From: a virus
IMG/VR virus record: IMGVR_UViG_3300032954_000013
Coordinates: 1-60,827 of that record
Strand: one strand, 5' to 3'
Length of the DNA: 60,827 nt
A model generated the notes under the pieces. The model saw nothing but the letters and a program-made list of their open reading frames with translations, made no database searches and had not been told where the DNA came from. Shown here piece after piece: positions 1 through 60,827 of this stretch. Numbering within the stretch: the stretch's first letter is position 1; each line of letters begins with the position of its first letter. Both the position numbers and the translations under genes were made by a program.

Positions 1-127
1 CGGCGCTCGAATCCTGGCGTCCGAAACTCTACCGCCGCGGCATCAATCTGCTCTCGGTCTCGCAGGAAGGCTTGATCTCGAATGTTTTCGGAATCGCCGA
101 CAGAATCTGCCAGCACATCTACCGCAC
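1..127. repeat. Terminal direct repeat (circular-contig overlap), left copy
   Basis: Bases 1-127 are identical to 60701-60827. The repeat lies inside one open reading frame that continues smoothly across the join, so it marks the ends of a circular assembly rather than a gene duplication. A length of exactly 127 matches a common maximum k-mer of de Bruijn assemblers, which favours an assembly overlap over a true packaged terminal repeat. It implies a unique genome of about 60,700 bp that is circular or circularly permuted. Confidence 0.95.
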
Positions 128-293
128 TTCACTCGACGATTTGCGCGACATGGTGGAAGCGGGAATGCCGCTCGTGGCCATCGAAGCGTTCACCGGAATC
201 AGGCAGGACGAACTTTCACGCGTGATCCCCAAGTTTTATGGGAAATCAATCAGGGAGTTGCGGGAAGAAGCGCAGGAGCGCGTCGGAGCGTGA
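3..293 (+). CDS. Hypothetical protein, C-terminal part (gene continues from the window end)
   Basis: This is the 3' part of a gene cut by the window boundary; its 5' part is at 60550-60827 and the frame is continuous when the 127-bp ends are merged. The joined product is about 150 residues, soluble and mostly helical, with basic segments (SWRPKLYRRGINLL) and a C-terminal half rich in charged residues. I do not recognise the family. It ends one base before the DUF5681 gene at 295, so it is probably the last regulatory or first packaging gene of the late operon, downstream of the NusG-like gene. The TTG at 72 is only an internal codon. Confidence 0.75.
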   Translation, partial: ALESWRPKLYRRGINLLSVSQEGLISNVFGIADRICQHIYRTSLDDLRDMVEAGMPLVAIEAFTGIRQDELSRVIPKFYGKSIRELREEAQERVGA

Positions 294-294
294 T

Positions 295-711
295 ATGGTC
301 AATCCCAAGAGTCTCGCAAATCTGAAGCCCATCAAGCCGGGCGAGGTGCGGAACGCGACCGGCAAGAATCGCAAGCAACCCCTGAGCGATGCGTATCGCT
401 GGTGGTTGATGCAGCCCGTATCCAAAGAAGAGCGCGCGAAGCAGAAGAAAAATGGCATCGAACTGCCGCGAGACGCGAACAACGCATTTTTGGTGGCCAT
501 CACGCAAGGCGAGCGTGCGAAGAAAAAAACGGACGCCGCGAAGGAAATTCGCGAGGGTGCCGAGGGCAAGGCGACGCAGCGCGTCGAACTCAGCGGCATT
601 GAAGGCAATCCCCTTGAGACCGCCGACGTCTCAGCTTTGACCGACGAGCAGCTCGCCGAACGCCGCCGCAAGGTGATGGCCGTTGTGGATCGCGAAACGA
701 AAGATGCCTGA
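295..711 (+). CDS. DUF5681-like protein, candidate small terminase subunit
   Basis: 138 residues. The N-terminus has the pattern NLKPIKPGEVRNATGKNRK, followed by a helical stretch, which resembles DUF5681 proteins often encoded just before phage terminase genes. The likely role is DNA recognition or regulation in packaging with the large subunit at 5923, though here six sugar- or methyl-modifying genes lie between them. The ATG at 295 is two bases after the preceding stop; an upstream in-frame ATG at 238 would overlap the previous gene. The C-terminus overlaps the next gene by 8 bases. The family match is fairly clear, the terminase role is inferred from position. Confidence 0.6.
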   Translation: MVNPKSLANLKPIKPGEVRNATGKNRKQPLSDAYRWWLMQPVSKEERAKQKKNGIELPRDANNAFLVAITQGERAKKKTDAAKEIREGAEGKATQRVELSGIEGNPLETADVSALTDEQLAERRRKVMAVVDRETKDA

Positions 712-1315
712 TCTTCCGATCGTCGCCGCACTGCTAGTCACGAACCGCTCCGAGATGTTCGCAAATGCCTATCGGCAATACTCTCGTCAGGATTACGGCC
801 GCCTGCTTCTCGCAATCGACGACTCTCCGAATCTCACCCATGGCGCGAAGATGAATCGGCTGTTTCTGGACTGCACGCACGACTTCGCCGTCGTGTTCGA
901 CGATGATGACCTCTACGCCTCCGATCGCGTTTCAAAGCTCATTCGCCCGATGCTGGACAATCCGAAGATTGAATGCGTCGGCACGAGTCTCGTCTACTAC
1001 ACCGATGAAGCTGCAGGCAAAGCATGGCTGTATGACAATCAGAAGCTCTGCGAAAACTGGAAAGCAAACGCGAACCTCTTCTGGCTCGCCGCGCCAGCGT
1101 ACCGCATCGCTGCCTACGACAAGTATGGCCCGTGGGAAAATCTGAAAGCTGGAGCCGATTTGAAATTCCTGCACAAAATTCCGCGCGAGAATGTTCTCGA
1201 TCTTCGTGATCCTACGCTGATGGTCTGTCGGATTCATTCGGCGAATGCGGCGCCAAAGCAACCGCATCCGCCGGCGTGGACCGAGGTGCCGATGAGCGAA
1301 GTGCCGAAGCTATGA
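704..1315 (+). CDS. Glycosyltransferase, GT2/GT-A-like
   Basis: 203 residues from ATG 704, which overlaps the previous stop; an in-frame GTG at 683 is less likely. The N-terminal strand PIVAALLVTNR and the acidic cluster FDDDDLYASDR (about residues 65-75) fit a GT-A fold nucleotide-sugar transferase, in which a DxD-like motif holds the metal and sugar nucleotide. It is shorter than typical GT2 enzymes and may be a minimal catalytic domain. It is the first of four transferase-like genes in the cluster 704-5920. The acceptor (virion protein, DNA base or host surface) cannot be read from the sequence. Confidence 0.65.
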   Translation: MPDLPIVAALLVTNRSEMFANAYRQYSRQDYGRLLLAIDDSPNLTHGAKMNRLFLDCTHDFAVVFDDDDLYASDRVSKLIRPMLDNPKIECVGTSLVYYTDEAAGKAWLYDNQKLCENWKANANLFWLAAPAYRIAAYDKYGPWENLKAGADLKFLHKIPRENVLDLRDPTLMVCRIHSANAAPKQPHPPAWTEVPMSEVPKL

Positions 1316-1473
1316 GTCGCAACTTTGTTGTCCCGATGCCGCTGTTCTGGCTGACTGGCAACATCGCCTTCCAAGTTCAGGAAATCCGCAAGTTCTTCAC
1401 TTCCGAGAATCGCGAGAAGCGCAGAAAAGAAAATCAGCGTTGGAATATCAAAATCAAGGGCTATCGTGAGTAG
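1312..1473 (+). CDS. Small basic hypothetical protein
   Basis: 53 residues from ATG 1312, in an ATGA overlap with the previous stop; the GTG of the next gene lies inside its 3' end (8-base overlap). A hydrophobic N-terminal segment (PMPLFWLTGNIAF) is followed by a strongly basic helix (ENREKRRKENQR), so it could be membrane-associated or nucleic-acid-binding. Coding is supported by the tight coupling on both sides rather than by homology. Confidence 0.55.
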   Translation: MSRNFVVPMPLFWLTGNIAFQVQEIRKFFTSENREKRRKENQRWNIKIKGYRE

Positions 1474-2161
1474 AACGGGTCTCATCGGCCTCGTGACTTG
1501 CGACAGAGACGCCTCGTGGCTCGCGGCCTGCCGTGACACTTGGCTCCGCGATGTGCCGCCCGACTTCGATGTAGTGATCGTGGACAAGAGCTTTATGCCG
1601 AAGGGCATGGAAGATCGCGTCGAGAATCTGCCGGCGAAAACGAAGGAGCTATGCGCCTATACGATCGAGAACTCCTATCGCTGGCTGCTCAAGGTGGACA
1701 ACGACTGCCTGTGCCGGCCGAAGCTCTTTCGGCCACCGTACGGCTACGATTATGCTGGCAGGCTTCGTGGTAGATCCAGTCCAGAGTATGTTCCAGAGGG
1801 CGTGTCCAATAAATGCGACTACGTGTCGGGAGGCGGATACTGGCTGAGTGCTAGGGCGATGCAGGTAATCGCACAGTCTCCACTGACGAAAGACATCGCA
1901 GAAGACCGCTGGGTCGCAAATACTCTTCACGGGTTTGGGATTCACGCCCATGGGTTGCCAGGTTTCATTGCCCCGACGCACGTGCCCGTAAGCAATTATT
2001 ACCGTGACCCGGGATGCGTCATCCTGATGCAAATGCAAGAACCCGATCAAATGCGGCGCGCCTATCGCGGAGAGTTCGACCCGCCACCGCCACCGACCGG
2101 ATCGCGGCCAGAACACTATCCGATGGGACATCCGCTCCGGGCGCAGATGGGGAAAATATGA
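1466..2161 (+). CDS. Glycosyltransferase, GT31 (beta-1,3-galactosyltransferase)-like
   Basis: 231 residues, GTG start coupled to the previous gene. The order of motifs matches GT31-type enzymes: N-terminal GLVTCDRDASWL, a DxD-like site in WLLKVDNDCL (residues 73-82), a glycine-rich acceptor/structural motif GGGYWLS (122-128), and EDRWV (146-150), which in the family supplies the catalytic acid region. It is about the size of the bare catalytic domain, without a membrane anchor. The paralogue at 2388 shares the same motifs, so the two may act in sequence. The proline-rich C-terminus is outside the family core. Confidence 0.75.
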   Translation: MSRTGLIGLVTCDRDASWLAACRDTWLRDVPPDFDVVIVDKSFMPKGMEDRVENLPAKTKELCAYTIENSYRWLLKVDNDCLCRPKLFRPPYGYDYAGRLRGRSSPEYVPEGVSNKCDYVSGGGYWLSARAMQVIAQSPLTKDIAEDRWVANTLHGFGIHAHGLPGFIAPTHVPVSNYYRDPGCVILMQMQEPDQMRRAYRGEFDPPPPPTGSRPEHYPMGHPLRAQMGKI

Positions 2162-2391
2162 AGAGCCCGAAGCCGTCCTTTGAAGTCATAGTCGAGGCCC
2201 GTGCTGAGGCGCGAAGGATGTTCGCAGCGCTAAGAAAAGATCACGAAGGTGCGGATTTCGAGAAGATGCGATTGGCCCTCGTTAGGAGCCTATATAAAAG
2301 CGCACCGAGGACAAAAGGGAAAGCGATGAAGGAGAGAGTCGAACTGATCGCCTACGAACTCGATAAGATTGATGCACGGGACATAATATGA
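2158..2391 (+). CDS. Hypothetical helical protein
   Basis: 77 residues from ATG 2158, overlapping the previous stop by four bases and followed by the next ATG at 2388. It is highly charged and predicted helical, with no membrane segment or recognisable motif. It sits between the two GT31-like genes. Real coding is likely because both borders use stop/start overlaps. Confidence 0.65.
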   Translation: MKSPKPSFEVIVEARAEARRMFAALRKDHEGADFEKMRLALVRSLYKSAPRTKGKAMKERVELIAYELDKIDARDII

Positions 2392-3014
2392 AAATCCTCG
2401 CTGCGGTCGTGAGCTGTGCACAGCACCTAAATCGGAATACCGCCGTGCTGGAAACCTGGGGTCGCGAGAATAGACTTTTTTTCACAGCAAGCTTTGCTAA
2501 TCCTTCGCACAGAACGATTGAATATTCAATCAAACTGTTCACCGGCCGCGATCTGGAGGTTCCCGATGACTACGCGCATCTCCCGCAAAAAGTCAAAGCG
2601 GTCTGCGAGTACGCGAGCGACAACGAATTCGATTTCTTGTTCAAAGCCGACTCGGATACGTACTGTTTCGTTCAGCGTTTGCTTGACAGCGGATTCGAGT
2701 CCCACGACTATGTGGGATGGACTTCCGGCTTGGCTTCGATGCCGCCTTGTGATGAATATGCTTCGGGCGGCGCAGGCTACTGGCTCTCGCGCAAAGCCTT
2801 CTCGCTCGTCGCCAAAGCGCCGCTGACCGACGACACGTGCGAGGACCGATGGGTCGGCCGAGTGCTCTACGACGCGGGAATCCTCGTGCATCGGGACACG
2901 CGCTACGGCGTGCCGCAGAGCGGACGCAATCCGTTCACCGACAACGAACTGCTCACGTGGCACCCGTGCCCTCCGAAACGCATGTACGAGTTGAACGGTG
3001 TGTGGGGTGGCTAG
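2388..3014 (+). CDS. Glycosyltransferase, GT31-like (second copy)
   Basis: 208 residues. It has the same layout as the gene at 1466: N-terminal ILAAVVSCAQHL, FKADSDTY at about residues 85-92 (DxD), GGAGYWLSRKA (127-137), and EDRWVGRVL (152-160). The C-terminal WHPC segment is also seen in bacterial GT31-like proteins. Sequence divergence from the first copy is large, so the duplication is old or the two were acquired separately. The predicted activity is transfer of hexose from a nucleotide sugar; donor and acceptor are unknown. Confidence 0.75.
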   Translation: MKILAAVVSCAQHLNRNTAVLETWGRENRLFFTASFANPSHRTIEYSIKLFTGRDLEVPDDYAHLPQKVKAVCEYASDNEFDFLFKADSDTYCFVQRLLDSGFESHDYVGWTSGLASMPPCDEYASGGAGYWLSRKAFSLVAKAPLTDDTCEDRWVGRVLYDAGILVHRDTRYGVPQSGRNPFTDNELLTWHPCPPKRMYELNGVWGG

Positions 3015-4191
3015 ATCGTGGGACCTGTTTGGCACGCTCGCCGCTGGGCGCGACCCATTCAAGCGCGACGGCGACCAGGACCAGCACATCCCGATAGCCG
3101 AGAACATTCGGAACGTGCTGCCCGGAGACATAGTCATCAGCGATTTTTACGATGCGCCGAAGGCCGAAAGAATCCTTCGCGAGGTCTGCGGACTCCACAA
3201 TGAGCTGCACGTCAGCCACGACGACAAGGCCACCGGCAAGATTTGGCAGCAGCTCGAGCGCCAGGCGCGCGTGCCGCGGATGCACACCGGCGACGATGAG
3301 ATCACGGACTACCACTCGCCGCGGTCGCACGGAATCCCGGCCACGCTGACCATGCTTGCGAAGCGCACCGAGTGGGAGCAGCGGATACACGAACTCGGCC
3401 TGCCGCAACTCTCGGCCATCGTGCGCGAGGCGCGGCTGAGGACGTTCAACCCGGAACCCACGATGAGGCGCCTTGAGCTATTCCAGATCGAGGCCAACTT
3501 CCCGTTCCTCTATGTGGCATCGCTGTGGTTCAACCACAAGCTGCGCGCCGGCGGATACACCAAGTTCCTCATGTCGGCGCGCGATTGCTTCCTGTGGAAG
3601 AAGATCATGGAACGGCTGGCCGGCGACGCCTACGAGCCGTTCTACTGGCTGACCTCGCGGTACACGCGCTACAAGCCGTCGAAGTCCTATCTGGACTACT
3701 GCGAGCCGCTCATGGGCCCAAAGACCCTGATCACTGACTTCTGCGGCTTCGGCCGGTCGCTGATGCACTTCCTGATCGCCAACAAGACTCATGCGAGGGT
3801 GTGCCTGCTGATCGGCTACGGACACGAGGACTATCCGTGCTTCGTCGAGCACGCCGTGCCGGGATGGACCGATGAGGCAGCGAATTTCGCCCGGCACCCG
3901 ATGGTGCTGGACGTGGTCGGGAGCAGACCCGTGTTCTGGCAGGACGGCATCGACTGGCAGGCGGTGCCAGAAATCAATACGATGCACGCGGCTTTCGATG
4001 TATGCTGCGCGGCAATGGACCAGCACGTCATCGCCTCGCCGGACTTCGCCACGCTGACGGACCTGCTGCCCAAGATGCTCGAATACATGGGCACGCGGCT
4101 GAAGGCGCTGGAGGTGCTCACGCCGTTCCGCAGAGACGAAGCCATCCGCGCGGCCGAGCTGATGAAGGACATCGAGGGAGTGATCGCATGA
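3007..4191 (+). CDS. HAD-superfamily-like protein
   Basis: About 394 residues. The N-terminal SWDLFGTL fits HAD motif I (the Asp nucleophile in a DxxGT context), and DIVISDFY fits motif II (Ser). The middle carries FLMSARDCFLWKK, reminiscent of HAD-type proteins from polysaccharide gene clusters. A phosphatase or phosphotransferase role in sugar metabolism is plausible. No ATG is available near the start: GTG 3007 overlaps the previous stop by 8 bases, while GTG 2998 would add three residues, so the start is uncertain. It is the longest gene of the cluster, and the C-terminal half has no match I recognise. Confidence 0.6.
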   Translation: MARSWDLFGTLAAGRDPFKRDGDQDQHIPIAENIRNVLPGDIVISDFYDAPKAERILREVCGLHNELHVSHDDKATGKIWQQLERQARVPRMHTGDDEITDYHSPRSHGIPATLTMLAKRTEWEQRIHELGLPQLSAIVREARLRTFNPEPTMRRLELFQIEANFPFLYVASLWFNHKLRAGGYTKFLMSARDCFLWKKIMERLAGDAYEPFYWLTSRYTRYKPSKSYLDYCEPLMGPKTLITDFCGFGRSLMHFLIANKTHARVCLLIGYGHEDYPCFVEHAVPGWTDEAANFARHPMVLDVVGSRPVFWQDGIDWQAVPEINTMHAAFDVCCAAMDQHVIASPDFATLTDLLPKMLEYMGTRLKALEVLTPFRRDEAIRAAELMKDIEGVIA

Positions 4192-4244
4192 GAATTGACA
4201 AAGACCTACAGGTAGGCTGCAAGATGCCAAGGAGAGGATTCTAG
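4188..4244 (+). CDS. Possible 18-residue coupling ORF
   Basis: An ATG in an ATGA overlap with the preceding stop opens an 18-codon frame that ends on the base before the next gene. Its own last codons contain AAGGAGAGG, the ribosome binding site of the gene at 4245. It may exist only to carry ribosomes across the gap. No function can be proposed. Confidence 0.3.
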   Translation: MRIDKDLQVGCKMPRRGF

Positions 4245-4445
4245 ATGTGGAAACTCAAGAAACGCAATCTCGTGTGGGCGATCATAAAATCTATATTTGA
4301 TCCCAAAACTCGTCGGGCAATACGTGTCTTAGACCATGCATGGCTGTATGCATATCGTCATGGGCATTGGGGGGATGAGGCTCAAATAGAAGCACTTGAT
4401 ATTTTATTGAGAAAAAAAAAGTATTTAGAATGTCCTTGGTTGTGA
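4245..4445 (+). CDS. AT-rich hypothetical protein, probably acquired
   Basis: 66 residues, ATG preceded by a strong AAGGAGAGG site. Base and codon use differ from the neighbours: runs such as AAAATCTATATTTGATCCC and a string of AAA codons near the 3' end stand out in an otherwise GC-rich cluster. The product is basic with aromatic residues (WLYAYRHGHWGDE). No family recognised. The composition suggests recent transfer. Confidence 0.6.
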   Translation: MWKLKKRNLVWAIIKSIFDPKTRRAIRVLDHAWLYAYRHGHWGDEAQIEALDILLRKKKYLECPWL

Positions 4446-4458
4446 GGCCACATCCCCG

Positions 4459-5031
4459 GTGTTTCGCATGACGGCTACACCGCAGCAAATCTACGACATC
4501 TACCGCAAAGACCAGAATCAGGACATGTACGACTACAGCCCGTTCCTGCGCAAGAACGCGCGCGGCACGATTCTGGAGATCGGCGTCCGCGGCGGCGTCT
4601 CGACAGCGGCTTTCCTTCTTGGCCTCGAAGAGAACGGCGGCCATCTCTTCAGCGTGGACATAAATGCCGAGTGCGGCCAGCTCTACGACCATCCGCAATG
4701 GACCTTCATCCACGCGAACTCGTTGACGGACAAAGACAGGATAGGGATGGAGGTGAATCGGCGGCCCGACATCCTGTTCATCGACGGCGACCACCGCAAA
4801 GCCTCGTTCCTCTCGGACCTGAACAACTACGCGCCGATGGTGCGCAAGGGCGGTCTGATTCTTGTGCACGACATCATCGCCCTTCCAGAAGTGACCCAAG
4901 AACTCGTTGACAACGAGTGGTGGGCGAACGATGATGTGCGGCAGGTCTACGAAGCCTACGCCGCAGATCACGCGCTGACGCGCATCGACCTGCCCGGCAG
5001 ATGCGGAATGGGGATACTGATAGCCCGATGA
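4459..5031 (+). CDS. Class I SAM-dependent methyltransferase
   Basis: 190 residues. Motif I ILEIGVRGGVSTAAFLL (about residues 37-53) is the SAM-binding glycine loop, SVDINAE supplies the acidic ribose contact, and DILFIDGDH and GGLILVHDI match motifs II and III of the Methyltransf_24-type family often found with glycosyltransferases. The likely role is methyl-capping or tailoring of a sugar. GTG 4459 lies 11 bases after a GAGG site; the in-frame ATG 4468 is the alternative. The stop overlaps the ATG at 5028. Confidence 0.75.
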   Translation: MFRMTATPQQIYDIYRKDQNQDMYDYSPFLRKNARGTILEIGVRGGVSTAAFLLGLEENGGHLFSVDINAECGQLYDHPQWTFIHANSLTDKDRIGMEVNRRPDILFIDGDHRKASFLSDLNNYAPMVRKGGLILVHDIIALPEVTQELVDNEWWANDDVRQVYEAYAADHALTRIDLPGRCGMGILIAR

Positions 5032-5042
5032 AGGAGCGGAAA

Positions 5043-5153
5043 ATGAGAAAACGGGGAATCTTGGTACTGATCGCGGTCGGCGTGGCTGTGGCGTGCTCGT
5101 GCTGTATCTATCTGGTGCTGTACCTCGCAGGGCACTTCTGGTGGCCGCAATGA
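5043..5153 (+). CDS. Small single-pass membrane protein
   Basis: 36 residues from ATG 5043, which has AAGGAG seven bases upstream; the in-frame ATG 5028 would add five residues. The product is a basic MRKRG start, one hydrophobic helix (ILVLIAVGVAVACSCCIYLVLYLA) and a short aromatic tail, a typical small inner-membrane protein. Its stop overlaps the next ATG. It may anchor or assist the neighbouring glycosyltransferase, but there is no direct evidence. Confidence 0.6.
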   Translation: MRKRGILVLIAVGVAVACSCCIYLVLYLAGHFWWPQ

Positions 5154-5920
5154 GTTCTCTTTCCGACGTGACGATCTTGGTGACCAGCTTTTTGCGACAT
5201 GGCTACCTGTTGAAGTGTCTCGAAGGACTTGCCGCGAATTTACCGGAGTGTAAAGTCGTCATCGTTGATGACAGTAACGACGCCAAGATTGGCGGATTGC
5301 TCTGTAACCATGGGCCGCAAATGGCGCACTTGGATTGGAAGATCATTCTTATGTACTTCGATTCTGGCCTTTCTATGAAGCGCAACGTCGGAGTGCAGGT
5401 GTGCCGCACAAAGTACCTCTTGTTGGGGGCCGACGATTTCGACTTCTCTACCAAAGAGGCGCGAGAAGGAATCGAGGTGATGCTGGCAACACTCGACCGC
5501 CTGAAGGGAATCGACATCGCAGGAGGGCGCGTGGACTCGCGTCCATACGAGGGCTTTCTCGATTACGTTCCCGGCTCTCACATCCAAGAGATTCGGCTGC
5601 AAACTGACGGGATGCGCAAAGGCGATGTCGCTCTCTGCGACCTGACCGTCAATTATTTTCTGGCGAGAACGCAAGTATTGAAGGCCATTCCTTGGGACGA
5701 GAATATTCGACCCATCGGCGGTGAACACGGAGATTGGTTTTTGACAGTAAAAGAGACAGGTCGCAAGGTCGCATACATTCACGGAGCCAACATCACGACG
5801 CTACATCTCGGCCCTGAAGCGCAGCATCCCGACTACGCGAAATACCGCTCGCGCGCGGTGACTCACGGGCATAGAATCTTCATGGAAAAGCGCAACATCC
5901 GCGAATATCTGGGGTTCTGA
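5150..5920 (+). CDS. Glycosyltransferase family 2 (GalNAc-transferase-like)
   Basis: 256 residues from ATG 5150 (ATGA overlap); an upstream in-frame start at 5093 lies inside the membrane-protein gene. The GT-A signature is complete: VTSFLRHGYLLKCL at the N-terminus, VVIVDDSND (36-44), the SGLSMKRNVGV motif (72-82), ADDFDF (94-99, DxD-like) and GGEHGDWFL (190-198), where the EH pair matches the catalytic region of beta-1,4-GalNAc-transferase-type GT2 proteins. It is the last gene of the modification cluster; TerL begins two bases after its stop. Confidence 0.8.
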   Translation: MSSLSDVTILVTSFLRHGYLLKCLEGLAANLPECKVVIVDDSNDAKIGGLLCNHGPQMAHLDWKIILMYFDSGLSMKRNVGVQVCRTKYLLLGADDFDFSTKEAREGIEVMLATLDRLKGIDIAGGRVDSRPYEGFLDYVPGSHIQEIRLQTDGMRKGDVALCDLTVNYFLARTQVLKAIPWDENIRPIGGEHGDWFLTVKETGRKVAYIHGANITTLHLGPEAQHPDYAKYRSRAVTHGHRIFMEKRNIREYLGF

Positions 5921-5922
5921 AT

Positions 5923-7695
5923 GTGTCGGCTGCCCATCAACTCGAACTCGATAAAATCCTCGAAGAACAGTACCGCCGCAAGCTGCAAGCAAACTTCGGC
6001 GTCTTCGTAAGGCAAGCCTGGCAAGTCCTGCATCCATTCGAGCCGCTGCACGATGGATGGTACATTGACGCTCTCGCCGAATGGGCGCAGGCGACAGCCT
6101 CCGGTAAGATCACCCGCCTAATCGTCAACCAGCCGCCGCGCACGCTCAAATCCACGATTTTTACGGTGATGTTTCCCTGCTGGATGTGGACGACGCAGCC
6201 AGAGAAAAAGTTCATTTTCTATTCATGGTCATTCGACAAGTTGAGCGTTCCGCTCTCGGTTGACCGGCGGCATTTGATCCTGAGCCAGTGGTATCAGGAT
6301 CTGTGGGGCCACAAATTCCGCCTATCCTACGACGAGAACATGAAATGGATGTTCTCCAATGACCAAACCGGGAGAATGACGGTGCTCACCGGCGCGACGG
6401 GCATCGGCGGAAACTTCCTCATCATCGACGACCCGCACAATACCGAACAGGCGGAATCGGAAGCCGAACGCACGAGCTGCGTACGGATGGTGCGCCAGGG
6501 GCTGATGACGCGCCTCGACAATCCGCAATCTGATTCCGTGATCGTGGTGATGCAGCGGCTGCACGACGAGGATGTGGCTGGAGCATTCCTGAAAGATGGC
6601 GGCTGGAAACACCTCTGCCTGCCAGCGAAGGCCGAACACGAACATCAAGTTACGTCTCCGCGCACGGGAAGACTGATCCATCAGCGGCTGGTCGGCGACC
6701 ACTTGGACCCGGTGCGACTCTCAGACGAAGTTCTGGCGCAGAAGAAAGTGGAACTCGGCTCCAAGGGATTTGCCGGGCAGTATCAGCAAGAGCCCGCTCC
6801 GCCCAGCGGCAACATCTTTGACCCGGCATGGTGGAAGATGTACGACCCAAATAAAATGCCGATATTTGAGGAATGCGTCGTTACGGTCGATGCGGCGTTC
6901 AAGGAGACGAAAAACAGCAGCGATGTCGCAATTCAGAAATGGGGCAATATCGGAGTTCATTCCTACCTGATCAACCGCGACACGCGCAAGATGGGATTCG
7001 CGGCGACCAAGGCGGCCATTCGCGCGATGATGAACTGCGAGCCAAAGGCCGAAATACTGCTGATCGAGGATAAGGCCAACGGGCCAGCGATCATTGAGGA
7101 ATTGCAGACCGAATTCTTCGTCATTCCGATCAATCCGGGCGACAAGGACAAAGTGGCGCGCGCCGAGGCGTGTTCACCGATGGTCGAAGCTGGAACTGCG
7201 CACTTGCCACAGAATGCGGATGGGGTCAAAATCCAGACGCTCGCTGCGAAGTTCCCCAACTCGGACAAAGACGATGTAGACGCCATGACCCAATACCTCA
7301 ACTGGCGCCGGAAGCGCGGGGCCGCGATGAAATGGTTTGAGGACATGGCGAAGCGATCAAAAGAAAAGCAGGCAGAAGGTCCGGAGGAGCCGGGAGTCGA
7401 AGTTCAGCGGATCGACCATCCGACGCCACAGGAGGTTCACAGACTCGCCATGGAACAATCTGGAATGAAAACCACGAAGCATCGCGGTCTCAACAAGCCC
7501 GCGAAAGCGGCAGAACTCAAAAAAGAAGACTCCAATGGAAGTGTCACGGCTGCGGCAAGCCCAACTGCGCCGCCAGACTGCTGTCCCGATTGCAACTCGA
7601 CGGCCATTTTCAAGTCGGCCAAGGGCCGGAAATGCCTGAATCCGCAATGCGGCAAGGTGTTCCCGAATCCGACTCGGGAAGTAAATATCGGCTAG
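5923..7695 (+). CDS. terL: Terminase large subunit with C-terminal zinc ribbon
   Basis: 590 residues, GTG start. The ATPase part has a Walker-A-like NQPPRTLKS (about 69-77), Walker B FLIIDDPHN (165-173) and a coupling segment near VVMQRLHDEDVAG. The RNase-H-like nuclease part shows TVDAAF (Asp323), LLIEDKANG (Glu382-Asp383) and DKDDVDA (449-454). This packages DNA into the prohead together with the portal at 8066. Beyond the nuclease, a low-complexity linker leads to a four-cysteine ribbon (CCPDCNS then CLNPQC, about 546-572), which is unusual for TerL. The frame is open throughout and the C-terminus ends just before a conserved repeat element. Confidence 0.95.
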   Translation: MSAAHQLELDKILEEQYRRKLQANFGVFVRQAWQVLHPFEPLHDGWYIDALAEWAQATASGKITRLIVNQPPRTLKSTIFTVMFPCWMWTTQPEKKFIFYSWSFDKLSVPLSVDRRHLILSQWYQDLWGHKFRLSYDENMKWMFSNDQTGRMTVLTGATGIGGNFLIIDDPHNTEQAESEAERTSCVRMVRQGLMTRLDNPQSDSVIVVMQRLHDEDVAGAFLKDGGWKHLCLPAKAEHEHQVTSPRTGRLIHQRLVGDHLDPVRLSDEVLAQKKVELGSKGFAGQYQQEPAPPSGNIFDPAWWKMYDPNKMPIFEECVVTVDAAFKETKNSSDVAIQKWGNIGVHSYLINRDTRKMGFAATKAAIRAMMNCEPKAEILLIEDKANGPAIIEELQTEFFVIPINPGDKDKVARAEACSPMVEAGTAHLPQNADGVKIQTLAAKFPNSDKDDVDAMTQYLNWRRKRGAAMKWFEDMAKRSKEKQAEGPEEPGVEVQRIDHPTPQEVHRLAMEQSGMKTTKHRGLNKPAKAAELKKEDSNGSVTAAASPTAPPDCCPDCNSTAIFKSAKGRKCLNPQCGKVFPNPTREVNIG

Positions 7696-7715
7696 ATATA
7701 GAAACGCTTACGAGG
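7694..7715 (+). promoter_or_regulatory. Late repeat element, copy 1
   Basis: AGATATAGAAACGCTT followed by a GAGG ribosome binding site, starting at the TerL stop and ending eight bases before the GTG at 7723. The same core recurs at 11134, 12198, 17839 and 28570, always on the + strand. The AT-rich half could serve as a -10-like promoter part; the GAGG half serves translation. Confidence 0.6.
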
Positions 7716-7722
7716 TTCCTGC

Positions 7723-8082
7723 GTGCGTGGCTGGCTCGAGAAACTCCGCCTCCGACTTCTCCATTCGATAGCGAAAGCAATCGAAATACAGCCGTTTTTA
7801 CGGATTGATGTCAACGCTTATTGCCCGAACTGCGGCCATCGCCAGGGAAAAATTCAGGCCATAGCGCTGAGCCGGCCCGACGAGCAAGGATCGAAAGTAG
7901 CGAACCAGCATACTTGCGCGATCTGTTCCTACAGGTGGGTCGAGGCATCGGTCTCGATCATCAAACACCACATTCTCGAGCAGCAATTTGATGACGAGCA
8001 GGCCGCCGTCGAAGAAATGAAGAACGACAAGCGGACGAAAAATATCCGTGCCCAGGTGAAGGTCAATGGCGTGGTTTCGTAA
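7723..8082 (+). CDS. Zinc-ribbon hypothetical protein
   Basis: 119 residues from GTG 7723, preceded by the repeat element and a GAGG site. After a basic N-terminal helix comes a treble-clef or ribbon pattern: CPNCGHRQ, then CAICSYRW about 38 residues later, followed by a helical acidic C-terminus. It overlaps the portal gene by 17 bases and follows TerL, which itself ends in a zinc ribbon, so it may have a packaging-related function. Family not recognised. Confidence 0.75.
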   Translation: MRGWLEKLRLRLLHSIAKAIEIQPFLRIDVNAYCPNCGHRQGKIQAIALSRPDEQGSKVANQHTCAICSYRWVEASVSIIKHHILEQQFDDEQAAVEEMKNDKRTKNIRAQVKVNGVVS

Positions 8083-10525
8083 AAACAAAAACATGGGCAT
8101 CATTCAGCAGCCGGGCAAGCAGCGGCTGACGCTTGCCGAAATCGCGGCCACGGGCGGGGCCCTGCGAATCCGCGATATTTCCAACCAGCTTTGGTTCCCG
8201 GCCGGACAGCCGATTCCTCCGGTCGCTCCCAAGGGCACGCCGCCGCGGCGCTATGCGTACACGCCGCTCACGAACATCAATTGGACGGGCCGCGAAGGAC
8301 AGGTCAGTTTCCAGATTCTGCGCAATTTCTCGAACTATACGATCGTGCGCGCGATCATCGAATCGGTTCTTGATCGCCTGTGTTCCGAGCATTGGGACTT
8401 CCGCGTCATCGCTCAGGACGATGAGACGAAGAAAGACTACAAGAAGCGGAACGCGACCGATCCGCGCATCAAGGCGCTCAAGGAGTTCTTCCGTAAGCCC
8501 GATGGCTGGCAGAACTTCCGCACCTGGAGCCGCGGACTCTACGACGACATGTTGGTGATTGATGCCGCTTCCATCTGGATGCAGCGCGACCAGAACGACA
8601 GGATTGCATCGCTTGTGCAAATCGATGGCGCCGAAGTCTTTCCGCTGCTCGATGAGACCGGACAGCAGCCTGATCCGAACCGCGTGCTCGTGCAAACGGA
8701 TTCGAAGAAAGCCTCGCATTCCTACCTGCAGAAGAAAAAAAGCGCCGATGCTGCCGGAGGCTCGCCGGCGTTTCAGCTCACGCCTTATGGATTTCCGGCG
8801 CAGGAGATGACCGCACGCGAACTCGTGTATGCGGTGCGCAACCGGAAGACCTTCAAGAAGTACGGTTTCTCGGTTGTCGAACAGGCGCTCGCGATGATCA
8901 CCCTAGGACTTGCGCGTCAGGATTTCCAGGCCGCCTATTACACCCAAGGGAATGTGCCCGAGTTCATCGCTTTTCTTCCCTCCGATACGCCGACGAGTAA
9001 GGCAGAGGAACTCAACGGCTATCTCGATTCGATCCTCACTGGCCAACTCGGCAACCGCCGCAAGGGTTTCTTCATGCCGAGCTATGGCAGCGAGAAGCAG
9101 CCGAATATCGTTTTCCCGAAGTCGAACGAGGAGGTTTTGAAGGATACCTTCGACGAGTGGATCGCGCGGGTGCTGTGCTTCTTCTTCGGGATGTCGCCGA
9201 CCGCCTTTATCAAGCAGGTCAACCGCGCGACGGCCGAGCAGATGTCGCAGGAATCCGAGGAGCAGGGACTGCAGCCGTATCTTGACTGGATGACCGACAC
9301 GCTCAACGAGATCGTGCAATTCCAGTTCGGTTTCAATGACATCGAGGCCGTGACCGAGACGCGCAAGGAACAGGACGCCGAGAAACAGGCGACCGTCGAC
9401 AAAATCTATGTTTCGGTCGGCATCAAGACGCTCAATGAAACCCGCGAGCAAAACGGCGACGATCCCTATGACATCCCCGAAGCGGACATGCCCATGATTA
9501 TCACGGCAACCGGTGCGCAGCCGATCGGTGTTGAACACCAAGTGGCGCAGACACAGACGAAAATCGATGCTGGCGTGATCCCCGATCCGAACGCGCCGCC
9601 CGAACCTCCCGGCGGTAACGGAAACGGCAAAAAGCCACAGGCCGGAAGGTCGGGCTCAAAAAAAAAGTTTACAGCCCAGAAAGTCGCTATCCCTGATTCA
9701 CGGCACGACTGGCCAACCCTGTCTCCCGGCATATTGAGCGCGAAAAGCCATGCCGCCCGGGTGCGTGCCGAAGTGGCCCTCCGCAAGTGTTTCCACAAGG
9801 CGAAGGATGCCGTAATTCGTGGCGCGAGCGGGATACTCGCTCGACCGGCGAAGGTCGCAAAGCAAAACGATGACGACGAGCAGAAACAGATCGAGGATGA
9901 GCTGTACGGTTACGCTGATCCGTACTTTTCGGAATTGCCGCTTGAGATTGGCCAGGCGCTTGAGGATGCCGGTCTATCGGGCGTGATTCAGGGCGCGTTG
10001 CAGCTCAATATCGACGACGCCACGTTGATTTCATCGATCAATCAGCAGGCCTCCGACTGGGCCCGGGCTCGCGCCGCCGAACTCGTGGGCATGTCCTACG
10101 ACGAGGAAGGGAACCTCATTCCTAATCCCGATGCAAAATGGGCCATTACGGAAACCACACGGCAGGATTTGCGCGACATCGTCGCAGACGCTTTCATCGG
10201 AAACACCGACCGCGAAGACATCGTCGAAAACATCAAGGCCGCGCTTGAGACTTCGCGAGTCTTCTCGGATGCTCGCGCAGCAATGATCGCGCAAACCGAA
10301 ATCGGCCGCTCTCAGATGGGCAGCTCTCTCGAAGTGTGGCGCAAGAGTGGGCTTGTGACGAAACTCGTCTGGGAGGCAGTCGGAGACAACCCGTGCCCCT
10401 TCTGCCTGCTCAACGATGGCGTGGAAGTGGACTTCGGCAAGCCATTCCCGTCCGGCGCGCACTCGACTCTGGAATCACACCCGAACTGCGCGTGCCTTGT
10501 CAGGGCGGTCGGATTTAGTGTGTGA
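8066..10525 (+). CDS. Portal protein fused to MuF-type head morphogenesis domain
   Basis: 819 residues. The first 430 or so residues have the features of phage portal proteins: a long alpha/beta body and an FFFGMSPTAFIKQVNRATAEQM segment. A basic, glycine-rich linker follows, then a C-terminal SPP1 gp7/Mu gpF-like domain of about 200 residues, with the typical IAQTEIGRSQ motif and the CPFCLLNDG and HPNCACLV cysteine/histidine pattern. The portal ring would sit at the capsid vertex, and the MuF part would enter the head during assembly. Fusion of the two is known in some phages. The 3' end overlaps the antisense endonuclease gene by 51 bases. Confidence 0.9.
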   Translation: MAWFRKNKNMGIIQQPGKQRLTLAEIAATGGALRIRDISNQLWFPAGQPIPPVAPKGTPPRRYAYTPLTNINWTGREGQVSFQILRNFSNYTIVRAIIESVLDRLCSEHWDFRVIAQDDETKKDYKKRNATDPRIKALKEFFRKPDGWQNFRTWSRGLYDDMLVIDAASIWMQRDQNDRIASLVQIDGAEVFPLLDETGQQPDPNRVLVQTDSKKASHSYLQKKKSADAAGGSPAFQLTPYGFPAQEMTARELVYAVRNRKTFKKYGFSVVEQALAMITLGLARQDFQAAYYTQGNVPEFIAFLPSDTPTSKAEELNGYLDSILTGQLGNRRKGFFMPSYGSEKQPNIVFPKSNEEVLKDTFDEWIARVLCFFFGMSPTAFIKQVNRATAEQMSQESEEQGLQPYLDWMTDTLNEIVQFQFGFNDIEAVTETRKEQDAEKQATVDKIYVSVGIKTLNETREQNGDDPYDIPEADMPMIITATGAQPIGVEHQVAQTQTKIDAGVIPDPNAPPEPPGGNGNGKKPQAGRSGSKKKFTAQKVAIPDSRHDWPTLSPGILSAKSHAARVRAEVALRKCFHKAKDAVIRGASGILARPAKVAKQNDDDEQKQIEDELYGYADPYFSELPLEIGQALEDAGLSGVIQGALQLNIDDATLISSINQQASDWARARAAELVGMSYDEEGNLIPNPDAKWAITETTRQDLRDIVADAFIGNTDREDIVENIKAALETSRVFSDARAAMIAQTEIGRSQMGSSLEVWRKSGLVTKLVWEAVGDNPCPFCLLNDGVEVDFGKPFPSGAHSTLESHPNCACLVRAVGFSV

Positions 10526-11110
10526 GCCCCATCGTTTTTCATTCGTTCGACGGGCAATCTCACGATGGAAGGCGCGACCTTCCGGGGATCGGTGCCACGC
10601 CATTCTTTTGTCAACCATCTCCCGAGACTGAGTTACTCCGAAATTAGGGTTGTTTGTACCACGGCGAGTCTCGGACAGAAACTTCGCCCATTCGGGGAAC
10701 TTCTTCCCCTTACGAAATCCAGGTTTCCCAAACATCGGATTCGCCGCACCAGATCGACCGGGAGAACCTAATTTCTTTGCGCTAATCTTTCGCTTGGTTT
10801 CCTCCGAGTGCTTTCCGTGCGAACCGCCTGATTTCAGGTTGTACCCGATGCTGCGGTTACGAGAATCGAGGACGGCTATCCACAGCATTTCCAGTCCATC
10901 GAGGTCCTGCTGTGGTGCGTTGGTCAATACGGTTACTGAAAATCCAGCAGGACCATACTTCCGAATGGCCCGACTGAACAGAGAATCGGAACGACGAGAA
11001 TCGGAGATGTGGCCAGCCCACCGCGCCTCTAGGGAGTAGATGGTCTGGCCAACGTAGTACTTCCCATTGGCCAGATTTGTAATCAGATAGATGGTGCCGA
11101 GCTGAATCAT
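10475..11110 (-). CDS. GIY-YIG homing endonuclease (free-standing)
   Basis: 211 residues on the opposite strand from all surrounding late genes. The N-terminus has the GIY-YIG core (GTIYLITNLANGKYYVGQT, catalytic Arg in SLEARWAGH, then Glu/Asn near GYNLKSGG). The C-terminus carries repeated NUMOD-like DNA-binding segments (HSEETKRKISA, NPMFGK, NPNFG). It would cut an intron-less or variant site and spread its own gene. Its last 17 codons are antisense to the portal-MuF 3' end, so it has invaded close to that gene's end without removing it. The start is supported by homology at residue 1. Confidence 0.9.
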   Translation of the reverse strand: MIQLGTIYLITNLANGKYYVGQTIYSLEARWAGHISDSRRSDSLFSRAIRKYGPAGFSVTVLTNAPQQDLDGLEMLWIAVLDSRNRSIGYNLKSGGSHGKHSEETKRKISAKKLGSPGRSGAANPMFGKPGFRKGKKFPEWAKFLSETRRGTNNPNFGVTQSREMVDKRMAWHRSPEGRAFHREIARRTNEKRWGSHTKSDRPDKARAVRV

Positions 11111-11133
11111 TCCGATATTTTACCGCCCCAGGG

Positions 11134-11157
11134 TAGATATTCAAACGCTTACTGAGG
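11134..11157 (+). promoter_or_regulatory. Late repeat element, copy 2
   Basis: TAGATATTCAAACGCTTACTGAGG, differing from the 7694 copy at two core positions, sits between the antisense endonuclease start and the protease gene ATG at 11171. It would restart late transcription after the oppositely oriented insertion. Confidence 0.6.
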
Positions 11158-11170
11158 GTCGCCGGACTCC

Positions 11171-12946
11171 ATGAAAGAGCTATTTTTCCAGCTAGAAAAG
11201 TTCAACGCATTCGAAGGTATCGCCACAGGAATCTTTACCGCGCAGACCGTTGATCGGGACAGGGAACGCCTGAATTACGCGAAATCCAAGCCCTATTTCG
11301 AGGCGTGGTCTGCTTCGGTGAAAAAGGATTCCGGCGGGAAATCTCTGGGCAACGTACGTCGTCAACACGACGATAAGATCGTCGCGGGGAAACTGACCAA
11401 TATCGAATTTCTCGACGACGCGCAGATCATTCGTGGCGAAGCGAAGATCATCGAGCCGGTGACAAAAGAACTCTTGGACGAAGGCGCTCTCACTGGATTT
11501 TCTATCGGTGGTCGGTACGTCGATAAGTGGATGTGCGACGACGGCGTGACCGAATACGTCGCCGACCCTGTCGAAATCTCCGTAGTGGACCGCCCCGCAC
11601 TACCGGAAGCTGTGTTCCAGTCCGTGAAGTCGGATGGCACGATCGAACTCCGCAAGTTCGCAAAGTACGAAGCAGCAGCGAAGGCCGAGGAATCCTTTGA
11701 CCAGATTCGCATGCGCGTGCAGGGCGCGCTCGATGAGAAGTACCAAGTCAACGACGAAAACAATCCGCGCTGGGTCTGGATCAAAGACATGTTCGCTGGC
11801 AGCGTCGTGTTCTCCGTGCAGGGCAAGGGCACCGGAGACGGTGAACTGTTCGAGGCTCAGTACAGCGAGGCTGACGGCAAGGTCACGCTGAGCGATCCGA
11901 TCGAGGTGATCGGCACCTACGTTCCGGCCAACAAGTCGGTGCGCTATCTCGTGCCAGACGGCGAGCATCTTCCGTACACAGACGAAAACGGGAACATTTC
12001 ACACCGACTGATGGGTGCCGCATGGGCTGCGCTGCATGGCGGATACCGCGGAAACAAGTATGAGGGCCCGGACAAGGACAAGGCGATCGCGCGGCTGAAA
12101 CGGCTCTATGAGAGTGAAGGCATGGAGACACCGGACGCGAGCAAGGCGATTTCGACGCGGATCGACCTCGCCGATACCGCCGACATGCTCAAGAATCTAG
12201 ATATTGAAACGCTTGATGACGAGACTCGGAGCTTGCTGAAAGCAATCGAGGATCAACTGGAGAAGATGACGATGCCCGACGACAAAGACAAGGATTTGGC
12301 GCTCGACAAGGCGGCGCGGCACAGCGTGCATCAGAAGATCGCGGCATGCAAGGCTGCGCACACGGCCCACCTCGAAGCTTGCAAGGCGCATCACGCCGCT
12401 ATGCACGCGCACCTTGACGGGATTTCGAAAGTCCTCGGCGGGGGCCCCGAATCGACGGCTGAAGGTGGCCAGCCCGAGCATGTGAGCGAAGGTCGCGGCG
12501 CTGGGGCACCGCAGGCCGCTGGCGCTTCCGACACGGCCGACAAGGGCGTGAAGTTCGTCGAGATCATGGACAAGGACGGCAAGGGCACCGGGATGTACAA
12601 GAAGTTCGACCCGAACGCCCCGCCTCCGACGGCCGCGGAAATCGCCAAGGAAGTCGCGAAGGCCATCCTCGAAGTTCAGAAGGCAGCGACCGATGCGATC
12701 GGTGACCGCTCGAAGGTGACTCCGTTCCGCAAGGCCGATGCGGTCACGAAGACCGACGATGCGGCCGGCGCTGCCGCCGCTGGCGAGCAGGTCGAGAAGA
12801 TGACCGACGAGGACTGGAAGGCGTATGGGCGCGGCGATGCGAAGGCTATCGCCAAGGCGCAGCGTTGCACCGCGCAGAAGTGGCAGCCGACTCCGTCACG
12901 CATCGCCAACCGGGAAGCGGCGCGCGTGGGCGTGGCGAGCGCGTAA
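11171..12946 (+). CDS. Prohead protease with scaffold-like C-terminus
   Basis: 591 residues. Residues 1-150 resemble XkdF/S78-type prohead proteases: early ATGIFTAQTVDRDRERL, VRRQHDD (catalytic His candidate), and GALTGFSIGGRYV (Ser candidate), ending with EISVVDRPALP. A middle beta domain (about 170-260) carries the RWVWIKDMFAGSVVF pattern. Beyond 330 the chain turns helical and charged, with Ala/His/Lys-rich stretches, as expected for an internal scaffold. The enzyme would mature the head by trimming scaffold before DNA entry. It is directly upstream of the major capsid gene. A copy of the late repeat falls inside the coding sequence at 12198. Confidence 0.8.
   Translation: MKELFFQLEKFNAFEGIATGIFTAQTVDRDRERLNYAKSKPYFEAWSASVKKDSGGKSLGNVRRQHDDKIVAGKLTNIEFLDDAQIIRGEAKIIEPVTKELLDEGALTGFSIGGRYVDKWMCDDGVTEYVADPVEISVVDRPALPEAVFQSVKSDGTIELRKFAKYEAAAKAEESFDQIRMRVQGALDEKYQVNDENNPRWVWIKDMFAGSVVFSVQGKGTGDGELFEAQYSEADGKVTLSDPIEVIGTYVPANKSVRYLVPDGEHLPYTDENGNISHRLMGAAWAALHGGYRGNKYEGPDKDKAIARLKRLYESEGMETPDASKAISTRIDLADTADMLKNLDIETLDDETRSLLKAIEDQLEKMTMPDDKDKDLALDKAARHSVHQKIAACKAAHTAHLEACKAHHAAMHAHLDGISKVLGGGPESTAEGGQPEHVSEGRGAGAPQAAGASDTADKGVKFVEIMDKDGKGTGMYKKFDPNAPPPTAAEIAKEVAKAILEVQKAATDAIGDRSKVTPFRKADAVTKTDDAAGAAAAGEQVEKMTDEDWKAYGRGDAKAIAKAQRCTAQKWQPTPSRIANREAARVGVASA
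12198..12223 (+). promoter_or_regulatory. Late repeat element-like sequence inside the protease gene
   Basis: TAGATATTGAAACGCTTGATG matches the intergenic core at all but one position, yet encodes residues LDIETLDD of the protease-scaffold protein. It could be an internal promoter for the scaffold part and the capsid gene, 760 bases downstream, or a chance match. Confidence 0.35.
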
Positions 12947-12985
12947 ACCAAGTTTTCAGTTCATTCGAAAGTTCGAGAGGACAAC

Positions 12986-14572
12986 ATGGAGCCACTGTTC
13001 AACAGTTCCGAGATTGCCGAGCTGGTCAAGCAGTACGGCAGCGCCTTCACCAAGGCGCCGTCCATCACCACGACCACCGGCCTAAACTTCCTGCCACTGG
13101 AAGAAGAGGCGCGGAACACCTACCCGGTGTTCCATCCTGTCCTCGACATGATCCCTCGCGTGACTCCGGAAGAACTCGGCCACGAAGTCGGAGGCCTGTT
13201 CGCGCAGTGGAAGCAGATCACCGCGCCCGGCACGAATGTTCTGCCGTCGGTGCCTGAAGGCAGCCGCTCCGCCTACATCTCGATTCCGGCAGTCACGACC
13301 GCCGAGAATTTCGTGACGCTGGGCGTCGATGCGGCGGTGACTTTCGAATCGCAGAGTGCGGGCGTCGGCTTCAACGACAACCTCGGCACTGCGGACTTGG
13401 CGAAGCTGAACGTGCTCTTGAACCTTGAAGAGCGCATGGCCATCTTCGGGAACTCGGGCACGGGCGCGACAGGCCAGAACGGCTTCCTGCTCGGCACCCC
13501 GACGGCTCCGGTCATCGCGTTGGCATCCGGCGGCACGATGGGCAGCGGCAAGTCCATCACCGTGGCGATCGTGGCTTTGACCGGCTGGGGCGTTTACAAC
13601 GCCTCGACCTTCGGCGCCGCTCTGACCCGCAAAGGCATCGCGCAGACGATTTCCTATACCTCGGCGGATGGCAATTCCATCGTGAACAACGGTGGAACCT
13701 CGCTGATCTCGGCGCCTTCGAACCTGGTCACCACGACCTCTGGCAGCCAGTCGGTCAAGGTCACTTGCACGTCGATTCCTGGTGCCTTCGGATACGCCGC
13801 CTACGTGGACAGCACCACGAACGATTCCGTGTCGCCGACATACGCCAACGCTTACTTCGCCGGCGTTTTCACGACCTCGGTCTTCACCATCACGGCGCTG
13901 CCGGCCACAAGCGTGCAGCGGCTGAGCGACCTGACCGACACCGACTACTCGGCGAACCCCCCGGGAACGAACACCACCGGAGACTTCACCGGCATCACGA
14001 GCTGGTACGCCGGCTCGCAGGCTGGTGCGCGGCCTTCCTACTGGAAGGATCTGCAGGGCGCGGCACTGACGGCCGACGGGGCTGGCGGCATCGTCGAAAT
14101 CGAAAACGGCATCTCGAACCAGTGGCAGACCTACCAGGTCACGCCGGACGCGGTGCTGGTCTCAAGCGACCTGGTCCAGTGGGTCAACATCCGCATGCAG
14201 ACGGCGCCATCCGGTTCGGGCGCTGCGACGTTCTTCATGCGCGAAGGCAAGCCCGGCGAAGGCATGGGCGGCTCGCTGATCGAAGAGTACAAATGCAAGT
14301 TCTCGGCGTTCAGCCGCTCGAAGGCGTTGCCGATCCGCAACATCCCGTGGCTGCCCTCGAACACGATCCTGCTGCCGACGTTCAACAACCCCTATCCCGC
14401 GGCCGGCAAGACCATCCCGGCGAACTTCCGCATGGTCTGCCGCGAGGGTTACTACGGCCTCAAGTTCCCGTACACGAGCCGCATTCACTCCATGGGCATG
14501 TTTGTCGAAGAAGGTCTCGAATGCTACGTGCCCTGGGCCGGCATCGTTCTGACGTCGGTTGGCGACGCCTGA
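12986..14572 (+). CDS. Major capsid protein with beta-sandwich insertion
   Basis: 528 residues, larger than a plain HK97-fold capsid protein. The N-terminal 160 residues and the C-terminal 150 residues fit the HK97 fold (VLDMIPRVTPEELGHEVGG early; IPWLPSNTILLPTF and IHSMGMFVEEGLECYVPWAG late). Residues of about 170-320 form a Ser/Thr/Gly-rich beta region with an Ig/FN3-like pattern (SVKVTCTSIPGAFGYAAYV). Such insertions are displayed on the capsid surface and can bind glycans. The gene follows the protease and has a GAGAGG site before ATG 12986. Confidence 0.85.
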   Translation: MEPLFNSSEIAELVKQYGSAFTKAPSITTTTGLNFLPLEEEARNTYPVFHPVLDMIPRVTPEELGHEVGGLFAQWKQITAPGTNVLPSVPEGSRSAYISIPAVTTAENFVTLGVDAAVTFESQSAGVGFNDNLGTADLAKLNVLLNLEERMAIFGNSGTGATGQNGFLLGTPTAPVIALASGGTMGSGKSITVAIVALTGWGVYNASTFGAALTRKGIAQTISYTSADGNSIVNNGGTSLISAPSNLVTTTSGSQSVKVTCTSIPGAFGYAAYVDSTTNDSVSPTYANAYFAGVFTTSVFTITALPATSVQRLSDLTDTDYSANPPGTNTTGDFTGITSWYAGSQAGARPSYWKDLQGAALTADGAGGIVEIENGISNQWQTYQVTPDAVLVSSDLVQWVNIRMQTAPSGSGAATFFMREGKPGEGMGGSLIEEYKCKFSAFSRSKALPIRNIPWLPSNTILLPTFNNPYPAAGKTIPANFRMVCREGYYGLKFPYTSRIHSMGMFVEEGLECYVPWAGIVLTSVGDA

Positions 14573-14596
14573 TCCGTCGGCGAGACGGGAGGGCTG

Positions 14597-14755
14597 ATGG
14601 GCAGTTCACCGACGGTCGATCCTCCGGTACTGCTTGACCGCGTGCCCGTCAAATCTGGCGATTTGTCCGGGTGCGCGAACACCAGCGAGAAAAATCCCGC
14701 TACGATCACGCCGATTCCGCGCTCTTCATTTGTAAAGGCGAAAGGAAAACCATGA
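14597..14755 (+). CDS. Small hypothetical protein after the capsid gene
   Basis: 52 residues from ATG 14597, preceded by GGGAGGG and ending in an ATGA overlap with the next gene, so it is probably translated. It is Pro/Ser/Lys-rich and has no hydrophobic segment. It could be a minor head component; no family recognised. Confidence 0.5.
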   Translation: MGSSPTVDPPVLLDRVPVKSGDLSGCANTSEKNPATITPIPRSSFVKAKGKP

Positions 14756-15453
14756 ACCACGATCCGATTTTCAAGGATTCGCGAGGGCGCCCCATCCAGC
14801 CGCCGTCTCCCGAGCGCACAGTCACACTGAAGGCGGTGAAGGTCCTCATCTTCCTGCTCGTCAGCGCGCCGCTGCTCATGGCCGCGGCCACCCAGATCAA
14901 CCTGGCGAGCCAAGTCAAAGGCTTGCTGGCTGGAGCGAACGGCGGATTGAACGCGAACGCGAGTTCTTTCACAGGCGTTCTGCGCGAGTCGTCCGGTACT
15001 GCATCTGCGGCGGAGCTGTCCGGAGACGCCACTACTTCGGGCTCCAATGCCGTGACCGTTGCGAGGGTGAACGGCACAACCGTGCCGACGAACTCGGCGG
15101 CAGATCAGGTTCTAACCACAACAGCATCGGCCACTGGCGCATGGAAAAGCCTTGCGGATACAAGCGCCGGCGGCCTCGCTGAAACGTATAACACGTCCAC
15201 ACATGCGTTCGGGACGATTGCGGTCATAAGCGGATCTTTCGCCGATGCCGAGACGCCCTCTGGAACGATCAACGGATCAAATACCTCTTTTACTCTCGCG
15301 CACACGCCATCTCCGGCAGCCGGGTTGCAACTCTACAAGAACGGCCAGCAGTTGATTGCCGGGGGCGCTGATTATTCGCTGTCCTCCGCAACGATCACCA
15401 TGACGACCGCGCCGACGACGGGAGACGTGTTGATCGCGTTCTACCGTTACTAG
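14752..15453 (+). CDS. Membrane-anchored or secreted virion-associated beta protein
   Basis: 233 residues from ATG 14752 (AAAGGA site, coupled). A hydrophobic stretch (VLIFLLVSAPLLMAAA, about residues 31-46) is followed by TQINLASQVKGLLAGANGG, a motif repeated in the next gene and resembling the VANGGTG motif of phage fibres. The C-terminal 65 residues form a small beta module ending in GDVLIAFYRY, which reappears at the N-terminus of the head-tail adaptor at 16022. A capsid decoration or adhesion role is possible, but the N-terminal signal-like helix is odd for a head protein. Confidence 0.6.
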   Translation: MNHDPIFKDSRGRPIQPPSPERTVTLKAVKVLIFLLVSAPLLMAAATQINLASQVKGLLAGANGGLNANASSFTGVLRESSGTASAAELSGDATTSGSNAVTVARVNGTTVPTNSAADQVLTTTASATGAWKSLADTSAGGLAETYNTSTHAFGTIAVISGSFADAETPSGTINGSNTSFTLAHTPSPAAGLQLYKNGQQLIAGGADYSLSSATITMTTAPTTGDVLIAFYRY

Positions 15454-15465
15454 GGAGATCGAAGG

Positions 15466-16020
15466 ATGAGACGATTTCTTACGTGCCTGGCGATCCTGGC
15501 TCTCGTGGCATTGCCGCTTTTTGCCACGAGCACCCAGTTCAACATCGTCACGCAGGTCAAGGGGATTCTCCCGGTCGCGAACGGCGGGACGGGAAACTCT
15601 ACTGGGCAGCCGACGGCGGCTTACGTTCAGGCGTATCTCACTGGCGCCAATGTAACGATGAGCTCGACGACGGGCACGTTCTACGACGGCCCATCGACAG
15701 GCTCGCTCGCCGCTGGAACATGGTTCGTGAGCGGCTACGTGACACTGGGAAAGGCCAGCGCGACGGGCCAGTCGCTCGACCAGTGCAAGCTATGGGACGG
15801 AACGAATACTTTCGCGACGGCGGAGACATCTGTCAACTACGTTACCTCGGCCGCTGTCACATACAGCGTAATTCATCTGAATGCGGTAGCCGTCGAAGCC
15901 GGTTCTGCGACCATCAAGATCAGTTGCGAGACGAGCGTCGCGAGCGGAGTGATCTACTACCAGACGCCGACAAGCAGTTTGGCTGACGCTAGCGGAATCT
16001 CGGCGGTAAGGATTCAGTGA
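15466..16020 (+). CDS. Signal-peptide-bearing virion-associated protein
   Basis: 184 residues. It starts with a clear Sec-type signal (MRRFLTCLAILALVALPLFA) and a likely cleavage site near FATS-TQ. The next segment, TQFNIVTQVKGILPVANGG, matches the same site in the gene before, so the two are paralogues at their N-termini. The remainder is a Thr/Ser-rich beta domain with two cysteines (DQCKLWDG and KISCE) that could form a disulfide in the periplasm. The gene lies between capsid and adaptor genes, a place for decoration proteins. Confidence 0.65.
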   Translation: MRRFLTCLAILALVALPLFATSTQFNIVTQVKGILPVANGGTGNSTGQPTAAYVQAYLTGANVTMSSTTGTFYDGPSTGSLAAGTWFVSGYVTLGKASATGQSLDQCKLWDGTNTFATAETSVNYVTSAAVTYSVIHLNAVAVEAGSATIKISCETSVASGVIYYQTPTSSLADASGISAVRIQ

Positions 16021-16021
16021 G

Positions 16022-16894
16022 ATGCTGACGACCATCGACAGCTTCGAGGGCGATGGAACAACAGTGGAGTTCAGTCTGACTTATGTGGCCCAGACCGGTT
16101 CGCCGATCCTCGTATGGGTCAACGGCATTATCCAGGACCAGTCCGGAATTTACAGCGTTTCGGGCAAGATGCTGACGTTCATGGTCGCCCCGGAAAATGG
16201 CGACCAATTGGCGATTTTTTATTCCTACCTGGGCGCTGGATCGGGTGCCGCCGCGCCCGATCTGATACTCCTGAGCGACCTGCTCTCTTGGGCGAATGCC
16301 GGACAAAACAACCCGGCCGTGATCGCTCCGATCGCGCAACAGATCATCGACGGATTGACCCAGGCGGTCTATTGGGCTACCGGGCGCACGCCGCCCATGC
16401 TGACCCAAGTAACCAATTTCCAGGAGACCTACAACGGCAGCGGCAGCGATGTTCTCTACCTCCTAAATGCCCCAATCGTGAGCGTGGCGTCGGTCACGGT
16501 GAACGGACTGAATATCCCTGCCTCTCCAGCCTATGGACAGGCTGGATATTTCGTCCAGCAGGACGGCAAGAGCATTGCGCTGCGTTCTGGGGCGGTCTCA
16601 GGCTATCCCTTCCCGGCGACGTACGGTTACAATCGCCAAGGATACAAGTTCACCCGGGGCCGTGGCAATGTACTGGTGAGCTACGCTGCTGGCTATGACG
16701 GCTGCCCTGCGGACATCTACCTCGCAGTGCTCAAGCAGGGCAAGGTATTCCTCGACAAGCGGCTGCGCGAGGATCTTGCGAGCGCGATGATTCCCCAGGC
16801 GGGTACGAATGCCTACCGCGCTTGGGCAATGCAACCCGAAGTCCTGCTGATGCTCCAGCCGTACATTCGCACGGCGATGGCGAACATTTTCTGA
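16022..16894 (+). CDS. Head-tail adaptor with N-terminal beta module
   Basis: 290 residues. The first 75 residues form a beta module (GDGTTVEFSLTY ... NGIIQ ... GDQLAIFYSY) shared with the C-terminus of the gene at 14752. The remainder resembles gp6/Ad1-type head-tail connectors: a helical start with LSDLLSWAN, a central beta hairpin (IVSVASVTVNGLNI), and a C-terminal helix bundle ending KRLREDLASAMIPQ. It would sit under the portal. The start is one base after the previous stop and the end overlaps the next start (TGATG). Confidence 0.65.
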   Translation: MLTTIDSFEGDGTTVEFSLTYVAQTGSPILVWVNGIIQDQSGIYSVSGKMLTFMVAPENGDQLAIFYSYLGAGSGAAAPDLILLSDLLSWANAGQNNPAVIAPIAQQIIDGLTQAVYWATGRTPPMLTQVTNFQETYNGSGSDVLYLLNAPIVSVASVTVNGLNIPASPAYGQAGYFVQQDGKSIALRSGAVSGYPFPATYGYNRQGYKFTRGRGNVLVSYAAGYDGCPADIYLAVLKQGKVFLDKRLREDLASAMIPQAGTNAYRAWAMQPEVLLMLQPYIRTAMANIF

Positions 16895-17385
16895 TGTCGA
16901 TCACGGCCAAAGTCACGGGATTCTCCGAGGCGCAAACCGCACTGCTCGAACGCCGGGCGCTGCTGATCGGCGCCCTTTATCGGAAGGTCTTCTCGCTGCT
17001 CATCCAAGTGCAGTCGAAGATTCAGGGCAATCTCGCGCAAGGCATCGGCCTCAAATCGCGGCACGGCACGGCCGGCCTCGCTGGAAGCGTGCGCGTGATT
17101 CCACCCGCTGTCGAAGGCGCGATCATCAAGGGAAGCGTTGAAGGGGGCGGCGGACCATTCTGGTACGGCGGCATGTGGGAATTCACCGGCCATAAAGAAA
17201 TCGTTCCGGTCACGAAGAAATCGCTTTCCTGGCTCGCTGATGGTAAGCGCGTGTTTGCCATGCGCGTTTCTGCGCAAGCTCCGCGTCCCTGGATGATTCC
17301 ACCCTTTGAGGAAATGAAACCCTATATCGCCGAGCAGCTTCAGGAGGCGGCGACCAGCGCGACGAAAGGAACCGAGACTCCCTGA
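16894..17385 (+). CDS. Neck / HK97 gp10-like protein
   Basis: 163 residues from ATG 16894 in a TGATG overlap. The sequence has the helix-then-beta layout of HK97 gp10/tail-completion proteins, with a conserved RPWMIPPFEEMKPYI segment near the C-terminus and AMRVSAQAPRPW before it. It would join head and tail. Its position between the adaptor and the tail terminator supports the call. Confidence 0.7.
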   Translation: MSITAKVTGFSEAQTALLERRALLIGALYRKVFSLLIQVQSKIQGNLAQGIGLKSRHGTAGLAGSVRVIPPAVEGAIIKGSVEGGGGPFWYGGMWEFTGHKEIVPVTKKSLSWLADGKRVFAMRVSAQAPRPWMIPPFEEMKPYIAEQLQEAATSATKGTETP

Positions 17386-17840
17386 TGGCCAACAATACGC
17401 GCGCCAACGTCGACACAGCCCTGCTTGCCCAACTCGACGCAGCCTACGATTGGGCGATCGATTCCTCAATGCACTTCCGTTCGTGGGATGGCCAGGGAAA
17501 GGTCGACGGAACCGACCAGCCGTGCCTTTTCCTCCGGCGTATTGCGGAGGAAATCGTCCAGCAGCGTGCCTACGGCGCGAACAAGTACATCTTTCATTAT
17601 GAGGCGTGGATTTACGTGCGCGTGGACAATGACGACATCGCCGACAATCCCTACGCGCAGCTCAACCCCATCGTCGACGCGATCGACAAGGCGATGCTCC
17701 CCAATCCCGTGACTGACCGCAACAATCTGAGCGGGCTCGTCGACAACTGCCGCATCGCCGGGCAAATTTTCATCGCCGATGGGACCGACAACGGGCAGGC
17801 CGTCATTCGAATTCCGATAGATGTGTTCACAGCTGTATAA
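17385..17840 (+). CDS. Tail terminator-like protein
   Basis: 151 residues. An alpha/beta sequence with CLFLRRIAEEI, HYEAWIYVRV and a closing beta strand IRIPIDVFTAV resembles minor tail/terminator proteins (lambda gpU-type) that cap the tail tube. Gene order (neck, terminator, tube) agrees. It starts in a TGATG overlap and ends with TAA inside the repeat element region. Confidence 0.7.
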   Translation: MANNTRANVDTALLAQLDAAYDWAIDSSMHFRSWDGQGKVDGTDQPCLFLRRIAEEIVQQRAYGANKYIFHYEAWIYVRVDNDDIADNPYAQLNPIVDAIDKAMLPNPVTDRNNLSGLVDNCRIAGQIFIADGTDNGQAVIRIPIDVFTAV

Positions 17841-17862
17841 GATATAGAAACGCTTCTAGGAG
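17839..17862 (+). promoter_or_regulatory. Late repeat element, copy at the tail tube gene
   Basis: AAGATATAGAAACGCTTCTAGGAG ends six bases before ATG 17869, so its last bases are the ribosome binding site. The core is identical to the copies at 7694 and 28570. A high-copy tube protein is a sensible place for extra transcription. Confidence 0.65.
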
Positions 17863-17868
17863 ACATCG

Positions 17869-18666
17869 ATGAGCGTCCCGAACACGTACAGCACCCAGAT
17901 TCAATTCGGCGCAGGCTACGTCTACGGACTGAATCTTGGCTCCTCCTACGGTGCCGCTCCCTCGCTGATCATTCCCGGCCGGTTCATCACCATCCAAGAC
18001 GCCTCGATCGACATGACCTTCACGATCAAGGAGCTGCTCGGCGCGACCGAGTTTGCCGAGGACATCGCGTCGGCCTCGAAGAAAATCACCGGCAAGATCA
18101 CGACGGGCCGCATCGACCTGAACCTGCTCAACCAACTCGTGTTCGCCGATACCTTCGCGTCCGGGCAGTTGAGCGCAATCGCGAATCTTGAGCCGCACAC
18201 GATCGCCGCATCCCCGACCGATACGGTCCAGGTCACGAACAACACGACATTCGTGCAGGACCTGGGCGTCTTCTATTCGGCACAGTTCAACGGCAACAAC
18301 GCCATTCAACTCGTGCCCGTCGCCTCATCGCCGGCTCAAGGTCAGTACGTCTGCAATCCGATCACGGGAACCTATACGTTCAACGGCGCCGATGCCGGAC
18401 AGGGAGTCTGGATTTCCTACGAATACACGACGACTTCCGGGCATACGCTGACCATGACGAACAAGCTCATGGGCTCCGGTCGTCCCGTTTTCCAGCTTTA
18501 CCTCTCGCAACCCTACAACGGCAACAACGACATGATCCTGTTCTACTGCCGCGCCTCGAAACTCAATATCCCGCAGAAGCGCGAGGACTACCTGATTCTT
18601 GAAATCGACTTCCAGTGTGCCGCGAACGCCGCCAATCAGGTTTTTCAATGGACCTCGCCGGTCTGA
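17869..18666 (+). CDS. Tail tube protein with inserted beta module
   Basis: 265 residues. Start and end have the character of long-tail tube proteins (ITIQDASIDMTFTIKELLGATEFAED; later IPQKREDYLILEIDFQCAAN). Residues of about 120-190 contain a module DLGVFY ... GQYVCNP ... GTYTFNGADAG ... ISYEY that recurs in the tail tip protein at 24359. In the tube it probably protrudes on the outside of the tail. The gene is preceded by the late repeat element and a strong AGGAG site and followed by the assembly chaperone. Confidence 0.75.
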   Translation: MSVPNTYSTQIQFGAGYVYGLNLGSSYGAAPSLIIPGRFITIQDASIDMTFTIKELLGATEFAEDIASASKKITGKITTGRIDLNLLNQLVFADTFASGQLSAIANLEPHTIAASPTDTVQVTNNTTFVQDLGVFYSAQFNGNNAIQLVPVASSPAQGQYVCNPITGTYTFNGADAGQGVWISYEYTTTSGHTLTMTNKLMGSGRPVFQLYLSQPYNGNNDMILFYCRASKLNIPQKREDYLILEIDFQCAANAANQVFQWTSPV

Positions 18667-18759
18667 AGTGGTAGCATCCCGCCGTTAGTCCTCTAGGCCC
18701 TCCTTCCACTCGCGCCGCTTGGCGCCGAGGCAGAACAAAAATTCACCTTGAGGTGCCTC

Positions 18760-19131
18760 GTGGCATTCATTCGCAAACGCTCCGTAACCCTCGACGAAGT
18801 GACCGTGAAGATCGCGCCGCTGTTCTCGAAGCAAGTCGAAGACTTCCTCGCCCAGCAGGACAAGATTCTCGATAGCGTGGATCTTCCGGTCGAGCAAAAA
18901 GCCAAGAGCATGGAACGGCTCTGGCTGCAACTCGTGGCGACATCGATCGATAACGCCGCCCGCGACGGAAATTTCGAGCCGCGGGCGCTGCTTGAAGAGT
19001 TCGATCCCGAAAAGCTTCTGTCGCTCTACGACAAGACGCTCTGCCTCGATTTCCTGAAGTCCGAAATTATGAAGATGAGCGGCATGGCCGAGCGCGGGAG
19101 GATTACGGGCCCGGAAGCGAAGAGCGCGTAG
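18760..19131 (+). CDS. Tail assembly chaperone, zero-frame product
   Basis: 123 residues from GTG 18760, with TTGAGG seven bases upstream. A small acidic helical protein in the position of lambda gpG, between tube and tape measure. It would coat the tape measure while the tube polymerises. Near its 3' end lies the slippery heptamer GGGCCCG at 19107, in the correct X XXY YYZ phase, and the -1 frame is open from upstream of that site through to 19475, so a longer gpGT-like product of about 238 residues is expected. The 93-base gap before the gene holds no other ORF I can support. Confidence 0.8.
   Translation: MAFIRKRSVTLDEVTVKIAPLFSKQVEDFLAQQDKILDSVDLPVEQKAKSMERLWLQLVATSIDNAARDGNFEPRALLEEFDPEKLLSLYDKTLCLDFLKSEIMKMSGMAERGRITGPEAKSA
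19107..19113 (+). promoter_or_regulatory. Predicted -1 ribosomal frameshift site
   Basis: GGGCCCG read as ACG-GGC-CCG in the chaperone frame fits X XXY YYZ (GGG CCC G). After slipping, translation passes to the frame ending at 19475 and reads GSEERVEFAELRAFIM before joining the ORF at 19158. Frameshifting at this genome position is widespread in long-tailed phages. Confidence 0.75.
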
Positions 19132-19157
19132 AATTCGCCGAGCTGCGCGCCTTCATC

Positions 19158-19475
19158 ATGGCTGCAATGAAGTGGACGCTTGAGGAATTCGACCGGCAGC
19201 CGTTTCCGCTGGTAATCGAGTTGCTGGATCATTTCGCGATTCATCCGCCCGAGAGCCTGCTGCTTGAGGGCATGGTCGGCTGGAAGCCGAAGCTGAGGAA
19301 GAAAGCGAAGGGGTATGAGAATGAGGCCGCGTTCGCGAAAGCGGGATTGCTTCCTAGCAGAGAGAACACGGCACCGGACGAGCGCGGTTTGCCGGATTGG
19401 GTGAGAGCCGCGCGGCAGGAAATGCGGGTGAAGAAAATGGCAGCGCAGATAGAGGCGAAGAAGAATGGCAAGTAG
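19158..19475 (+). CDS. Tail assembly chaperone, -1 frame extension (T part)
   Basis: 105 residues if started at ATG 19158, but more likely made only as a fusion: the frame is open upstream past 19113, where the -1 slip from the preceding gene enters. The sequence MKWTLEEFDRQPFPLVIELLDHF looks like the tape-measure-binding part of gpGT-type chaperones, and the C-terminus is basic and charged. No convincing ribosome binding site precedes the ATG. It overlaps the tape measure start by 11 bases. Confidence 0.75.
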   Translation: MAAMKWTLEEFDRQPFPLVIELLDHFAIHPPESLLLEGMVGWKPKLRKKAKGYENEAAFAKAGLLPSRENTAPDERGLPDWVRAARQEMRVKKMAAQIEAKKNGK

Positions 19476-21621
19476 CGCAATCGTAGTCTCCATTGGCGCC
19501 GATGTTTCCGGTCTTACTTCCGGAATGACTGAAGCCTCGCATAGCCTTGCTTCTGTCGGCAGCGCGGGATTAAGGGCCGGCGAGCAACTAACCCGCGGCG
19601 GAGCCGCTTTCGAAGAAGCCAAGCTTGCCGCCGGTGCAATGACAGGCTCGATCGAGGAATTGACCCGCGGCTTCGCAAAGTTGGCCGCTGAAAGTCCCGC
19701 CGTTTCAAATCTTCTGCGCGCCGCTATCCCAGTTCTAGCAATCGTTGCGGCAGTCGAAGTCTTTAATGAACTCACGAATAAAATCAGGGAAGAACGCGAT
19801 GCGGTAGAACAGCTCGGGACGGAATACGCGAACTGGTCCGGCACGGCCGTCAAGGGCGTGGAGAGCGTATATCAGGAGGCCCTGAAGCTGGAGAAAGACA
19901 ATCCCATTGCCATAGCGGCGGATGAAGCTCGCCAGAAACTCCTGCAGATGGACGAGCAAATCACCAAAGACATCACCGACCTGAATAAGTTGATTGAGAC
20001 GAAAAACATAGGCTTCTGGTCCTCCTTTGTCACCGGAGCAATGTCGACATCGGATGTCGGCAAGGCTCTCAAGCAGCCGATTCTCGATGTCCAAGAAGCC
20101 ATGAATGCCGTGCGAACGGCAGAGGAGACCTTGGAACTTGACAAAATCAATAAGGTCTCCGGCGAACAGCTCGCCTCCGATCAAAAGGCCATAGATAAAG
20201 CCAAGGAAGAGGCAAGCGCCAGAATTGCAGCCCTCGCTTCAGTGGCCGAAGCACAGCAAAAGCTGACAGAACAGCGAAAGGCTGAGATAGAAAAGCCCAT
20301 CCCGGGCGATGTGTTCGGACTGCCCAAGGAGGACATTGAAAAACGATTTCAGCCTGCCCTCGAAATGATCCAGCAAATCCGGCTCGGTATCTACGCGATG
20401 CAGACGGAATTGAGTCAAGAGGGAACAATTGCATCCGACATCAACAATCGCGGATATGCCGAGGCATTGAAAGCCGGCCAGAACGAAAACGAACTCGCGC
20501 GTAAAAATGCACAGGAAGAACTTACGGTACTTGAACGTCAGTCGGCCGAAGCCAAGAAATTTGCTGCCGATGAGGCCTCCATCGGCAAGAAGAACGCGGA
20601 AGAAGAATTAGAGCGGCTTGAACGCGCCGCGGCGGCCCGAAAAAAGGCGGGCGAGGAACAGTTGGCGGCAACGCGATCCCAAATCGACGCGATACACGAT
20701 GAAATAGCCGGATGGGATGCGGACGTGGCGGCCGAGAAACGGGCCACTGAAGTCGCCAAGGCGGAATCGCCACACAGTCCGGCGGCCGCAAGAACAGCGG
20801 AAAGGGCTGAAATGGCGGCTTTGGCCTTTGAGATAGCGAATGTTACGTCCGCCATGAAGGCGCTTTCTCTGGAAGAATCAAAATTAACCGCCTTGCCAGA
20901 CAAGACTGATCAGCAAAAAGAACAAATAAAGGCGCTTCAAGGCGAGTACGACCAACTCCTTAGAAAGCTTCAGGAACTTCAGAATTCCTATCTGCAGTTA
21001 TCGGTCAAGATCGGCACGGCCACGCAATCAATGGTTAATGCAGCGTGGGTTGGGTTCGATAAATTCAATGAAGGCATTATCAGGGTGATGGAAAACAGCC
21101 AAAGTCTCGGCAGGGCAATGCAGCAGGTCTGGAACTCGATAGCGAGCGCGGTAATCACCGCGCTGTTGCGAACCGTCGAGCAAATGATCATCAACGCCGC
21201 TGTTCAAAAGTCGATCACCGACAGCACAAAAATTTCTGAGGCCGCTGCGGCGGCGCGCCGTACCTACGCAAGTGTCTCGGCGATTCCTTACATTGGCTGG
21301 ATTCTCGCGCCACCAGCGGCGGCAGCGGCGTTCGCTGCGGTTCTCGCATTTGAACGAGGCGGCATCATCCCCGGCGGTATCGGAGAGGCTGTTCCCATGC
21401 TCGGCCACGGGCAGGAGATGGTCCTTCCGGCGCATGTCTCCAACTGGGTGCTGCAGGCCGCGGGAGCGCGCCCGGACGGCTCGGGGGGCAGCAGCAATTT
21501 TCATTATCACGCGCCGGAGGTCAGCGCATTTGATTCGGGCGGCCTTGATCGCGTGTTGAATAACCATGCGGATCGATTCGGCCGCGCCGCGATGCATTAC
21601 CTCAGACGGAGGGCGATGTAG
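19465..21621 (+). CDS. Tape measure protein
   Basis: 718 residues. Long helical and coiled-coil stretches with heptad-like charge (about 240-520), a hydrophobic segment near residues 85-105 (LLRAAIPVLAIVAAVEVF) and another near the C-terminus (IPYIGWILAPPAAAAAFAAVLAF), then a glycine-rich GGIIPGGIGEAVPMLGHGQEMVLP motif common at tape-measure C-termini. Its length would set a tail of roughly 100 nm by the usual 0.15 nm per residue rule. It lies directly after the chaperone pair. Confidence 0.9.
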   Translation: MASSAIVVSIGADVSGLTSGMTEASHSLASVGSAGLRAGEQLTRGGAAFEEAKLAAGAMTGSIEELTRGFAKLAAESPAVSNLLRAAIPVLAIVAAVEVFNELTNKIREERDAVEQLGTEYANWSGTAVKGVESVYQEALKLEKDNPIAIAADEARQKLLQMDEQITKDITDLNKLIETKNIGFWSSFVTGAMSTSDVGKALKQPILDVQEAMNAVRTAEETLELDKINKVSGEQLASDQKAIDKAKEEASARIAALASVAEAQQKLTEQRKAEIEKPIPGDVFGLPKEDIEKRFQPALEMIQQIRLGIYAMQTELSQEGTIASDINNRGYAEALKAGQNENELARKNAQEELTVLERQSAEAKKFAADEASIGKKNAEEELERLERAAAARKKAGEEQLAATRSQIDAIHDEIAGWDADVAAEKRATEVAKAESPHSPAAARTAERAEMAALAFEIANVTSAMKALSLEESKLTALPDKTDQQKEQIKALQGEYDQLLRKLQELQNSYLQLSVKIGTATQSMVNAAWVGFDKFNEGIIRVMENSQSLGRAMQQVWNSIASAVITALLRTVEQMIINAAVQKSITDSTKISEAAAAARRTYASVSAIPYIGWILAPPAAAAAFAAVLAFERGGIIPGGIGEAVPMLGHGQEMVLPAHVSNWVLQAAGARPDGSGGSSNFHYHAPEVSAFDSGGLDRVLNNHADRFGRAAMHYLRRRAM

Positions 21622-21624
21622 ACC

Positions 21625-22812
21625 ATGCCCATCGGAGCGAGTTCCAATCGTATTTTCACGCCGCCCCAGGGCCCGGGCTCGCTCGGCTCGTGGACCTGGC
21701 CGATCACCAAGACGCCGCTATTCGGAACTCTCAAGCAGACGCCCGTCAATCTGAGGAACGAAGTACGTCTCTCGGAGACGCCGTACCCGATCTGGCTCTT
21801 TGATTACGATTTTGGGTACCTCAAGGGTGCCGAGTATATTCCCAACAGTTCGAACAACTCGGGACTCGCCTATGTCCTGGGATTCTATGGGGCGTCCCTC
21901 TCAAGCGCGGATAGTTGGCTCTTTCAGGATCCCTATGACAATACGGTGACTGATGAACCGTTCGGCTATGGCGACGGCGCGACAACGCAATTCCAGCTCG
22001 TTCGATCGATCAATGGCGTTTTCCCTGACATCATCCAGAATCCGAATGTCATCACCAACATCAAGCAGGCGGGAACGCCACTCACGCCGATTTCAGGGAG
22101 CGGCTATTACATCGGCCTTGAAAATCTCCTCCAGCAATCGGAGGGGTTTGCGACTTCGCCGTGGGTTGCCGGGAGCACGGGCGGCGCTTCCGTGCCGACA
22201 TTGACAGGGGGACAGACCGGTCCCGATGGGGCGAGCACGGCTTTTCAAATTGCGCTGCCGACGACGAGCGGTTCTCAGAGTTCTTATCTCGTGCAGACGG
22301 TGCCCAGTTTCGCTTACTGGGGCCAGACCTTCACGTTCTCGGTATGGCTCAAGGCCAGTTCCCCATCGACTCCATTCCAGATCAGTCTCGGAGAAACATC
22401 GCCAGCTTCGGTGACACCGGCAGTGCAATCCCTCTCGCTCACGACATCCTGGGTTCGCTACACGGTAACGGGCACCTACCCCGTAATCGGCATTCCCGGA
22501 TATGCGCCGAGCGTCTGGATGGCGCAAACCGCCGGCCATTCATCCTCGACTGTCTATGCTTACGGCGCGCAGCTTGAACGCAATGCGACCGCGAGCGGCT
22601 ATATCAAGACGACAACCAGCTATTCGATTCCGAACGGAGTCGTGACATTCCGCATTGCGCCGCCAGCGGGAGCGCAACTCACTTGGACAGGCTCGTTCTG
22701 GTTTCGTTGCAGATTCGATGAAGAGCAGCTTCAGGATTTGCGGCAGCAGCTCTACCAGATTTGGGAGCTTCAATCGCTCAAGTTCCGCAGCGTCATCTTG
22801 GGGGATGTGTGA
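21625..22812 (+). CDS. Distal tail protein, DUF2460-like, with carbohydrate-binding insertion
   Basis: 395 residues. The ends match DUF2460/gene-transfer-agent gp12-like proteins: an N-terminal ETPYPIWLFDYDFGYL and FGYGDGATTQFQLVR, and a C-terminal VVTFRIAPPAGAQLTWTGSFWFRCRFDEE. Between them, residues of about 165-325 form a jelly-roll-like domain (QTFTFSVWLKASS, SWVRYTVTGTY, VYAYGAQLERNATASGYIKTT) typical of CBM-type modules in phage tails. The insertion probably contacts host glycans at the tail tip. Confidence 0.75.
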   Translation: MPIGASSNRIFTPPQGPGSLGSWTWPITKTPLFGTLKQTPVNLRNEVRLSETPYPIWLFDYDFGYLKGAEYIPNSSNNSGLAYVLGFYGASLSSADSWLFQDPYDNTVTDEPFGYGDGATTQFQLVRSINGVFPDIIQNPNVITNIKQAGTPLTPISGSGYYIGLENLLQQSEGFATSPWVAGSTGGASVPTLTGGQTGPDGASTAFQIALPTTSGSQSSYLVQTVPSFAYWGQTFTFSVWLKASSPSTPFQISLGETSPASVTPAVQSLSLTTSWVRYTVTGTYPVIGIPGYAPSVWMAQTAGHSSSTVYAYGAQLERNATASGYIKTTTSYSIPNGVVTFRIAPPAGAQLTWTGSFWFRCRFDEEQLQDLRQQLYQIWELQSLKFRSVILGDV

Positions 22813-22887
22813 TGTGGGCCTTCCCGGGGAGTCGCATTTTCTGGCCGGTCCATCGGTATCCTGCAGAACGCCGACCCTGCGCCAGTG

Positions 22888-23892
22888 ATGTATCCCCGGG
22901 CGTCGCTAAAAGCAAGCGACAGGCTGGCCGACAGCCTGCGGAGAAAGTATAACGTGAAATCGTTCAGCGCGGCACTCCTGAAGGTGCTGCAAAACAACCC
23001 GCAGTCGATTCAGTTCAGGCCCGATCTGTTCGTCATTACATTTCGCAACGGCCAGACGATCTATGTTACCGACGGGCAACTCGATCTCGTCTACAACGGC
23101 AGCATTACGATTCCGAGCAACACGCCGACGGTCATCAATTTCAGCAATCAGCGGTTCTATGCGACGAAATACGGCTCCTGGAAACGCGGGAAAATATCGA
23201 GTGCCGCCACCTTCGATCTCGCTTCGAAAGACACGGACCTGACCCTCGTCGCGGACGACGCGGTCCTATTCCCCGGCACGAGCCTGCCGATCATGCAGGC
23301 GCTCAATTACGGCCTGTTTGATCGCGCGAATGTGCTCGTGCTCACTGCCTACATGCCCAGCTATGGAGATTTGAGCCTTGGCCTTGAGATCAAATTCCAG
23401 GGACAGATCACGAAGCTTGAAAATGCCGGACGCAGCATGGCGCGATGGAAAGTGAACGACGGACTCTATCTGCTCAAGCTCCCGTGGCCCCCGAACCTGC
23501 TTCAGTCTCCGTGCCGCCACGTCCTCTACAATCCGAACTGCACGCTCAATCAGGCCAGCTTTACCGATAACTACACCGCAGCAAGTGGAAGCACGCAGTT
23601 GACCGTGAACACGACGGTCTCGCTTCTCCATTCCGGCGACGCCAGCTATTACGTGCAGGGCGTGCTTACCTGGCTGACCGGGCAGAACGCCGGCCTGACA
23701 TCGACAGTGAAGGCGCAGGCATCCGCAAGCGTGACATTGATGGCCGCCGCGCTCTTTCCGGTCGCAACGGGGGATACCTTCTCGCTGTCTGCCGGATGCG
23801 ATAAAACGACCGGAACCTGCGCGAATCGTTTCGGCAATTTGATTCACTATGGAGGCGAGCCTCTCGTTCCCGTGCCGGAATTCAGCGTATGA
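22888..23892 (+). CDS. Tail hub protein, DUF2163 / BR0599-like
   Basis: 334 residues from ATG 22888. The C-terminal third has the family cysteine pattern: SPCRHVLYNPNC and GCDKTTGTCANRFGNLIHYGG, ending with PLVPVPEF. In gene-transfer-agent homologues (gp13-type) this part holds an iron-sulfur cluster at the tail tip. The N-terminal region is beta-rich. It sits in the conserved order DUF2460, DUF2163, NlpC/P60, tip protein. The 75 bases before it contain only short overlapping frames that I do not call. Confidence 0.85.
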   Translation: MYPRASLKASDRLADSLRRKYNVKSFSAALLKVLQNNPQSIQFRPDLFVITFRNGQTIYVTDGQLDLVYNGSITIPSNTPTVINFSNQRFYATKYGSWKRGKISSAATFDLASKDTDLTLVADDAVLFPGTSLPIMQALNYGLFDRANVLVLTAYMPSYGDLSLGLEIKFQGQITKLENAGRSMARWKVNDGLYLLKLPWPPNLLQSPCRHVLYNPNCTLNQASFTDNYTAASGSTQLTVNTTVSLLHSGDASYYVQGVLTWLTGQNAGLTSTVKAQASASVTLMAAALFPVATGDTFSLSAGCDKTTGTCANRFGNLIHYGGEPLVPVPEFSV

Positions 23893-24359
23893 CCGAGCAA
23901 GAAGCAAGAGAAGCCATCGTCGCTGAGGCGGTCACTTATCTGGGAACGCCTTTCGTCGATTGCCAGCATGTCAAGGGCGCCGGTGTCGACTGCGGGATGA
24001 TGCCGCTCTCCGTCTACGCGACGGTCGGCGTGATGCAGTGGTTCGAACCCGGCCATTACTCGGTGCAGATTCATCAGCACAAGACCGAGGACGAACAGCG
24101 GGCATCGGGCCAGAAGCCTTATCGCGACTTCGTTCGCGAGCACATGCGGGAGATTCCGGAATCGGAAGTAAAGCCCGGCGATTTCGTCCTCTACTTCTAC
24201 GGCAAATGCTTCTCGCACGGAGCGATCGTGATTGAATGGCCGCACAAGATCATTCACGCCTGCGCCGGCGAGGGAGTTATTTTCGATGATCCGGCGAGAA
24301 ATGGGAGGCTAATGCGGCGGCGGAGGGAATTCTACACGGTTTTCGGAGGAGAGATCTGA
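23889..24359 (+). CDS. NlpC/P60-type peptidase of the tail tip
   Basis: 156 residues in ATGA overlap with the hub gene. The catalytic Cys is in GAGVDCGMMPL (Cys35) and the His in CFSHGAIVIEW (His110), with a downstream polar residue near IIHACAG. The family cleaves peptidoglycan stem peptides, and in this tail type helps DNA entry through the cell wall. The length and gene neighbours match gene-transfer-agent gp14-like peptidases. No signal peptide, as expected for a virion part. Confidence 0.85.
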   Translation: MTEQEAREAIVAEAVTYLGTPFVDCQHVKGAGVDCGMMPLSVYATVGVMQWFEPGHYSVQIHQHKTEDEQRASGQKPYRDFVREHMREIPESEVKPGDFVLYFYGKCFSHGAIVIEWPHKIIHACAGEGVIFDDPARNGRLMRRRREFYTVFGGEI

Positions 24360-27300
24360 TGTTCGGAATGGGCGGCCAGAAAATTACTCGTCTCAATCAC
24401 ATTCCCATCACGCAATCGGTCCAGGCCGTCGCCCTTCCGATCGTTCTGGGCCAGGATCGCATTGAAATGTTCCTGCTCTGGTATGGCAATTTCAAATCCA
24501 AAAACGCGGGCGGGAAAAAAGGCGGAAGCGGCAAGGGCTTGGGCGCCAAGGGACAGGGCTACACTTACACGGCCTCTGTTCAAGCCGCGCTCTGCCAAGG
24601 CCCGAGTTCTGGAATCGTCAGCGTCTGGGGATCAAACGGGAAATTCATCCAGCAGACGGCAAGCGAGAACTACACCGTTCCCGGCGGCGGCGGAAGCTAC
24701 ACGTCGGCCAACGCTGCGCTCTTTGCGAACGATGCAGGGGTAGGCGTCCAGACATCCTACAGCCAGGCTGTGAACGATTACGGCTCGCCCGGGCCGACCA
24801 CCCTGTCCGGCACTTACTTGGTTCCGCTGACGGCCGTTTCTTCCTCTCCCGGACTCAACCAATACAGCATCAATCCGTCGACCGGCGTTTACACATTCGG
24901 AGCGGCGATGGCCGGCAAGACGGTAACCGTTTCGTACACGTATTACTACTACTATTACGATACGGAAGAGACCGACATCATTCCGTCGACCGGCCCATAC
25001 CAGATCACCGTTACAAACGCCGCGAACTTCAAGGCCGACCTCGGCGTCGCCTACGATCCAAGCGGCATCGCGCTCACGAAGATTTCATCGGGAACGCCCG
25101 CATCCGGCCAGTACAAGGTAAGCAGCGGCGTCTACACGTTCGCTGCAGCGGACGCGAATAAGGCGGTCACGATCTCTTACGAGTGGCAAAATCAGACGAC
25201 CGAACCGAATGCCCCCAATACGCTCGGCTATACATTCTTCAGCGGCACGCTCGGCCAATCCGTCTGGCCTTTCCTGACCTCGAACTTTCCAGGCGCCGCA
25301 CTGGGCTACAGCCAGATCGCACACGTTGATTTCCAGACTCTCTATCTCGGAGAGGCGGCTACTGTTCCGCCGCTGACTTTTGAGATGATGGGCCGCGATC
25401 AGTACGGTTCCGGCATCGTGGACTGCAACCCCGCCGATTGCATTCTCGACATGCTCACCTCGACGGATGCGGGCATTGGCGCGGGCAGCCCGCTGACATT
25501 TCCACCAGCGTATGTCGGCTCGCTTTCGCAGGCGCGCAAGTGCTGGTCGGCCTACAGTTTCTTTATTTCGAACGCTTACAAGAACCAACAGGACGCGCAG
25601 AGTGTGCTCGCCGCTTGGCTTGAAGCCGGACAGGTCGGGGCGTTCTGGTCGGAAGGCGTGCTGAAATTCGTGCCCTACGCCGATACGTCGGCGGCCGGCA
25701 ATGGACAAATCTACGTTGCCAACACGCAGCCTATTGTGCAGTTAGACGATTCGGACTTCATCGCGGGCGAGAACGAGGATCCGATCAAGATCACCGAGAA
25801 AGAGGCGCCGGACCGATTCAACCGCGTTGCAATCGATTGGGTGGTGCGATCCAACAGCTACAATCATGACATCCTCTACGAAGAGGACCTTTCCGACATT
25901 CAGGCGAACGGCTTGCGGCAGGAAGGGCCAACGACCTACGAATTCATCAAGACGCTTGCAGCCGCGCAGTACGCGGCCTCGACACGCGTCAAGCGGCTCG
26001 TTTATATCTACAGGCAGTACGCTTTCAACTTAAGCTGGATTTACAGCTACCTTGAGCCGATGGACATCGTGCTCATCGCCGATCCCCGCCTCTGGGGTTC
26101 CTATATTCCAGTCCGCATCATCTCCATCGAAGACGATCCCAAGAACGGGCTGGCCATTACGGCGGAAAATTTCCCATGGGGCACGGCAACCGCGTCGCTG
26201 TTCACAAAGCAGACCGTCACACCGAGCTTCCCGCTACAGGGCGGCCAAGACCCGGGATCGATCAACCCGCCGATCATCTTCGAGGCGCCCAACCGCATCA
26301 CAGGCGCGGCGCCGGGAGCATCCGCACAGGCTGGCTACTATCTGGGCTTCGGAATTTGCGGAGCGAATCCGGCGAACTGGGGCGGCTGCAACGTCTGGAT
26401 GTCGGAAGACGGGAACACCTACAAATACGCCGGAACTGTTTACTATCCTTCGCGGATGGGTGTGCTGACCGCGAATTTCCCGAGCGGCAGCGATCCCGAC
26501 ACGGTGAACACATGCTCGGTCGATCTTTCCGAAAGCAGCGCCAACCTGACGAGCGCGAGCACGGCCGACGCCGATGCAGACCGAACGCTGTGCCTCGTGG
26601 ACAATGAACTGATTTCCTACTCCACTGCGACGCTCGTCGCGGGCAGCCTTTACAATCTCACGACTTATATTCGCCGCGGCCAGATGACGACCGCAATTGC
26701 CGCGCATACGACAGGCGCACCGTTCCTTCGCCTTGACGACTCTGTCTTCTACTGGCAGTACGACGCCACGATGATCGGCAAAACGCTCTATTTCAAATTC
26801 ACGTCCTTCAACACGCTCACGCAGATGGAACAGGAGTTGTCCCAGGTCACTGCCTACACGATCACACCGAGCGGAAACAGCATTGGCTTGCTTACGCCTG
26901 CGCATTCGAGCTATCGACCGCTCACGAATCCACTGACGGGGCATGATGCTGGATCAAGCGCGACGATCAACGTCGCCGCCTTCACGATGCGCGTGCCGGG
27001 ACAGGACATCTCCGAGAATTCCGGCTCGATTACGGGTCTCGCGTACAACACGCTCTATTACGTGTACTTTGATGATCCCAATTTCACGGGTGGCACGGTG
27101 AGCTATCAAGCAACGACGGCGAAAGAGACGGCACTTGACGTTGCCGCAAGATTATTTGTTGGGTCAATTCAGACACCATTAGCTGGGGCTCTTGATACGA
27201 CCGGGAATGGTGATGGCGGAAGCGGCGCTCAAAGCGGAATGATGAATGTTCTATCTCCTTCGACAGTCACATCTTCGCTAGTAGGAAACGGATCGGCGTC

Positions 27301-27718
27301 CAATATCCTGAACGCAATCGACGGTAACGACACGACGTTCGCAACTCTTTCGGCGACCGGAAACGGCAGTTCCAATCAAGCAGGATTGGATTTTACGATC
27401 CCGCCAGGCATTGCACGGCGCTATCAATCGATGACGATCGAGATCGTGTATTCCGTGCCCACCAATTCCTTGAACGCGTCACCAGCCCGCACCTGCGCCA
27501 GCCTGGCAGCATTCGGGCCAACCGGATCAGCGCTTGGCGGCGATCTCATTGCAGCTGGCTCAGGTGCTATCACCAAGCGGATTTCGACAATCACGATACC
27601 ACTTGGAACGAATGTCGGTGCTGTAAGCATTAATCCGGGGATCAATTTGAATTCAAGCTCGACATCCGGCAGCATTACCCTTCAAATTTACGAAGTGAGA
27701 ATAAAGGCCATCGAATGA
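24359..27718 (+). CDS. Tail tip / host specificity protein
   Basis: 1119 residues. The N-terminus (LNHIPITQSVQAVALPIVLGQDRIEMFLLWYG) and the central DRFNRVAIDWVVRSNSYNHDILYEEDL region resemble tip proteins of the J/gp15 type. Two beta modules of the tail-tube kind lie at about residues 155-200 (GVYTFGAAMAGKTVTVSYTY) and 215-280 (DLGVAYD ... GVYTFAAADANKAVTISYEW). A tyrosine run (YYYYYYD) links them. The C-terminal 250 residues are Ser/Thr/Gly-rich and likely bind the receptor. It ends in ATGA overlap with the next gene. Confidence 0.8.
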   Translation: MFGMGGQKITRLNHIPITQSVQAVALPIVLGQDRIEMFLLWYGNFKSKNAGGKKGGSGKGLGAKGQGYTYTASVQAALCQGPSSGIVSVWGSNGKFIQQTASENYTVPGGGGSYTSANAALFANDAGVGVQTSYSQAVNDYGSPGPTTLSGTYLVPLTAVSSSPGLNQYSINPSTGVYTFGAAMAGKTVTVSYTYYYYYYDTEETDIIPSTGPYQITVTNAANFKADLGVAYDPSGIALTKISSGTPASGQYKVSSGVYTFAAADANKAVTISYEWQNQTTEPNAPNTLGYTFFSGTLGQSVWPFLTSNFPGAALGYSQIAHVDFQTLYLGEAATVPPLTFEMMGRDQYGSGIVDCNPADCILDMLTSTDAGIGAGSPLTFPPAYVGSLSQARKCWSAYSFFISNAYKNQQDAQSVLAAWLEAGQVGAFWSEGVLKFVPYADTSAAGNGQIYVANTQPIVQLDDSDFIAGENEDPIKITEKEAPDRFNRVAIDWVVRSNSYNHDILYEEDLSDIQANGLRQEGPTTYEFIKTLAAAQYAASTRVKRLVYIYRQYAFNLSWIYSYLEPMDIVLIADPRLWGSYIPVRIISIEDDPKNGLAITAENFPWGTATASLFTKQTVTPSFPLQGGQDPGSINPPIIFEAPNRITGAAPGASAQAGYYLGFGICGANPANWGGCNVWMSEDGNTYKYAGTVYYPSRMGVLTANFPSGSDPDTVNTCSVDLSESSANLTSASTADADADRTLCLVDNELISYSTATLVAGSLYNLTTYIRRGQMTTAIAAHTTGAPFLRLDDSVFYWQYDATMIGKTLYFKFTSFNTLTQMEQELSQVTAYTITPSGNSIGLLTPAHSSYRPLTNPLTGHDAGSSATINVAAFTMRVPGQDISENSGSITGLAYNTLYYVYFDDPNFTGGTVSYQATTAKETALDVAARLFVGSIQTPLAGALDTTGNGDGGSGAQSGMMNVLSPSTVTSSLVGNGSASNILNAIDGNDTTFATLSATGNGSSNQAGLDFTIPPGIARRYQSMTIEIVYSVPTNSLNASPARTCASLAAFGPTGSALGGDLIAAGSGAITKRISTITIPLGTNVGAVSINPGINLNSSSTSGSITLQIYEVRIKAIE

Positions 27719-28017
27719 AAACTGTCACGAAGAAGATCAACGACAAGGAAGTCGCGATTGAGATTCACCGATTGCCGTTGCAACCAGGCATGCCTTACTC
27801 GCAAAAGATCGTGGCGAGGCACGGAGATCACAAACTCGAACATGTCGTCACTCATGACCCGGCAAACTTCAAGGCCGAGGACGCCCGGAGGCACATTGAG
27901 GGGATAGTCTATCAACTGGCGGCGAAAGTAGCGGCGATGGGCGACATCGCTGACTTTCTCGATGATTACCACCACGAGTCTAAAAACAATTCTGAGCACG
28001 GGCCGATTGAACCTTGA
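27715..28017 (+). CDS. Hypothetical protein after the tip gene
   Basis: 100 residues in ATGA overlap with the tip protein gene. Mixed alpha/beta, charged, with a C-terminal helix and a His/Asp-rich tail. Its 3' end is antisense to the end of the minus-strand gene at 27980. No family recognised. Confidence 0.7.
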   Translation: MKTVTKKINDKEVAIEIHRLPLQPGMPYSQKIVARHGDHKLEHVVTHDPANFKAEDARRHIEGIVYQLAAKVAAMGDIADFLDDYHHESKNNSEHGPIEP

Positions 28018-28393
28018 TGCCTGCGTTACAGGCCGCCATTCTCGCATGTTCGAAGATCACATAGCCGAGATAGGCTCGTCCCGTCCACCGAACAAAGGAA
28101 TGGCGATTCCTCTCTGTATAGTAGAAAAGCGCCGACTGGCCCGCAAAAAATCCCAGATTGATTCCAGCCTGCCTTGCCGGCGACGGATACTTTCCGAAAA
28201 TCGGATTGTTCTCCCAGCCGCCGCGATTGAGCAGTTGCCGCGTCGTGATCGCATCTGCTGCCGTTGATGCCGCCAGCAGCGAAACGCCGATCCGAAAAGA
28301 CTTCGAAGGCGCACGCTTGACGGGTTCTACCTGTGCAAGCACGGAACCCGAAAACAGCAGGATGAATACTGCGGCCATGATGATTCGTTTCAT
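27980..28393 (-). CDS. Secreted or membrane protein (minus-strand insert)
   Basis: 137 residues. The N-terminus is a signal peptide (MKRIIMAAVFILLFSGSVLAQ), followed by a domain with two more hydrophobic helices (VSLLAASTAADAITT and INLGFFAGQSALFYYTE), so it is probably a periplasmic or inner-membrane protein. Together with the gene at 28390 it forms a two-gene minus-strand operon inside the + strand late region, coupled by ATGA. Host-derived moron genes that alter the infected cell's envelope are often placed like this; the function here is unknown. Confidence 0.7.
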   Translation of the reverse strand: MKRIIMAAVFILLFSGSVLAQVEPVKRAPSKSFRIGVSLLAASTAADAITTRQLLNRGGWENNPIFGKYPSPARQAGINLGFFAGQSALFYYTERNRHSFVRWTGRAYLGYVIFEHARMAACNAGIKVQSARAQNCF

Positions 28394-28533
28394 GACTTCG
28401 TTCCTTTTTTCGGCCTTCCTCCAAGCTTTCCGTTGCGCGCCGCCGCTTCAGCCTTCGCCTTGGACTTCGTTTCTCCGAGGCAGGCCGGGCAGCGAAGCGT
28501 GACGTGTGGATGCTTGGGGCATTTCACATCCAT
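28390..28533 (-). CDS. Small zinc-binding, RNA/DNA-binding-like protein
   Basis: 47 residues from the ATG at 28533; an upstream in-frame start at 28695 would run into the fibre gene's promoter region. CPKH followed by CPAC suggests one zinc site; the C-terminal ARNGKLGGRPKKG is a basic motif seen in small phage and plasmid proteins. First gene of the minus-strand pair with 27980. Confidence 0.55.
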   Translation of the reverse strand: MDVKCPKHPHVTLRCPACLGETKSKAKAEAAARNGKLGGRPKKGTKS

Positions 28534-28569
28534 AGAATAGCCAACAGTTAGGTTTTTGTCCAGCCTGAA

Positions 28570-28592
28570 AAGATATAGAAACGCTTCTGAGG
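28570..28592 (+). promoter_or_regulatory. Late repeat element, copy at the fibre operon
   Basis: AAGATATAGAAACGCTTCTGAGG, with the GAGG five bases before ATG 28598. It follows a minus-strand gene pair, so the fibre genes need a new promoter here, which supports a transcriptional role for the element. Confidence 0.65.
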
Positions 28593-28597
28593 CCCGC

Positions 28598-31500
28598 ATG
28601 AGAAGAACCCTGCTTGGTTTGGCGGCGCTCGTTCTCCTGCTCGCCGCCCCGATCGCACTGGCGCAAGGCCCTTCGCTTACAACGGTTTCGGCCACCCTCT
28701 ACGCGTCAAACGGCCAGCCGCCAAGCGGAACAATCACAATTTCAACGCCGATACCATTCATTTCCGCAGATGGCTACCCGATCCCCGCGCATACGAACGT
28801 GACGGTGCCGGTCACGAACGGCGCCTTCAGCGTCAAGTTGGTTCCGACTGTGGCAGGGACTCCAGGCGGAGCATACTACATCGCCGGCTACAACCTTCCG
28901 AACGGGAGCTATACCGAATACTGGGTGGTTCCCGCGTCTGCGGTTCCGGTCGGACTCGCGCAGATCCGCGCGCCAGCCCCTCCAGTTCCGAGCATTTCAG
29001 TTCCATTCGCGCAACTCATACCGCCGCTTAATTGCGTGAATCAAACTCCGGAATGGACATCATCTGGCTGGGTCTGCATCACTTCGGGAAGCATCTTTCA
29101 GAGCTTTCAGCTTGGCTCGAATGCTCCGATCAGCGGCGCCGGGAATTATCTCCAGATCACAGGAAGTTCCCCGATTGTCATCGGGACGATGACGGGCCTT
29201 GGCACGATGGCATCCCCTTACGTCGTGCCAATCACTTGCCCGAGTTGCGGGGCGGGCGGCATGGTCTATCCGTCTGCCGGAATCGCCAATTCCACGGGTT
29301 CTGCGTGGGGCACATCCTACCAAGTCGGCACATCGGCGAATGACCTCGTGCAACTCAATTCCAGTGCCCAGCTGCCTCCCGTCAGTGCCGCGCTCCTCAC
29401 GAACTTCCCGACGCTGCCCTATTACGCGAATGTCCAGGCGAACGGTGGGGCGTTGCAGCAGGCAGCTACGCTCAATATCATCGCCGGCCCGAATATGACT
29501 GTCGCTTGCCCCACGTCGGGTGGCGTGACGAATTGCACGCTCAGTTCCACTTCCACCGCTTCGACAGCTTGGAGCGCATTGACGCCGGCAACGAACAGCG
29601 CTGCGGGAACTTTCCTTTCGACCGGCAATGCCTGGGATTTCTCGGCAGCCACTTCATTCAGCGTCCCGACTGTGGGTCTCACATTCCCCGGCTCGACGAG
29701 CGGCAGCGTGATTGTGGCCGCCCCAGCGGTCGCCGGCTCGCAGACGATTGCGTGGCCCGCAGGCTCCGGCACGGTCGCGGTCGGAGCTTCTCCACCGCTC
29801 GCCGAAAGTGCGGCTGGAGTAATTTCATGCCCCGGATGCGCGACGACGACTAACGGCGGTCCGCTTTCGGCCAGTTCGCCGATCACGATCAGCGCCGCCG
29901 GACTCATCGCCTGCGCCAGTTGCAATGTCTCAAATGCCACGGTATCAAGCGTGGGCCTCGCGACGAACGCCGGATGGTTCACGGTCACGAATTCCCCAGT
30001 GACCACGACGGGGAATCTCACTTTCAATCTCACAACCGGCCTCACCGGGAATGAAGTTCTCGCGACTCCCAATGGCTCAAGCGGCGTCATCGCACTCCGC
30101 GCGCTGGTCGGCGCCGATATTCCTGCGATCAATCTGGCCGCGAGTGGCAACGGCGGCGTGACCGGAAACCTCCCTTATTCCCAACTCTCCGGCGCACCGA
30201 CGCTCTACTATCAAACGATTCAGGCGAACGGATCAGCGCAGACGCAAGAGTTGACTGTCAATTATGCGGCCGGATCGAACATGACGATTACGCCGTCACT
30301 CGTGGGCGGCGTAACGACTCTCACCTTCACGGCGAGCACTACAGCTTCGACGGCATGGAGTGCAATCACTCCCGCCACAAATTCGAACGCAGGCACATTC
30401 ACGGCGAGCGGTAACTCATGGGTGTTCTCGGGCGCGAGCGCTTTCACGCTGCCAACTGTGGGCGCGATCTTCCCTGGCTCGACGAGCGGAAACATCACGC
30501 TTATCGCCACAGCCATCGCAGGCACGAACACGATTACCTTGCCAGCCGGGACCGGAACGGTCGCCATCTCCGCATCATCACCGATCACTTTGAGCGCAAC
30601 CGGACAGATCGCCTGCGCGACGTGCAACACGTCCAATGCGACGGTTTCAAGCGTCTCGATTGGCAACCTCTCGCCCCTATTCACCGCGAGTGTGGCGAAT
30701 TCAACCACCACTCCCACGATCTCGTTCACGCTGTCGAATGCGGCGCAAAATTCCGTTTTTGCCGGTCCCGCATCGGGCGGGGCTGGCGCTCCGAGCTTTC
30801 AGACGGCGCCAACATTCAGCGCCGCGAACCTGACGAACTTTCCGGTATTCGGATATTCGAATGGCGGCACCGGGGCGACGAGCTACACGACGAATTGCCT
30901 GCTTGAGGCAGGCGCATCGGCGTTCGCCTGCTCGCATCTCTCCGATAACGGCACGCTGATTTCGGCGACCGAGGGGCTTTCCATCGCTCCGACATCGACT
31001 TCACAGGTCGGCCTCATCGTCAACAATCCATCAAGCACGACCGCCGACATCGCCGATTTCGAAGTGAACGGCTCCATCGTCGCCAAAATCGACAAGAACG
31101 GCAATATCTACGCGGCAGTCGGAAGCAGTGTCGCTGGCCAAACCGTTCTCGCGTTCGGGACTGCGGCGAGTGCGCCATCGAGTGCCATCGGGATCACGGT
31201 TCCTACCAGCGGCACGGCGTATCAGATCGTGCTCCCCGGCGCGCAGCCGAGCGGAAGCAATACCTTCCTGTCTTGCACGTCGGCGAATCCGGCAGTCTGC
31301 AGTTGGGCTGCGGGAGGCGGAGTCACCAGTGTTTCCAACAGCGACGGCACGCTCACGATCTCGCCGACCACCGGAGCAGTCGTGGCTTCGCTCGCGCTCG
31401 GACACGCGAATACCTGGACCGCCGCGCAAACATTCCCCAACATCGTCTTCACAGGAAGCGCTTCCTACGCTCCGACTGCGGCGGGAGTTTTAGGCTACGA

Positions 31501-32395
31501 CACGACCAACAACCGTTATGTCGGAGGCAACGGCACAAACACTTCCTTTCTGACGTGGATCACCGCCGCGCCGACGACGGGCCACCTGGCGACATGGAGC
31601 GGCACGCTCGGACAATTGACGGACGGCGGAGCCGTTCCGACAGGTATGACCTATCCAAGCGGCAGCGGCTTTGCCATCGTCTCGGGCGGTGCAAGCTGGG
31701 GAACAACCCTGGCGATTCCGCTGCCCGTCGCTGATGGCGGCACGGGCACGGCGAGTCCGGGACTTGTGGCCGGTAGCGGCATTAGCATCACGGGAACCTG
31801 GCCGAATCAGACGGTCACGAACACGGGCGGCGGCGGAGGGGGCGGTCAGACCGATCACCCGATCACCACGACAACGGTGCCTCGTGTTTATGGCTTGTCC
31901 ACAACCGCAGCGGTGACGGTTGCCAACACGGTAAGCGCCACGACGATCATCGGCGCGTCGTTCCAGGGCAGCAATGCGATTCCAGCCGGAGCCATGCTGC
32001 CCAACGGACCGGGCACGAAGACGATGAGATACCACGCCTCGGGAGTCATGGGCACGGCGAGCTCGCCACCGACGCTTACCGTGACAGTGCTTCTTGGCGG
32101 CCAAACGCTTTCTTCGATTTCCGTTCCCGTCGTCGGCAGCCTTTCAAGCGATCCATGGGAAATGGACTATTATTTCACGGTCACGGGAATCGGTTCGGCA
32201 CAAGCTGGGGGCTGCGTTCGATTCATCGGCGCCGCCGGCGCTTTTCTGGCCGGGTGTGCGTCAAATGCCAGCATAACCGGTTTGAATTTTGGCGCGAACC
32301 AGACCTTTGACGTGCAAGTGACCTGGGGCACGGCGAGCTCGTCGAATACGATCACTTCCAACCAATCCGTACTCAGTCAGGAGCAGAGTCTATGA
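28598..32395 (+). CDS. Large tail fibre with Sec signal peptide
   Basis: 1265 residues from ATG 28598. It begins with a textbook signal peptide (MRRTLLGLAALVLLLAAPIALAQ). The body is Ser/Thr/Gly/Ala-rich beta sequence with few charges, as in phage fibres, and includes the VADGGTGTASPG motif near residue 1045. Two degenerate tandem units (29413-30060 and 30203-30760) each contain a STASTAWSAxTPATN motif, a CxxC pair and a VSSV repeat. A glycine run (GGGGGG) precedes a more globular C-terminal domain of about 170 residues. Receptor binding is likely; the signal peptide is unexplained for a virion protein. Confidence 0.8.
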   Translation: MRRTLLGLAALVLLLAAPIALAQGPSLTTVSATLYASNGQPPSGTITISTPIPFISADGYPIPAHTNVTVPVTNGAFSVKLVPTVAGTPGGAYYIAGYNLPNGSYTEYWVVPASAVPVGLAQIRAPAPPVPSISVPFAQLIPPLNCVNQTPEWTSSGWVCITSGSIFQSFQLGSNAPISGAGNYLQITGSSPIVIGTMTGLGTMASPYVVPITCPSCGAGGMVYPSAGIANSTGSAWGTSYQVGTSANDLVQLNSSAQLPPVSAALLTNFPTLPYYANVQANGGALQQAATLNIIAGPNMTVACPTSGGVTNCTLSSTSTASTAWSALTPATNSAAGTFLSTGNAWDFSAATSFSVPTVGLTFPGSTSGSVIVAAPAVAGSQTIAWPAGSGTVAVGASPPLAESAAGVISCPGCATTTNGGPLSASSPITISAAGLIACASCNVSNATVSSVGLATNAGWFTVTNSPVTTTGNLTFNLTTGLTGNEVLATPNGSSGVIALRALVGADIPAINLAASGNGGVTGNLPYSQLSGAPTLYYQTIQANGSAQTQELTVNYAAGSNMTITPSLVGGVTTLTFTASTTASTAWSAITPATNSNAGTFTASGNSWVFSGASAFTLPTVGAIFPGSTSGNITLIATAIAGTNTITLPAGTGTVAISASSPITLSATGQIACATCNTSNATVSSVSIGNLSPLFTASVANSTTTPTISFTLSNAAQNSVFAGPASGGAGAPSFQTAPTFSAANLTNFPVFGYSNGGTGATSYTTNCLLEAGASAFACSHLSDNGTLISATEGLSIAPTSTSQVGLIVNNPSSTTADIADFEVNGSIVAKIDKNGNIYAAVGSSVAGQTVLAFGTAASAPSSAIGITVPTSGTAYQIVLPGAQPSGSNTFLSCTSANPAVCSWAAGGGVTSVSNSDGTLTISPTTGAVVASLALGHANTWTAAQTFPNIVFTGSASYAPTAAGVLGYDTTNNRYVGGNGTNTSFLTWITAAPTTGHLATWSGTLGQLTDGGAVPTGMTYPSGSGFAIVSGGASWGTTLAIPLPVADGGTGTASPGLVAGSGISITGTWPNQTVTNTGGGGGGGQTDHPITTTTVPRVYGLSTTAAVTVANTVSATTIIGASFQGSNAIPAGAMLPNGPGTKTMRYHASGVMGTASSPPTLTVTVLLGGQTLSSISVPVVGSLSSDPWEMDYYFTVTGIGSAQAGGCVRFIGAAGAFLAGCASNASITGLNFGANQTFDVQVTWGTASSSNTITSNQSVLSQEQSL
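29413..30760 (+). repeat. Tandem degenerate repeat inside the fibre gene
   Basis: Two units about 790 bp apart encode matching blocks: YYANVQANG / YYQTIQANG, TAWSALTPATN / TAWSAITPATN, TFPGSTSGS / IFPGSTSGN, and C(A/N)xCNxSNATVSSV. DNA identity is moderate, so the duplication is old. Confidence 0.7.
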
Positions 32396-33306
32396 GCAAG
32401 CTAAAGTTTTTGCTGCCGATGATTCTCGTCGCGTGCCTCGCATCTGCGGCCCATGGGCAGGGGCAGACGCTTTGCCCGACGAATACGTGGCCGTATCCGA
32501 ACGATCCGGTCACGGGAACCACGCAGTACACGCTCACGAAGATTAATTCGAGCGGCAATGCGGTCATCATGGCGACGACCGACACCGCCGGTTTTGCCGG
32601 TATCGCAATCTATGGAGCCGGGCAATCCGGCAGTGTGTGCCTGGCGAGAATCGGACTCTGGCCGCTCAAGATGTCAAACACCGCGACCGCGCAGCACTAC
32701 GTCCAGATTTCTTCCGGGACCGGGGGCGATGGTGCTGATACGGGAGCGACGACTTATCCGACCAGCGGCGGAGACGTGATTGGGCGCGTTCAGGCCTACG
32801 TGAGCGGCGCAGGGCTTGCGATAGTCGATCTTGGGCCGGAAGTGCAGGCCGTTGGACTTCCCAACGTAACAAACGATGCACAGACCAAAGCGGCCATCGT
32901 TCCCAATACGACTCCCTCGGCCGGGCAGCTTCTTGTCGGCAATGCGGGCGGAACGGCCTACGCGCCAGTCACGATGAGCGGCGATTGCACGATCACAAGC
33001 GCGGGAGCCATGGCCTGCGTTCCCCACGTTGCCGATACCACGATCACGATCGGCACCACGGCCATCAGCGGGAACAGCAAGACGACGGTCGCCACGGTGA
33101 CGATGACCGGCGCAACTACCTCGATGGTGGTTTCGATCTCTCCTTCGGCTGATTACAGCGGCACGACTGGATGGGGGACGACCGGAGGCTTGGTCATCAT
33201 GGCCTGGGTGAGCTCGGCGAACACGGTTAGCTACTACGTCATCAATCAGACGGCGTCAAGCATCACGCCGGGAGCCTCAACGACGTGGAATGTGAGCGTG
33301 CGATGA
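32392..33306 (+). CDS. Fibre-associated secreted protein
   Basis: 304 residues, ATGA overlap with the large fibre gene. Signal peptide MSKLKFLLPMILVACLASAAHGQ; a cysteine soon after could also make a lipid-attached form, but AHG-Q is a good signal peptidase I site. The mature part is beta-rich with a central domain (AGFAGIAIYGAGQSGSV) like those of phage fibre/decoration proteins, and a compact C-terminal domain starting at TTITIGT. Likely a second fibre subunit. Confidence 0.7.
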   Translation: MSKLKFLLPMILVACLASAAHGQGQTLCPTNTWPYPNDPVTGTTQYTLTKINSSGNAVIMATTDTAGFAGIAIYGAGQSGSVCLARIGLWPLKMSNTATAQHYVQISSGTGGDGADTGATTYPTSGGDVIGRVQAYVSGAGLAIVDLGPEVQAVGLPNVTNDAQTKAAIVPNTTPSAGQLLVGNAGGTAYAPVTMSGDCTITSAGAMACVPHVADTTITIGTTAISGNSKTTVATVTMTGATTSMVVSISPSADYSGTTGWGTTGGLVIMAWVSSANTVSYYVINQTASSITPGASTTWNVSVR

Positions 33307-34058
33307 TCCGCAGAATTCTCACTATCGCATTCGCGTTGTCTCTCGTTCCATTTCTTGCTTTCGGACAGAATACCGTCCCGCAAGCAACTGGGGCAATCGC
33401 AGGGAGCGGCGGCGGCACCAATCCCGCATACGTCCAAGGGTCTACCGGCTTTACGGCCAGCGCCACGAATGTCTCGGCTACTCTGTCTGCGGTTGGTGCC
33501 GGTCATGGCCTGTTCGTCTACTGCATGGCACCGTCAAGCGCCTGCGCGGCTCCCACGGCGACAGGGGAGAGCTTCTCGACCTACACGGGAACATCGGGTT
33601 GCCAGGATTTCGGAGGCTACAACGTCCAGTGCTGGCTGGCGACTTCCACGGTTGGAGGGGAGACATCACTTACCTGCAACACGGGCGGCGGCACATCTGC
33701 GATTTTTTGCATCGTGATCGAATTCACAAGGCCGCAGGCGCTCGCCACTCCCAAGGACGCGGGCGGGCACAACAACACCGCCGGATCGACGAATTCCTGG
33801 TCCGTCTCTACCTCCGCTGCCACTACGAACGCCAACGATTTTGTAATTGGATGCTTCGGCTCGGTCAATATCGGCAACAACACCATTACAGTTGGAAGCC
33901 CATTTACCCAGCCCGCCGCCGCTTCGATCTCCAACTCCAGCGGGGAGGCCGCTTGCGGTTATCTCGTGGCGTCTTCCACAGGCACGCAGACCGCGACGGG
34001 TTCAGCGACATCGAACATGACCAATACCAACGGCGTAATTCTGGCGGTAAAGCCGTGA
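33303..34058 (+). CDS. Fibre-associated secreted protein with paired cysteines
   Basis: 251 residues from ATG 33303, ATGA overlap. Signal peptide MIRRILTIAFALSLVPFLAFGQ. The mature chain has nine cysteines (CMAPSSACAA, GCQDFGGYNVQC, TCNTGG, FC, GCFG, ACGYL), enough for several disulfides, which would need export to the periplasm. The fold appears to be a beta sandwich like those in large host surface proteins of soil bacteria. Function unknown. Confidence 0.65.
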   Translation: MIRRILTIAFALSLVPFLAFGQNTVPQATGAIAGSGGGTNPAYVQGSTGFTASATNVSATLSAVGAGHGLFVYCMAPSSACAAPTATGESFSTYTGTSGCQDFGGYNVQCWLATSTVGGETSLTCNTGGGTSAIFCIVIEFTRPQALATPKDAGGHNNTAGSTNSWSVSTSAATTNANDFVIGCFGSVNIGNNTITVGSPFTQPAAASISNSSGEAACGYLVASSTGTQTATGSATSNMTNTNGVILAVKP

Positions 34059-36115
34059 CGCCTTACCAGCCAGCGATGTCGAACCAGTCGGCTTTCTGCC
34101 TGCGAAGCGCAGCGAAGAAATTCCTGATGCGATCGGCCATCTTTTTCATTGCGGCCCTCTTTTATGCTGGTCCGAGTATAGCACAGGCCCCGATCTGGCC
34201 CGGACAATCCGGCAACTATGTGGGCTTCGCGGCGGCTCCGGGCTGGCCCGGTTCATTTACCGCCACGGCCTGCCCATCCTCGCCCGCGAGCGGCACTAGC
34301 TGGGCCAACGCGACAATCGTCACGAATTGCACCTACAGCACGTCGAGCCACATATCGGTCAGTTGCCACTACTGCGAATTCCTGTACGTGGACTTCAAGA
34401 CTTCGGCGACCAATGACGATACGGTTCTGGTCAGCGGGCAGAACATACTTTTCATGGGAGACCGCTTCCAGTCGAACTGCGTCGAGTGCGGAGACGTGTC
34501 CGTGACCAGCTCGGCGAGCGCGGTTTACTTCTTCTACGACAGCACCACGCCGCTAGTTTCCTACTACATTTCGCCTCCGGGCACGGGATGCAGCGAGGTT
34601 ACGCCGGGGAACATCGGCTGCACGGGCTGGCCCGCCGCCGGAATTAACACTTTCAACCCGATAGAAGAAACCGGATTCACTCCGGGCGCGATTACTCCAT
34701 CGAACGCGACGGCGGTGAACGGCAACAAGGGGTATGAGTTCGGCTTCAACCTCAACAGCAGCACGGGCACGGTATGGATCGACTCGTGCGACATCTGGGG
34801 ATTCGGGGACGCCATCGTCAGTCAGACCTCGACCGCCCAGCAAACGATTACCAACACGTGGATTCACGACGCCGCTTATCCTTCCGAGCAAAGCTACCAC
34901 GTGGACGGCTACGGGTACTCAAACGGCGCTGTGGGGCCAAACAATGTGACGCTGATCGGCACGGTTACGGCAATTTATGGCGGCGGTGGAACCGATGGGC
35001 TGGCCCTGCAAGCGGCGACGGGCGGCTACCAGAACATCTACGTGGCCGAGAATTTCTTCAGCGGCGATGGAGCGACGATTGCATGGTGCCATCCTGGTTC
35101 CGTTCAATGCACCAACTCCTATTTCTACGGGAATACTTTCGGGACAGACATGCAGCCGGGAGGACCGGTTTACGGGTTCACCACCACGCTCGGCTCCGGA
35201 AGCCAGTGGATATGCAATCGAATCTCGTTCCGCTCGGGAACCTCATGGACGGACCAGAACGATAACTGGACGCCCACTTCCGGGATGAACGGGCAATATT
35301 TCCTCTGGGCGCAAGGCACCGCTCCTAACTACGCCTACAACAATTCAACCGACACCGGAGGGAATACGGTCTGCGGCGTCCCTGCGCCATCCACGATCAA
35401 TTTCGGTACGCAGGCGAGCGGCACCAGCTCATCCGCCCAGACGGTCACGCTCTACGCCAACAATACGGCGAATCTCACGGGCGTTTCCGTGGCGCTGGCA
35501 GGCGGAACGCAGTTCTCCATCGTATCGAACGGCTGCGGATCGACGGTGACGGCTGGAACCAACTGCGCGATCACGGTCAAGTTTTCGCCGACCGGACTGG
35601 GGCCGCAGACCGATACGCTCAAAATCACGGACAACACACCGGGAGTGACTTCGCCGCAACTCGTGCCTTTGGCGGGAACAGGCATCAATAGCACGGCCGT
35701 GGTGCTTTCGCCTTCGAGTGAGAATTTCGGCTCGATCAATGTAGGCAGCTCTAGCAGTCCCGCCACTTTCACCCTTACGAATAACAATTCCACGACGGCG
35801 ACGAGTATTTCGCCTTCGGTCCCATCGGGCGCCGACCCTTCGGACTTCTCGATCACGAATTCCGGCGCTGGTTCCTGTTCGGCTGCGGGCGGGTCACTTG
35901 CACAAGGAGTCAGTTGCACTTTCACCGTCACATTTACGCCCGGCGCAACCGGATCGCGTTCGGCGACTTTGAGCGTCTCCTATAGCGGCGGAGACGGTGC
36001 AAGTCCGCAGACGGCGGCACTATCAGGTACTGGAACATCAAGCGGAGTTTCTAATCCAGTTGTGCTCAGCGGATCCGTAACGCAGAATGGCAATAGTTCG
36101 ATTCAGGCGAAATAA
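34055..36115 (+). CDS. Beta-helix fibre with choice-of-anchor-D-like C-terminus
   Basis: 686 residues from GTG 34055, coupled to the previous stop; ATG 34127 would place a signal peptide (MRSAIFFIAALFYAGPSIAQA) exactly at the N-terminus and may be the true start. Residues of about 100-420 look like a right-handed parallel beta helix (repeated short strands with Asn/Gly/Asp turns: VWIDSCDIWGFGDAIV, ITNTWIHDAAY, IYVAENFFSGDGATI), as in pectate-lyase-like depolymerases. Two Ig-like repeats (INFGTQASGTSSSAQTVTL and SENFGSINVGSSSSPATFTL) follow, each with an NxxC(A/T)xTVxFxP pattern, typical of bacterial anchor-D domains. Confidence 0.75.
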   Translation: MTPYQPAMSNQSAFCLRSAAKKFLMRSAIFFIAALFYAGPSIAQAPIWPGQSGNYVGFAAAPGWPGSFTATACPSSPASGTSWANATIVTNCTYSTSSHISVSCHYCEFLYVDFKTSATNDDTVLVSGQNILFMGDRFQSNCVECGDVSVTSSASAVYFFYDSTTPLVSYYISPPGTGCSEVTPGNIGCTGWPAAGINTFNPIEETGFTPGAITPSNATAVNGNKGYEFGFNLNSSTGTVWIDSCDIWGFGDAIVSQTSTAQQTITNTWIHDAAYPSEQSYHVDGYGYSNGAVGPNNVTLIGTVTAIYGGGGTDGLALQAATGGYQNIYVAENFFSGDGATIAWCHPGSVQCTNSYFYGNTFGTDMQPGGPVYGFTTTLGSGSQWICNRISFRSGTSWTDQNDNWTPTSGMNGQYFLWAQGTAPNYAYNNSTDTGGNTVCGVPAPSTINFGTQASGTSSSAQTVTLYANNTANLTGVSVALAGGTQFSIVSNGCGSTVTAGTNCAITVKFSPTGLGPQTDTLKITDNTPGVTSPQLVPLAGTGINSTAVVLSPSSENFGSINVGSSSSPATFTLTNNNSTTATSISPSVPSGADPSDFSITNSGAGSCSAAGGSLAQGVSCTFTVTFTPGATGSRSATLSVSYSGGDGASPQTAALSGTGTSSGVSNPVVLSGSVTQNGNSSIQAK

Positions 36116-36125
36116 GGAGAGAAGC

Positions 36126-36545
36126 ATGAAATCGAAAAGCATCTTGGCGCTGGTCATCGTTGCATTGATTGCTGCGTTTGCTTTCGGTTGGCATGAGTTT
36201 GGCTCGCATTCGTCCTCGGTTTCGGCCTCGGCGCCAAACGCCAAGGATTGCATGCCGAGCTCGCCGACCGATATGAGTTGCCCGTCGCAGGACTATCTCG
36301 ACCTGCAGGCGCGCGCAGCGAAGGCTCAGGCCGAGATTAACGACTTGATGCAATCGGATGAAGTGAAGAAGTTGAACGCGGAAATTCAGGAGAAGCAGAT
36401 CACCTGGAAGGGAATCGAAGTGACGCTGAATCAGATGACGCCGCGCGATCCGATGGGGCGCGCCTACGGCTACGACGACAAGACGCACCGATTCACTCCG
36501 CCTCCGAATCCAGCGCCGCAGTCTCCGCCGCCGGCCAAGAAATGA
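36126..36545 (+). CDS. Membrane-anchored coiled-coil protein, possible inner spanin
   Basis: 139 residues, strong AAGGAGAGAAGC site before ATG 36126. One N-terminal membrane helix (ILALVIVALIAAFAFGW), then a periplasmic helical region (QARAAKAQAEINDLMQSDEVKKLNAEIQ in register with a coiled coil) and a Pro-rich tail. The layout fits an i-spanin or a general membrane protein of the lysis module. No embedded outer spanin was found. Confidence 0.55.
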   Translation: MKSKSILALVIVALIAAFAFGWHEFGSHSSSVSASAPNAKDCMPSSPTDMSCPSQDYLDLQARAAKAQAEINDLMQSDEVKKLNAEIQEKQITWKGIEVTLNQMTPRDPMGRAYGYDDKTHRFTPPPNPAPQSPPPAKK

Positions 36546-36700
36546 ACGATGAAGGCGAGCCCGTCGCGGTGCATTTCGATCGTTATTGCCCGCACTGCGG
36601 ACGCACGACGAAGCACGCGATGGTTGACGGCGAACCGAAGTGCGAAGAGTGTTCCAAGCGGGATAATTTGCTCGAGTTTCCGAGGAGGCCCAGCCAATGA
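36542..36700 (+). CDS. Small zinc-ribbon protein
   Basis: 52 residues from ATG 36542 in ATGA overlap; its own stop overlaps the next ATG. CPHCGRTTKH and CEECSKRD form a four-cysteine zinc ribbon. It is cytoplasmic, acidic at the N-terminus, basic near the C-terminus. The gene lies among membrane proteins of the lysis module; function not known. Confidence 0.65.
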   Translation: MNDEGEPVAVHFDRYCPHCGRTTKHAMVDGEPKCEECSKRDNLLEFPRRPSQ

Positions 36701-37143
36701 TGGTCATGGTGCAGCAGGTTGATGTCGCTCACGTTCACCCGCATGTGATTTGGTTTTTCTACTGGACTGGATGGTTCATGCACATCCTCTGCGTGGCCTA
36801 CCTGACGGCCAAGAGCGCGGTGAACCCGGCGAAGGACATCTGGGACTATCTCGTCCAGAAATGGCCCCCCATCTTGATTCGCATGTTCCTCGTCACGCTC
36901 GGATTCCTGTTCTGGAAGTTCAATCCGACCGTTGTGAATGATTTCGGCAAGCACTGGGCATCCAGCCTTTCGCCGGGAACTTTTCACGATCTGATCCTGA
37001 GCGTCGGGATTCCGCTCAACGCCTTCACTGCGGGCCTCTACGGTTACGTGGGCGACTCGCTATTCGACAAGCTGCTCGGCTTCACGCCCTGGTTCAAAAG
37101 CGTCGTGCCGCCGCTCGCGCAGAATGCCGTGCAAAATCCATGA
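36697..37143 (+). CDS. Three-helix membrane protein, holin candidate
   Basis: 148 residues, ATGA overlap. Three hydrophobic helices: VIWFFYWTGWFMHILCVAYL, ILIRMFLVTLGFLFWKF and ILSVGIPLNAFTAGLYGYVG, with short polar loops. Number and position of helices, and location before an XhlA-like protein and muralytic enzymes, are compatible with a holin, though its length is at the upper end for that class. Confidence 0.5.
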   Translation: MMVMVQQVDVAHVHPHVIWFFYWTGWFMHILCVAYLTAKSAVNPAKDIWDYLVQKWPPILIRMFLVTLGFLFWKFNPTVVNDFGKHWASSLSPGTFHDLILSVGIPLNAFTAGLYGYVGDSLFDKLLGFTPWFKSVVPPLAQNAVQNP

Positions 37144-37424
37144 GCGAGGGCGACAGAGCAATCCCGGTAGCCGCGAGTCCAGACGACAGGGTAAATCCGA
37201 TCTGGAAGTATGTGGCTATGACCGTCGTCGGTATGCTGCTCGGCGGCGCTCCGTCCTACATCTCTCTCTCGATCGACCATCACTACGCGATGACCAAGAC
37301 GGACGTTGACGGCGAGGTGGACAGCCACACGCAGGCCATCGTGCAGAGCGTAAGCGACCTGAAAGAGCAAGTGAAGGAACTCGCCGGAGAAGTCCACGAG
37401 CTTTCGAGGGCGCGCGACAAATGA
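37140..37424 (+). CDS. Small membrane protein, XhlA-like
   Basis: 94 residues. One membrane helix (YVAMTVVGMLLGGAPSYISL) preceded by about 24 cytoplasmic residues and followed by a coiled-coil-like acidic region (VQSVSDLKEQVKELAGEVHELS). This is roughly the inverse layout of XhlA, so a holin accessory role is only a guess. ATGA overlap with the previous gene. Confidence 0.5.
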   Translation: MSEGDRAIPVAASPDDRVNPIWKYVAMTVVGMLLGGAPSYISLSIDHHYAMTKTDVDGEVDSHTQAIVQSVSDLKEQVKELAGEVHELSRARDK

Positions 37425-37437
37425 CGGTAGCTCCATC

Positions 37438-37495
37438 GGGGCGCATGCGTAGTAGCCGCTGTGAATCCGGTCCGTAAACTCTACGCATGCGCCCC
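37438..37495 (+). other. Long inverted repeat (hairpin) in lysis module leader
   Basis: GGGGCGCATGCGTAG (37438-37452) and its exact complement CTACGCATGCGCCCC (37481-37495) form a perfect 15-bp stem with a 28-base loop. No U-tract follows, so it is not a standard terminator; instead AAGGAGG follows directly at 37497. Its loop has no gene. It probably works in the RNA or as a protein binding site. Confidence 0.7.
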
Positions 37496-37525
37496 CAAGG
37501 AGGCTATTGCTTTTGAGGATAATCC

Positions 37526-37579
37526 ATGCCACATTGTCAACCGTTCACTCCGATTGCCCCAACCGGGACGGCGGGTTAG
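37526..37579 (+). CDS. Possible 17-residue leader peptide
   Basis: GAGG lies seven bases before ATG 37526, opening a 17-codon frame rich in Pro and Thr that stops inside the hairpin at 37565-37602. Such an arrangement could couple leader translation to expression of the gene at 37622, as in attenuators. Too short to be sure it is translated. Confidence 0.25.
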   Translation: MPHCQPFTPIAPTGTAG

Positions 37580-37602
37580 GCCCCCTGAACGCCTGCCGTC
37601 CC
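37565..37602 (+). other. Hairpin before the lipoprotein-like gene
   Basis: GGGACGGC (37565-37572) pairs with GCCGTCCC (37595-37602), extended by a partial inner stem. The AAGGAG site of the gene at 37622 begins about eight bases downstream, so the hairpin may adjust ribosome access or stop transcription partially. No run of T follows. Confidence 0.55.
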
Positions 37603-37621
37603 AAGAGATAAGGAGACGAAA

Positions 37622-38224
37622 GTGAAACACTGGATTCGCCTCATCTTGTTCGCCCGCAAGTATCACATGCTGTTCCTCGCCGCCGGATTGCTAATGCTCA
37701 CCGTCAGCCTGTGCGCCTGCAACATTCCCGCATGGATTTCAACTGGCGAAGCCGTCATTGGCCTAGCCGAAACGATGATTGGAGCAATCCTGACTGCGAT
37801 GGGTGCTGTCGGCGCGGCAGCGACGATGGTCTCAATCGTAAACAAGATTCTCGCGGCTATGCAGGATGCTCTCGCGATGTACGAGGAATACAAAAACAAT
37901 CCGTCCACGACACTGCTAAGCTCCATTAAAGAAGGTTTCCAGGCCGTCCTCGATGGTGCCACGCAGTTTATGACGGACACGGGCGTTACGAACGTGAACC
38001 TTCAGAACAAGCTGAAGTCGATCATGCAGCTCGTCATCAACGAAATCACGGCCCTGCAATCGACGCTCCCGGCGCTCGTCGCTAAGGCTGGCGAGCAGTT
38101 CACCGTGACGGTGCCGATGGACAAGAAGCAGTTTGTGGCCGCGTACAATCAGATCATCGGAACACCGACTGGCGATGCGGAATGCGACGGCATTCTGGCG
38201 CAACTCAAGGCTCTCAAGGCGTAG
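37622..38224 (+). CDS. Exported helical protein, lipoprotein candidate
   Basis: 200 residues, GTG start after AAGGAG. A long signal sequence (ARKYHMLFLAAGLLMLTVSLCACN) ends with cysteines at a position where lipid attachment could occur, although the box is not canonical. The mature part has two hydrophobic stretches (VIGLAETMIGAILTAMGAVGAAATMVSIV) and an amphipathic C-terminal helical region. It lies between structured leader DNA and a structured RNA element in the lysis/envelope module, and may act on the membrane. Family unknown. Confidence 0.6.
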   Translation: MKHWIRLILFARKYHMLFLAAGLLMLTVSLCACNIPAWISTGEAVIGLAETMIGAILTAMGAVGAAATMVSIVNKILAAMQDALAMYEEYKNNPSTTLLSSIKEGFQAVLDGATQFMTDTGVTNVNLQNKLKSIMQLVINEITALQSTLPALVAKAGEQFTVTVPMDKKQFVAAYNQIIGTPTGDAECDGILAQLKALKA

Positions 38225-38251
38225 CGGTCGCAAAGCTGAAACGGCTCTAAA

Positions 38252-38446
38252 TTTTTGCGCGGCGGATGCGTAGGACGCATCACCTAAGTGTGAGCACCAA
38301 GCCGAGGGAATCCCGGCTGGCAAAATCCCGGCGGATACGCGGCCAACGTCGGAGACATAGTGGCCTCCGAGCTGCTAGGGAGTCTCAGGGATGGGCTGCG
38401 GCTCACTGCTGAAGGCCCACGGCCGAGTAAGGCAATGCCGCGCAAA
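38252..38446 (+). ncRNA. Structured RNA candidate A (TTTT/AAAA-closed)
   Basis: No ORF is supported here. TTTTGCGCGGC (38252-38262) pairs perfectly with GCCGCGCAAAA (38436-38446), an 11-bp closing stem. Inside, GATGCGT/ACGCATC forms a tight hairpin (38264-38280), GTGAGC (38289-38294) pairs with GCTCAC (38400-38405), AGCCG/CGGCT makes another hairpin (38299-38317), and CGGAG/CTCCG a further one (38349-38368). The element is followed at once by a TTTTAGTGGAG region carrying the ribosome binding site of the papain-like peptidase gene at 38470. It resembles element B at 47943 in closing stem and flanks. It could be cis-regulatory or a processed RNA. Confidence 0.6.
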
Positions 38447-38469
38447 ATCTTTTAGTGGAGAAATAGCCA

Positions 38470-39339
38470 ATGGAACTTCCGCTTTCTCCCGCTGGGCGTC
38501 GGTATGGTGGCAAGCCTTCCCGCATTGACCATCGTGATTACGGCCCTCCGCTGCATATCCTCACGATGCGCGGCCCACTCGCTTCGCGCATTCTGCTCCC
38601 AGACCCTCCAAGCGGTACATCGACGCTCGGTGCGGTAAAAGACCAAGGCCAACAGGGAAGCTGCGATGGTCACGCCTCGAGCGAATGCGGGGAGCGGCTC
38701 TGGCGATTCGTCAAAGGCGAAGCGCTGATCTTCTCGCCAGCGTTCGCCTACTACCAGATTCGCAAATTCGAAGGCACGCTCGACCAGGGCGACTGCGGCG
38801 GCCAGATCGTCTCTGGCATGATCATTGCGGACGGAAATCCCGGTGCTGGGGGCATTGGCTACTGCCCGAATGAGCTGATGCCCTATAACCAAAATGATTG
38901 CTCAACTCCGCCATCGGCAGATGCGCTCGCTGCGGCCGCAAAATATCCGGGCGGCTCGTACCACAACATCGGGAACAATATCGGGCTCATCAAATCCTGC
39001 ATCGCTTCTGGCTACAGCTTCGAAATCGGCATCGCAGTCTACGATTCCTTTGAATCGGATACGGTCGCTGGCAATGGCCTCGTACCGATTCCGGCTCCGA
39101 GCGAGAACCTTCTGGGCTATCATGCGCTCCATTGCGGGATGATCGCTGATGACACGATCAAGTGCCCGGGAGTACCAAATCCCGGCGCCGTGATGTTCCA
39201 GAATAGCTGGGGCTCGAATTGGGGCTGCGAATGCCCGCTGACATCAGAGCGCGGCTACGGCTGGCTCGCCTATGATTTTCTCAATAGCACCGACCTCACG
39301 ATCGATGTCCGCATGAGTCATCTTGGGGGACCTTGGTAG
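38470..39339 (+). CDS. Papain-like (C1) cysteine peptidase
   Basis: 289 residues. All catalytic positions of clan CA C1 peptidases are visible: oxyanion Gln in VKDQGQQGSCDG (Gln59), nucleophile Cys65 (usual CGSCW replaced by GSCDGH), His218 in GYHALHCG, and Asn245 in FQNSWGSNWG. No signal peptide, so it would be cytoplasmic or carried with the virion, or released by the lysis machinery. Length matches a mature C1 domain without propeptide. It may cut host proteins or cell-envelope peptides. A GGAG site precedes ATG 38470, and structured RNA A lies just upstream. Confidence 0.85.
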   Translation: MELPLSPAGRRYGGKPSRIDHRDYGPPLHILTMRGPLASRILLPDPPSGTSTLGAVKDQGQQGSCDGHASSECGERLWRFVKGEALIFSPAFAYYQIRKFEGTLDQGDCGGQIVSGMIIADGNPGAGGIGYCPNELMPYNQNDCSTPPSADALAAAAKYPGGSYHNIGNNIGLIKSCIASGYSFEIGIAVYDSFESDTVAGNGLVPIPAPSENLLGYHALHCGMIADDTIKCPGVPNPGAVMFQNSWGSNWGCECPLTSERGYGWLAYDFLNSTDLTIDVRMSHLGGPW

Positions 39340-39341
39340 CA

Positions 39342-39752
39342 ATGGACCTCAAGACTCTAGTCGCGATGTACAGCAACCCTGCACCCAAAGTGAAGCTCCT
39401 CTGCCTCGGGATCTCGAAGGCCGAGGGCTTCGATGTTCCCGGCTCGCTGCCAGCACGTTGCCACAATCCGGGGGATCTCGAAATTGGCAATGTTGGCTAC
39501 GGCGTAGACAATGGCAAGACGATCTTCCCTGACGATGCGACGGGCTGGGCCGCACTCTACCGCGAAGGCTCGCTGATGCTTGCGGCGATGACGAGTTTGC
39601 ACCGATCACACGTTTACTCGCTCGGAGAGACGTTCCTTCAGGTCGCTCAAGCATGGACAGGGGGCGATAATCCAAGCGGCTGGGCTCAGACGGTCGCGGA
39701 GACTTGCGGGATGTCAGTTACGAACACGCTACAGGAATTCCTCGACGCCTAG
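39342..39752 (+). CDS. Lysozyme/transglycosylase-like endolysin candidate
   Basis: 136 residues, ATG three bases after the peptidase stop. It has the pattern AEGFDVPGSLPARCHNPGDLEIG (residues 27-49) followed by FPDDATGWAALYREG and a C-terminal WTGGDNPSGWAQTVAETCG, as in small phage proteins of the lysozyme-like superfamily (Glu28 would be the catalytic acid). It is the last + strand late gene; the convergent minus-strand operon ends four bases after it. A 6-bp inverted repeat (GACGCC/GGCGTC, 39744-39765) spans the convergent stops. Confidence 0.65.
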   Translation: MDLKTLVAMYSNPAPKVKLLCLGISKAEGFDVPGSLPARCHNPGDLEIGNVGYGVDNGKTIFPDDATGWAALYREGSLMLAAMTSLHRSHVYSLGETFLQVAQAWTGGDNPSGWAQTVAETCGMSVTNTLQEFLDA

Positions 39753-39755
39753 CGC

Positions 39756-40652
39756 TCACGGCGTCTCCTGCGAGGGAGCGGAGAGGGCGGCTTCTACCGG
39801 ACACGTTGGATTATGATGATTGCGCGTGCTCCCCAAGCAGTACGGGCACTTGTCGAACGTCATGCTACGAATCAATCGCTCAAGTTCCGCGATTCGCGCC
39901 TCGGGGGATGGGCCGGGATGGGCGGCTCGCACGAGTTCGCGCAGGCACGGCAGGCAGTCCATCGCCAGGCCCGACGCCGTCTCAGGATGCGGGCACTTCG
40001 TGCGTCCTTCCCACCAGTTCAGAATCGCGTCGCCCTGCCCCGTAGCTTGCTCGCCGAGGCGAGGCTCGGGGGCGCGCTCAGATTGCAATCGCAGGTATTC
40101 GTCGCTCAAGTACTTTATCGTTCGGGCAAAGAAACTGCGATCTTCAGGGGCTTGCTGCGCCGCATCTTGGCAGGCGTCCACTATTTCTCTCGGCCAGTGT
40201 TGTGGAAAATCTCCGCGCGTAGGCTCGGGGGCGGGAGCGGCCACGAACTGACGGACCTGTTCGATACTGTCGGTGACCAGATGCGCCATCTTGACCATCA
40301 AATCCGGTTCGCGCACGCCGGGGATATAGACAACGACTCGCTTTCCGGCGCCGACAGCCCAACCCATTTCCATCGAAGCGGAGGGGCCGCACGGCATCAC
40401 GTAGACGCACACTTCGCAGCCGCGCAAGGCGTCCATGTCCCGCTCAAAACCACGCTCGGCGCATGGATGATTCAATCCAGCGAGGTATTTTGGAATGTCG
40501 CTCGGCCAGTTCTGCCACTCGGGATCGACTTCGCTCCAATGGAATCCCTCGGAGTCCTTGAAGTCATATACGTCATGCCCGTCAGCGCGGAGAACTTTCA
40601 CCACCTCTGGCTGGAAAGTGTTGCGCCACGAACTCGCTACGTAAACTTTCAT
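39756..40652 (-). CDS. Nucleoside 2-deoxyribosyltransferase-like protein with zinc-binding tail
   Basis: 298 residues. The N-terminal 135 residues fit the nucleoside 2-deoxyribosyltransferase/DUF4406-like fold: KVYVASSWRN, DGHDVYDFKDSEGFHWSE, RDMDALRGCEVCVYVMPCGPSASMEMGWAVGAGKRVVVY. Such enzymes swap bases on deoxyribose or handle NAD-like nucleosides. A long charged region follows and ends in CPYCLGSTRNHHNPTCP, a zinc-binding pattern. GGGAAGG precedes its ATG. Last gene of the minus-strand early operon. Confidence 0.75.
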   Translation of the reverse strand: MKVYVASSWRNTFQPEVVKVLRADGHDVYDFKDSEGFHWSEVDPEWQNWPSDIPKYLAGLNHPCAERGFERDMDALRGCEVCVYVMPCGPSASMEMGWAVGAGKRVVVYIPGVREPDLMVKMAHLVTDSIEQVRQFVAAPAPEPTRGDFPQHWPREIVDACQDAAQQAPEDRSFFARTIKYLSDEYLRLQSERAPEPRLGEQATGQGDAILNWWEGRTKCPHPETASGLAMDCLPCLRELVRAAHPGPSPEARIAELERLIRSMTFDKCPYCLGSTRNHHNPTCPVEAALSAPSQETP

Positions 40653-40688
40653 CGCCTTCCCTTTCGCCCCGGCTTGGGGGCCGCACGC

Positions 40689-40829
40689 CTACTCACGTTC
40701 AATGTTGAAATATGGTGCGCTCATAATCGTGCCGCGCTTGTCACTGCGGAACATGAGCGTATCAGGATAGCTCCACCATGTCCCGATAATGCAAATTAGG
40801 AATAGACATTGCCCCACAGCCTCAATCAT
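40689..40829 (-). CDS. Small membrane protein
   Basis: 46 residues from the ATG at 40829, ATGA overlap with the preceding gene in the operon; a longer in-frame start lies within that gene. One hydrophobic segment (AVGQCLFLICIIGTWW) then a polar tail. Function unknown. Confidence 0.55.
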   Translation of the reverse strand: MIEAVGQCLFLICIIGTWWSYPDTLMFRSDKRGTIMSAPYFNIERE

Positions 40830-41152
40830 TTCGTCCTCGGGATAGCGTCCAATGGGCCGAGGATGGCGTCTAGCGCATCCGCAAACATCCTTGCGCCATC
40901 CATCATTCCAACAGCGTGCAGCGGACCAATTGGTGACCGCGCTTTCCATTCGCGCCATTCCTTCTGCGCCGCCCTCAGCCTCGCCTCGATCCTGGCGAGT
41001 TCGTCGGCAATATCGTTTTGTGCGGCCGCGTAGTTGTCCATTTTCAGATATTTGTACTCAAGTCCACGACTTTTGAATTCCACAGGAACGGACTCTAGCG
41101 CCTCGCGGCGCAATTTCTCAATCAGTTCGTGCAGGGTGGTGGGTTCAGGCAT
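40826..41152 (-). CDS. Hypothetical coiled-coil protein
   Basis: 108 residues, helical and charged (DIADELARIEARLRAAQKEWREW), with an Ala-rich C-terminal segment. Its start overlaps the end of the upstream gene by 8 bases and its stop overlaps the next ATG, so translation is coupled on both sides. No family recognised. Confidence 0.65.
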   Translation of the reverse strand: MPEPTTLHELIEKLRREALESVPVEFKSRGLEYKYLKMDNYAAAQNDIADELARIEARLRAAQKEWREWKARSPIGPLHAVGMMDGARMFADALDAILGPLDAIPRTK

Positions 41153-41393
41153 CTACCGTCTCCTGATGCAGCGCCAATTCAAGTGCCGCCGATTTTGCTC
41201 CCAGAATGTTTCCCCAAGTATCGCCCTGAATTATGCGATTGCGCGAGATGGCAGAAACCAAATATCGCGTTGGCCTCTTCGGGTAGCCGAAATCACTGTC
41301 GTCGGTTACTGCCGCAGTCCAACCGTTCGGTAGAGGCAGATACCAACTCCAAATCTTGTTGACCTTGTCAAAAGATATTTCCCACTCAGCCAC
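41145..41393 (-). CDS. Hypothetical protein, aromatic-rich
   Basis: 82 residues from a GTG with a GAGG site. The sequence (WEISFDKVNKIWSWYLPLPNGWTAAVTDD, split by a turn) is beta-rich with many Trp/Tyr residues. No zinc pattern or membrane helix. Family unknown. Confidence 0.6.
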   Translation of the reverse strand: MAEWEISFDKVNKIWSWYLPLPNGWTAAVTDDSDFGYPKRPTRYLVSAISRNRIIQGDTWGNILGAKSAALELALHQETVDA

Positions 41394-41396
41394 GCT

Positions 41397-41645
41397 TCAC
41401 CTCTCCTTTCCTCGCGCCCGTCGAGGAGTGAGGGGACGCTCACGCTGCGTAATCTCTGGGCGATCTATGAAGTGAATCCGACGAGCATGAGAAGAAGCCG
41501 CATTTCGTGCTTGGGTCATCGGCAGGACTGGTCTCTCGCGTTCCCACTTTCCAGTGTAAGTCCCCGACCAGTTGCAATGTTCGCAATCAAGCACGACGAT
41601 AGCTCGCGGTCCTTTTGAAACAACTGTGGCTCTGAAATCGCTCAT
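41397..41645 (-). CDS. Small protein with CxxC zinc-like motif
   Basis: 82 residues from the ATG at 41645, which has AAAGGAACG upstream; an in-frame ATG at 41678 would add eleven residues and increase overlap with the next gene. CEHCNWSGTYTGKW resembles half a zinc ribbon. The C-terminus is strongly basic (RARGKER). Confidence 0.55.
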   Translation of the reverse strand: MSDFRATVVSKGPRAIVVLDCEHCNWSGTYTGKWERERPVLPMTQARNAASSHARRIHFIDRPEITQRERPLTPRRARGKER

Positions 41646-41847
41646 TTCGCACGTTCCTTTCGAGGGAGGCTTTGACACGGCGATTCAAACTCGACCTAAG
41701 TAAGCGCATGATGCAACGCGCCATTGCCGATGAATCGCGTTCGTGGTCATAGCGCAAATGCTCAAAGAGAGTCTGGCGATACGGTTTCTCGCCGCACAAT
41801 GGACAAGTTCTCGGCTGTCGCACCTTTCCCTTCCCTCGCCGGGTCAT
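41587..41847 (-). CDS. C2H2-type zinc finger protein
   Basis: 86 residues. CPLCGEKPYRQTLFEHLRYDH fits a classical C2H2 finger; the rest is basic and helical, so nucleic-acid binding is likely. Its last 59 bases overlap the following gene out of frame, so the true C-terminus may be under-constrained. The ATG is in an ATGA overlap with the gene upstream. Confidence 0.55.
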   Translation of the reverse strand: MTRRGKGKVRQPRTCPLCGEKPYRQTLFEHLRYDHERDSSAMARCIMRLLRSSLNRRVKASLERNVRNERFQSHSCFKRTASYRRA

Positions 41848-42131
41848 TGGCCGCGCTCCAAGTCTGCGATGCGGTCATCGCACAGACAGCGTAGCTCGCA
41901 AGCGGTATTACAACATTCAGTTTTGAATCGTTTCGCCTCATCCAGCCGCGCCTCTCGCTTCGCGTCCGCGAGGGCTGAAATCAGTGTGCCTTCTACGCGC
42001 CTAGCGAAATCAACTTCCCAATCGAACACAATCAGCTTGCCGTCGAAAGTCTTGATGTCGGGAAGCAGTTTGGCGATCTTCTCAGCCAATTCCCGCGCTC
42101 TCTCGCGCTCGGCGTCGGTGGGGTTGGTCAT
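41844..42131 (-). CDS. Hypothetical helical protein
   Basis: 95 residues from the ATG at 42131, chosen because it is in an ATGA overlap; a TTG at 42152 is in the same frame. Charged helical N-terminus (DAERERARELAEKIAKLLPD) and a C-terminal cluster of four cysteines (ECCNTACELRCLC). Function unknown. Confidence 0.6.
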   Translation of the reverse strand: MTNPTDAERERARELAEKIAKLLPDIKTFDGKLIVFDWEVDFARRVEGTLISALADAKREARLDEAKRFKTECCNTACELRCLCDDRIADLERGQ

Positions 42132-42358
42132 ATGGCTGCGCTTTTTCCGCAAGGTTGCGAAACATCAATGCAACTTCCGCCCCAAGCGCAGGCCGCTTGG
42201 TAGGAGAAGCGTACCGCGCGAGGCAAGCAGCTATCGCAGGCATGGAGATCGCCGTATTTACGAACAGTCGGATGATCCGGTTGACATTCTCGTGCGCCGC
42301 ACAAATCGCACATCTTGTGTCGGCAGCGCGGCGCGTCGGTAATCGGGGAGGAGGTCAT
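42128..42358 (-). CDS. Small zinc-ribbon protein
   Basis: 76 residues from the ATG at 42358, just after a GGAGGAGG-like site on the minus strand. CDLCGARE ... CDSCLP gives a four-cysteine zinc ribbon. Coupled to both neighbours by ATGA. Function unknown. Confidence 0.6.
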   Translation of the reverse strand: MTSSPITDAPRCRHKMCDLCGARECQPDHPTVRKYGDLHACDSCLPRAVRFSYQAACAWGGSCIDVSQPCGKSAAI

Positions 42359-42618
42359 AATTTTCTCCGAAGTGCTTCTTTCTGTAACGCCGCGATGATC
42401 GTTTCTGGCTTGTGGCCGATCAGTCCCAAGCCCGGCCTGCAATCCTGCGGCGAAATCTTTCCGTTCAAATGATCCTCGACAGGACCGCCACAAATCTCAC
42501 AGTCGATTGAGTATCCGTCCAGGCCATTACGATTCGTGTCGGCACCCGCACGAACGACTGCATCGAATAAAGTTTCTCCAGGGCAAACCGTTGTATGCAG
42601 AAGTCTTTGGCTCATCAT
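42355..42618 (-). CDS. Hypothetical protein with CxxC motif
   Basis: 87 residues; two adjacent ATG codons at 42618 and 42615, the second better spaced from GGAGGAG. One CEICGG motif and a central HLNGKISPQDCRPG segment. The C-terminal helix is basic. Coupled by ATGA with both neighbours. Family unknown. Confidence 0.6.
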   Translation of the reverse strand: MMSQRLLHTTVCPGETLFDAVVRAGADTNRNGLDGYSIDCEICGGPVEDHLNGKISPQDCRPGLGLIGHKPETIIAALQKEALRRKL

Positions 42619-43058
42619 TCTCCTCCGCTCTTGCGCCCCGGATTTGCGCCCCGCGTCCGCTCGTCATACCGCTCAAACGCCATCTTGAGACTGGCGGCGT
42701 TGAACCATCGGCTGCCGCAAAGGGTGTCCTGAGCGCCAGCCATCACCAGTTGCACGTCGTGCAGGAATTCGCTCAGATCGTTGCGCTCGCTTTCAATATC
42801 ACGCACACGCTTGTTTAGAATAGCCGTATCGAATGTCCAACTGCTCTGCCACATCGCGGAATCCCGTTTCGCTTCGTCACGCTCGCGGCGAATTGATTCA
42901 AGCTCACCGCTCAAGCGCGTGGCCTCCGCTCTGGCGTGACGATACATCTCTCTTTCTATGTCGATGTATTGACTAAGAGACACGCGACGCGATTCGGATT
43001 CTATCCGCAGCCGTTCACAGTTACGGCACTTCTTCGGCTTGGCAGGGGTGCGCTTCAT
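42615..43058 (-). CDS. Coiled-coil protein with N-terminal CxxC
   Basis: 147 residues. A basic N-terminus with CRNCERLR leads into a long coiled coil (RHARAEATRLSGELESIRRERDEAKRD, in two blocks), then ERYDERTRG. It may be a scaffold or DNA-associated protein of the early operon. Coupled to the gene upstream by ATGA. Confidence 0.65.
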   Translation of the reverse strand: MKRTPAKPKKCRNCERLRIESESRRVSLSQYIDIEREMYRHARAEATRLSGELESIRRERDEAKRDSAMWQSSWTFDTAILNKRVRDIESERNDLSEFLHDVQLVMAGAQDTLCGSRWFNAASLKMAFERYDERTRGANPGRKSGGE

Positions 43059-43276
43059 TCTCTTGACCTCGCGAAGAATCCTGCTCGGCTCTTGTCCATG
43101 TGGCTCAGAACATCGTCAACAGTTCGCATGGCGTGAGGGTAGAGGCAGAGAGTGCTGCGAGTTTCGGGATCGTGGAACAACACCAGCGGCCCGTTGCGTG
43201 ATTCCTGGATGCCGCAGAATCGGGCACCGGCCTTCTCAATCAATTGCTGGCAGCGAATGAGTTCGTCGGGAGTCAT
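43055..43276 (-). CDS. Hypothetical protein
   Basis: 73 residues, alpha/beta, ATGA-coupled on both sides. The sequence contains LVLFHDPETRSTLCLYPHAMRTVDDVL and a C-terminal AGFFARSRE. No motif recognised. Confidence 0.6.
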   Translation of the reverse strand: MTPDELIRCQQLIEKAGARFCGIQESRNGPLVLFHDPETRSTLCLYPHAMRTVDDVLSHMDKSRAGFFARSRE

Positions 43277-43833
43277 TGGCTTTCCTCCACAGGAATCTTG
43301 AGATTTTCCCGAACAATACTCGCCATGTTCCTTAGAGCGCCAGCCCTAGTGGCGGCGGCGGCGGCGGCGGCGGCGTAGGCGGCGTCGGCGGCGTCGGCGG
43401 CGTCGTAGGCGGCGGCGGCGTAGGCGGCGGCGTAGGCGGCGTAGGCGGCGTCGGCGGCGGCGGCGACGGCGGCGGCGTAGGCGGCGTAGGCGGCGTCGGC
43501 GGCGGCGGCGACGGCGGCTCGGGCTTGCGCTTTCGTTCCTGTCCCATTTGCCCATGCTCGTGCTGCTTCGATGACCTTGCGTGGACGATCATTCTTGGGA
43601 TATTTTTTTTCGAATATCGGAAGAGCGGTTTCAGCACACAAACAAACAACGAGAACGATTTGTTGATGGGTCGGCCAGCCGTCTTTGCCAATCATTCGCC
43701 CGCACAGCCACAACATCCAATCGGCGCGCTCACACTCGGCCCACGCGGTTGCAAGATCGCGCTCGCCGACCCAGTTAACCGCATCGTTGCAGGCACCCAA
43801 TCTGTTCAGCAGCTTACCGAGTTCAGTTTTCAT
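43273..43833 (-). CDS. Imm5-like immunity-type protein with alanine repeat
   Basis: 186 residues from the ATG at 43833; the reading frame stays open further upstream but without a sensible start. The N-terminal half (LGACNDAVNWVGERDLATAWAEC, then RADWMLWLCGRM) closely resembles the Imm5-type fold of polymorphic-toxin immunity proteins, which also occur in phages. It is followed by about 60 residues made almost only of Ala, Tyr and Asp, encoded by a GGC/GTA/GTC tandem array. Copy number changes of the 45-bp unit would keep the frame. Role in the phage unknown; neutralising a host toxin is a fair guess. Confidence 0.65.
   Translation of the reverse strand: MKTELGKLLNRLGACNDAVNWVGERDLATAWAECERADWMLWLCGRMIGKDGWPTHQQIVLVVCLCAETALPIFEKKYPKNDRPRKVIEAARAWANGTGTKAQARAAVAAAADAAYAAYAAAVAAAADAAYAAYAAAYAAAAYDAADAADAAYAAAAAAAATRAGALRNMASIVRENLKIPVEESQ
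43350..43521. repeat. Trinucleotide-based tandem array with a 45-bp duplicated unit
   Basis: On the + strand the region reads as repeated GGCGGCGTA and GGCGGCGTC blocks. A 45-base unit at 43432-43476 is repeated exactly at 43477-43521. All units are multiples of three, so length change leaves the minus-strand frame of the Imm5-like gene intact. Confidence 0.85.
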
Positions 43834-44078
43834 CGCCCGTATCTCCCTTCCCGGCTTTCCACGTCGAAGTCGAAGTCCACGTTTTCTTCGCACAGTTCCC
43901 GCTGCGTCTGGGCGTTTCTCTCCGCGCAGCATTTTTCGCACATGGCTGTCGTGCCTTCGACCATCGGCCGACGGTGGGGCTCGACGCAGACACCGCACCT
44001 GTCGCAGTAATAGGGGATGCCGAGCCAGTCGCAGAGACGATGAAGAGCAGTCGAGATGAAGCGGAGAACTTGAATCAT
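43830..44078 (-). CDS. Small zinc-finger protein
   Basis: 82 residues from the ATG at 44078, with AAGGAG ten bases upstream. An amphipathic start (VLRFISTALHRLCDWLGI) and CDRCGVC ... CEKCCAE, a four- or five-cysteine zinc site, then an acidic tail. ATGA-coupled to the gene at 44200. Function unknown. Confidence 0.6.
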   Translation of the reverse strand: MIQVLRFISTALHRLCDWLGIPYYCDRCGVCVEPHRRPMVEGTTAMCEKCCAERNAQTQRELCEENVDFDFDVESREGRYGR

Positions 44079-44200
44079 ACGCGTTTCTCCTTCCGATACT
44101 CCGAGCACTTCGCCTCCACGCACCAATAGATGATCTCGGTTCGCTCGCGCGTGCCGCGAATCTCGCGAGCCATTGGGCGTTTGCAGGCGGGGCAGATCAT
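44075..44200 (-). CDS. Very small zinc-ribbon protein
   Basis: 41 residues from the ATG at 44200, in ATGA overlap with the nuclease gene and with the following gene. CPACKRP and CVEAKC give a compact zinc site; the remainder is basic (REIRGTRERTE, YRKEKRV). Too short for a family call. Confidence 0.55.
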   Translation of the reverse strand: MICPACKRPMAREIRGTRERTEIIYWCVEAKCSEYRKEKRV

Positions 44201-45033
44201 GCTGATACCTCAGTGTTCAACTGCGGCCGTATTTGAGCTATTCGCACGGTATCGCCTTTGGCAAAGTGAATGAAGTTTTCCGCATCCGCCTGATGACGAA
44301 GCAGCAGCCCGCGAAGACTAATTCGGAATACTTTGGTTCCCAAAGGAGAAGGCAGGAGAAGGTAGATCGGCTCAGGGAAATGCGGAACTTGCAAGAGCCG
44401 AAGCACATATAAGTCAACGTGCTCCTCCGAGAGAACTTTGTGTCGATGGATATTGAATGACCATTCTATTTTTGTAGATGTCTTTTTGCCACGCACATTG
44501 AGGTGTGCGTTGGCGCTCTTGACTTCAATACGGCAGTTCCCATCCACGAGCAAATCGAATTTATCCCTTCGGCCCATTCGCTTGACGACGCGCCCATAAG
44601 ATCGCAGCAACTCCGCAACGGCCTCTTCAGCTTCACGCCCGTGGGCTGACCTGAATCCCAGCGGAGTCCCGGCATCGCCAGTGCTATATTTTCTATATTG
44701 ATGGTACCTACACAGATCGGAACGCTTCGCCAGATCCTTACAACCCGCAATGGCGCATGGGTGGAGCGGAACGCGATGGGCCCCGGATGGCCTCAAAATC
44801 AGATCGCCATTCCGATGTATTCGTGCGATGTGCGTATGACAAAGTCCCTTTTCTTTAGCCTGCGAGAAGCAGCCTTCTACATAGCAGGTCTTGCCTCGAT
44901 TGTCACAAAAAGTGCGCGACAACCCATGATTCCGTGCAAAGCGATAATGATATTCGCAAAGTCCCTTAGCGCGTGGTGGATTATTGCAATCTGGCAGCAG
45001 GCAGGTCATTCCTTGAATTCGCGGGCGTCCCAT
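44197..45033 (-). CDS. Triple zinc-finger protein fused to PD-(D/E)XK nuclease
   Basis: 278 residues from the ATG at 45033. Three successive fingers of the form CxxxxCxxxxxxxGLCxxH occur at about residues 10-38, 50-77 and 92-120 (CLLPDCNNPPRAKGLCEYH, CYVEGCFSQAKEKGLCHTH, CAIAGCKDLAKRSDLCRYH), as in DNA-binding parts of phage HNH enzymes. The C-terminal half has a nuclease core: GREAEEAVAELL, KFDLLVDGNCRIEVKSA (Asp and ExK). It is probably a site-specific endonuclease. First gene of the minus-strand operon: TTGACT and TATAAG at ideal spacing end so close to the ATG that the mRNA may be leaderless. Confidence 0.7.
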   Translation of the reverse strand: MGRPRIQGMTCLLPDCNNPPRAKGLCEYHYRFARNHGLSRTFCDNRGKTCYVEGCFSQAKEKGLCHTHIARIHRNGDLILRPSGAHRVPLHPCAIAGCKDLAKRSDLCRYHQYRKYSTGDAGTPLGFRSAHGREAEEAVAELLRSYGRVVKRMGRRDKFDLLVDGNCRIEVKSANAHLNVRGKKTSTKIEWSFNIHRHKVLSEEHVDLYVLRLLQVPHFPEPIYLLLPSPLGTKVFRISLRGLLLRHQADAENFIHFAKGDTVRIAQIRPQLNTEVSA

Positions 45034-45040
45034 GCAATCT

Positions 45041-45069
45041 CTTATACGCCTGCGTATCCAGCCAGTCAA
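45041..45069 (-). promoter_or_regulatory. Sigma70-like promoter for the minus-strand early operon
   Basis: On the minus strand, TTGACT (45069-45064) and TATAAG (45046-45041) are separated by 17 bases. The expected start point falls at or next to the ATG at 45033. Confidence 0.7.
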
Positions 45070-45088
45070 GAAAAATAAGTAATACCAA

Positions 45089-45117
45089 TTGACTTTTCCA
45101 GAATCTTCCATTAGCAT
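45089..45117 (+). promoter_or_regulatory. Sigma70-like promoter for the plus-strand early operon
   Basis: TTGACT (45089-45094), 17-base spacer, TAGCAT (45112-45117; 4 of 6 matches to TATAAT). It faces the promoter at 45041-45069; their -35 boxes form an inverted repeat with a 19-base centre, a likely place for a shared regulator such as the RHH protein encoded immediately downstream. Confidence 0.55.
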
Positions 45118-45137
45118 GAACGGGCATGGGAGGCATG

Positions 45138-45308
45138 ATGCAGACAAGCGAGAGAACGGACGCTTCAATCTCGGCGAAGATTCCCGCCGATCTTTACGAC
45201 AAGCTGGTAGCCGCTGCCGAAAAAGGGCGGCGCTCAATCGCGGCGCAGATTGAGTTGATTCTTGAGCGCGGGCTGAAAAAGAGGAAAGAAAAAAGGATGA
45301 AACAATGA
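45138..45308 (+). CDS. Arc/ribbon-helix-helix-type transcription regulator
   Basis: 56 residues. TDASISAKIPADLYDKLVAAAEKGRRSIAAQIELILERGL has the strand-helix-helix layout of RHH repressors, and a basic tail follows. The ATG at 45138 sits five bases after GGGAGG; ATG 45126 and 45135 are in frame but poorly spaced. It is the first gene after the divergent promoters and would be expected to bind between them as a dimer. Next gene overlaps by four bases. Confidence 0.75.
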   Translation: MQTSERTDASISAKIPADLYDKLVAAAEKGRRSIAAQIELILERGLKKRKEKRMKQ

Positions 45309-45511
45309 CTCGCCTCGAAATCACCGACCGCCGCATCTGTCCTGATTGTAAGGGCCGGAGATTTATCGGCCCCTATCTCTGCGCGCGCTGCAATGGTGAC
45401 GGCTCCGTGATCGTGGACGCGAGCTTCCGACATTTCACTCGCATCGTTGTCGCGGTCGCTTTCGTTCTCATGGTGCTCGGCGCGAGCTATCTGATCGTGG
45501 GGCGACCGTGA
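45305..45511 (+). CDS. Zinc-finger membrane protein
   Basis: 68 residues. CPDCKGRRFIGPYLCARCNGDG is a DnaJ-type zinc pattern, followed by a membrane helix (IVVAVAFVLMVLGASYLIV). The zinc domain would face the cytoplasm. ATGA overlaps on both sides. Function unknown. Confidence 0.65.
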   Translation: MTRLEITDRRICPDCKGRRFIGPYLCARCNGDGSVIVDASFRHFTRIVVAVAFVLMVLGASYLIVGRP

Positions 45512-45729
45512 GCATCGTGCCATCTTCGGTTCGTTGTGACGGATGTGGCAAGAATCGCATCGAAGACGGAAATCATTGGCATACGCTACGGGCACCAGGG
45601 GCCGATCCGCTGCAAATCACGAAGGGCGTGCAGACTGCTGGATATGGCAAGCACGCCTGCGGCGAAGCGTGCGCGATGAAACTGGTTTCCCGCTGGATGG
45701 CGACGGGAACACTTGAGGAGAAAACTTGA
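45508..45729 (+). CDS. Small zinc-binding protein
   Basis: 73 residues, GTG start in GTGA overlap. RCDGCGKNRIED and HACGEACAMKLVSRW form a treble-clef-like arrangement, similar to small phage proteins with a CxxC...CxxxC pattern. Cytoplasmic; role unknown. Confidence 0.65.
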   Translation: MSIVPSSVRCDGCGKNRIEDGNHWHTLRAPGADPLQITKGVQTAGYGKHACGEACAMKLVSRWMATGTLEEKT

Positions 45730-45806
45730 TCGAATTTCTCCGAGGCACGCATAAGTACCGTTTCAAGGGTCAGCCGTTGCTCGGCGTCACAGCCGAGAGT
45801 GTTTGA
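45726..45806 (+). CDS. Possible 26-residue peptide
   Basis: TTG 45726 in a TTGA overlap opens a 26-codon frame (MIEFLRGTHKYRFKGQPLLG at the start) that reaches 45806, 42 bases before the next gene. A protein-like sequence and coupling give modest support; no function. Confidence 0.3.
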   Translation: MIEFLRGTHKYRFKGQPLLGVTAESV

Positions 45807-45847
45807 GTTGGAAGAAACAGAAGCACAAATCAAAAGGGGGTAAGGCA

Positions 45848-46789
45848 ATGGAAAACGAACATGATGTGGTAGAAGGCGAATTCTCGGAGGGCCAGCTTGC
45901 GCCTCCGAAAAGCACGCTAGACCATGCAATCGAAACGCGCGAACGGCTCGGCCAACTCGCCCGGCCGATCAACGTCTCGGAAATGCTCGCAGCGGCAGAC
46001 AAGCAAATCGAATTCCGCCGCGGGCTTGTGAAGCTAATCGCCACGAAGATCGATCCGCATGATGTGGTGATCTATGGCAACACGCCAGCGAAGTTCAGCA
46101 TTCACTTCTCGAAGGCCGCCTGCAAACAGATTCTCTCCTGGGTGCAGGCTGACGTCGTGAACGTGAGAATCACGCAGACTTCCTACGAGGGCAAGGAAGG
46201 TCCATACATCGTTTTCGAATGCTCTGCTGACATGCTCATCGGCGGGCGCCGAGTCAACGTCATCGGCAGCCGTGCGACCTACGACGATTTCTTCGGCTCG
46301 GAGGGCAAGTACGACGAGCAGGGCAAAAAGACGACTGTCCAGAAGCCGCTCGATGAGATCGACATTCCTTCCGTCCGCATGGCGGCCGTAACGAATATGT
46401 GGAATCACGCTCTCGAAGATGCGGGCCTTAAACCGTCACTTGAAGAACTCAAGAATGCTGGCCTTGACCTCGGCAAAGCATCCTACGTGCAATTCCGCGA
46501 GGGCGGGAAGGCGCCGGAACAGACTAAACAGGCCCAGACCGCCACGGGAGGAGACCAAAAGCCTCCAAATGGCGGTGCCAAGGCCACAGCAGCCTCTGAT
46601 GGCGACGTAGAGCTGATTTCCGAGGCTCAGGCCAAGAGACTATTCGCCATCGCCAAAAACCTAGGTTGGAGCACCGAGCAGTACCGTGCGGCTTTGGCGA
46701 GTGAATTCGCGGTCAATCGGGACACCGGGCTTCCGAAGTCGCGCTATGCGGCAGCGGAGAAATACTTCATCGACAATCGGAAAAGCTAA
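45848..46789 (+). CDS. Recombination-associated protein, ssDNA-annealing candidate
   Basis: 313 residues from ATG 45848 (GTAAGG site). The region of about residues 38-190 (INVSEMLAAADKQIEFRRGLVKLIATKIDPHD, in two blocks, then YIVFECSADMLIGGRRVNVIGSRATYDDFF) is an alpha/beta domain often encoded just before a Cas4/RecB-like nuclease. A Gly/Gln-rich linker separates a C-terminal helical domain (ELISEAQAKRLFAIAKNLGW) that resembles DNA-binding tails of phage annealing proteins. Its stop overlaps the nuclease ATG, so the two are likely partners in recombination or replication. Confidence 0.55.
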   Translation: MENEHDVVEGEFSEGQLAPPKSTLDHAIETRERLGQLARPINVSEMLAAADKQIEFRRGLVKLIATKIDPHDVVIYGNTPAKFSIHFSKAACKQILSWVQADVVNVRITQTSYEGKEGPYIVFECSADMLIGGRRVNVIGSRATYDDFFGSEGKYDEQGKKTTVQKPLDEIDIPSVRMAAVTNMWNHALEDAGLKPSLEELKNAGLDLGKASYVQFREGGKAPEQTKQAQTATGGDQKPPNGGAKATAASDGDVELISEAQAKRLFAIAKNLGWSTEQYRAALASEFAVNRDTGLPKSRYAAAEKYFIDNRKS

Positions 46790-47784
46790 TGGCCGAGACA
46801 CTCGCTCCCGAAGTTGTCGTCCAGGAATACGAACGCTACAAACTCCATGACTCTGGCGTGCGTTCGCGGGGCATTGCGACCGCGAACCACGTCACGACTC
46901 TCGTACATGAGTGCGAGGCATTCGCCATCTATAACCGAACGGTGCCAGCCGACCGGCGCCGCAAACTCGATCCACGCCTGGCGATGGTGTTTTCGGAAGG
47001 CAACGACCAGAGCCGCATCGTGAAGCGGGATCTCATGGACGCGGGATTTGAGATTGAGGAACAGGAAGGACAAATGTCTTGGCCGGAATTCCAGATCGTA
47101 GGGCACCAGGACTTTTCAATCCGCAAATCCGGCTTCGCCCGCGTCAAAGTCGAACTCAAATCCTGTTCGCCTTATACCTACGAGAGCATCAATTTGGTGG
47201 ACGACCTGCGCCATCACAAGTGGCCTTTCGCGCGCCATTGGTATTCTCAGATCGTGCTGTACATGCTCCTGCAGAATGCGGAGCGATATTGGCTCGTTCT
47301 CAAGCACAAAGCGGCAGGCTCGATCAAGGTGATTGAATTCCATCTCGGCGACGAAGAGTATGCCGAGGCGGAACGACTCATCAGCAAAGCCAAGCGAGTG
47401 AATGAGGCGGTTGCAGCCAAACGTGAACCCACATCGGAGGAAAAACTTTCGGCACCGGATGTCTGCGCCGGATGTGAATTCTTCGATGTTTGTCTCCCCG
47501 ATCTCAGCTTCGGTGCGCGGATGGAAGTGCTCGATGCCGAGACTGCGGCTGAACTCGAACGTGCGCTGGAACGCAGGCAGGAACTCGAAAAGGCGCACAA
47601 GGAATATGAAGCGATAGACGACGACGTGAAATCGCAGATCAAGGCGATGGCATCCGAGCAGCTTGCGGAAGTCGTGATCGGTAGCTGGATTGCGACAATC
47701 CGCTATCAGGAAGTGAAGCCTGAGACGAAGCCGCGGGCGGGTTTTACCAAGACACTCATCAAGTTCTTCAAAGCGGGGGCGTAA
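46789..47784 (+). CDS. Cas4/RecB-like PD-(D/E)XK nuclease
   Basis: 331 residues. The nuclease core is visible in FQIVGHQDFSIRK (Asp) and RVKVELKSCS (ExK) near residues 100-126, with a Cys upstream (LVHECEAF) and CAGCEFFDVC near residue 225, the cysteines that hold an Fe-S cluster in Cas4-type enzymes. The C-terminal 100 residues form a helical extension. It would resect DNA ends for the annealing partner at 45848. There is no CRISPR array in the window, so a Cas role is unlikely. Confidence 0.75.
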   Translation: MAETLAPEVVVQEYERYKLHDSGVRSRGIATANHVTTLVHECEAFAIYNRTVPADRRRKLDPRLAMVFSEGNDQSRIVKRDLMDAGFEIEEQEGQMSWPEFQIVGHQDFSIRKSGFARVKVELKSCSPYTYESINLVDDLRHHKWPFARHWYSQIVLYMLLQNAERYWLVLKHKAAGSIKVIEFHLGDEEYAEAERLISKAKRVNEAVAAKREPTSEEKLSAPDVCAGCEFFDVCLPDLSFGARMEVLDAETAAELERALERRQELEKAHKEYEAIDDDVKSQIKAMASEQLAEVVIGSWIATIRYQEVKPETKPRAGFTKTLIKFFKAGA

Positions 47785-47785
47785 T

Positions 47786-47938
47786 ATGAAGCGTTATTGC
47801 CGCTGTGGCCGCCGCGCCCGAGCGGTCACGCGCAAGCGCAGAGGCAATCGGCGCGGGAAGTACATGCAGCGTAAATCGCACGATCTTTGTCCCAGATGTT
47901 TCCGGGCAATCGTGAACGCGAATTCGGAGAAGGAGTGA
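47786..47938 (+). CDS. Small basic zinc-binding protein
   Basis: 50 residues from ATG 47786, two bases after the nuclease stop. CRCGRRARAVTRKRRG and CPRCFRAIV give a zinc ribbon with a highly basic loop, as expected for nucleic-acid binding. Its stop lies four bases before structured RNA B. Confidence 0.6.
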   Translation: MKRYCRCGRRARAVTRKRRGNRRGKYMQRKSHDLCPRCFRAIVNANSEKE

Positions 47939-47942
47939 CGAA

Positions 47943-48091
47943 TTTTGGAGCCGACCTAATCCATTGCGGGCCAACCGCTGACTTGGAAAGCCGCACAACG
48001 GCGAGCAGTGGGAGTACAGCAGCCAAGGTGCCAAGAGGCGCTCTACAGCGGGTTCGGGTGCTACGGACGCGGTAGCGGGTCGGCTTCAAAA
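47943..48091 (+). ncRNA. Structured RNA candidate B (TTTT/AAAA-closed)
   Basis: TTTTGGAGCCGACC (47943-47956) pairs with GGTCGGCTTCAAAA (48078-48091), a 14-bp closing stem with one G-T pair. Inside, CCGCTG (47975) pairs with CAGCGG (48046), CTTGG (47982) with CCAAG (48023), GCCG/CGGC forms a hairpin (47990-48002) and GCTAC/GTAGC another (48060-48076), a clear multibranched fold. AGTTTAGAGGCGAAGGAG follows, which holds the ribosome binding site for 48114. The closing-stem ends and the downstream TTTAG-purine stretch match element A. A 62-codon frame crosses it but lacks support. Confidence 0.6.
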
Positions 48092-48113
48092 GTTTAGAGG
48101 CGAAGGAGTGACG

Positions 48114-48530
48114 ATGACTGATCTCGCCAAAGCATTTGAGCCGAAAGAAGGCTGGTGGACTGAGACGATAGCCGGGCGTCCGTGGTTCACCGATGGCCAG
48201 GTGATGTTTGAAGGTGAGCAGCAAACCTCGCGACCGCCTTTGTCCAAAGGATCAATGGCGAAAGTCTATAAAAAGATCACCGCCGCACGGCTGACGCGAC
48301 TAGGGCGAGTGAGGCACGGATTAACTGGTTACTCGACGTGCGAGATAGCGACTTCCACCTTTGCCAATGGTCCTCGCATCCAGCGCGTCTATTTCGACTA
48401 TGCCAAAAGCCTCGGTGCCGAATTCTTTGCGGGAGCGCAATGCGGAGAGAGCAAAAGGGACCGCTACGTCATTTGCAAGGCGAAAGGCAAGATCATCGGC
48501 ATAATCATGCCTGTACGATACACCGATTGA
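48114..48530 (+). CDS. Hypothetical protein
   Basis: 138 residues from ATG 48114, five bases after AAGGAG; the earlier GTG 48108 overlaps that site. Beta-rich (WWTETIAGRPWFTDGQVMFEG, then IQRVYFDYAKSLGAEFFAG and IIGIIMPVRYTD), no membrane segment or zinc motif. It is preceded by structured RNA B, which may control it. Family unknown. Confidence 0.65.
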   Translation: MTDLAKAFEPKEGWWTETIAGRPWFTDGQVMFEGEQQTSRPPLSKGSMAKVYKKITAARLTRLGRVRHGLTGYSTCEIATSTFANGPRIQRVYFDYAKSLGAEFFAGAQCGESKRDRYVICKAKGKIIGIIMPVRYTD

Positions 48531-48540
48531 AAGGAGCACT

Positions 48541-49197
48541 ATGAAGGGAAAACGAGGACCACGACCAGAAAGAGGCCCCGGTAAATTCGCAGAGCGAGCA
48601 ACGAAGGCAGCGAAGGATGCTGGCCTCAAGGTCGAGAAGCCCAAATCCATGACAATGGCTGACCAGGAAGCTGCGATTGAAGAAGCGCACGGCAAGCAGG
48701 CGCTACTCCCCGATGTCGGCGAGAATCCGATTCCGCCGGCGACGGTGCGCGGGGAACTGATGCTGGCGAATTATGTGCGCCCCGTATTCGGTCAGGACGA
48801 GGAAAGTCGCTTCGTTGATCTCGAATTCAGCTTCGCGCTGACGCCCGATCACAAGCCGCTCATGCCCGGCTCGGTGAACGATAGCTGGCGCTTTCTCGAG
48901 CGCCACACGGCCGATGGCACCAAGGTTATGAACATCGACATTGAGCCGCAGACCGTGGATATTCATCTCGCGGCTGATGACAAGGAAGTCGCGCTCCATC
49001 TCTCAGGCGTTCCGGTCACGCGCGCCTCGCTCGCCATCGTCGAAGAAACGGGCAAGGGCGCAACGACGAAGAAGACGCGATTCTCGTTCAGGCTCAGAAG
49101 CGAGCTGACGAAGGCCGTGATCGCGTTCGCCACGAGCCAATACGGCAATCAGGTATGGCTTGCGATGAGCGAGACGCAGGGGAGATTGGGAGAATAA
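48541..49197 (+). CDS. Hypothetical protein with beta-rich core
   Basis: 218 residues, GAAAGGAG site before ATG 48541. A basic, disordered N-terminus (GKRGPRPERGPGKFAERATK) precedes a beta domain of about residues 65-215 (VRGELMLANYVRPVF, VDLEFSFALTPDHKPLMP, KKTRFSFRLRSELTKAVI). It could be a single-stranded-DNA-binding or recombination accessory protein because of neighbours, but no OB-fold signature is clear. Confidence 0.6.
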   Translation: MKGKRGPRPERGPGKFAERATKAAKDAGLKVEKPKSMTMADQEAAIEEAHGKQALLPDVGENPIPPATVRGELMLANYVRPVFGQDEESRFVDLEFSFALTPDHKPLMPGSVNDSWRFLERHTADGTKVMNIDIEPQTVDIHLAADDKEVALHLSGVPVTRASLAIVEETGKGATTKKTRFSFRLRSELTKAVIAFATSQYGNQVWLAMSETQGRLGE

Positions 49198-49218
49198 CGG
49201 ATTAAGCCGATAAATCGT

Positions 49219-49437
49219 ATGGAACCGCACGGCACAATCCGCGCCTCCGACGCCACAACCGAGGACTGGGGAAAGCTGACGGCGAATCCTTGGTACACGG
49301 CGATGAGGATTCACGATCATGCGTGGCGGGACGACGGCTGGGACATTCACGTGAGGATCGCCACTTCAAATACGCTGTGCCAGTCGATGTATGAGATTTC
49401 GATGGAGAAGATTAGACAGGAGGCGGGGATTCGATGA
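49219..49437 (+). CDS. Hypothetical protein
   Basis: 72 residues from ATG 49219. Rich in Trp and His (NPWYTAMRIHDHAWRDDGWDIHVRI); mixed alpha/beta; the stop overlaps the next ATG. No family recognised. Confidence 0.6.
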   Translation: MEPHGTIRASDATTEDWGKLTANPWYTAMRIHDHAWRDDGWDIHVRIATSNTLCQSMYEISMEKIRQEAGIR

Positions 49438-49637
49438 GCAACGAACTGGCCGAGCAACTCTACGACGATGCGGTAAAGCTCGTGCGCGACAAGAAACGCT
49501 GCAGCGCATCTCTTCTCCAACGGACATTCCGAGTCGGCTACGGGACTGCGATGCTGATGATCGACAAGATGGAAGCGAATGGCGTAGTGGGTCCGGCGCC
49601 GGAGCGGAAGGTGAGAAAAGGAGAAAACAATGGCTAA
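49434..49637 (+). CDS. Orphan FtsK-gamma-like winged-helix protein
   Basis: 67 residues. YDDAVKLVRDKKRCSASLLQ followed by RTFRVGYGTAMLMIDKMEANGVVGPA matches the gamma domain of FtsK/SpoIIIE DNA translocases, which reads oriented chromosomal sequences. Here it stands alone without motor. A basic tail (ERKVRKGENNG) may aid DNA contact. Such a protein could bind host FtsK sites or phage DNA. ATGA-coupled. Confidence 0.75.
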   Translation: MSNELAEQLYDDAVKLVRDKKRCSASLLQRTFRVGYGTAMLMIDKMEANGVVGPAPERKVRKGENNG

Positions 49638-49833
49638 ACCAGCAGCGGGACACTCGACAAATTTGGATCGCGACAAACTTGATTTTGCCTGCAAACTTAT
49701 TGGCACAGCTTATGACAAGCGATCTGGTCCGTTTGATTTTCTCAATTCCGCGCTGACGATCATGCAATTCGGCGGCGTTTCTGTCCAGGATATGCTCGAC
49801 TGGATTGAGGCAACTGGCGGAAACCCTGATTGA
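49630..49833 (+). CDS. Hypothetical protein
   Basis: 67 residues, overlapping the preceding gene by eight bases. Helical with a buried-looking centre (FDFLNSALTIMQFGGVSVQDMLDWI). No motif recognised. Confidence 0.6.
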   Translation: MAKPAAGHSTNLDRDKLDFACKLIGTAYDKRSGPFDFLNSALTIMQFGGVSVQDMLDWIEATGGNPD

Positions 49834-49905
49834 TCATCGTGAACCGGGATGGCACGGTCGCGGCGAATAAGGAGACTTTGTTTCTATAAACCTCAAGGAG
49901 ATGAC

Positions 49906-50118
49906 ATGAAACACTATCAGGTGTTCAAGCTATCCCTCAATGAATCGGCAGCGAAGATCGAAAGCGATTTGAACGGAGCGGCGACGAAAGGATTCGGCAT
50001 CGTATCCGCCACGAGTTATCAGGTCGTCACGCAGAACCAGACGATGGATCGGGAGTCCGTCGAGGCGCATGCTCTCATCATCATGGAGCGGCAGGAAAAG
50101 CGGCGCAGAAAGAAGTAA
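49906..50118 (+). CDS. Hypothetical protein
   Basis: 70 residues from ATG 49906, preceded by AAGGAG. An N-terminal beta-alpha unit (HYQVFKLSLNESAAKIESDLN) and a basic end (RQEKRRRKK). The sequence resembles small DUF4177-like proteins, but I am not sure. The 72 bases upstream contain only a 16-codon frame that I do not call. Confidence 0.6.
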   Translation: MKHYQVFKLSLNESAAKIESDLNGAATKGFGIVSATSYQVVTQNQTMDRESVEAHALIIMERQEKRRRKK

Positions 50119-50125
50119 TTCCGAG

Positions 50126-50208
50126 CAATCGTGTCCGGTAGTGAAAAGGCAAACGTGCTAGGATGGTCGGCGGGACATCGCATTGACGACGCCCCGCCAG
50201 CACGATTG
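50126..50208 (+). other. Nested inverted repeats before the helicase-methyltransferase gene
   Basis: CAATCGTG (50126-50133) pairs with CACGATTG (50201-50208), enclosing GGCGGG (50169-50174) with CCCGCC (50193-50198). A further small hairpin GAGCG/CGCTC (50208-50224) follows, then the ATG at 50230. It may be a structured leader, a regulatory site or part of an origin; the TTTT/AAAA frame of elements A and B is lacking. Confidence 0.5.
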
Positions 50209-50229
50209 AGCGATTGAGGCGCTCAAGCC

Positions 50230-52455
50230 ATGCAGACGAAATCTACCACGGACTACCAAGAATTTCTCTCCAAGAAATCCATCCGTTTTGAAGCCGAAGG
50301 AATCACGCTCAACGAAAAGTCTCTTCCCAAAAAACTCTATGATTTCCAAGCGAAGTTAACGACTTGGGCGTTGCGGAAGGGGCGGGCAGCGCTGTGGGCC
50401 GATACTGGCCTCGGCAAGACGTTCATGCAAGTCGCGTGGGCGAATGCTGTCGGAAACTGCCTGATTGTCGCCCCACTGTGTGTTTCACGGCAGACGATCG
50501 AAGAAGCGCGGAAACTCAAAATCAAAATCGGCGAACTTGGCTCGGATTCACCCATCCAGATTACGAATTACGAACGGCTGCATCAAGTGAATCCGAAATT
50601 ATACGATGCAGTCGTACTCGATGAGAGTTCGATTCTGAAGTCCGTGGACGGCGCGACGCGCACGAAGCTAATCGCCATGTTCCAAGAAGTTCCCCATCGA
50701 CTGTGCTGCACGGCCACGCCAGCCCCGAATGACATCGCCGAGCTTGCCAATCACTGCGAATTTTTGGGCGTGATGACGCGCGCGGAAATGCTCGCTACGT
50801 TCTTCGTGCATGATGATGACGGCTGGCGACTCAAGGGACATGCACGCGAAAAATTCTATGAGTGGCTCGCTTCGTGGGGCATGTTCATCCGTAAACCGAG
50901 CGATCTCGGCTTTTCCGACGAAGGCTACAATCTGCCGCCCTTGACTATCACGGAAAGCGTTGTCAACTCCGAAGGCTTTTCTCTTGGGCATATTGGTGGC
51001 GGAATCCGCGGGCGCCTCAAGGCGCGCAGGGAGTCACTGCCGTCGCGTGTCGAGCATGTGCGACGCGTCATAGCAAATACCGGTGGCCAATGGATTGCTT
51101 GGTGCGGCCTGAACGACGAACAGGAGATGCTCGCCGATCTGCTGGGCGATGAATGTGTCTCGATTTCGGGAAACGATTCCATTGAGGAAAAAGAGCGCAG
51201 AATCGGCGCGTTCACTTCCGGCTTCGCGCGAATTCTGGTGACGAAACCGAAGATCGCAGGATTCGGACTCAATCTCCAAAACTGTCATCAGATGGCGTTC
51301 GTCGGAATCGGGGATTCGTTTGAATCCTACTATCAGTCGATCCGGCGCTGCTGGCGTTTCGGCCAGAAGAAGCCTGTGCTCGTCAACATCGTAATATCGG
51401 GCGCGGAGATGGGCATCGTGGAAAACGTGAGGCGCAAGGAACGGGAGCACGACATCATGGCCGAGGGGTTGATAAACGCCATGCGGGAGGCGGAGATGGA
51501 AGAAATCGGACAGACAAAAAGGCAATCGGTGACTTACGAAAGGCGAACCGAGCGCGATGAGAAATGGACGATGCACCAAGGCGATTGTATCGAAGTCATG
51601 CAGGAACTCGCGGAGTCCAGCATTGATTTGAGCGTCTATTCTCCGCCGTTCTCTTCGCTCTATACGTATAGCGCCAGCGAACGGGATCTCGGGAATTGCC
51701 GAAGCCGTGAAGAGTTTCTCGAACATTTCGGCCACGCCGTCCGCGCACTCTTGCGAATCACAAAGCCCGGCCGGCTGTCCTGCTGTCACATCGGCCAAGT
51801 TGCGTCGACGCTTGCGACGTACGGCGTAATTGGCCTAATCGATCTTCGCGGAGCCGTGATCGAGTGTTTCTCGGCGAATGGCTGGGTTTATCACGGCGAT
51901 GTCTGTATCGACAAAAACCCCCAAGCTCAAGCGATTCGCACACACGCGAAAGGATTGCTATTCGCGCAGCTTCGTAAGGACGCTTCGTGGCTCCGGCCCG
52001 GGCTTGCCGATTACATTCTTGTTTTCCGAAAACCCGGCGATAACGCGGCGCCGATTGAGCCCGACATCACGAATGAAGATTGGATCGAATGGGCGCATCC
52101 AGTGTGGTACGGCATCGTGGAATCCGACACGCTGAACACGGCCGAAGCGCGGACTGAAAGCGATGAACGCCATATCTGCCCGCTGCAACTCGGCGTAATT
52201 GAACGATGCGTGCGGCTGTGGTCCAACAAGGGCGAGACGGTATTCAGTCCGTTCGCTGGGATCGGCTCGGAAGGGTATGAATCTCTCCGCAATGGCCGGA
52301 AATTCGTCGGCGTAGAATTGAAGCGGGAGTACTTTGAGGTCGCCTGCCGAAATCTGCGAAATGCGGAAAGGCAGATGCCCCTGTTCGCTGCGCCGGAATC
52401 TCAACCAGAAGTGATTACTGAAAAGATTCCCTCAGATCAGCGGGAGGGGAAGTGA
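50230..52455 (+). CDS. SNF2-type helicase fused to DNA methyltransferase
   Basis: 741 residues. The N-terminal motor has Walker A ADTGLGKT (57-64), DESS in place of DEAH (131-134), TATPAPN (161-167), and an arginine-finger-like RRCWRFGQ (372-379), as in SNF2/DEAD-box proteins. The C-terminal 300 residues form a beta-class methyltransferase: catalytic motif IV SPPF (471-474, adenine-N6 or cytosine-N4 type) and SAM motif FSPFAG (672-677) near the end. The motor may move the enzyme along DNA or act in recombination. Such fusions probably mark phage DNA against host restriction. No partner endonuclease is visible. Confidence 0.85.
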   Translation: MQTKSTTDYQEFLSKKSIRFEAEGITLNEKSLPKKLYDFQAKLTTWALRKGRAALWADTGLGKTFMQVAWANAVGNCLIVAPLCVSRQTIEEARKLKIKIGELGSDSPIQITNYERLHQVNPKLYDAVVLDESSILKSVDGATRTKLIAMFQEVPHRLCCTATPAPNDIAELANHCEFLGVMTRAEMLATFFVHDDDGWRLKGHAREKFYEWLASWGMFIRKPSDLGFSDEGYNLPPLTITESVVNSEGFSLGHIGGGIRGRLKARRESLPSRVEHVRRVIANTGGQWIAWCGLNDEQEMLADLLGDECVSISGNDSIEEKERRIGAFTSGFARILVTKPKIAGFGLNLQNCHQMAFVGIGDSFESYYQSIRRCWRFGQKKPVLVNIVISGAEMGIVENVRRKEREHDIMAEGLINAMREAEMEEIGQTKRQSVTYERRTERDEKWTMHQGDCIEVMQELAESSIDLSVYSPPFSSLYTYSASERDLGNCRSREEFLEHFGHAVRALLRITKPGRLSCCHIGQVASTLATYGVIGLIDLRGAVIECFSANGWVYHGDVCIDKNPQAQAIRTHAKGLLFAQLRKDASWLRPGLADYILVFRKPGDNAAPIEPDITNEDWIEWAHPVWYGIVESDTLNTAEARTESDERHICPLQLGVIERCVRLWSNKGETVFSPFAGIGSEGYESLRNGRKFVGVELKREYFEVACRNLRNAERQMPLFAAPESQPEVITEKIPSDQREGK

Positions 52456-52464
52456 TTCTCCAGT

Positions 52465-52851
52465 TTAGGGTTTGGATCGGCCACTGGCCCCTCCGAATTG
52501 GGTTTCGATGCCTTGCATCCAAACCGGTGGTGTTGGTGCTTCCTCTGGTCGCACAAGCCGCAGTGTGATCTTTTCCTGCCTGAAAAGATTGCTCTTTTTC
52601 TTTAGCGCGCTGAATAGGTCCCAATGCTGCTTCCCCGCACGGAAGCGCAGACCGTCTTGGTGGTGCGTGAAGCAGTTTTCGACATGAACCTTCACGACGC
52701 CGCAAATATGCTCCCACGCAGCGTCAGCCGTCTTGCCAGAGGTAATCAAGTCGAAGTCTAAGCAGTGGCCGAGCCAGCGATTCGTGGCCGCGTCATGCGT
52801 AATCAGACAGCTCAGAACATCCGGGATTATCGGTTCATTTTTCTTGTTCAT
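52465..52851 (-). CDS. HicB-like antitoxin/regulator
   Basis: 128 residues from the ATG at 52851, which has AAGGAGG upstream. The N-terminal half (LSCLITHDAATNRWLGHCLDFDLITSGKTADAAWEHICGVV, in order) has the HicB fold of a partially degenerate RNase-H-like domain; no HicA toxin gene is present. The C-terminal half is basic and unlike the usual DNA-binding tail. HicB-like proteins act as repressors in some phages. Second gene of a minus-strand pair that diverges from the replication operon. Confidence 0.65.
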   Translation of the reverse strand: MNKKNEPIIPDVLSCLITHDAATNRWLGHCLDFDLITSGKTADAAWEHICGVVKVHVENCFTHHQDGLRFRAGKQHWDLFSALKKKSNLFRQEKITLRLVRPEEAPTPPVWMQGIETQFGGASGRSKP

Positions 52852-53036
52852 GATCGGCCTCCTTTCCATCTCGCACTGTTGGCCTTAAGAGCAATTTTGG
52901 TTCTTTTTGACTTCGGAAGCGCTTTGGCGCGTGCCAATCCGCCGAGTCTTCCCGCCTGCGATTTGGTGGTAGATTTCGGTTTGACTTCCCCTGTCGCTAT
53001 CTGCACCGTTCTGTACGCGCTCGTGTTCAAATCCAT
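52848..53036 (-). CDS. Small basic GGxARAK-motif protein
   Basis: 62 residues from the ATG at 53036. The C-terminal GRLGGLARAKALPKSKRTKIALKANSARWK region is a compact basic helix pair known in small phage and plasmid proteins near control regions. Its stop overlaps the HicB-like ATG. TTAGACGC direct repeats sit just upstream, a possible operator. Confidence 0.6.
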   Translation of the reverse strand: MDLNTSAYRTVQIATGEVKPKSTTKSQAGRLGGLARAKALPKSKRTKIALKANSARWKGGRS

Positions 53037-53040
53037 TGTG

Positions 53041-53058
53041 TTAGACGCGATTAGACGC
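53041..53058. promoter_or_regulatory. Direct repeats, possible operator
   Basis: TTAGACGC occurs at 53041-53048 and 53051-53058, ten bases apart (one helical turn), immediately before the start of the minus-strand HicB-like operon. This is the usual spacing for cooperative binding by a small regulator. Confidence 0.45.
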
Positions 53059-53226
53059 ACTTCCTCTCAATTTGCTTGCGGGCGGAGTATTTCACGGAAC
53101 GTACCGGCACCGCAAGGGTACGACTAGCTATTTCATCGGCTATTTTACAGTATCCTTGCTTCGATTGCCGTTGACTCCCGACGCGGGATGAGGATAGGAC
53201 TAGGCCCCAAGCACAGCAAATAGAGC

Positions 53227-53253
53227 TTGACGGTTGTCACTTGGAGGTATAAT
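53227..53253 (+). promoter_or_regulatory. Sigma70-like promoter for the replication operon
   Basis: TTGACG (53227-53232) and a perfect TATAAT (53248-53253) separated by 15 bases, slightly short spacing. The transcript would start near 53260, leaving a short leader with GAGG before GTG 53273, which fixes the start of the replication gene. Confidence 0.65.
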
Positions 53254-53272
53254 TTTGCCGCGTGAGGTTACA

Positions 53273-53884
53273 GTGAATCCACGATTCGGACGGCGCTCTT
53301 GGGTTAAGTTGTGGGTAAACGAGTGGTTAGACGGCACGACTAGGTTCGAGATGTCAGACGCGCAGCGGGCCTTTTGGATCGATCTTCTGGCGATGGCGGG
53401 GCGCTCGAGATTCCCTGGAATCGTCTGCGCCGGGCAGATCGACGGTAAGTTTGTGGGCTATCCGCTGAGCAAATACCAGTCGCTCATGGCGAAGCCGATC
53501 GACGTGGAACAGACGTTTAAGCTGTTTGAACGTACCGGAAAAATCGTAGTGGAAGTGACCTCGGAAACCCCCGTAAGGCTCTACAAAGTCTCGCTTTGCA
53601 ACTGGACGAAGTTCCAGTCTGAATACCAGCGGCAAAAGCCATATCGGTTACACGGGAAGTTACAGCCAAGTGACCAGCCAAGTGACGAACAAAGTAACAA
53701 TACAGAAGTAGAAGTAGAAGTAGAAGGAGAGACAGAGGTAGAGAACCCGCAAAACCAATCGCCCGACCCAACCAGTCTTGAATGGACCAAGGCACAACTA
53801 AAGGCCAGGAGCGAGAATCGCCATGAAAGCGCCGGACAGAGACGTAGCCGCCGAAATCAAGAAGCGGCTGATTCGGTTGTGTGA
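53273..53884 (+). CDS. DnaD-like phage replication initiator
   Basis: 203 residues from GTG 53273; the upstream TTG at 53234 lies inside the promoter and is ruled out. The start SWVKLWVNEWLDGTTRFEMSDAQRAFWIDLLAMAG, in order, matches the winged-helix N-terminus of phage replisome organiser proteins that bind the origin, often located in their own gene. A Glu/Val repeat encoded by GAAGTA triplets (53704-53720) links to a basic tail. The next gene overlaps by 62 bases and encodes a loader-like partner. Confidence 0.75.
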   Translation: MNPRFGRRSWVKLWVNEWLDGTTRFEMSDAQRAFWIDLLAMAGRSRFPGIVCAGQIDGKFVGYPLSKYQSLMAKPIDVEQTFKLFERTGKIVVEVTSETPVRLYKVSLCNWTKFQSEYQRQKPYRLHGKLQPSDQPSDEQSNNTEVEVEVEGETEVENPQNQSPDPTSLEWTKAQLKARSENRHESAGQRRSRRNQEAADSVV

Positions 53885-54212
53885 AACCTATCAGCGTGAT
53901 CTCACCCCAGAGATGTTACGGGGCTACATTGACGCGCTCGGAGATTTGAGCGAAATCGAAGTGGCGATCGGCTTCGTCACCGCTATGCGTCGGGCCGGAA
54001 AATTCATGCCGAACCCGGGAGAAATCCGCGATGCGCTTGTCGCCTCCAAAGATAAACAGCCGATGCAAAAGCAGCCCGTCATTGAGTGCTCTGAGTGCGG
54101 CGGGACCGGATACAAACTCATTCCGCATCCGAAAACTGACGATCTGCCTCTTGGAAGGGATTACAAAATAGCCGTTAGGTGCACCCACAATAGGGAAGCG
54201 GCGCAGCCATGA
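53823..54212 (+). CDS. Helicase-loader-like protein with zinc motif
   Basis: 129 residues. A helical N-terminus (EIKKRLIRLCETYQRDLTPEMLRGYIDAL) with IEVAIGFVTAMRRAGKFMPNPGEIRDAL resembles the N-terminal domain of phage helicase loaders such as G39P, followed by CSECGGTGYKL and a late Cys/His pair. It probably brings the host replicative helicase to the initiator encoded just before. Large overlap (62 bases) with the initiator supports coupled expression. Confidence 0.65.
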   Translation: MKAPDRDVAAEIKKRLIRLCETYQRDLTPEMLRGYIDALGDLSEIEVAIGFVTAMRRAGKFMPNPGEIRDALVASKDKQPMQKQPVIECSECGGTGYKLIPHPKTDDLPLGRDYKIAVRCTHNREAAQP

Positions 54213-54412
54213 ACCCTCTCTGCCCCTTCTGCCATCGCGAGATGTCGCGCCTGAGCGATAATCCGTCCTACGAGGCATGGGGCTGTGACGGCACTCGCCC
54301 AGATGGATCGCCGTGCGGAGCCTACGTGAATCGCGCGAAGCCGCGGGTGCCGAAGCCAGATCCAATGACGCCGGTATCGGGAATCCCGCTAAAAACGGAG
54401 GCTAAGACGTGA
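54209..54412 (+). CDS. Zinc-ribbon protein
   Basis: 67 residues, ATGA overlap. CPFCHREMS and WGCDGTRPDGSPCG form a four-cysteine ribbon; the C-terminus is Pro/Lys-rich. Function unknown; position next to the loader suggests a replication or nucleic-acid role. Confidence 0.65.
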   Translation: MNPLCPFCHREMSRLSDNPSYEAWGCDGTRPDGSPCGAYVNRAKPRVPKPDPMTPVSGIPLKTEAKT

Positions 54413-54870
54413 CGAGATTGCTGACGTACTTATTCGGTGAGCCGGAAGAAATCAACGGCGGCGAACGATGCCCGACATACATGTACCGCTGGACGCTACT
54501 TACTTGGCGCGGCCACTTTTCGGTGTACGTGCATCACTTCGTCGCCGACGATTGGAGTCTTGATTTGCACGATCATCCGAAGCGATTCATCTCAATCGGT
54601 CTGTGCGGCTGGTATATCGAGCAGACGCCCTGCGACCACGGACTCGAAAATCGCACGGACATAAAAGTCTACCGCGCACCTTGGATTCGCACGTTCCCAG
54701 CGACGCATATTCACCGTATTTCGGTTCCGTCGAAAAGCTGTTGGACGCTTTGCATCGTGCTCAAGCCGACGCGCGATTGGGGCTTTTGGCATCTCGGGAA
54801 GTTCATGCCGTGGCGCGATTATGTGAGCGGCAAGGATGGAATCGCCGACAAAATGAAAGCCTGCGAGTGA
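54409..54870 (+). CDS. Cupin-like protein
   Basis: 153 residues from GTG 54409 (GTGA overlap). DDWSLDLHDHPKRFISIGLCGWY with a later FPATHIHRI fits the two conserved cupin motifs that hold a metal (HxH and a distal His). The beta strand order agrees. Cupins include sugar isomerases, dioxygenases and binding proteins, so no reaction is given. No signal peptide. Confidence 0.65.
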   Translation: MTRLLTYLFGEPEEINGGERCPTYMYRWTLLTWRGHFSVYVHHFVADDWSLDLHDHPKRFISIGLCGWYIEQTPCDHGLENRTDIKVYRAPWIRTFPATHIHRISVPSKSCWTLCIVLKPTRDWGFWHLGKFMPWRDYVSGKDGIADKMKACE

Positions 54871-54915
54871 CGCCAATCTCACAGATCGAGGGACCGAAAA
54901 AGTGAGCGAGAGAGT

Positions 54916-55395
54916 ATGAGCAAATATCACATTGAAATCGCACATCCTGAGTGGCTTGAGCATTCTCATCCGCAAAAAACCATTCACCTGATCTTGGCCG
55001 GAAAGATGCCGAATGTTATCGCTGGCTGGTGTTTGGTCGTCGCGTTAAAACATCCACTCCGCGCCGTGTACGGGAGCGATCTGCGGGCCGCTTGGAAACT
55101 CTTACTGTGGGCGCTTCACAATCGCTTCGAGGACAAATTTCTCCTGCCGATCGAGCGCGCTTGGTACAAAATCCCGTTCGTCTATGCGATTGCGATGACT
55201 TACTGTGCAGGAAATTATTTGAAACTGCGCGGTCAAATTCCAATTTGGGGACGGCGCGAATCTCCTGAGCCTGTCCGTTGCGAATGCGGATGGGCCGGGA
55301 TGCGACGCTGGGCAATTCACGGCTATCAGGATGACGGAAGCGGTCAAGACGTAGAGGGCAGAGACGAATGTCCGCGCTGTGGCGGCGAAGTATGA
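54916..55395 (+). CDS. Hypothetical protein with C-terminal zinc ribbon
   Basis: 159 residues from ATG 54916. A central hydrophobic stretch (NVIAGWCLVVALKHPL) may be buried rather than membrane-spanning. The C-terminus CECGWAGMRRWAIHGYQ ... CPRCGGEV is a clear zinc ribbon. Family not recognised. Confidence 0.65.
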   Translation: MSKYHIEIAHPEWLEHSHPQKTIHLILAGKMPNVIAGWCLVVALKHPLRAVYGSDLRAAWKLLLWALHNRFEDKFLLPIERAWYKIPFVYAIAMTYCAGNYLKLRGQIPIWGRRESPEPVRCECGWAGMRRWAIHGYQDDGSGQDVEGRDECPRCGGEV

Positions 55396-55520
55396 CCATT
55401 CCCCGCGCCATCAACGAAGCTCTGCGGAGAATCTCGGAGCGTAAGCCGAAGCCGGGGCCGATTACGCCGAGGATGCTTCACATCGAACTTGCGAAAGCGA
55501 AGAAAGCGAGGAGAGCGTGA
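55392..55520 (+). CDS. Very small basic protein
   Basis: 42 residues from ATG 55392, overlapping both neighbours by four bases. Strongly basic (RRISERKPKPGPITPRM, KAKKARRA). Coupling gives moderate support; function unknown. Confidence 0.5.
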   Translation: MTIPRAINEALRRISERKPKPGPITPRMLHIELAKAKKARRA

Positions 55521-55672
55521 AGACGCCGAACGAAGCGCACAGACTCGCGGTATCTCTAGCTATAAAGGCAAGAGAACTGCTCAATGAAATGCGGGATCGA
55601 GTTGACCGAGATCCAGACATCGCCGACTACACAGCAGCGTTTGAGAAAATCATCGTGGAGTACGAAACATGA
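55517..55672 (+). CDS. Small helical protein
   Basis: 51 residues from GTG 55517, GTGA overlap upstream and ATGA overlap downstream. Helical, acidic (ARELLNEMRDRVDRDPDIADY). No family recognised. Confidence 0.5.
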   Translation: MKTPNEAHRLAVSLAIKARELLNEMRDRVDRDPDIADYTAAFEKIIVEYET

Positions 55673-56037
55673 ACGATATTTGCCTCTCGCGCCACAAAGG
55701 CAACTCAGAAAGCCTCGCGGCCAACACTCGCGTCGCGCCGGCGAAGGCGTTGCTGCGGGACCAGATTTACCAGTGGTTTCTGTTTCGCGGGTCAGCGGGC
55801 GCCACATGCGAAGAAGCGAGTAGGGCGATGCAGATTCGCTACACAACTATGAGCGCAAGAATTTCCGAACTCCGCGCCGACGGCTGGCTCGTGCAAATTG
55901 TCGTGAACGGTGAGAAAATGCGCCGCAAGACGCAGGGCGGCAGCAGCGCCGCCGTTCTCCGCGCGCAGACGGCGGAGGAGAGAGCGGGAGCATTCAGGTC
56001 GAGACAACAGGCGGAACTTTTTGGAGGCGTGGCGTGA
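55669..56037 (+). CDS. Winged-helix DNA-binding protein
   Basis: 122 residues. LLRDQIYQWFLFRGSAGATCEEASRAMQIRYTTMSARISELRADGW, in order, has the helix-turn-helix layout of phage winged-helix proteins that often lie in the replication region. A basic hairpin (VVNGEKMRRKTQGG) forms the wing, followed by a polar tail. It may regulate the early operon. Confidence 0.7.
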   Translation: MNDICLSRHKGNSESLAANTRVAPAKALLRDQIYQWFLFRGSAGATCEEASRAMQIRYTTMSARISELRADGWLVQIVVNGEKMRRKTQGGSSAAVLRAQTAEERAGAFRSRQQAELFGGVA

Positions 56038-56528
56038 CAATCGAAGAAAGGCTTCAGAGCATTGAGAATCGTTTGGCCGCCATCGAATCTGAGTTGGCGC
56101 ACGGGCGGCGTCTTGGCCCACAGCCGAGAGACTTGGTGCCAGATCCGACAGTAGTCGAGCGCTTGGTTGAAAGTGCGAAGGAAGCGATTGCCGCAGCCGA
56201 GCCTCCAGAAGTCGACCGTTCCAAGAGATGCATGTTGAGCGGCAATCCTGAAACTCCAGACCATCGCGAGATCAATCCGCAAACAGGAATGCAGAAAGAT
56301 TACGTTGTCCTGTGTGCCGATGAACGCGCCAAGGGATTTGTGCGGCCAGTGCGCCGAACCTATCGGCACAAAGTCTGCAATTCAACGACCACGATGGACC
56401 TCGCGCTCGCCGAGACTTACGCGCGCGACCCCGGCTTCTATTCGGGAACCTTCTGCGCGAGTTGCCGAGAGCATCGGCCACTTGATGAGTTCGTGTGGGA
56501 AGGCACTGACGAGAGAGTAGGAAGCTGA
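56034..56528 (+). CDS. Hypothetical phage protein, FYSGTFC-type
   Basis: 164 residues from GTG 56034. An N-terminal coiled coil (MTIEERLQSIENRLAAIESEL), then a Cys/His domain with TYRHKVCNSTTTMDLALAETYARDP and FYSGTFCASCREHRPLDEFVW, a pattern I associate with an uncharacterised phage family of zinc-binding proteins. Function unknown. Confidence 0.65.
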   Translation: MTIEERLQSIENRLAAIESELAHGRRLGPQPRDLVPDPTVVERLVESAKEAIAAAEPPEVDRSKRCMLSGNPETPDHREINPQTGMQKDYVVLCADERAKGFVRPVRRTYRHKVCNSTTTMDLALAETYARDPGFYSGTFCASCREHRPLDEFVWEGTDERVGS

Positions 56529-56785
56529 TGGACGAAATCAATCCGAATCATCCAGTCACGCGCGCCATGCACGATCACTGGCACAAGATCGTCGCGATTC
56601 TGCTTTCACGTCCTCCTTACAACGGGCGCGCGGAGATCACAGAATCAGAAATCGCGAAGTGGGGCGACAAGTACGAGGGTCACGCGGTCGTGATAAAAGA
56701 AACGCAAGGCAAGCTCGTGCTCTACATGGTCGACGCACAGGAAGCTCAAAGGCTCGCGCGTCAAGAGGGCGGGTTGCCGATATAA
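56528..56785 (+). CDS. Hypothetical protein
   Basis: 85 residues, TGATG overlap. Begins with HPVTRAMHDHWHKIVAILL and continues as an alpha/beta domain (HAVVIKETQGKLVLYMVDAQEAQRL). No family recognised. Its stop shares a base with the next ATG. Confidence 0.6.
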   Translation: MDEINPNHPVTRAMHDHWHKIVAILLSRPPYNGRAEITESEIAKWGDKYEGHAVVIKETQGKLVLYMVDAQEAQRLARQEGGLPI

Positions 56786-57579
56786 TGAGCGCAAATCCAC
56801 AGCCGATACTCGAATCCGCACTGACTCTGCGCGATTGTCTCGCCGCGAAGTACGCGCTGCCGCATCACGTTCTGCTCTGGGAGGTCCGCAACTCGACAGG
56901 CTTTGATTCCAGCCGCTCTGCAGACGCCATCGCCATCACGCTCTACGTTTCTCGTGGTCGCGCTATCACAGGCTTCGAGATCAAAGAACATCGCTCAGAT
57001 TGGCTCGCGGAGTTGAAGAAGCCGGACAAAGCGGAAGCGATCGCGCAGTTCTGCGATTTCTTCTTCGTCGTCAGTCCGCAATCGGATGTCGTCAAGCCGG
57101 ACGAAATTCCTCACCCATGGGGCTGGCTCGCGTTCACGGGCAAGATGCTGAAAGTCGCAAAGAAGCCGCAGAAACTCGATCCTATACCGCTTGACCGCGC
57201 GATGCTCTGTTCGCTGATTTATTCGACGATGGGCAGATTTCGGGAAGAGACGAAGGCCAGCTTTGAGGAGCAGGTGAAAGACCGAGTGACAGAGGAACAT
57301 CGATGGCTCGCCCAGAGAGAGGAGCACGCACGTAATCGCTTACAGGAACTCGAAGACAAGATCGATTCGTTTGAGAACGCCAGCGGCGTAAGCCTTCGCT
57401 ACAAGCACACGGAAGATATGCCGAAGATCGGTGCCGCCGTGCGCACGGTTCTCGACGGCAAAGACGGCCTGCACGAACACATCGGCACGTTGCGCTGGAT
57501 GAGCGAGCGTATCGAAACCATGCACAAGCAGATCGTACGGGAAATCGCGGAACTCGAAAGCAGGACAGCCAAGAAATGA
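56785..57579 (+). CDS. PD-(D/E)XK-type nuclease-like protein with coiled coil
   Basis: 264 residues from ATG 56785; longer in-frame starts lie in the preceding gene. SADAIAITLYVSRGRAITGFEIKEHRSDWLAELKKPDKAE, read in order, is the MmcB-like nuclease core with Asp and ExK, followed by CDFFFVVSP and HPWGWLAF. The C-terminal third (REEHARNRLQELEDKIDSF and HEHIGTLRWMSERIETMHK) is a coiled coil. The family is thought to act in DNA repair or recombination; no phage-specific role is known. Confidence 0.65.
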   Translation: MSANPQPILESALTLRDCLAAKYALPHHVLLWEVRNSTGFDSSRSADAIAITLYVSRGRAITGFEIKEHRSDWLAELKKPDKAEAIAQFCDFFFVVSPQSDVVKPDEIPHPWGWLAFTGKMLKVAKKPQKLDPIPLDRAMLCSLIYSTMGRFREETKASFEEQVKDRVTEEHRWLAQREEHARNRLQELEDKIDSFENASGVSLRYKHTEDMPKIGAAVRTVLDGKDGLHEHIGTLRWMSERIETMHKQIVREIAELESRTAKK

Positions 57580-57929
57580 AAACCATCGCCACTCACGGCC
57601 ACTGGCGTTCGGAGATCGAGATGTCGGCCCAAGTTCCGGCGCAGCACACTTGCACGCTTTGCGGATTCACGATTGAGAATCTGACGACGAGGCAGGTGAT
57701 TGAGCAGGCTTCCGGTCATGCGCATGAGAGCTTTGAGGCTTACACGGAGGCTCTGGCCGAAGCGATCACCGACCAGATCATGGGCCTTTACGAACTCATG
57801 GGCAAACACGACCGAGCGGCGCACGCGTCGTGCTGGCTGGACGAGCAGACGGCGAACTTCCGGGCGATTTTGAACGAGTGGTTGCGGGGATTGGGGCAAT
57901 CACTCGGGCACTACACGGGGAGGAATTGA
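57576..57929 (+). CDS. Hypothetical protein with zinc-like motif
   Basis: 117 residues. CTLCGFTIENL with downstream HAHESFE could form a C2H2 site. The C-terminus is helical with Trp residues. ATGA overlap upstream, TGATG overlap downstream. Function unknown. Confidence 0.6.
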   Translation: MKTIATHGHWRSEIEMSAQVPAQHTCTLCGFTIENLTTRQVIEQASGHAHESFEAYTEALAEAITDQIMGLYELMGKHDRAAHASCWLDEQTANFRAILNEWLRGLGQSLGHYTGRN

Positions 57930-58021
57930 TGAACCGTCATATTCTGTTGTTGTTTCTTCTTGTGATCGTCTGTTTTGTTTTAATCAGCGTGCGATTTAAT
58001 GAATTGCAGTTGTACGATTGA
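57929..58021 (+). CDS. Very small membrane protein
   Basis: 30 residues, AGGAATTG site and TGATG overlap. Almost the whole chain is one membrane helix (HILLLFLLVIVCFVLISV). Likely real because of coupling and clear hydrophobic pattern. Confidence 0.55.
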   Translation: MNRHILLLFLLVIVCFVLISVRFNELQLYD

Positions 58022-58112
58022 AAGAATCCCCGACACTGCTATTGCAGTTCTCACACCGAACGCGATCAGCGTGTTGCGAGACAAAGAGGGCTATCTTTTA
58101 GGATTCAATTGA
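57999..58112 (+). CDS. Small hypothetical protein
   Basis: 37 residues, ATG 57999 inside the preceding gene (23-base overlap), stop in TGATG overlap with the nuclease gene at 58112. Protein-like sequence (IERIPDTAIAVLTPNAISVL) but no ribosome binding site. It fills the gap before the nuclease. Confidence 0.45.
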   Translation: MNCSCTIERIPDTAIAVLTPNAISVLRDKEGYLLGFN

Positions 58113-58444
58113 TGTCTTCGAAGTTGGAAGAAAGCCTCGCGCAAGAGATCAAGCTCCACGGCTTGCCCACGCCAGAACGCCAGTTCAAATTTCATCCGAC
58201 GCGCAAGTTCCGTGCGGATTTCTGTTTCGTCGACCAGCGCATCATCGTCGAGTGCGATGGCGGCCTGTTTATCCAAGGACGGCACAGTCGCGGGGCCACG
58301 CAAGAGCGAGACCATGAGAAAAGAAATCTCGCAACTCGCGCCGGCTACCGCGTATTCATCTTCGGGCCCAAAGCACTACGCGTCCCCAAGCGCAGCGGGC
58401 AACCGAGTAAGGCTCTTGAATTTCTTCGAGGTGTACTCCAATGA
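58112..58444 (+). CDS. DUF559/Vsr-like endonuclease
   Basis: 110 residues from ATG 58112 (an adjacent TTG in frame at 58109 is not preferred). FHPTRKFRADFCFVDQRIIVECDGG and HEKRNLATRAGYRVFIFGPKAL follow the DUF559/Vsr pattern: Asp, ExxG metal-binding strand, then a basic helix. It would nick or cut DNA, possibly Holliday-junction-like or host DNA. Next gene overlaps by four bases. Confidence 0.75.
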   Translation: MSSKLEESLAQEIKLHGLPTPERQFKFHPTRKFRADFCFVDQRIIVECDGGLFIQGRHSRGATQERDHEKRNLATRAGYRVFIFGPKALRVPKRSGQPSKALEFLRGVLQ

Positions 58445-58593
58445 AATCCGGCGCTGATCTGTCGGGAGAAATGCCGAGCACATTCGGTCTCGTCGTCGTG
58501 ACGGTCGTGGCGGCACTTGTCTGCATCGGCATAGGCTACTTGGGCCTTTTGGCGCTTGAGCTTCTGTGGCACCTTCTGCTCAAAATCGTGTAG
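58441..58593 (+). CDS. Small membrane protein
   Basis: 50 residues, ATGA overlap with the nuclease gene. One long hydrophobic helix (FGLVVVTVVAALVCIGIGYLG) then a Leu-rich amphipathic tail. Function unknown. Confidence 0.55.
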   Translation: MKSGADLSGEMPSTFGLVVVTVVAALVCIGIGYLGLLALELLWHLLLKIV

Positions 58594-58626
58594 ACACGTG
58601 GTTTCGGTTGTAGCACAATTCCCGTC

Positions 58627-59010
58627 GTGAACCCGACACAGGCCGCACCGAAACCTCCACCGAAGCCGGAACTCAAAAAAGTCCATGAACTCGCGCACTT
58701 TGAAACCGACGCTTTGCACATCCTCGTCGGCAATGCTGTGGCCGCCAGGCGAGCGCTTGAACAGTCGCCCGAAATGATTCGCTCGAAAGAGGCCGAGCAG
58801 GCGCTTACACAGTATTGCAATCGCGTCATCCTGCGAGCGAAAGGTGATCCGGCGAAGCACGCGATCAGCCCCGATCTCGAATGGATCATCGAGATTCCGA
58901 GGCAGGAAATCGCCGCAGCCGTGCAGCAAAAAGTCCAGCAGGATTCAACGGCGCTTGAAGAGCCACCGGAACCATCAAACATCTTGGAGATGACCCCCGC
59001 AGCACCATGA
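58627..59010 (+). CDS. Hypothetical protein, proline-rich N-terminus
   Basis: 127 residues from GTG 58627. A Pro/Lys-rich N-terminal segment (QAAPKPPPKPELKK), then a helical core (LHILVGNAVAARRALEQSPEMIRSKEAEQALTQY) and an acidic Pro-rich end. It opens the four-gene set that leads into the late operon; ATGA-coupled to the HTH gene at 59007. Family unknown. Confidence 0.6.
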   Translation: MNPTQAAPKPPPKPELKKVHELAHFETDALHILVGNAVAARRALEQSPEMIRSKEAEQALTQYCNRVILRAKGDPAKHAISPDLEWIIEIPRQEIAAAVQQKVQQDSTALEEPPEPSNILEMTPAAP

Positions 59011-59510
59011 GCGCAACTGATCCCCGCTGGAATATCATTGCCGAGCGCGCCGCCCACCAGGCCTACGACGACTCCGATCCCTTCCGGGAAAGTCTTTCAA
59101 GCGTTGAATCCGCGAGGACCGGTCTCGACATTTGTGGTTACGCCGCCGAGCGCCGCGATTCGTTCCTAAGCCTGCTTCGCTCGGCTAGCCTGGAACAGCA
59201 GGAAATCGCCATCGAATATGTGCTTCTGCGAAAAACAGAACAGCAAATCGCCACATTGCACGGCAAGAAATCGCAAAGCATGATGGGCCGAGAGATTGCC
59301 TCCATCGTCAAGCTTCTGGGGAACCGGCTGCGAGGATCAGTCCCGCAGGCCACTGAAACTAGGCATTCCAGACGCCTGCGAAAATTGAACGGCAAAACAT
59401 TTCGCGACCCTAATCTGCTCGGCGAATTCGCGGTCGACATGTGCCACCGGAAAGCCGGGGTTCTTTTTACGCCGCGCGCCGGCCAAGTGAGCAATGCTTC
59501 TCAAATATAG
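59007..59510 (+). CDS. Sigma-factor/HTH-like transcription protein candidate
   Basis: 167 residues. The helical region LEQQEIAIEYVLLRKTEQQIATLHGKKSQSMMGREI, in order, is like sigma region 4 or a related helix-turn-helix, in which the second helix contacts DNA. A basic C-terminal part (RHSRRLRKLNGKTFRDP) may aid binding. It lies just before the NusG-like gene and the late operon, so it may direct RNA polymerase to the late repeat elements. Family call is tentative. Confidence 0.4.
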   Translation: MSATDPRWNIIAERAAHQAYDDSDPFRESLSSVESARTGLDICGYAAERRDSFLSLLRSASLEQQEIAIEYVLLRKTEQQIATLHGKKSQSMMGREIASIVKLLGNRLRGSVPQATETRHSRRLRKLNGKTFRDPNLLGEFAVDMCHRKAGVLFTPRAGQVSNASQI

Positions 59511-60321
59511 GAGCGATGCGCGACTGGGCGGTCAATCATGGACCTTGCTTGAGCTGCGGACTTCAGAGCACGCCAATCTGGTTTTGCGCAGAATCGTGAA
59601 AGCGGCATCGCGGATATTCGGAAATCACCCGGTCGAAATTTTCTCCTGCCCATTTCCGCCCTACGACTCATGGCTGTTCGTTCGCAGCCAGTCTCCCAAG
59701 CCGATCCTTGCGCTTGAAAACGTGCGCGGCATACTGAGCGCGAGAGCAAGAACCGCGCTTGGAGAGAGCGGGCCGATCGAACTTCCCGATCTCGAAGTCC
59801 AGCCGCTCATCGCCAAGGCGCGGATTCGGCATGAACAGCAGAGCCGCAGGATTACAGCAGGGAGTTTTGTGCGCATCCGCGACGGCCTCACGCGCGATTT
59901 CTGCGGGACCGTCGAATCGATCAGCGGCAAGCGGGCCAAGGTCCGCGTCGACTTGCTCGCTCGTCATTTCTTCGTCAGCACGCCACTGGGCAATTTACTC
60001 GATCTGTCCCATATTGCCAAGGGCCGCAAAGTGTTCTACTGTCTTGCCAGAGGAGCAGCCAATGGAGCTCGTCGTGAACGGCCAGGAGAAGATAGAAACC
60101 GCCAAGGCGCCCAAGCACATCATCCGAATCAAGAATCAGAAGTGGAGCGAGGGCGACCCGGAGAACGAGCGATACTTTCTGTTTCCGCTTCCCGAGCACG
60201 CCGGCGCCGAGATTCGGGTGAACGCGCTCGGCTACAGCATCTACTTCGACCACACGGAAACCCGCGCGCATCCGCTGGCCTCGCGGATCGAAATGCAGCA
60301 GCAGCGCGTCATCCACACTGA
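59494..60321 (+). CDS. NusG/KOW-like transcription elongation factor
   Basis: 275 residues by frame, of which the first 190 are convincing. N-terminal NGN-like domain (SWTLLELRTSEHANLVLRRI, FPPYDSWLFVRSQ, LENVRGIL), then the KOW segment GSFVRIRDGLTRDFCGTVESISGKRAKVRVDLL, read in order. NusG-type factors act on RNA polymerase; phage versions serve as antiterminators. Past residue 190 the chain (GAANGARRERPGEDRNRQGAQ) is the out-of-frame reading of the next gene, with a 260-base overlap, so the real C-terminus may be shorter than the open frame suggests. Confidence 0.65.
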   Translation: MLLKYRSDARLGGQSWTLLELRTSEHANLVLRRIVKAASRIFGNHPVEIFSCPFPPYDSWLFVRSQSPKPILALENVRGILSARARTALGESGPIELPDLEVQPLIAKARIRHEQQSRRITAGSFVRIRDGLTRDFCGTVESISGKRAKVRVDLLARHFFVSTPLGNLLDLSHIAKGRKVFYCLARGAANGARRERPGEDRNRQGAQAHHPNQESEVERGRPGERAILSVSASRARRRRDSGERARLQHLLRPHGNPRASAGLADRNAAAARHPH

Positions 60322-60493
60322 GATTTTCTTCCAAGCGATTCAGCGCATCGGATCGATTGAACTCGTCGAGGTGCTGAGCCACATCAAATATACGGACTGG
60401 GAGACGGTCACGCTTTCGCAGGAAGCGCGCCGGGAGATTCTCATGTCCAAATCCGAACTGACAGAGCTCGCGGCCAAGGGGAAAATATCCTGA
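60062..60493 (+). CDS. Hypothetical protein
   Basis: 143 residues from ATG 60062, which has AGAGGAG upstream; the frame is open from 59759 but the earlier part is antisense in style to the NusG-like gene and unlikely coding. Beta-rich first half (HIIRIKNQKWSEGDPENERYFLFPL, ending IYFDHTETRAH) and helical second half. It shares 260 bases with the KOW gene in another frame. Confidence 0.65.
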   Translation: MELVVNGQEKIETAKAPKHIIRIKNQKWSEGDPENERYFLFPLPEHAGAEIRVNALGYSIYFDHTETRAHPLASRIEMQQQRVIHTEIFFQAIQRIGSIELVEVLSHIKYTDWETVTLSQEARREILMSKSELTELAAKGKIS

Positions 60494-60549
60494 CGCCAAA
60501 CTCCAATCCGGCGCTGTTCCCGCTCTGCGGCCTGCTTCGCGACCGGGGC

Positions 60550-60827
60550 GTGAAAGTATTGCTGAGCTGCCATCTGAGCGAAGAGTTGCACGATTCAATC
60601 CGGCTCGGCAATCCCAGGATGCGAGAACTGAATGTGACCGTGCCGCTGCTGGCGGCGCATCGCATCCACGAGGAGCGCCGCATCGCCCTGAGCATCGGCA
60701 CGGCGCTCGAATCCTGGCGTCCGAAACTCTACCGCCGCGGCATCAATCTGCTCTCGGTCTCGCAGGAAGGCTTGATCTCGAATGTTTTCGGAATCGCCGA
60801 CAGAATCTGCCAGCACATCTACCGCAC
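60550..60827 (+). CDS. Hypothetical protein, N-terminal part (continues at window start)
   Basis: The 5' part of the gene cut by the window ends; the rest is at 3-293. GTG 60550 is the first conventional start in frame. An AAGGGG site nine bases before an in-frame CTG at 60490 and protein-like sequence between (TPNSNPALFPLCGLLRDRG) suggest that translation might begin earlier. See the entry at 3-293 for the joined product. Confidence 0.6.
   Translation, partial: MKVLLSCHLSEELHDSIRLGNPRMRELNVTVPLLAAHRIHEERRIALSIGTALESWRPKLYRRGINLLSVSQEGLISNVFGIADRICQHIYR
60701..60827. repeat. Terminal direct repeat, right copy
   Basis: Exact copy of bases 1-127; together they show the circular form of the contig. 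Confidence 0.95.

Follow-up and report, generated by a model that had tools for sequence, protein, structure and literature searches.

Two gaps between genes of the 60,827-nt viral DNA stretch analysed here (the window) are each filled by a segment, E1 and E2, whose ends pair in a long closing stem and which stops exactly 22 nt short of the downstream ATG (38470 and 48114, respectively; Table 1). We tentatively read these segments as lineage-specific, stem-closed mRNA spacers that would provide the downstream gene with its 5' boundary or context. The architecture common to both consists of a long closing stem, a domain of 150-195 nt, and an end 22 nt before the start codon, and this kind of layout recurs in related phages. 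A first-pass annotation of this DNA had proposed a single multibranched RNA class comprising both segments; such a class is not established.

The window originates from an IMG/VR virus record. Its 127-nt direct terminal repeat (1-127 = 60701-60827) indicates that it is probably a complete genome of ~60.7 kb. It codes for a terminase, a portal, and a siphophage-like tail module, and is an uncharacterised, soil-type, siphophage-like genome. Brevundimonas phages are its distant relatives; nearer ones are soil-type IMG/VR phages, the tail proteins of which are at most 48% identical to those of the window. Another phage set shares its RecT-like/exonuclease module at 38-49% identity. One identical exonuclease locus is carried by a Terriglobia MAG, which hints at an acidobacterial host.

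The first-pass annotation located both segments correctly to within 1 nt. They lie between genes, in gaps without a supported ORF, start with TTTT, end with AAAA, and are followed by TTTAG and a ribosome-binding site, all as it had described. The closing stems are present as well, at the lengths listed in Table 1 when G-U pairs are counted (one in E1, two in E2). In a scan for TTTT..AAAA closures with at least 10 contiguous pairs and a span of 100-260, E1 and E2 were the only ones on the plus strand, compared with 0.3 per strand in dinucleotide shuffles. When stem strength alone is considered and TTTT/AAAA is ignored, five stems of the window match that of E1, and six shuffles give 1-6; the E2 stem is the strongest in the window by this measure (0-2 in six shuffles). 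Stems as strong as that of E1 also occur inside genes of the window; what makes E1 and E2 unusual is that their stems fill intergenic gaps. In a coarse fold scan of 30-60.8 kb (12 shuffles per scan window), neither segment was extreme at arbitrary scan-window boundaries. In a third long gap of the lysis region, 37425-37621, GGGGCGCATGCGTAG/CTACGCATGCGCCCC forms a perfect 15-bp inverted repeat and GGGACGGC/GCCGTCCC another hairpin; the fold z is -3.25.

Table 1. Coordinates of E1, E2, and neighbouring features in the window, and of elements upstream of gp10-like genes in related phages (given as locus:positions)
Feature	Position	Strand	Remark
E1, stem-closed segment between genes	38253..38447	+	12-pair closing stem; whole-element fold z -3.45
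E1 closing stem, 5' arm	38253..38264	+	
E1 internal hairpin GATGCGT/ACGCATC	38265..38281	+	P>0.8
E1 inner multihelix region	38290..38406	+	helices P>0.8; interior z only -1.7
E1 closing stem, 3' arm	38436..38447	+	
TTTTAG and ribosome-binding site GGAG of the gene 3' of E1	38450..38460	+	
Gene 3' of E1, papain-like peptidase-related protein	38470..39339	+	weak PHROG match to peptidase
Cas4-like exonuclease gene, 5' of E2	46789..47784	+	query for finding related phages
E2, stem-closed segment between genes	47943..48091	+	15-pair closing stem; whole-element fold z -3.0
E2 closing stem, 5' arm	47943..47957	+	
E2 closing stem, 3' arm	48077..48091	+	
TCAAAAGTTTAGA, one mismatch from junction palindrome TCTAAAGTTTAGA	48086..48098	+	overlaps E2 3' arm
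Ribosome-binding site AAGGAG of the gene 3' of E2 (start 48114)	48103..48108	+	
gp10-upstream element	L095:2979-3132		
gp10-upstream element	L096:2551-2704		
gp10-upstream element	L100:2130-2268		
gp10-upstream element	L101:1193-1327		
gp10-upstream element	L105:2254-2373		
gp10-upstream element	L109:2879-2990		
gp10-upstream element	L112:3008-3127		
gp10-upstream element	L115:2607-2720		

Recurrence of the layout was assessed in gaps of 110-420 nt of the window and related phages; each gap was scored by the best inverted repeat whose loop measured 80 or more. Of the 223 non-redundant gaps, delimited by our own simple gene caller, 13 hold an inverted repeat scoring at least as high as that of E1, where 1.6 would be expected and none of 20 shuffles exceeds 4; 11 of the 13 are outside the window. 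Coding segments reach this score in 4 of 240 cases. Several tail-related phages also carry long-range stems upstream of a late gene that starts M.IEI.GL.EL and resembles HK97 gp10. These stems comprise 7-13 pairs, span 100-154 nt, and end 10-27 nt before the start codon; E1 and E2 likewise have a long closing stem and end shortly before a start codon. The four gp10-upstream elements tested (L109, L112, L115, and L101) have fold z values from -2.6 to -4.65. The scanned loci have no Rfam match, and the L115 copy has no blastn match in phage records. The elements of L109, L112, and L115 align well and gave a model, R1, whose best further match is the syntenic L095/L096 element (E 0.75); three double changes in the fitted alignment, which leans towards R1, accompany this match. 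R1 had no match at E1 or E2 with filters off, and nine diverse gp10-upstream elements aligned poorly and gave no RNAalifold consensus. The gp10-upstream elements (L095, L100, L105, L109, L112, and L115) are like E1 and E2 in layout but differ from them in sequence and location. We consider it probable that this phage group genuinely has such stems and such a layout.

The TTTAG-purine stretch, judging by the sequences of relatives, looks like a separate gene-junction/ribosome-binding signal. The palindrome TCTAAAG(G)TTTAGA is repeated in G008, G009, and G010, which are related to the window by their exonuclease (L016-L019, L055-L058, and L062-L064); counterpart palindromes with a similar composition number 0-4 in the same 1.7 Mb. 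Several of its copies mark gene junctions: the stop codon of the preceding gene falls at the motif, the following gene starts 2-17 nt after it, or both; one copy lies directly 3' of the exonuclease gene and is followed by AAGGAG or AAGGGG. The 3' edge of E2, TCAAAAGTTTAGA, occupies a place syntenic to TCTAAAGTTTAGA of related phages, which have the junction motif without the TTTT..AAAA closure. As a candidate host site, TCTAAAGTTTAGA was rejected, having 1 match among 101 Terriglobia genomes. The junction motif thus explains part of the AAAA..TTTAG likeness of E1 and E2 without recourse to an RNA class.

This motif, together with the choice of TTTT..AAAA ends by eye, would account for the likeness of E1 and E2 if both were functionless chance or residual inverted repeats, a reading that deserves serious weight while being on the unlikely side. 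The number of E1-strength stems in the window, which is within the range of the shuffles, argues for it, as do the interior of E2, which folds at the shuffled level, and the homologue searches described below. It is opposed by the fact that both stems fill intergenic gaps and by the excess of stems in gaps of the phage group.

Taken individually, E1 is plausibly a folded domain, whereas the most that can be predicted for E2 is a stem enclosing a loosely folded loop. This contrast follows from interior z values, helix counts, and the stability of the stems in different contexts. When only the interior is shuffled and the closing stem is held constant, the z of E1 is -1.7 and that of E2 is 0.02; E1 has seven internal helices with P > 0.7 and E2 a single one. 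The folding energy of E2 is thus attributable to its closing stem alone. Consequently, the first-pass description of three or more hairpins in each segment is unsupported for E2 and only weakly borne out for E1. The closing stem of E1 is predicted with P ~0.93 in all contexts tried, whatever the 3' end, whereas that of E2 drops out of the predicted fold once at least ~130 nt of the downstream gene is added, and would be only marginally favoured when this gene is included. The Shine-Dalgarno sequence of the gene 3' of E1 is predicted to pair with that gene's own coding sequence (5 of 300 shuffles were as good); this pairing has no connection to E1, and it is unlike what would be expected for a simple insulator. 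A scan for intrinsic terminators (a short GC-rich hairpin with a U run) gave no site where E1 or E2 ends; one weak site, 38234-38246, precedes E1.

The statement that neither segment matches a known family was upheld by a covariance-model search of the whole window against Rfam 15, which gave nothing at the gathering threshold. At E values up to 5, E1 had no match and E2 had only weak chance matches to lncRNAs; ARAGORN called no tRNA or tmRNA at either. No homologue of E1 or E2 was found in IMG/VR pattern scans, phage/plasmid records, related phages, or 399 Terriglobia genomes. The exact closing-stem pattern of E2 has no occurrence in IMG/VR; the single match to that of E1 lies within coding sequence resembling a DNA methylase and is therefore ascribed to chance. 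A 26-nt match of E2 in mycobacteriophages, from the phage/plasmid nucleotide search, was likewise dismissed as chance. Blast against the 399 Terriglobia genomes returned matches of 20-49 nt only, and those translated and read fell in coding sequence. Single-sequence models of E1 and E2 were searched against 299 genomes and 1.27 Mb of DNA from related phages, and the best non-self match was within a coding frame of what looks like a tail assembly gene. In one tail-protein relative (L099), two Twister-P5 ribozymes are present on the minus strand, at 20196-20250 and 20478-20552, ~230 nt apart.

With regard to the proposed common class, the architecture is shared and the sequences are not: the local alignment of E1 with E2 was equalled or beaten by 57 of 300 shuffles, and the best match of an E1 covariance model in the E2 neighbourhood, although placed exactly on E2, scored only 5.4 bits, owing to the ends common to both. 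It is quite unlikely, in our estimation, that the segments represent a new class of structured non-coding RNA (a regulatory RNA, ribozyme, or released small RNA) with at least two members. The occurrence of the same layout twice in one genome, the whole-element fold z values, the well-defined helices of the E1 interior, and the absence of an Rfam family are in line with such a class; the lack of common sequence or internal structure between E1 and E2, the lack of detected homologues, and the sufficiency of the closing stem to explain the energy of E2 are not. GOLLD and ROOL are phage-associated RNAs, and E1 and E2 would resemble them, and OLE, in being structured non-coding RNA. These large ornate RNAs, the structures of which are available (PMC12286853), are much larger than E1 and E2, which have no Rfam match.

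E2 could alternatively be a translational switch, in which the 3' arm would pair with the 5' arm in one state, exposing the ribosome-binding site, and with the beginning of the following gene in the other, enclosing the site. Such a switch might be governed by ribosomes finishing a 50-codon ORF that terminates 4 nt 5' of the E2 5' arm. In 47925-48160, these folds differ little in energy (-82.3 and -82.1), and adding more downstream sequence tips the balance to the second. However, this second pairing is no stronger than with shuffled downstream sequence, 165 of 500 shuffles being as good, and equally strong pairing is shown by 364 of 1539 other segments of the window; we regard the switch as improbable.

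Equally improbable is that the gaps are short or decayed coding regions. Per-codon scores of the best open frames of E1 and E2 are -0.045. This value lies above the 95th percentile of wrong frames (-0.10) but below the 5th percentile of real genes (-0.016), so that a coding origin is weakly possible. Direct reading of the interval after the exonuclease gene in L016/L019 revealed an ORF ending ..EKSKV* at the junction motif. On the other hand, the frames of both segments are broken or have no supported start, and the corresponding intervals of L017 and L018, also read directly, look non-coding and are structurally different. After the exonuclease gene, L017 (5' of 6267) and L018 (5' of 6121) contain two homologous structured stretches of ~95 nt that have in common GGGGCG..GGCCTGGGCCG..CGCCCC. 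Finally, miniature mobile elements would account for the terminal inverted repeats and defined ends, but the termini of E1 and E2 are unlike in sequence and no further copies turned up elsewhere in the window, in related phages, or in Terriglobia genomes, which makes this origin highly improbable.

The reading as stem-closed spacers places the role of E1 and E2 at the level of mRNA because, in both operons, a stem-closed domain ends at a fixed short distance before a start codon. E1 and E2 would be two separate lineage-specific spacers, presumably transcribed within polycistronic mRNA, with ends pairing in a 12-15 bp stem and thereby closing off 150-195 nt as a domain of its own. The stem may insulate the next ribosome-binding region from upstream sequence; alternatively, cleavage or stabilisation at the stem may provide the downstream gene with a defined 5' end. 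We infer transcription, in-cell folding, and processing or insulation from this layout. Processing between genes by RNase III is exemplified by T7 early mRNA, and RNase III sites of phage polycistronic mRNAs are comparable in that a stem lies in an operon gap shortly before the next ribosome-binding site. Those classical sites, however, are local hairpins, whereas the arms of E1 and E2 are 150-195 nt apart, and their cleavage is only putative. Processing stems of the pre-rRNA type similarly bracket a long domain, but the stems of E1 and E2 are shorter (12-15 pairs) and enclose no known stable RNA.

A broader proposition is that long-range stems, each ending 10-27 nt before a start codon, bracket intergenic spacers in both the late and the early operons of this lineage, so that E1, E2, and the gp10-upstream element would be separate instances of a recurrent, sequence-diverse mRNA element; we consider it unlikely. 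If the architecture is functional, it would provide a signature by which mRNA organisation could be recognised in a large group of environmental phages that is almost uncharacterised, and would show where processing sites or new RNAs could be sought. Otherwise, it illustrates that a conserved junction motif and a chance inverted repeat can mimic an RNA class.

Several features elsewhere in the window should be mentioned. The motif AGATATAGAAACGCTT is repeated at 7694, 11135, 12199, 17840, and 28571 (0.16 occurrences expected by chance); four of the five copies are directly 5' of late gene starts, and the motif is a probable phage late promoter or initiation signal. Between the portal and head genes, the minus strand, read by eye, contains a probable GIY-YIG-type homing endonuclease ORF (10525-11171). 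Also on the minus strand, 43273-43998 encodes a low-complexity, alanine-rich protein with GGCGGCGTA-type repeats.
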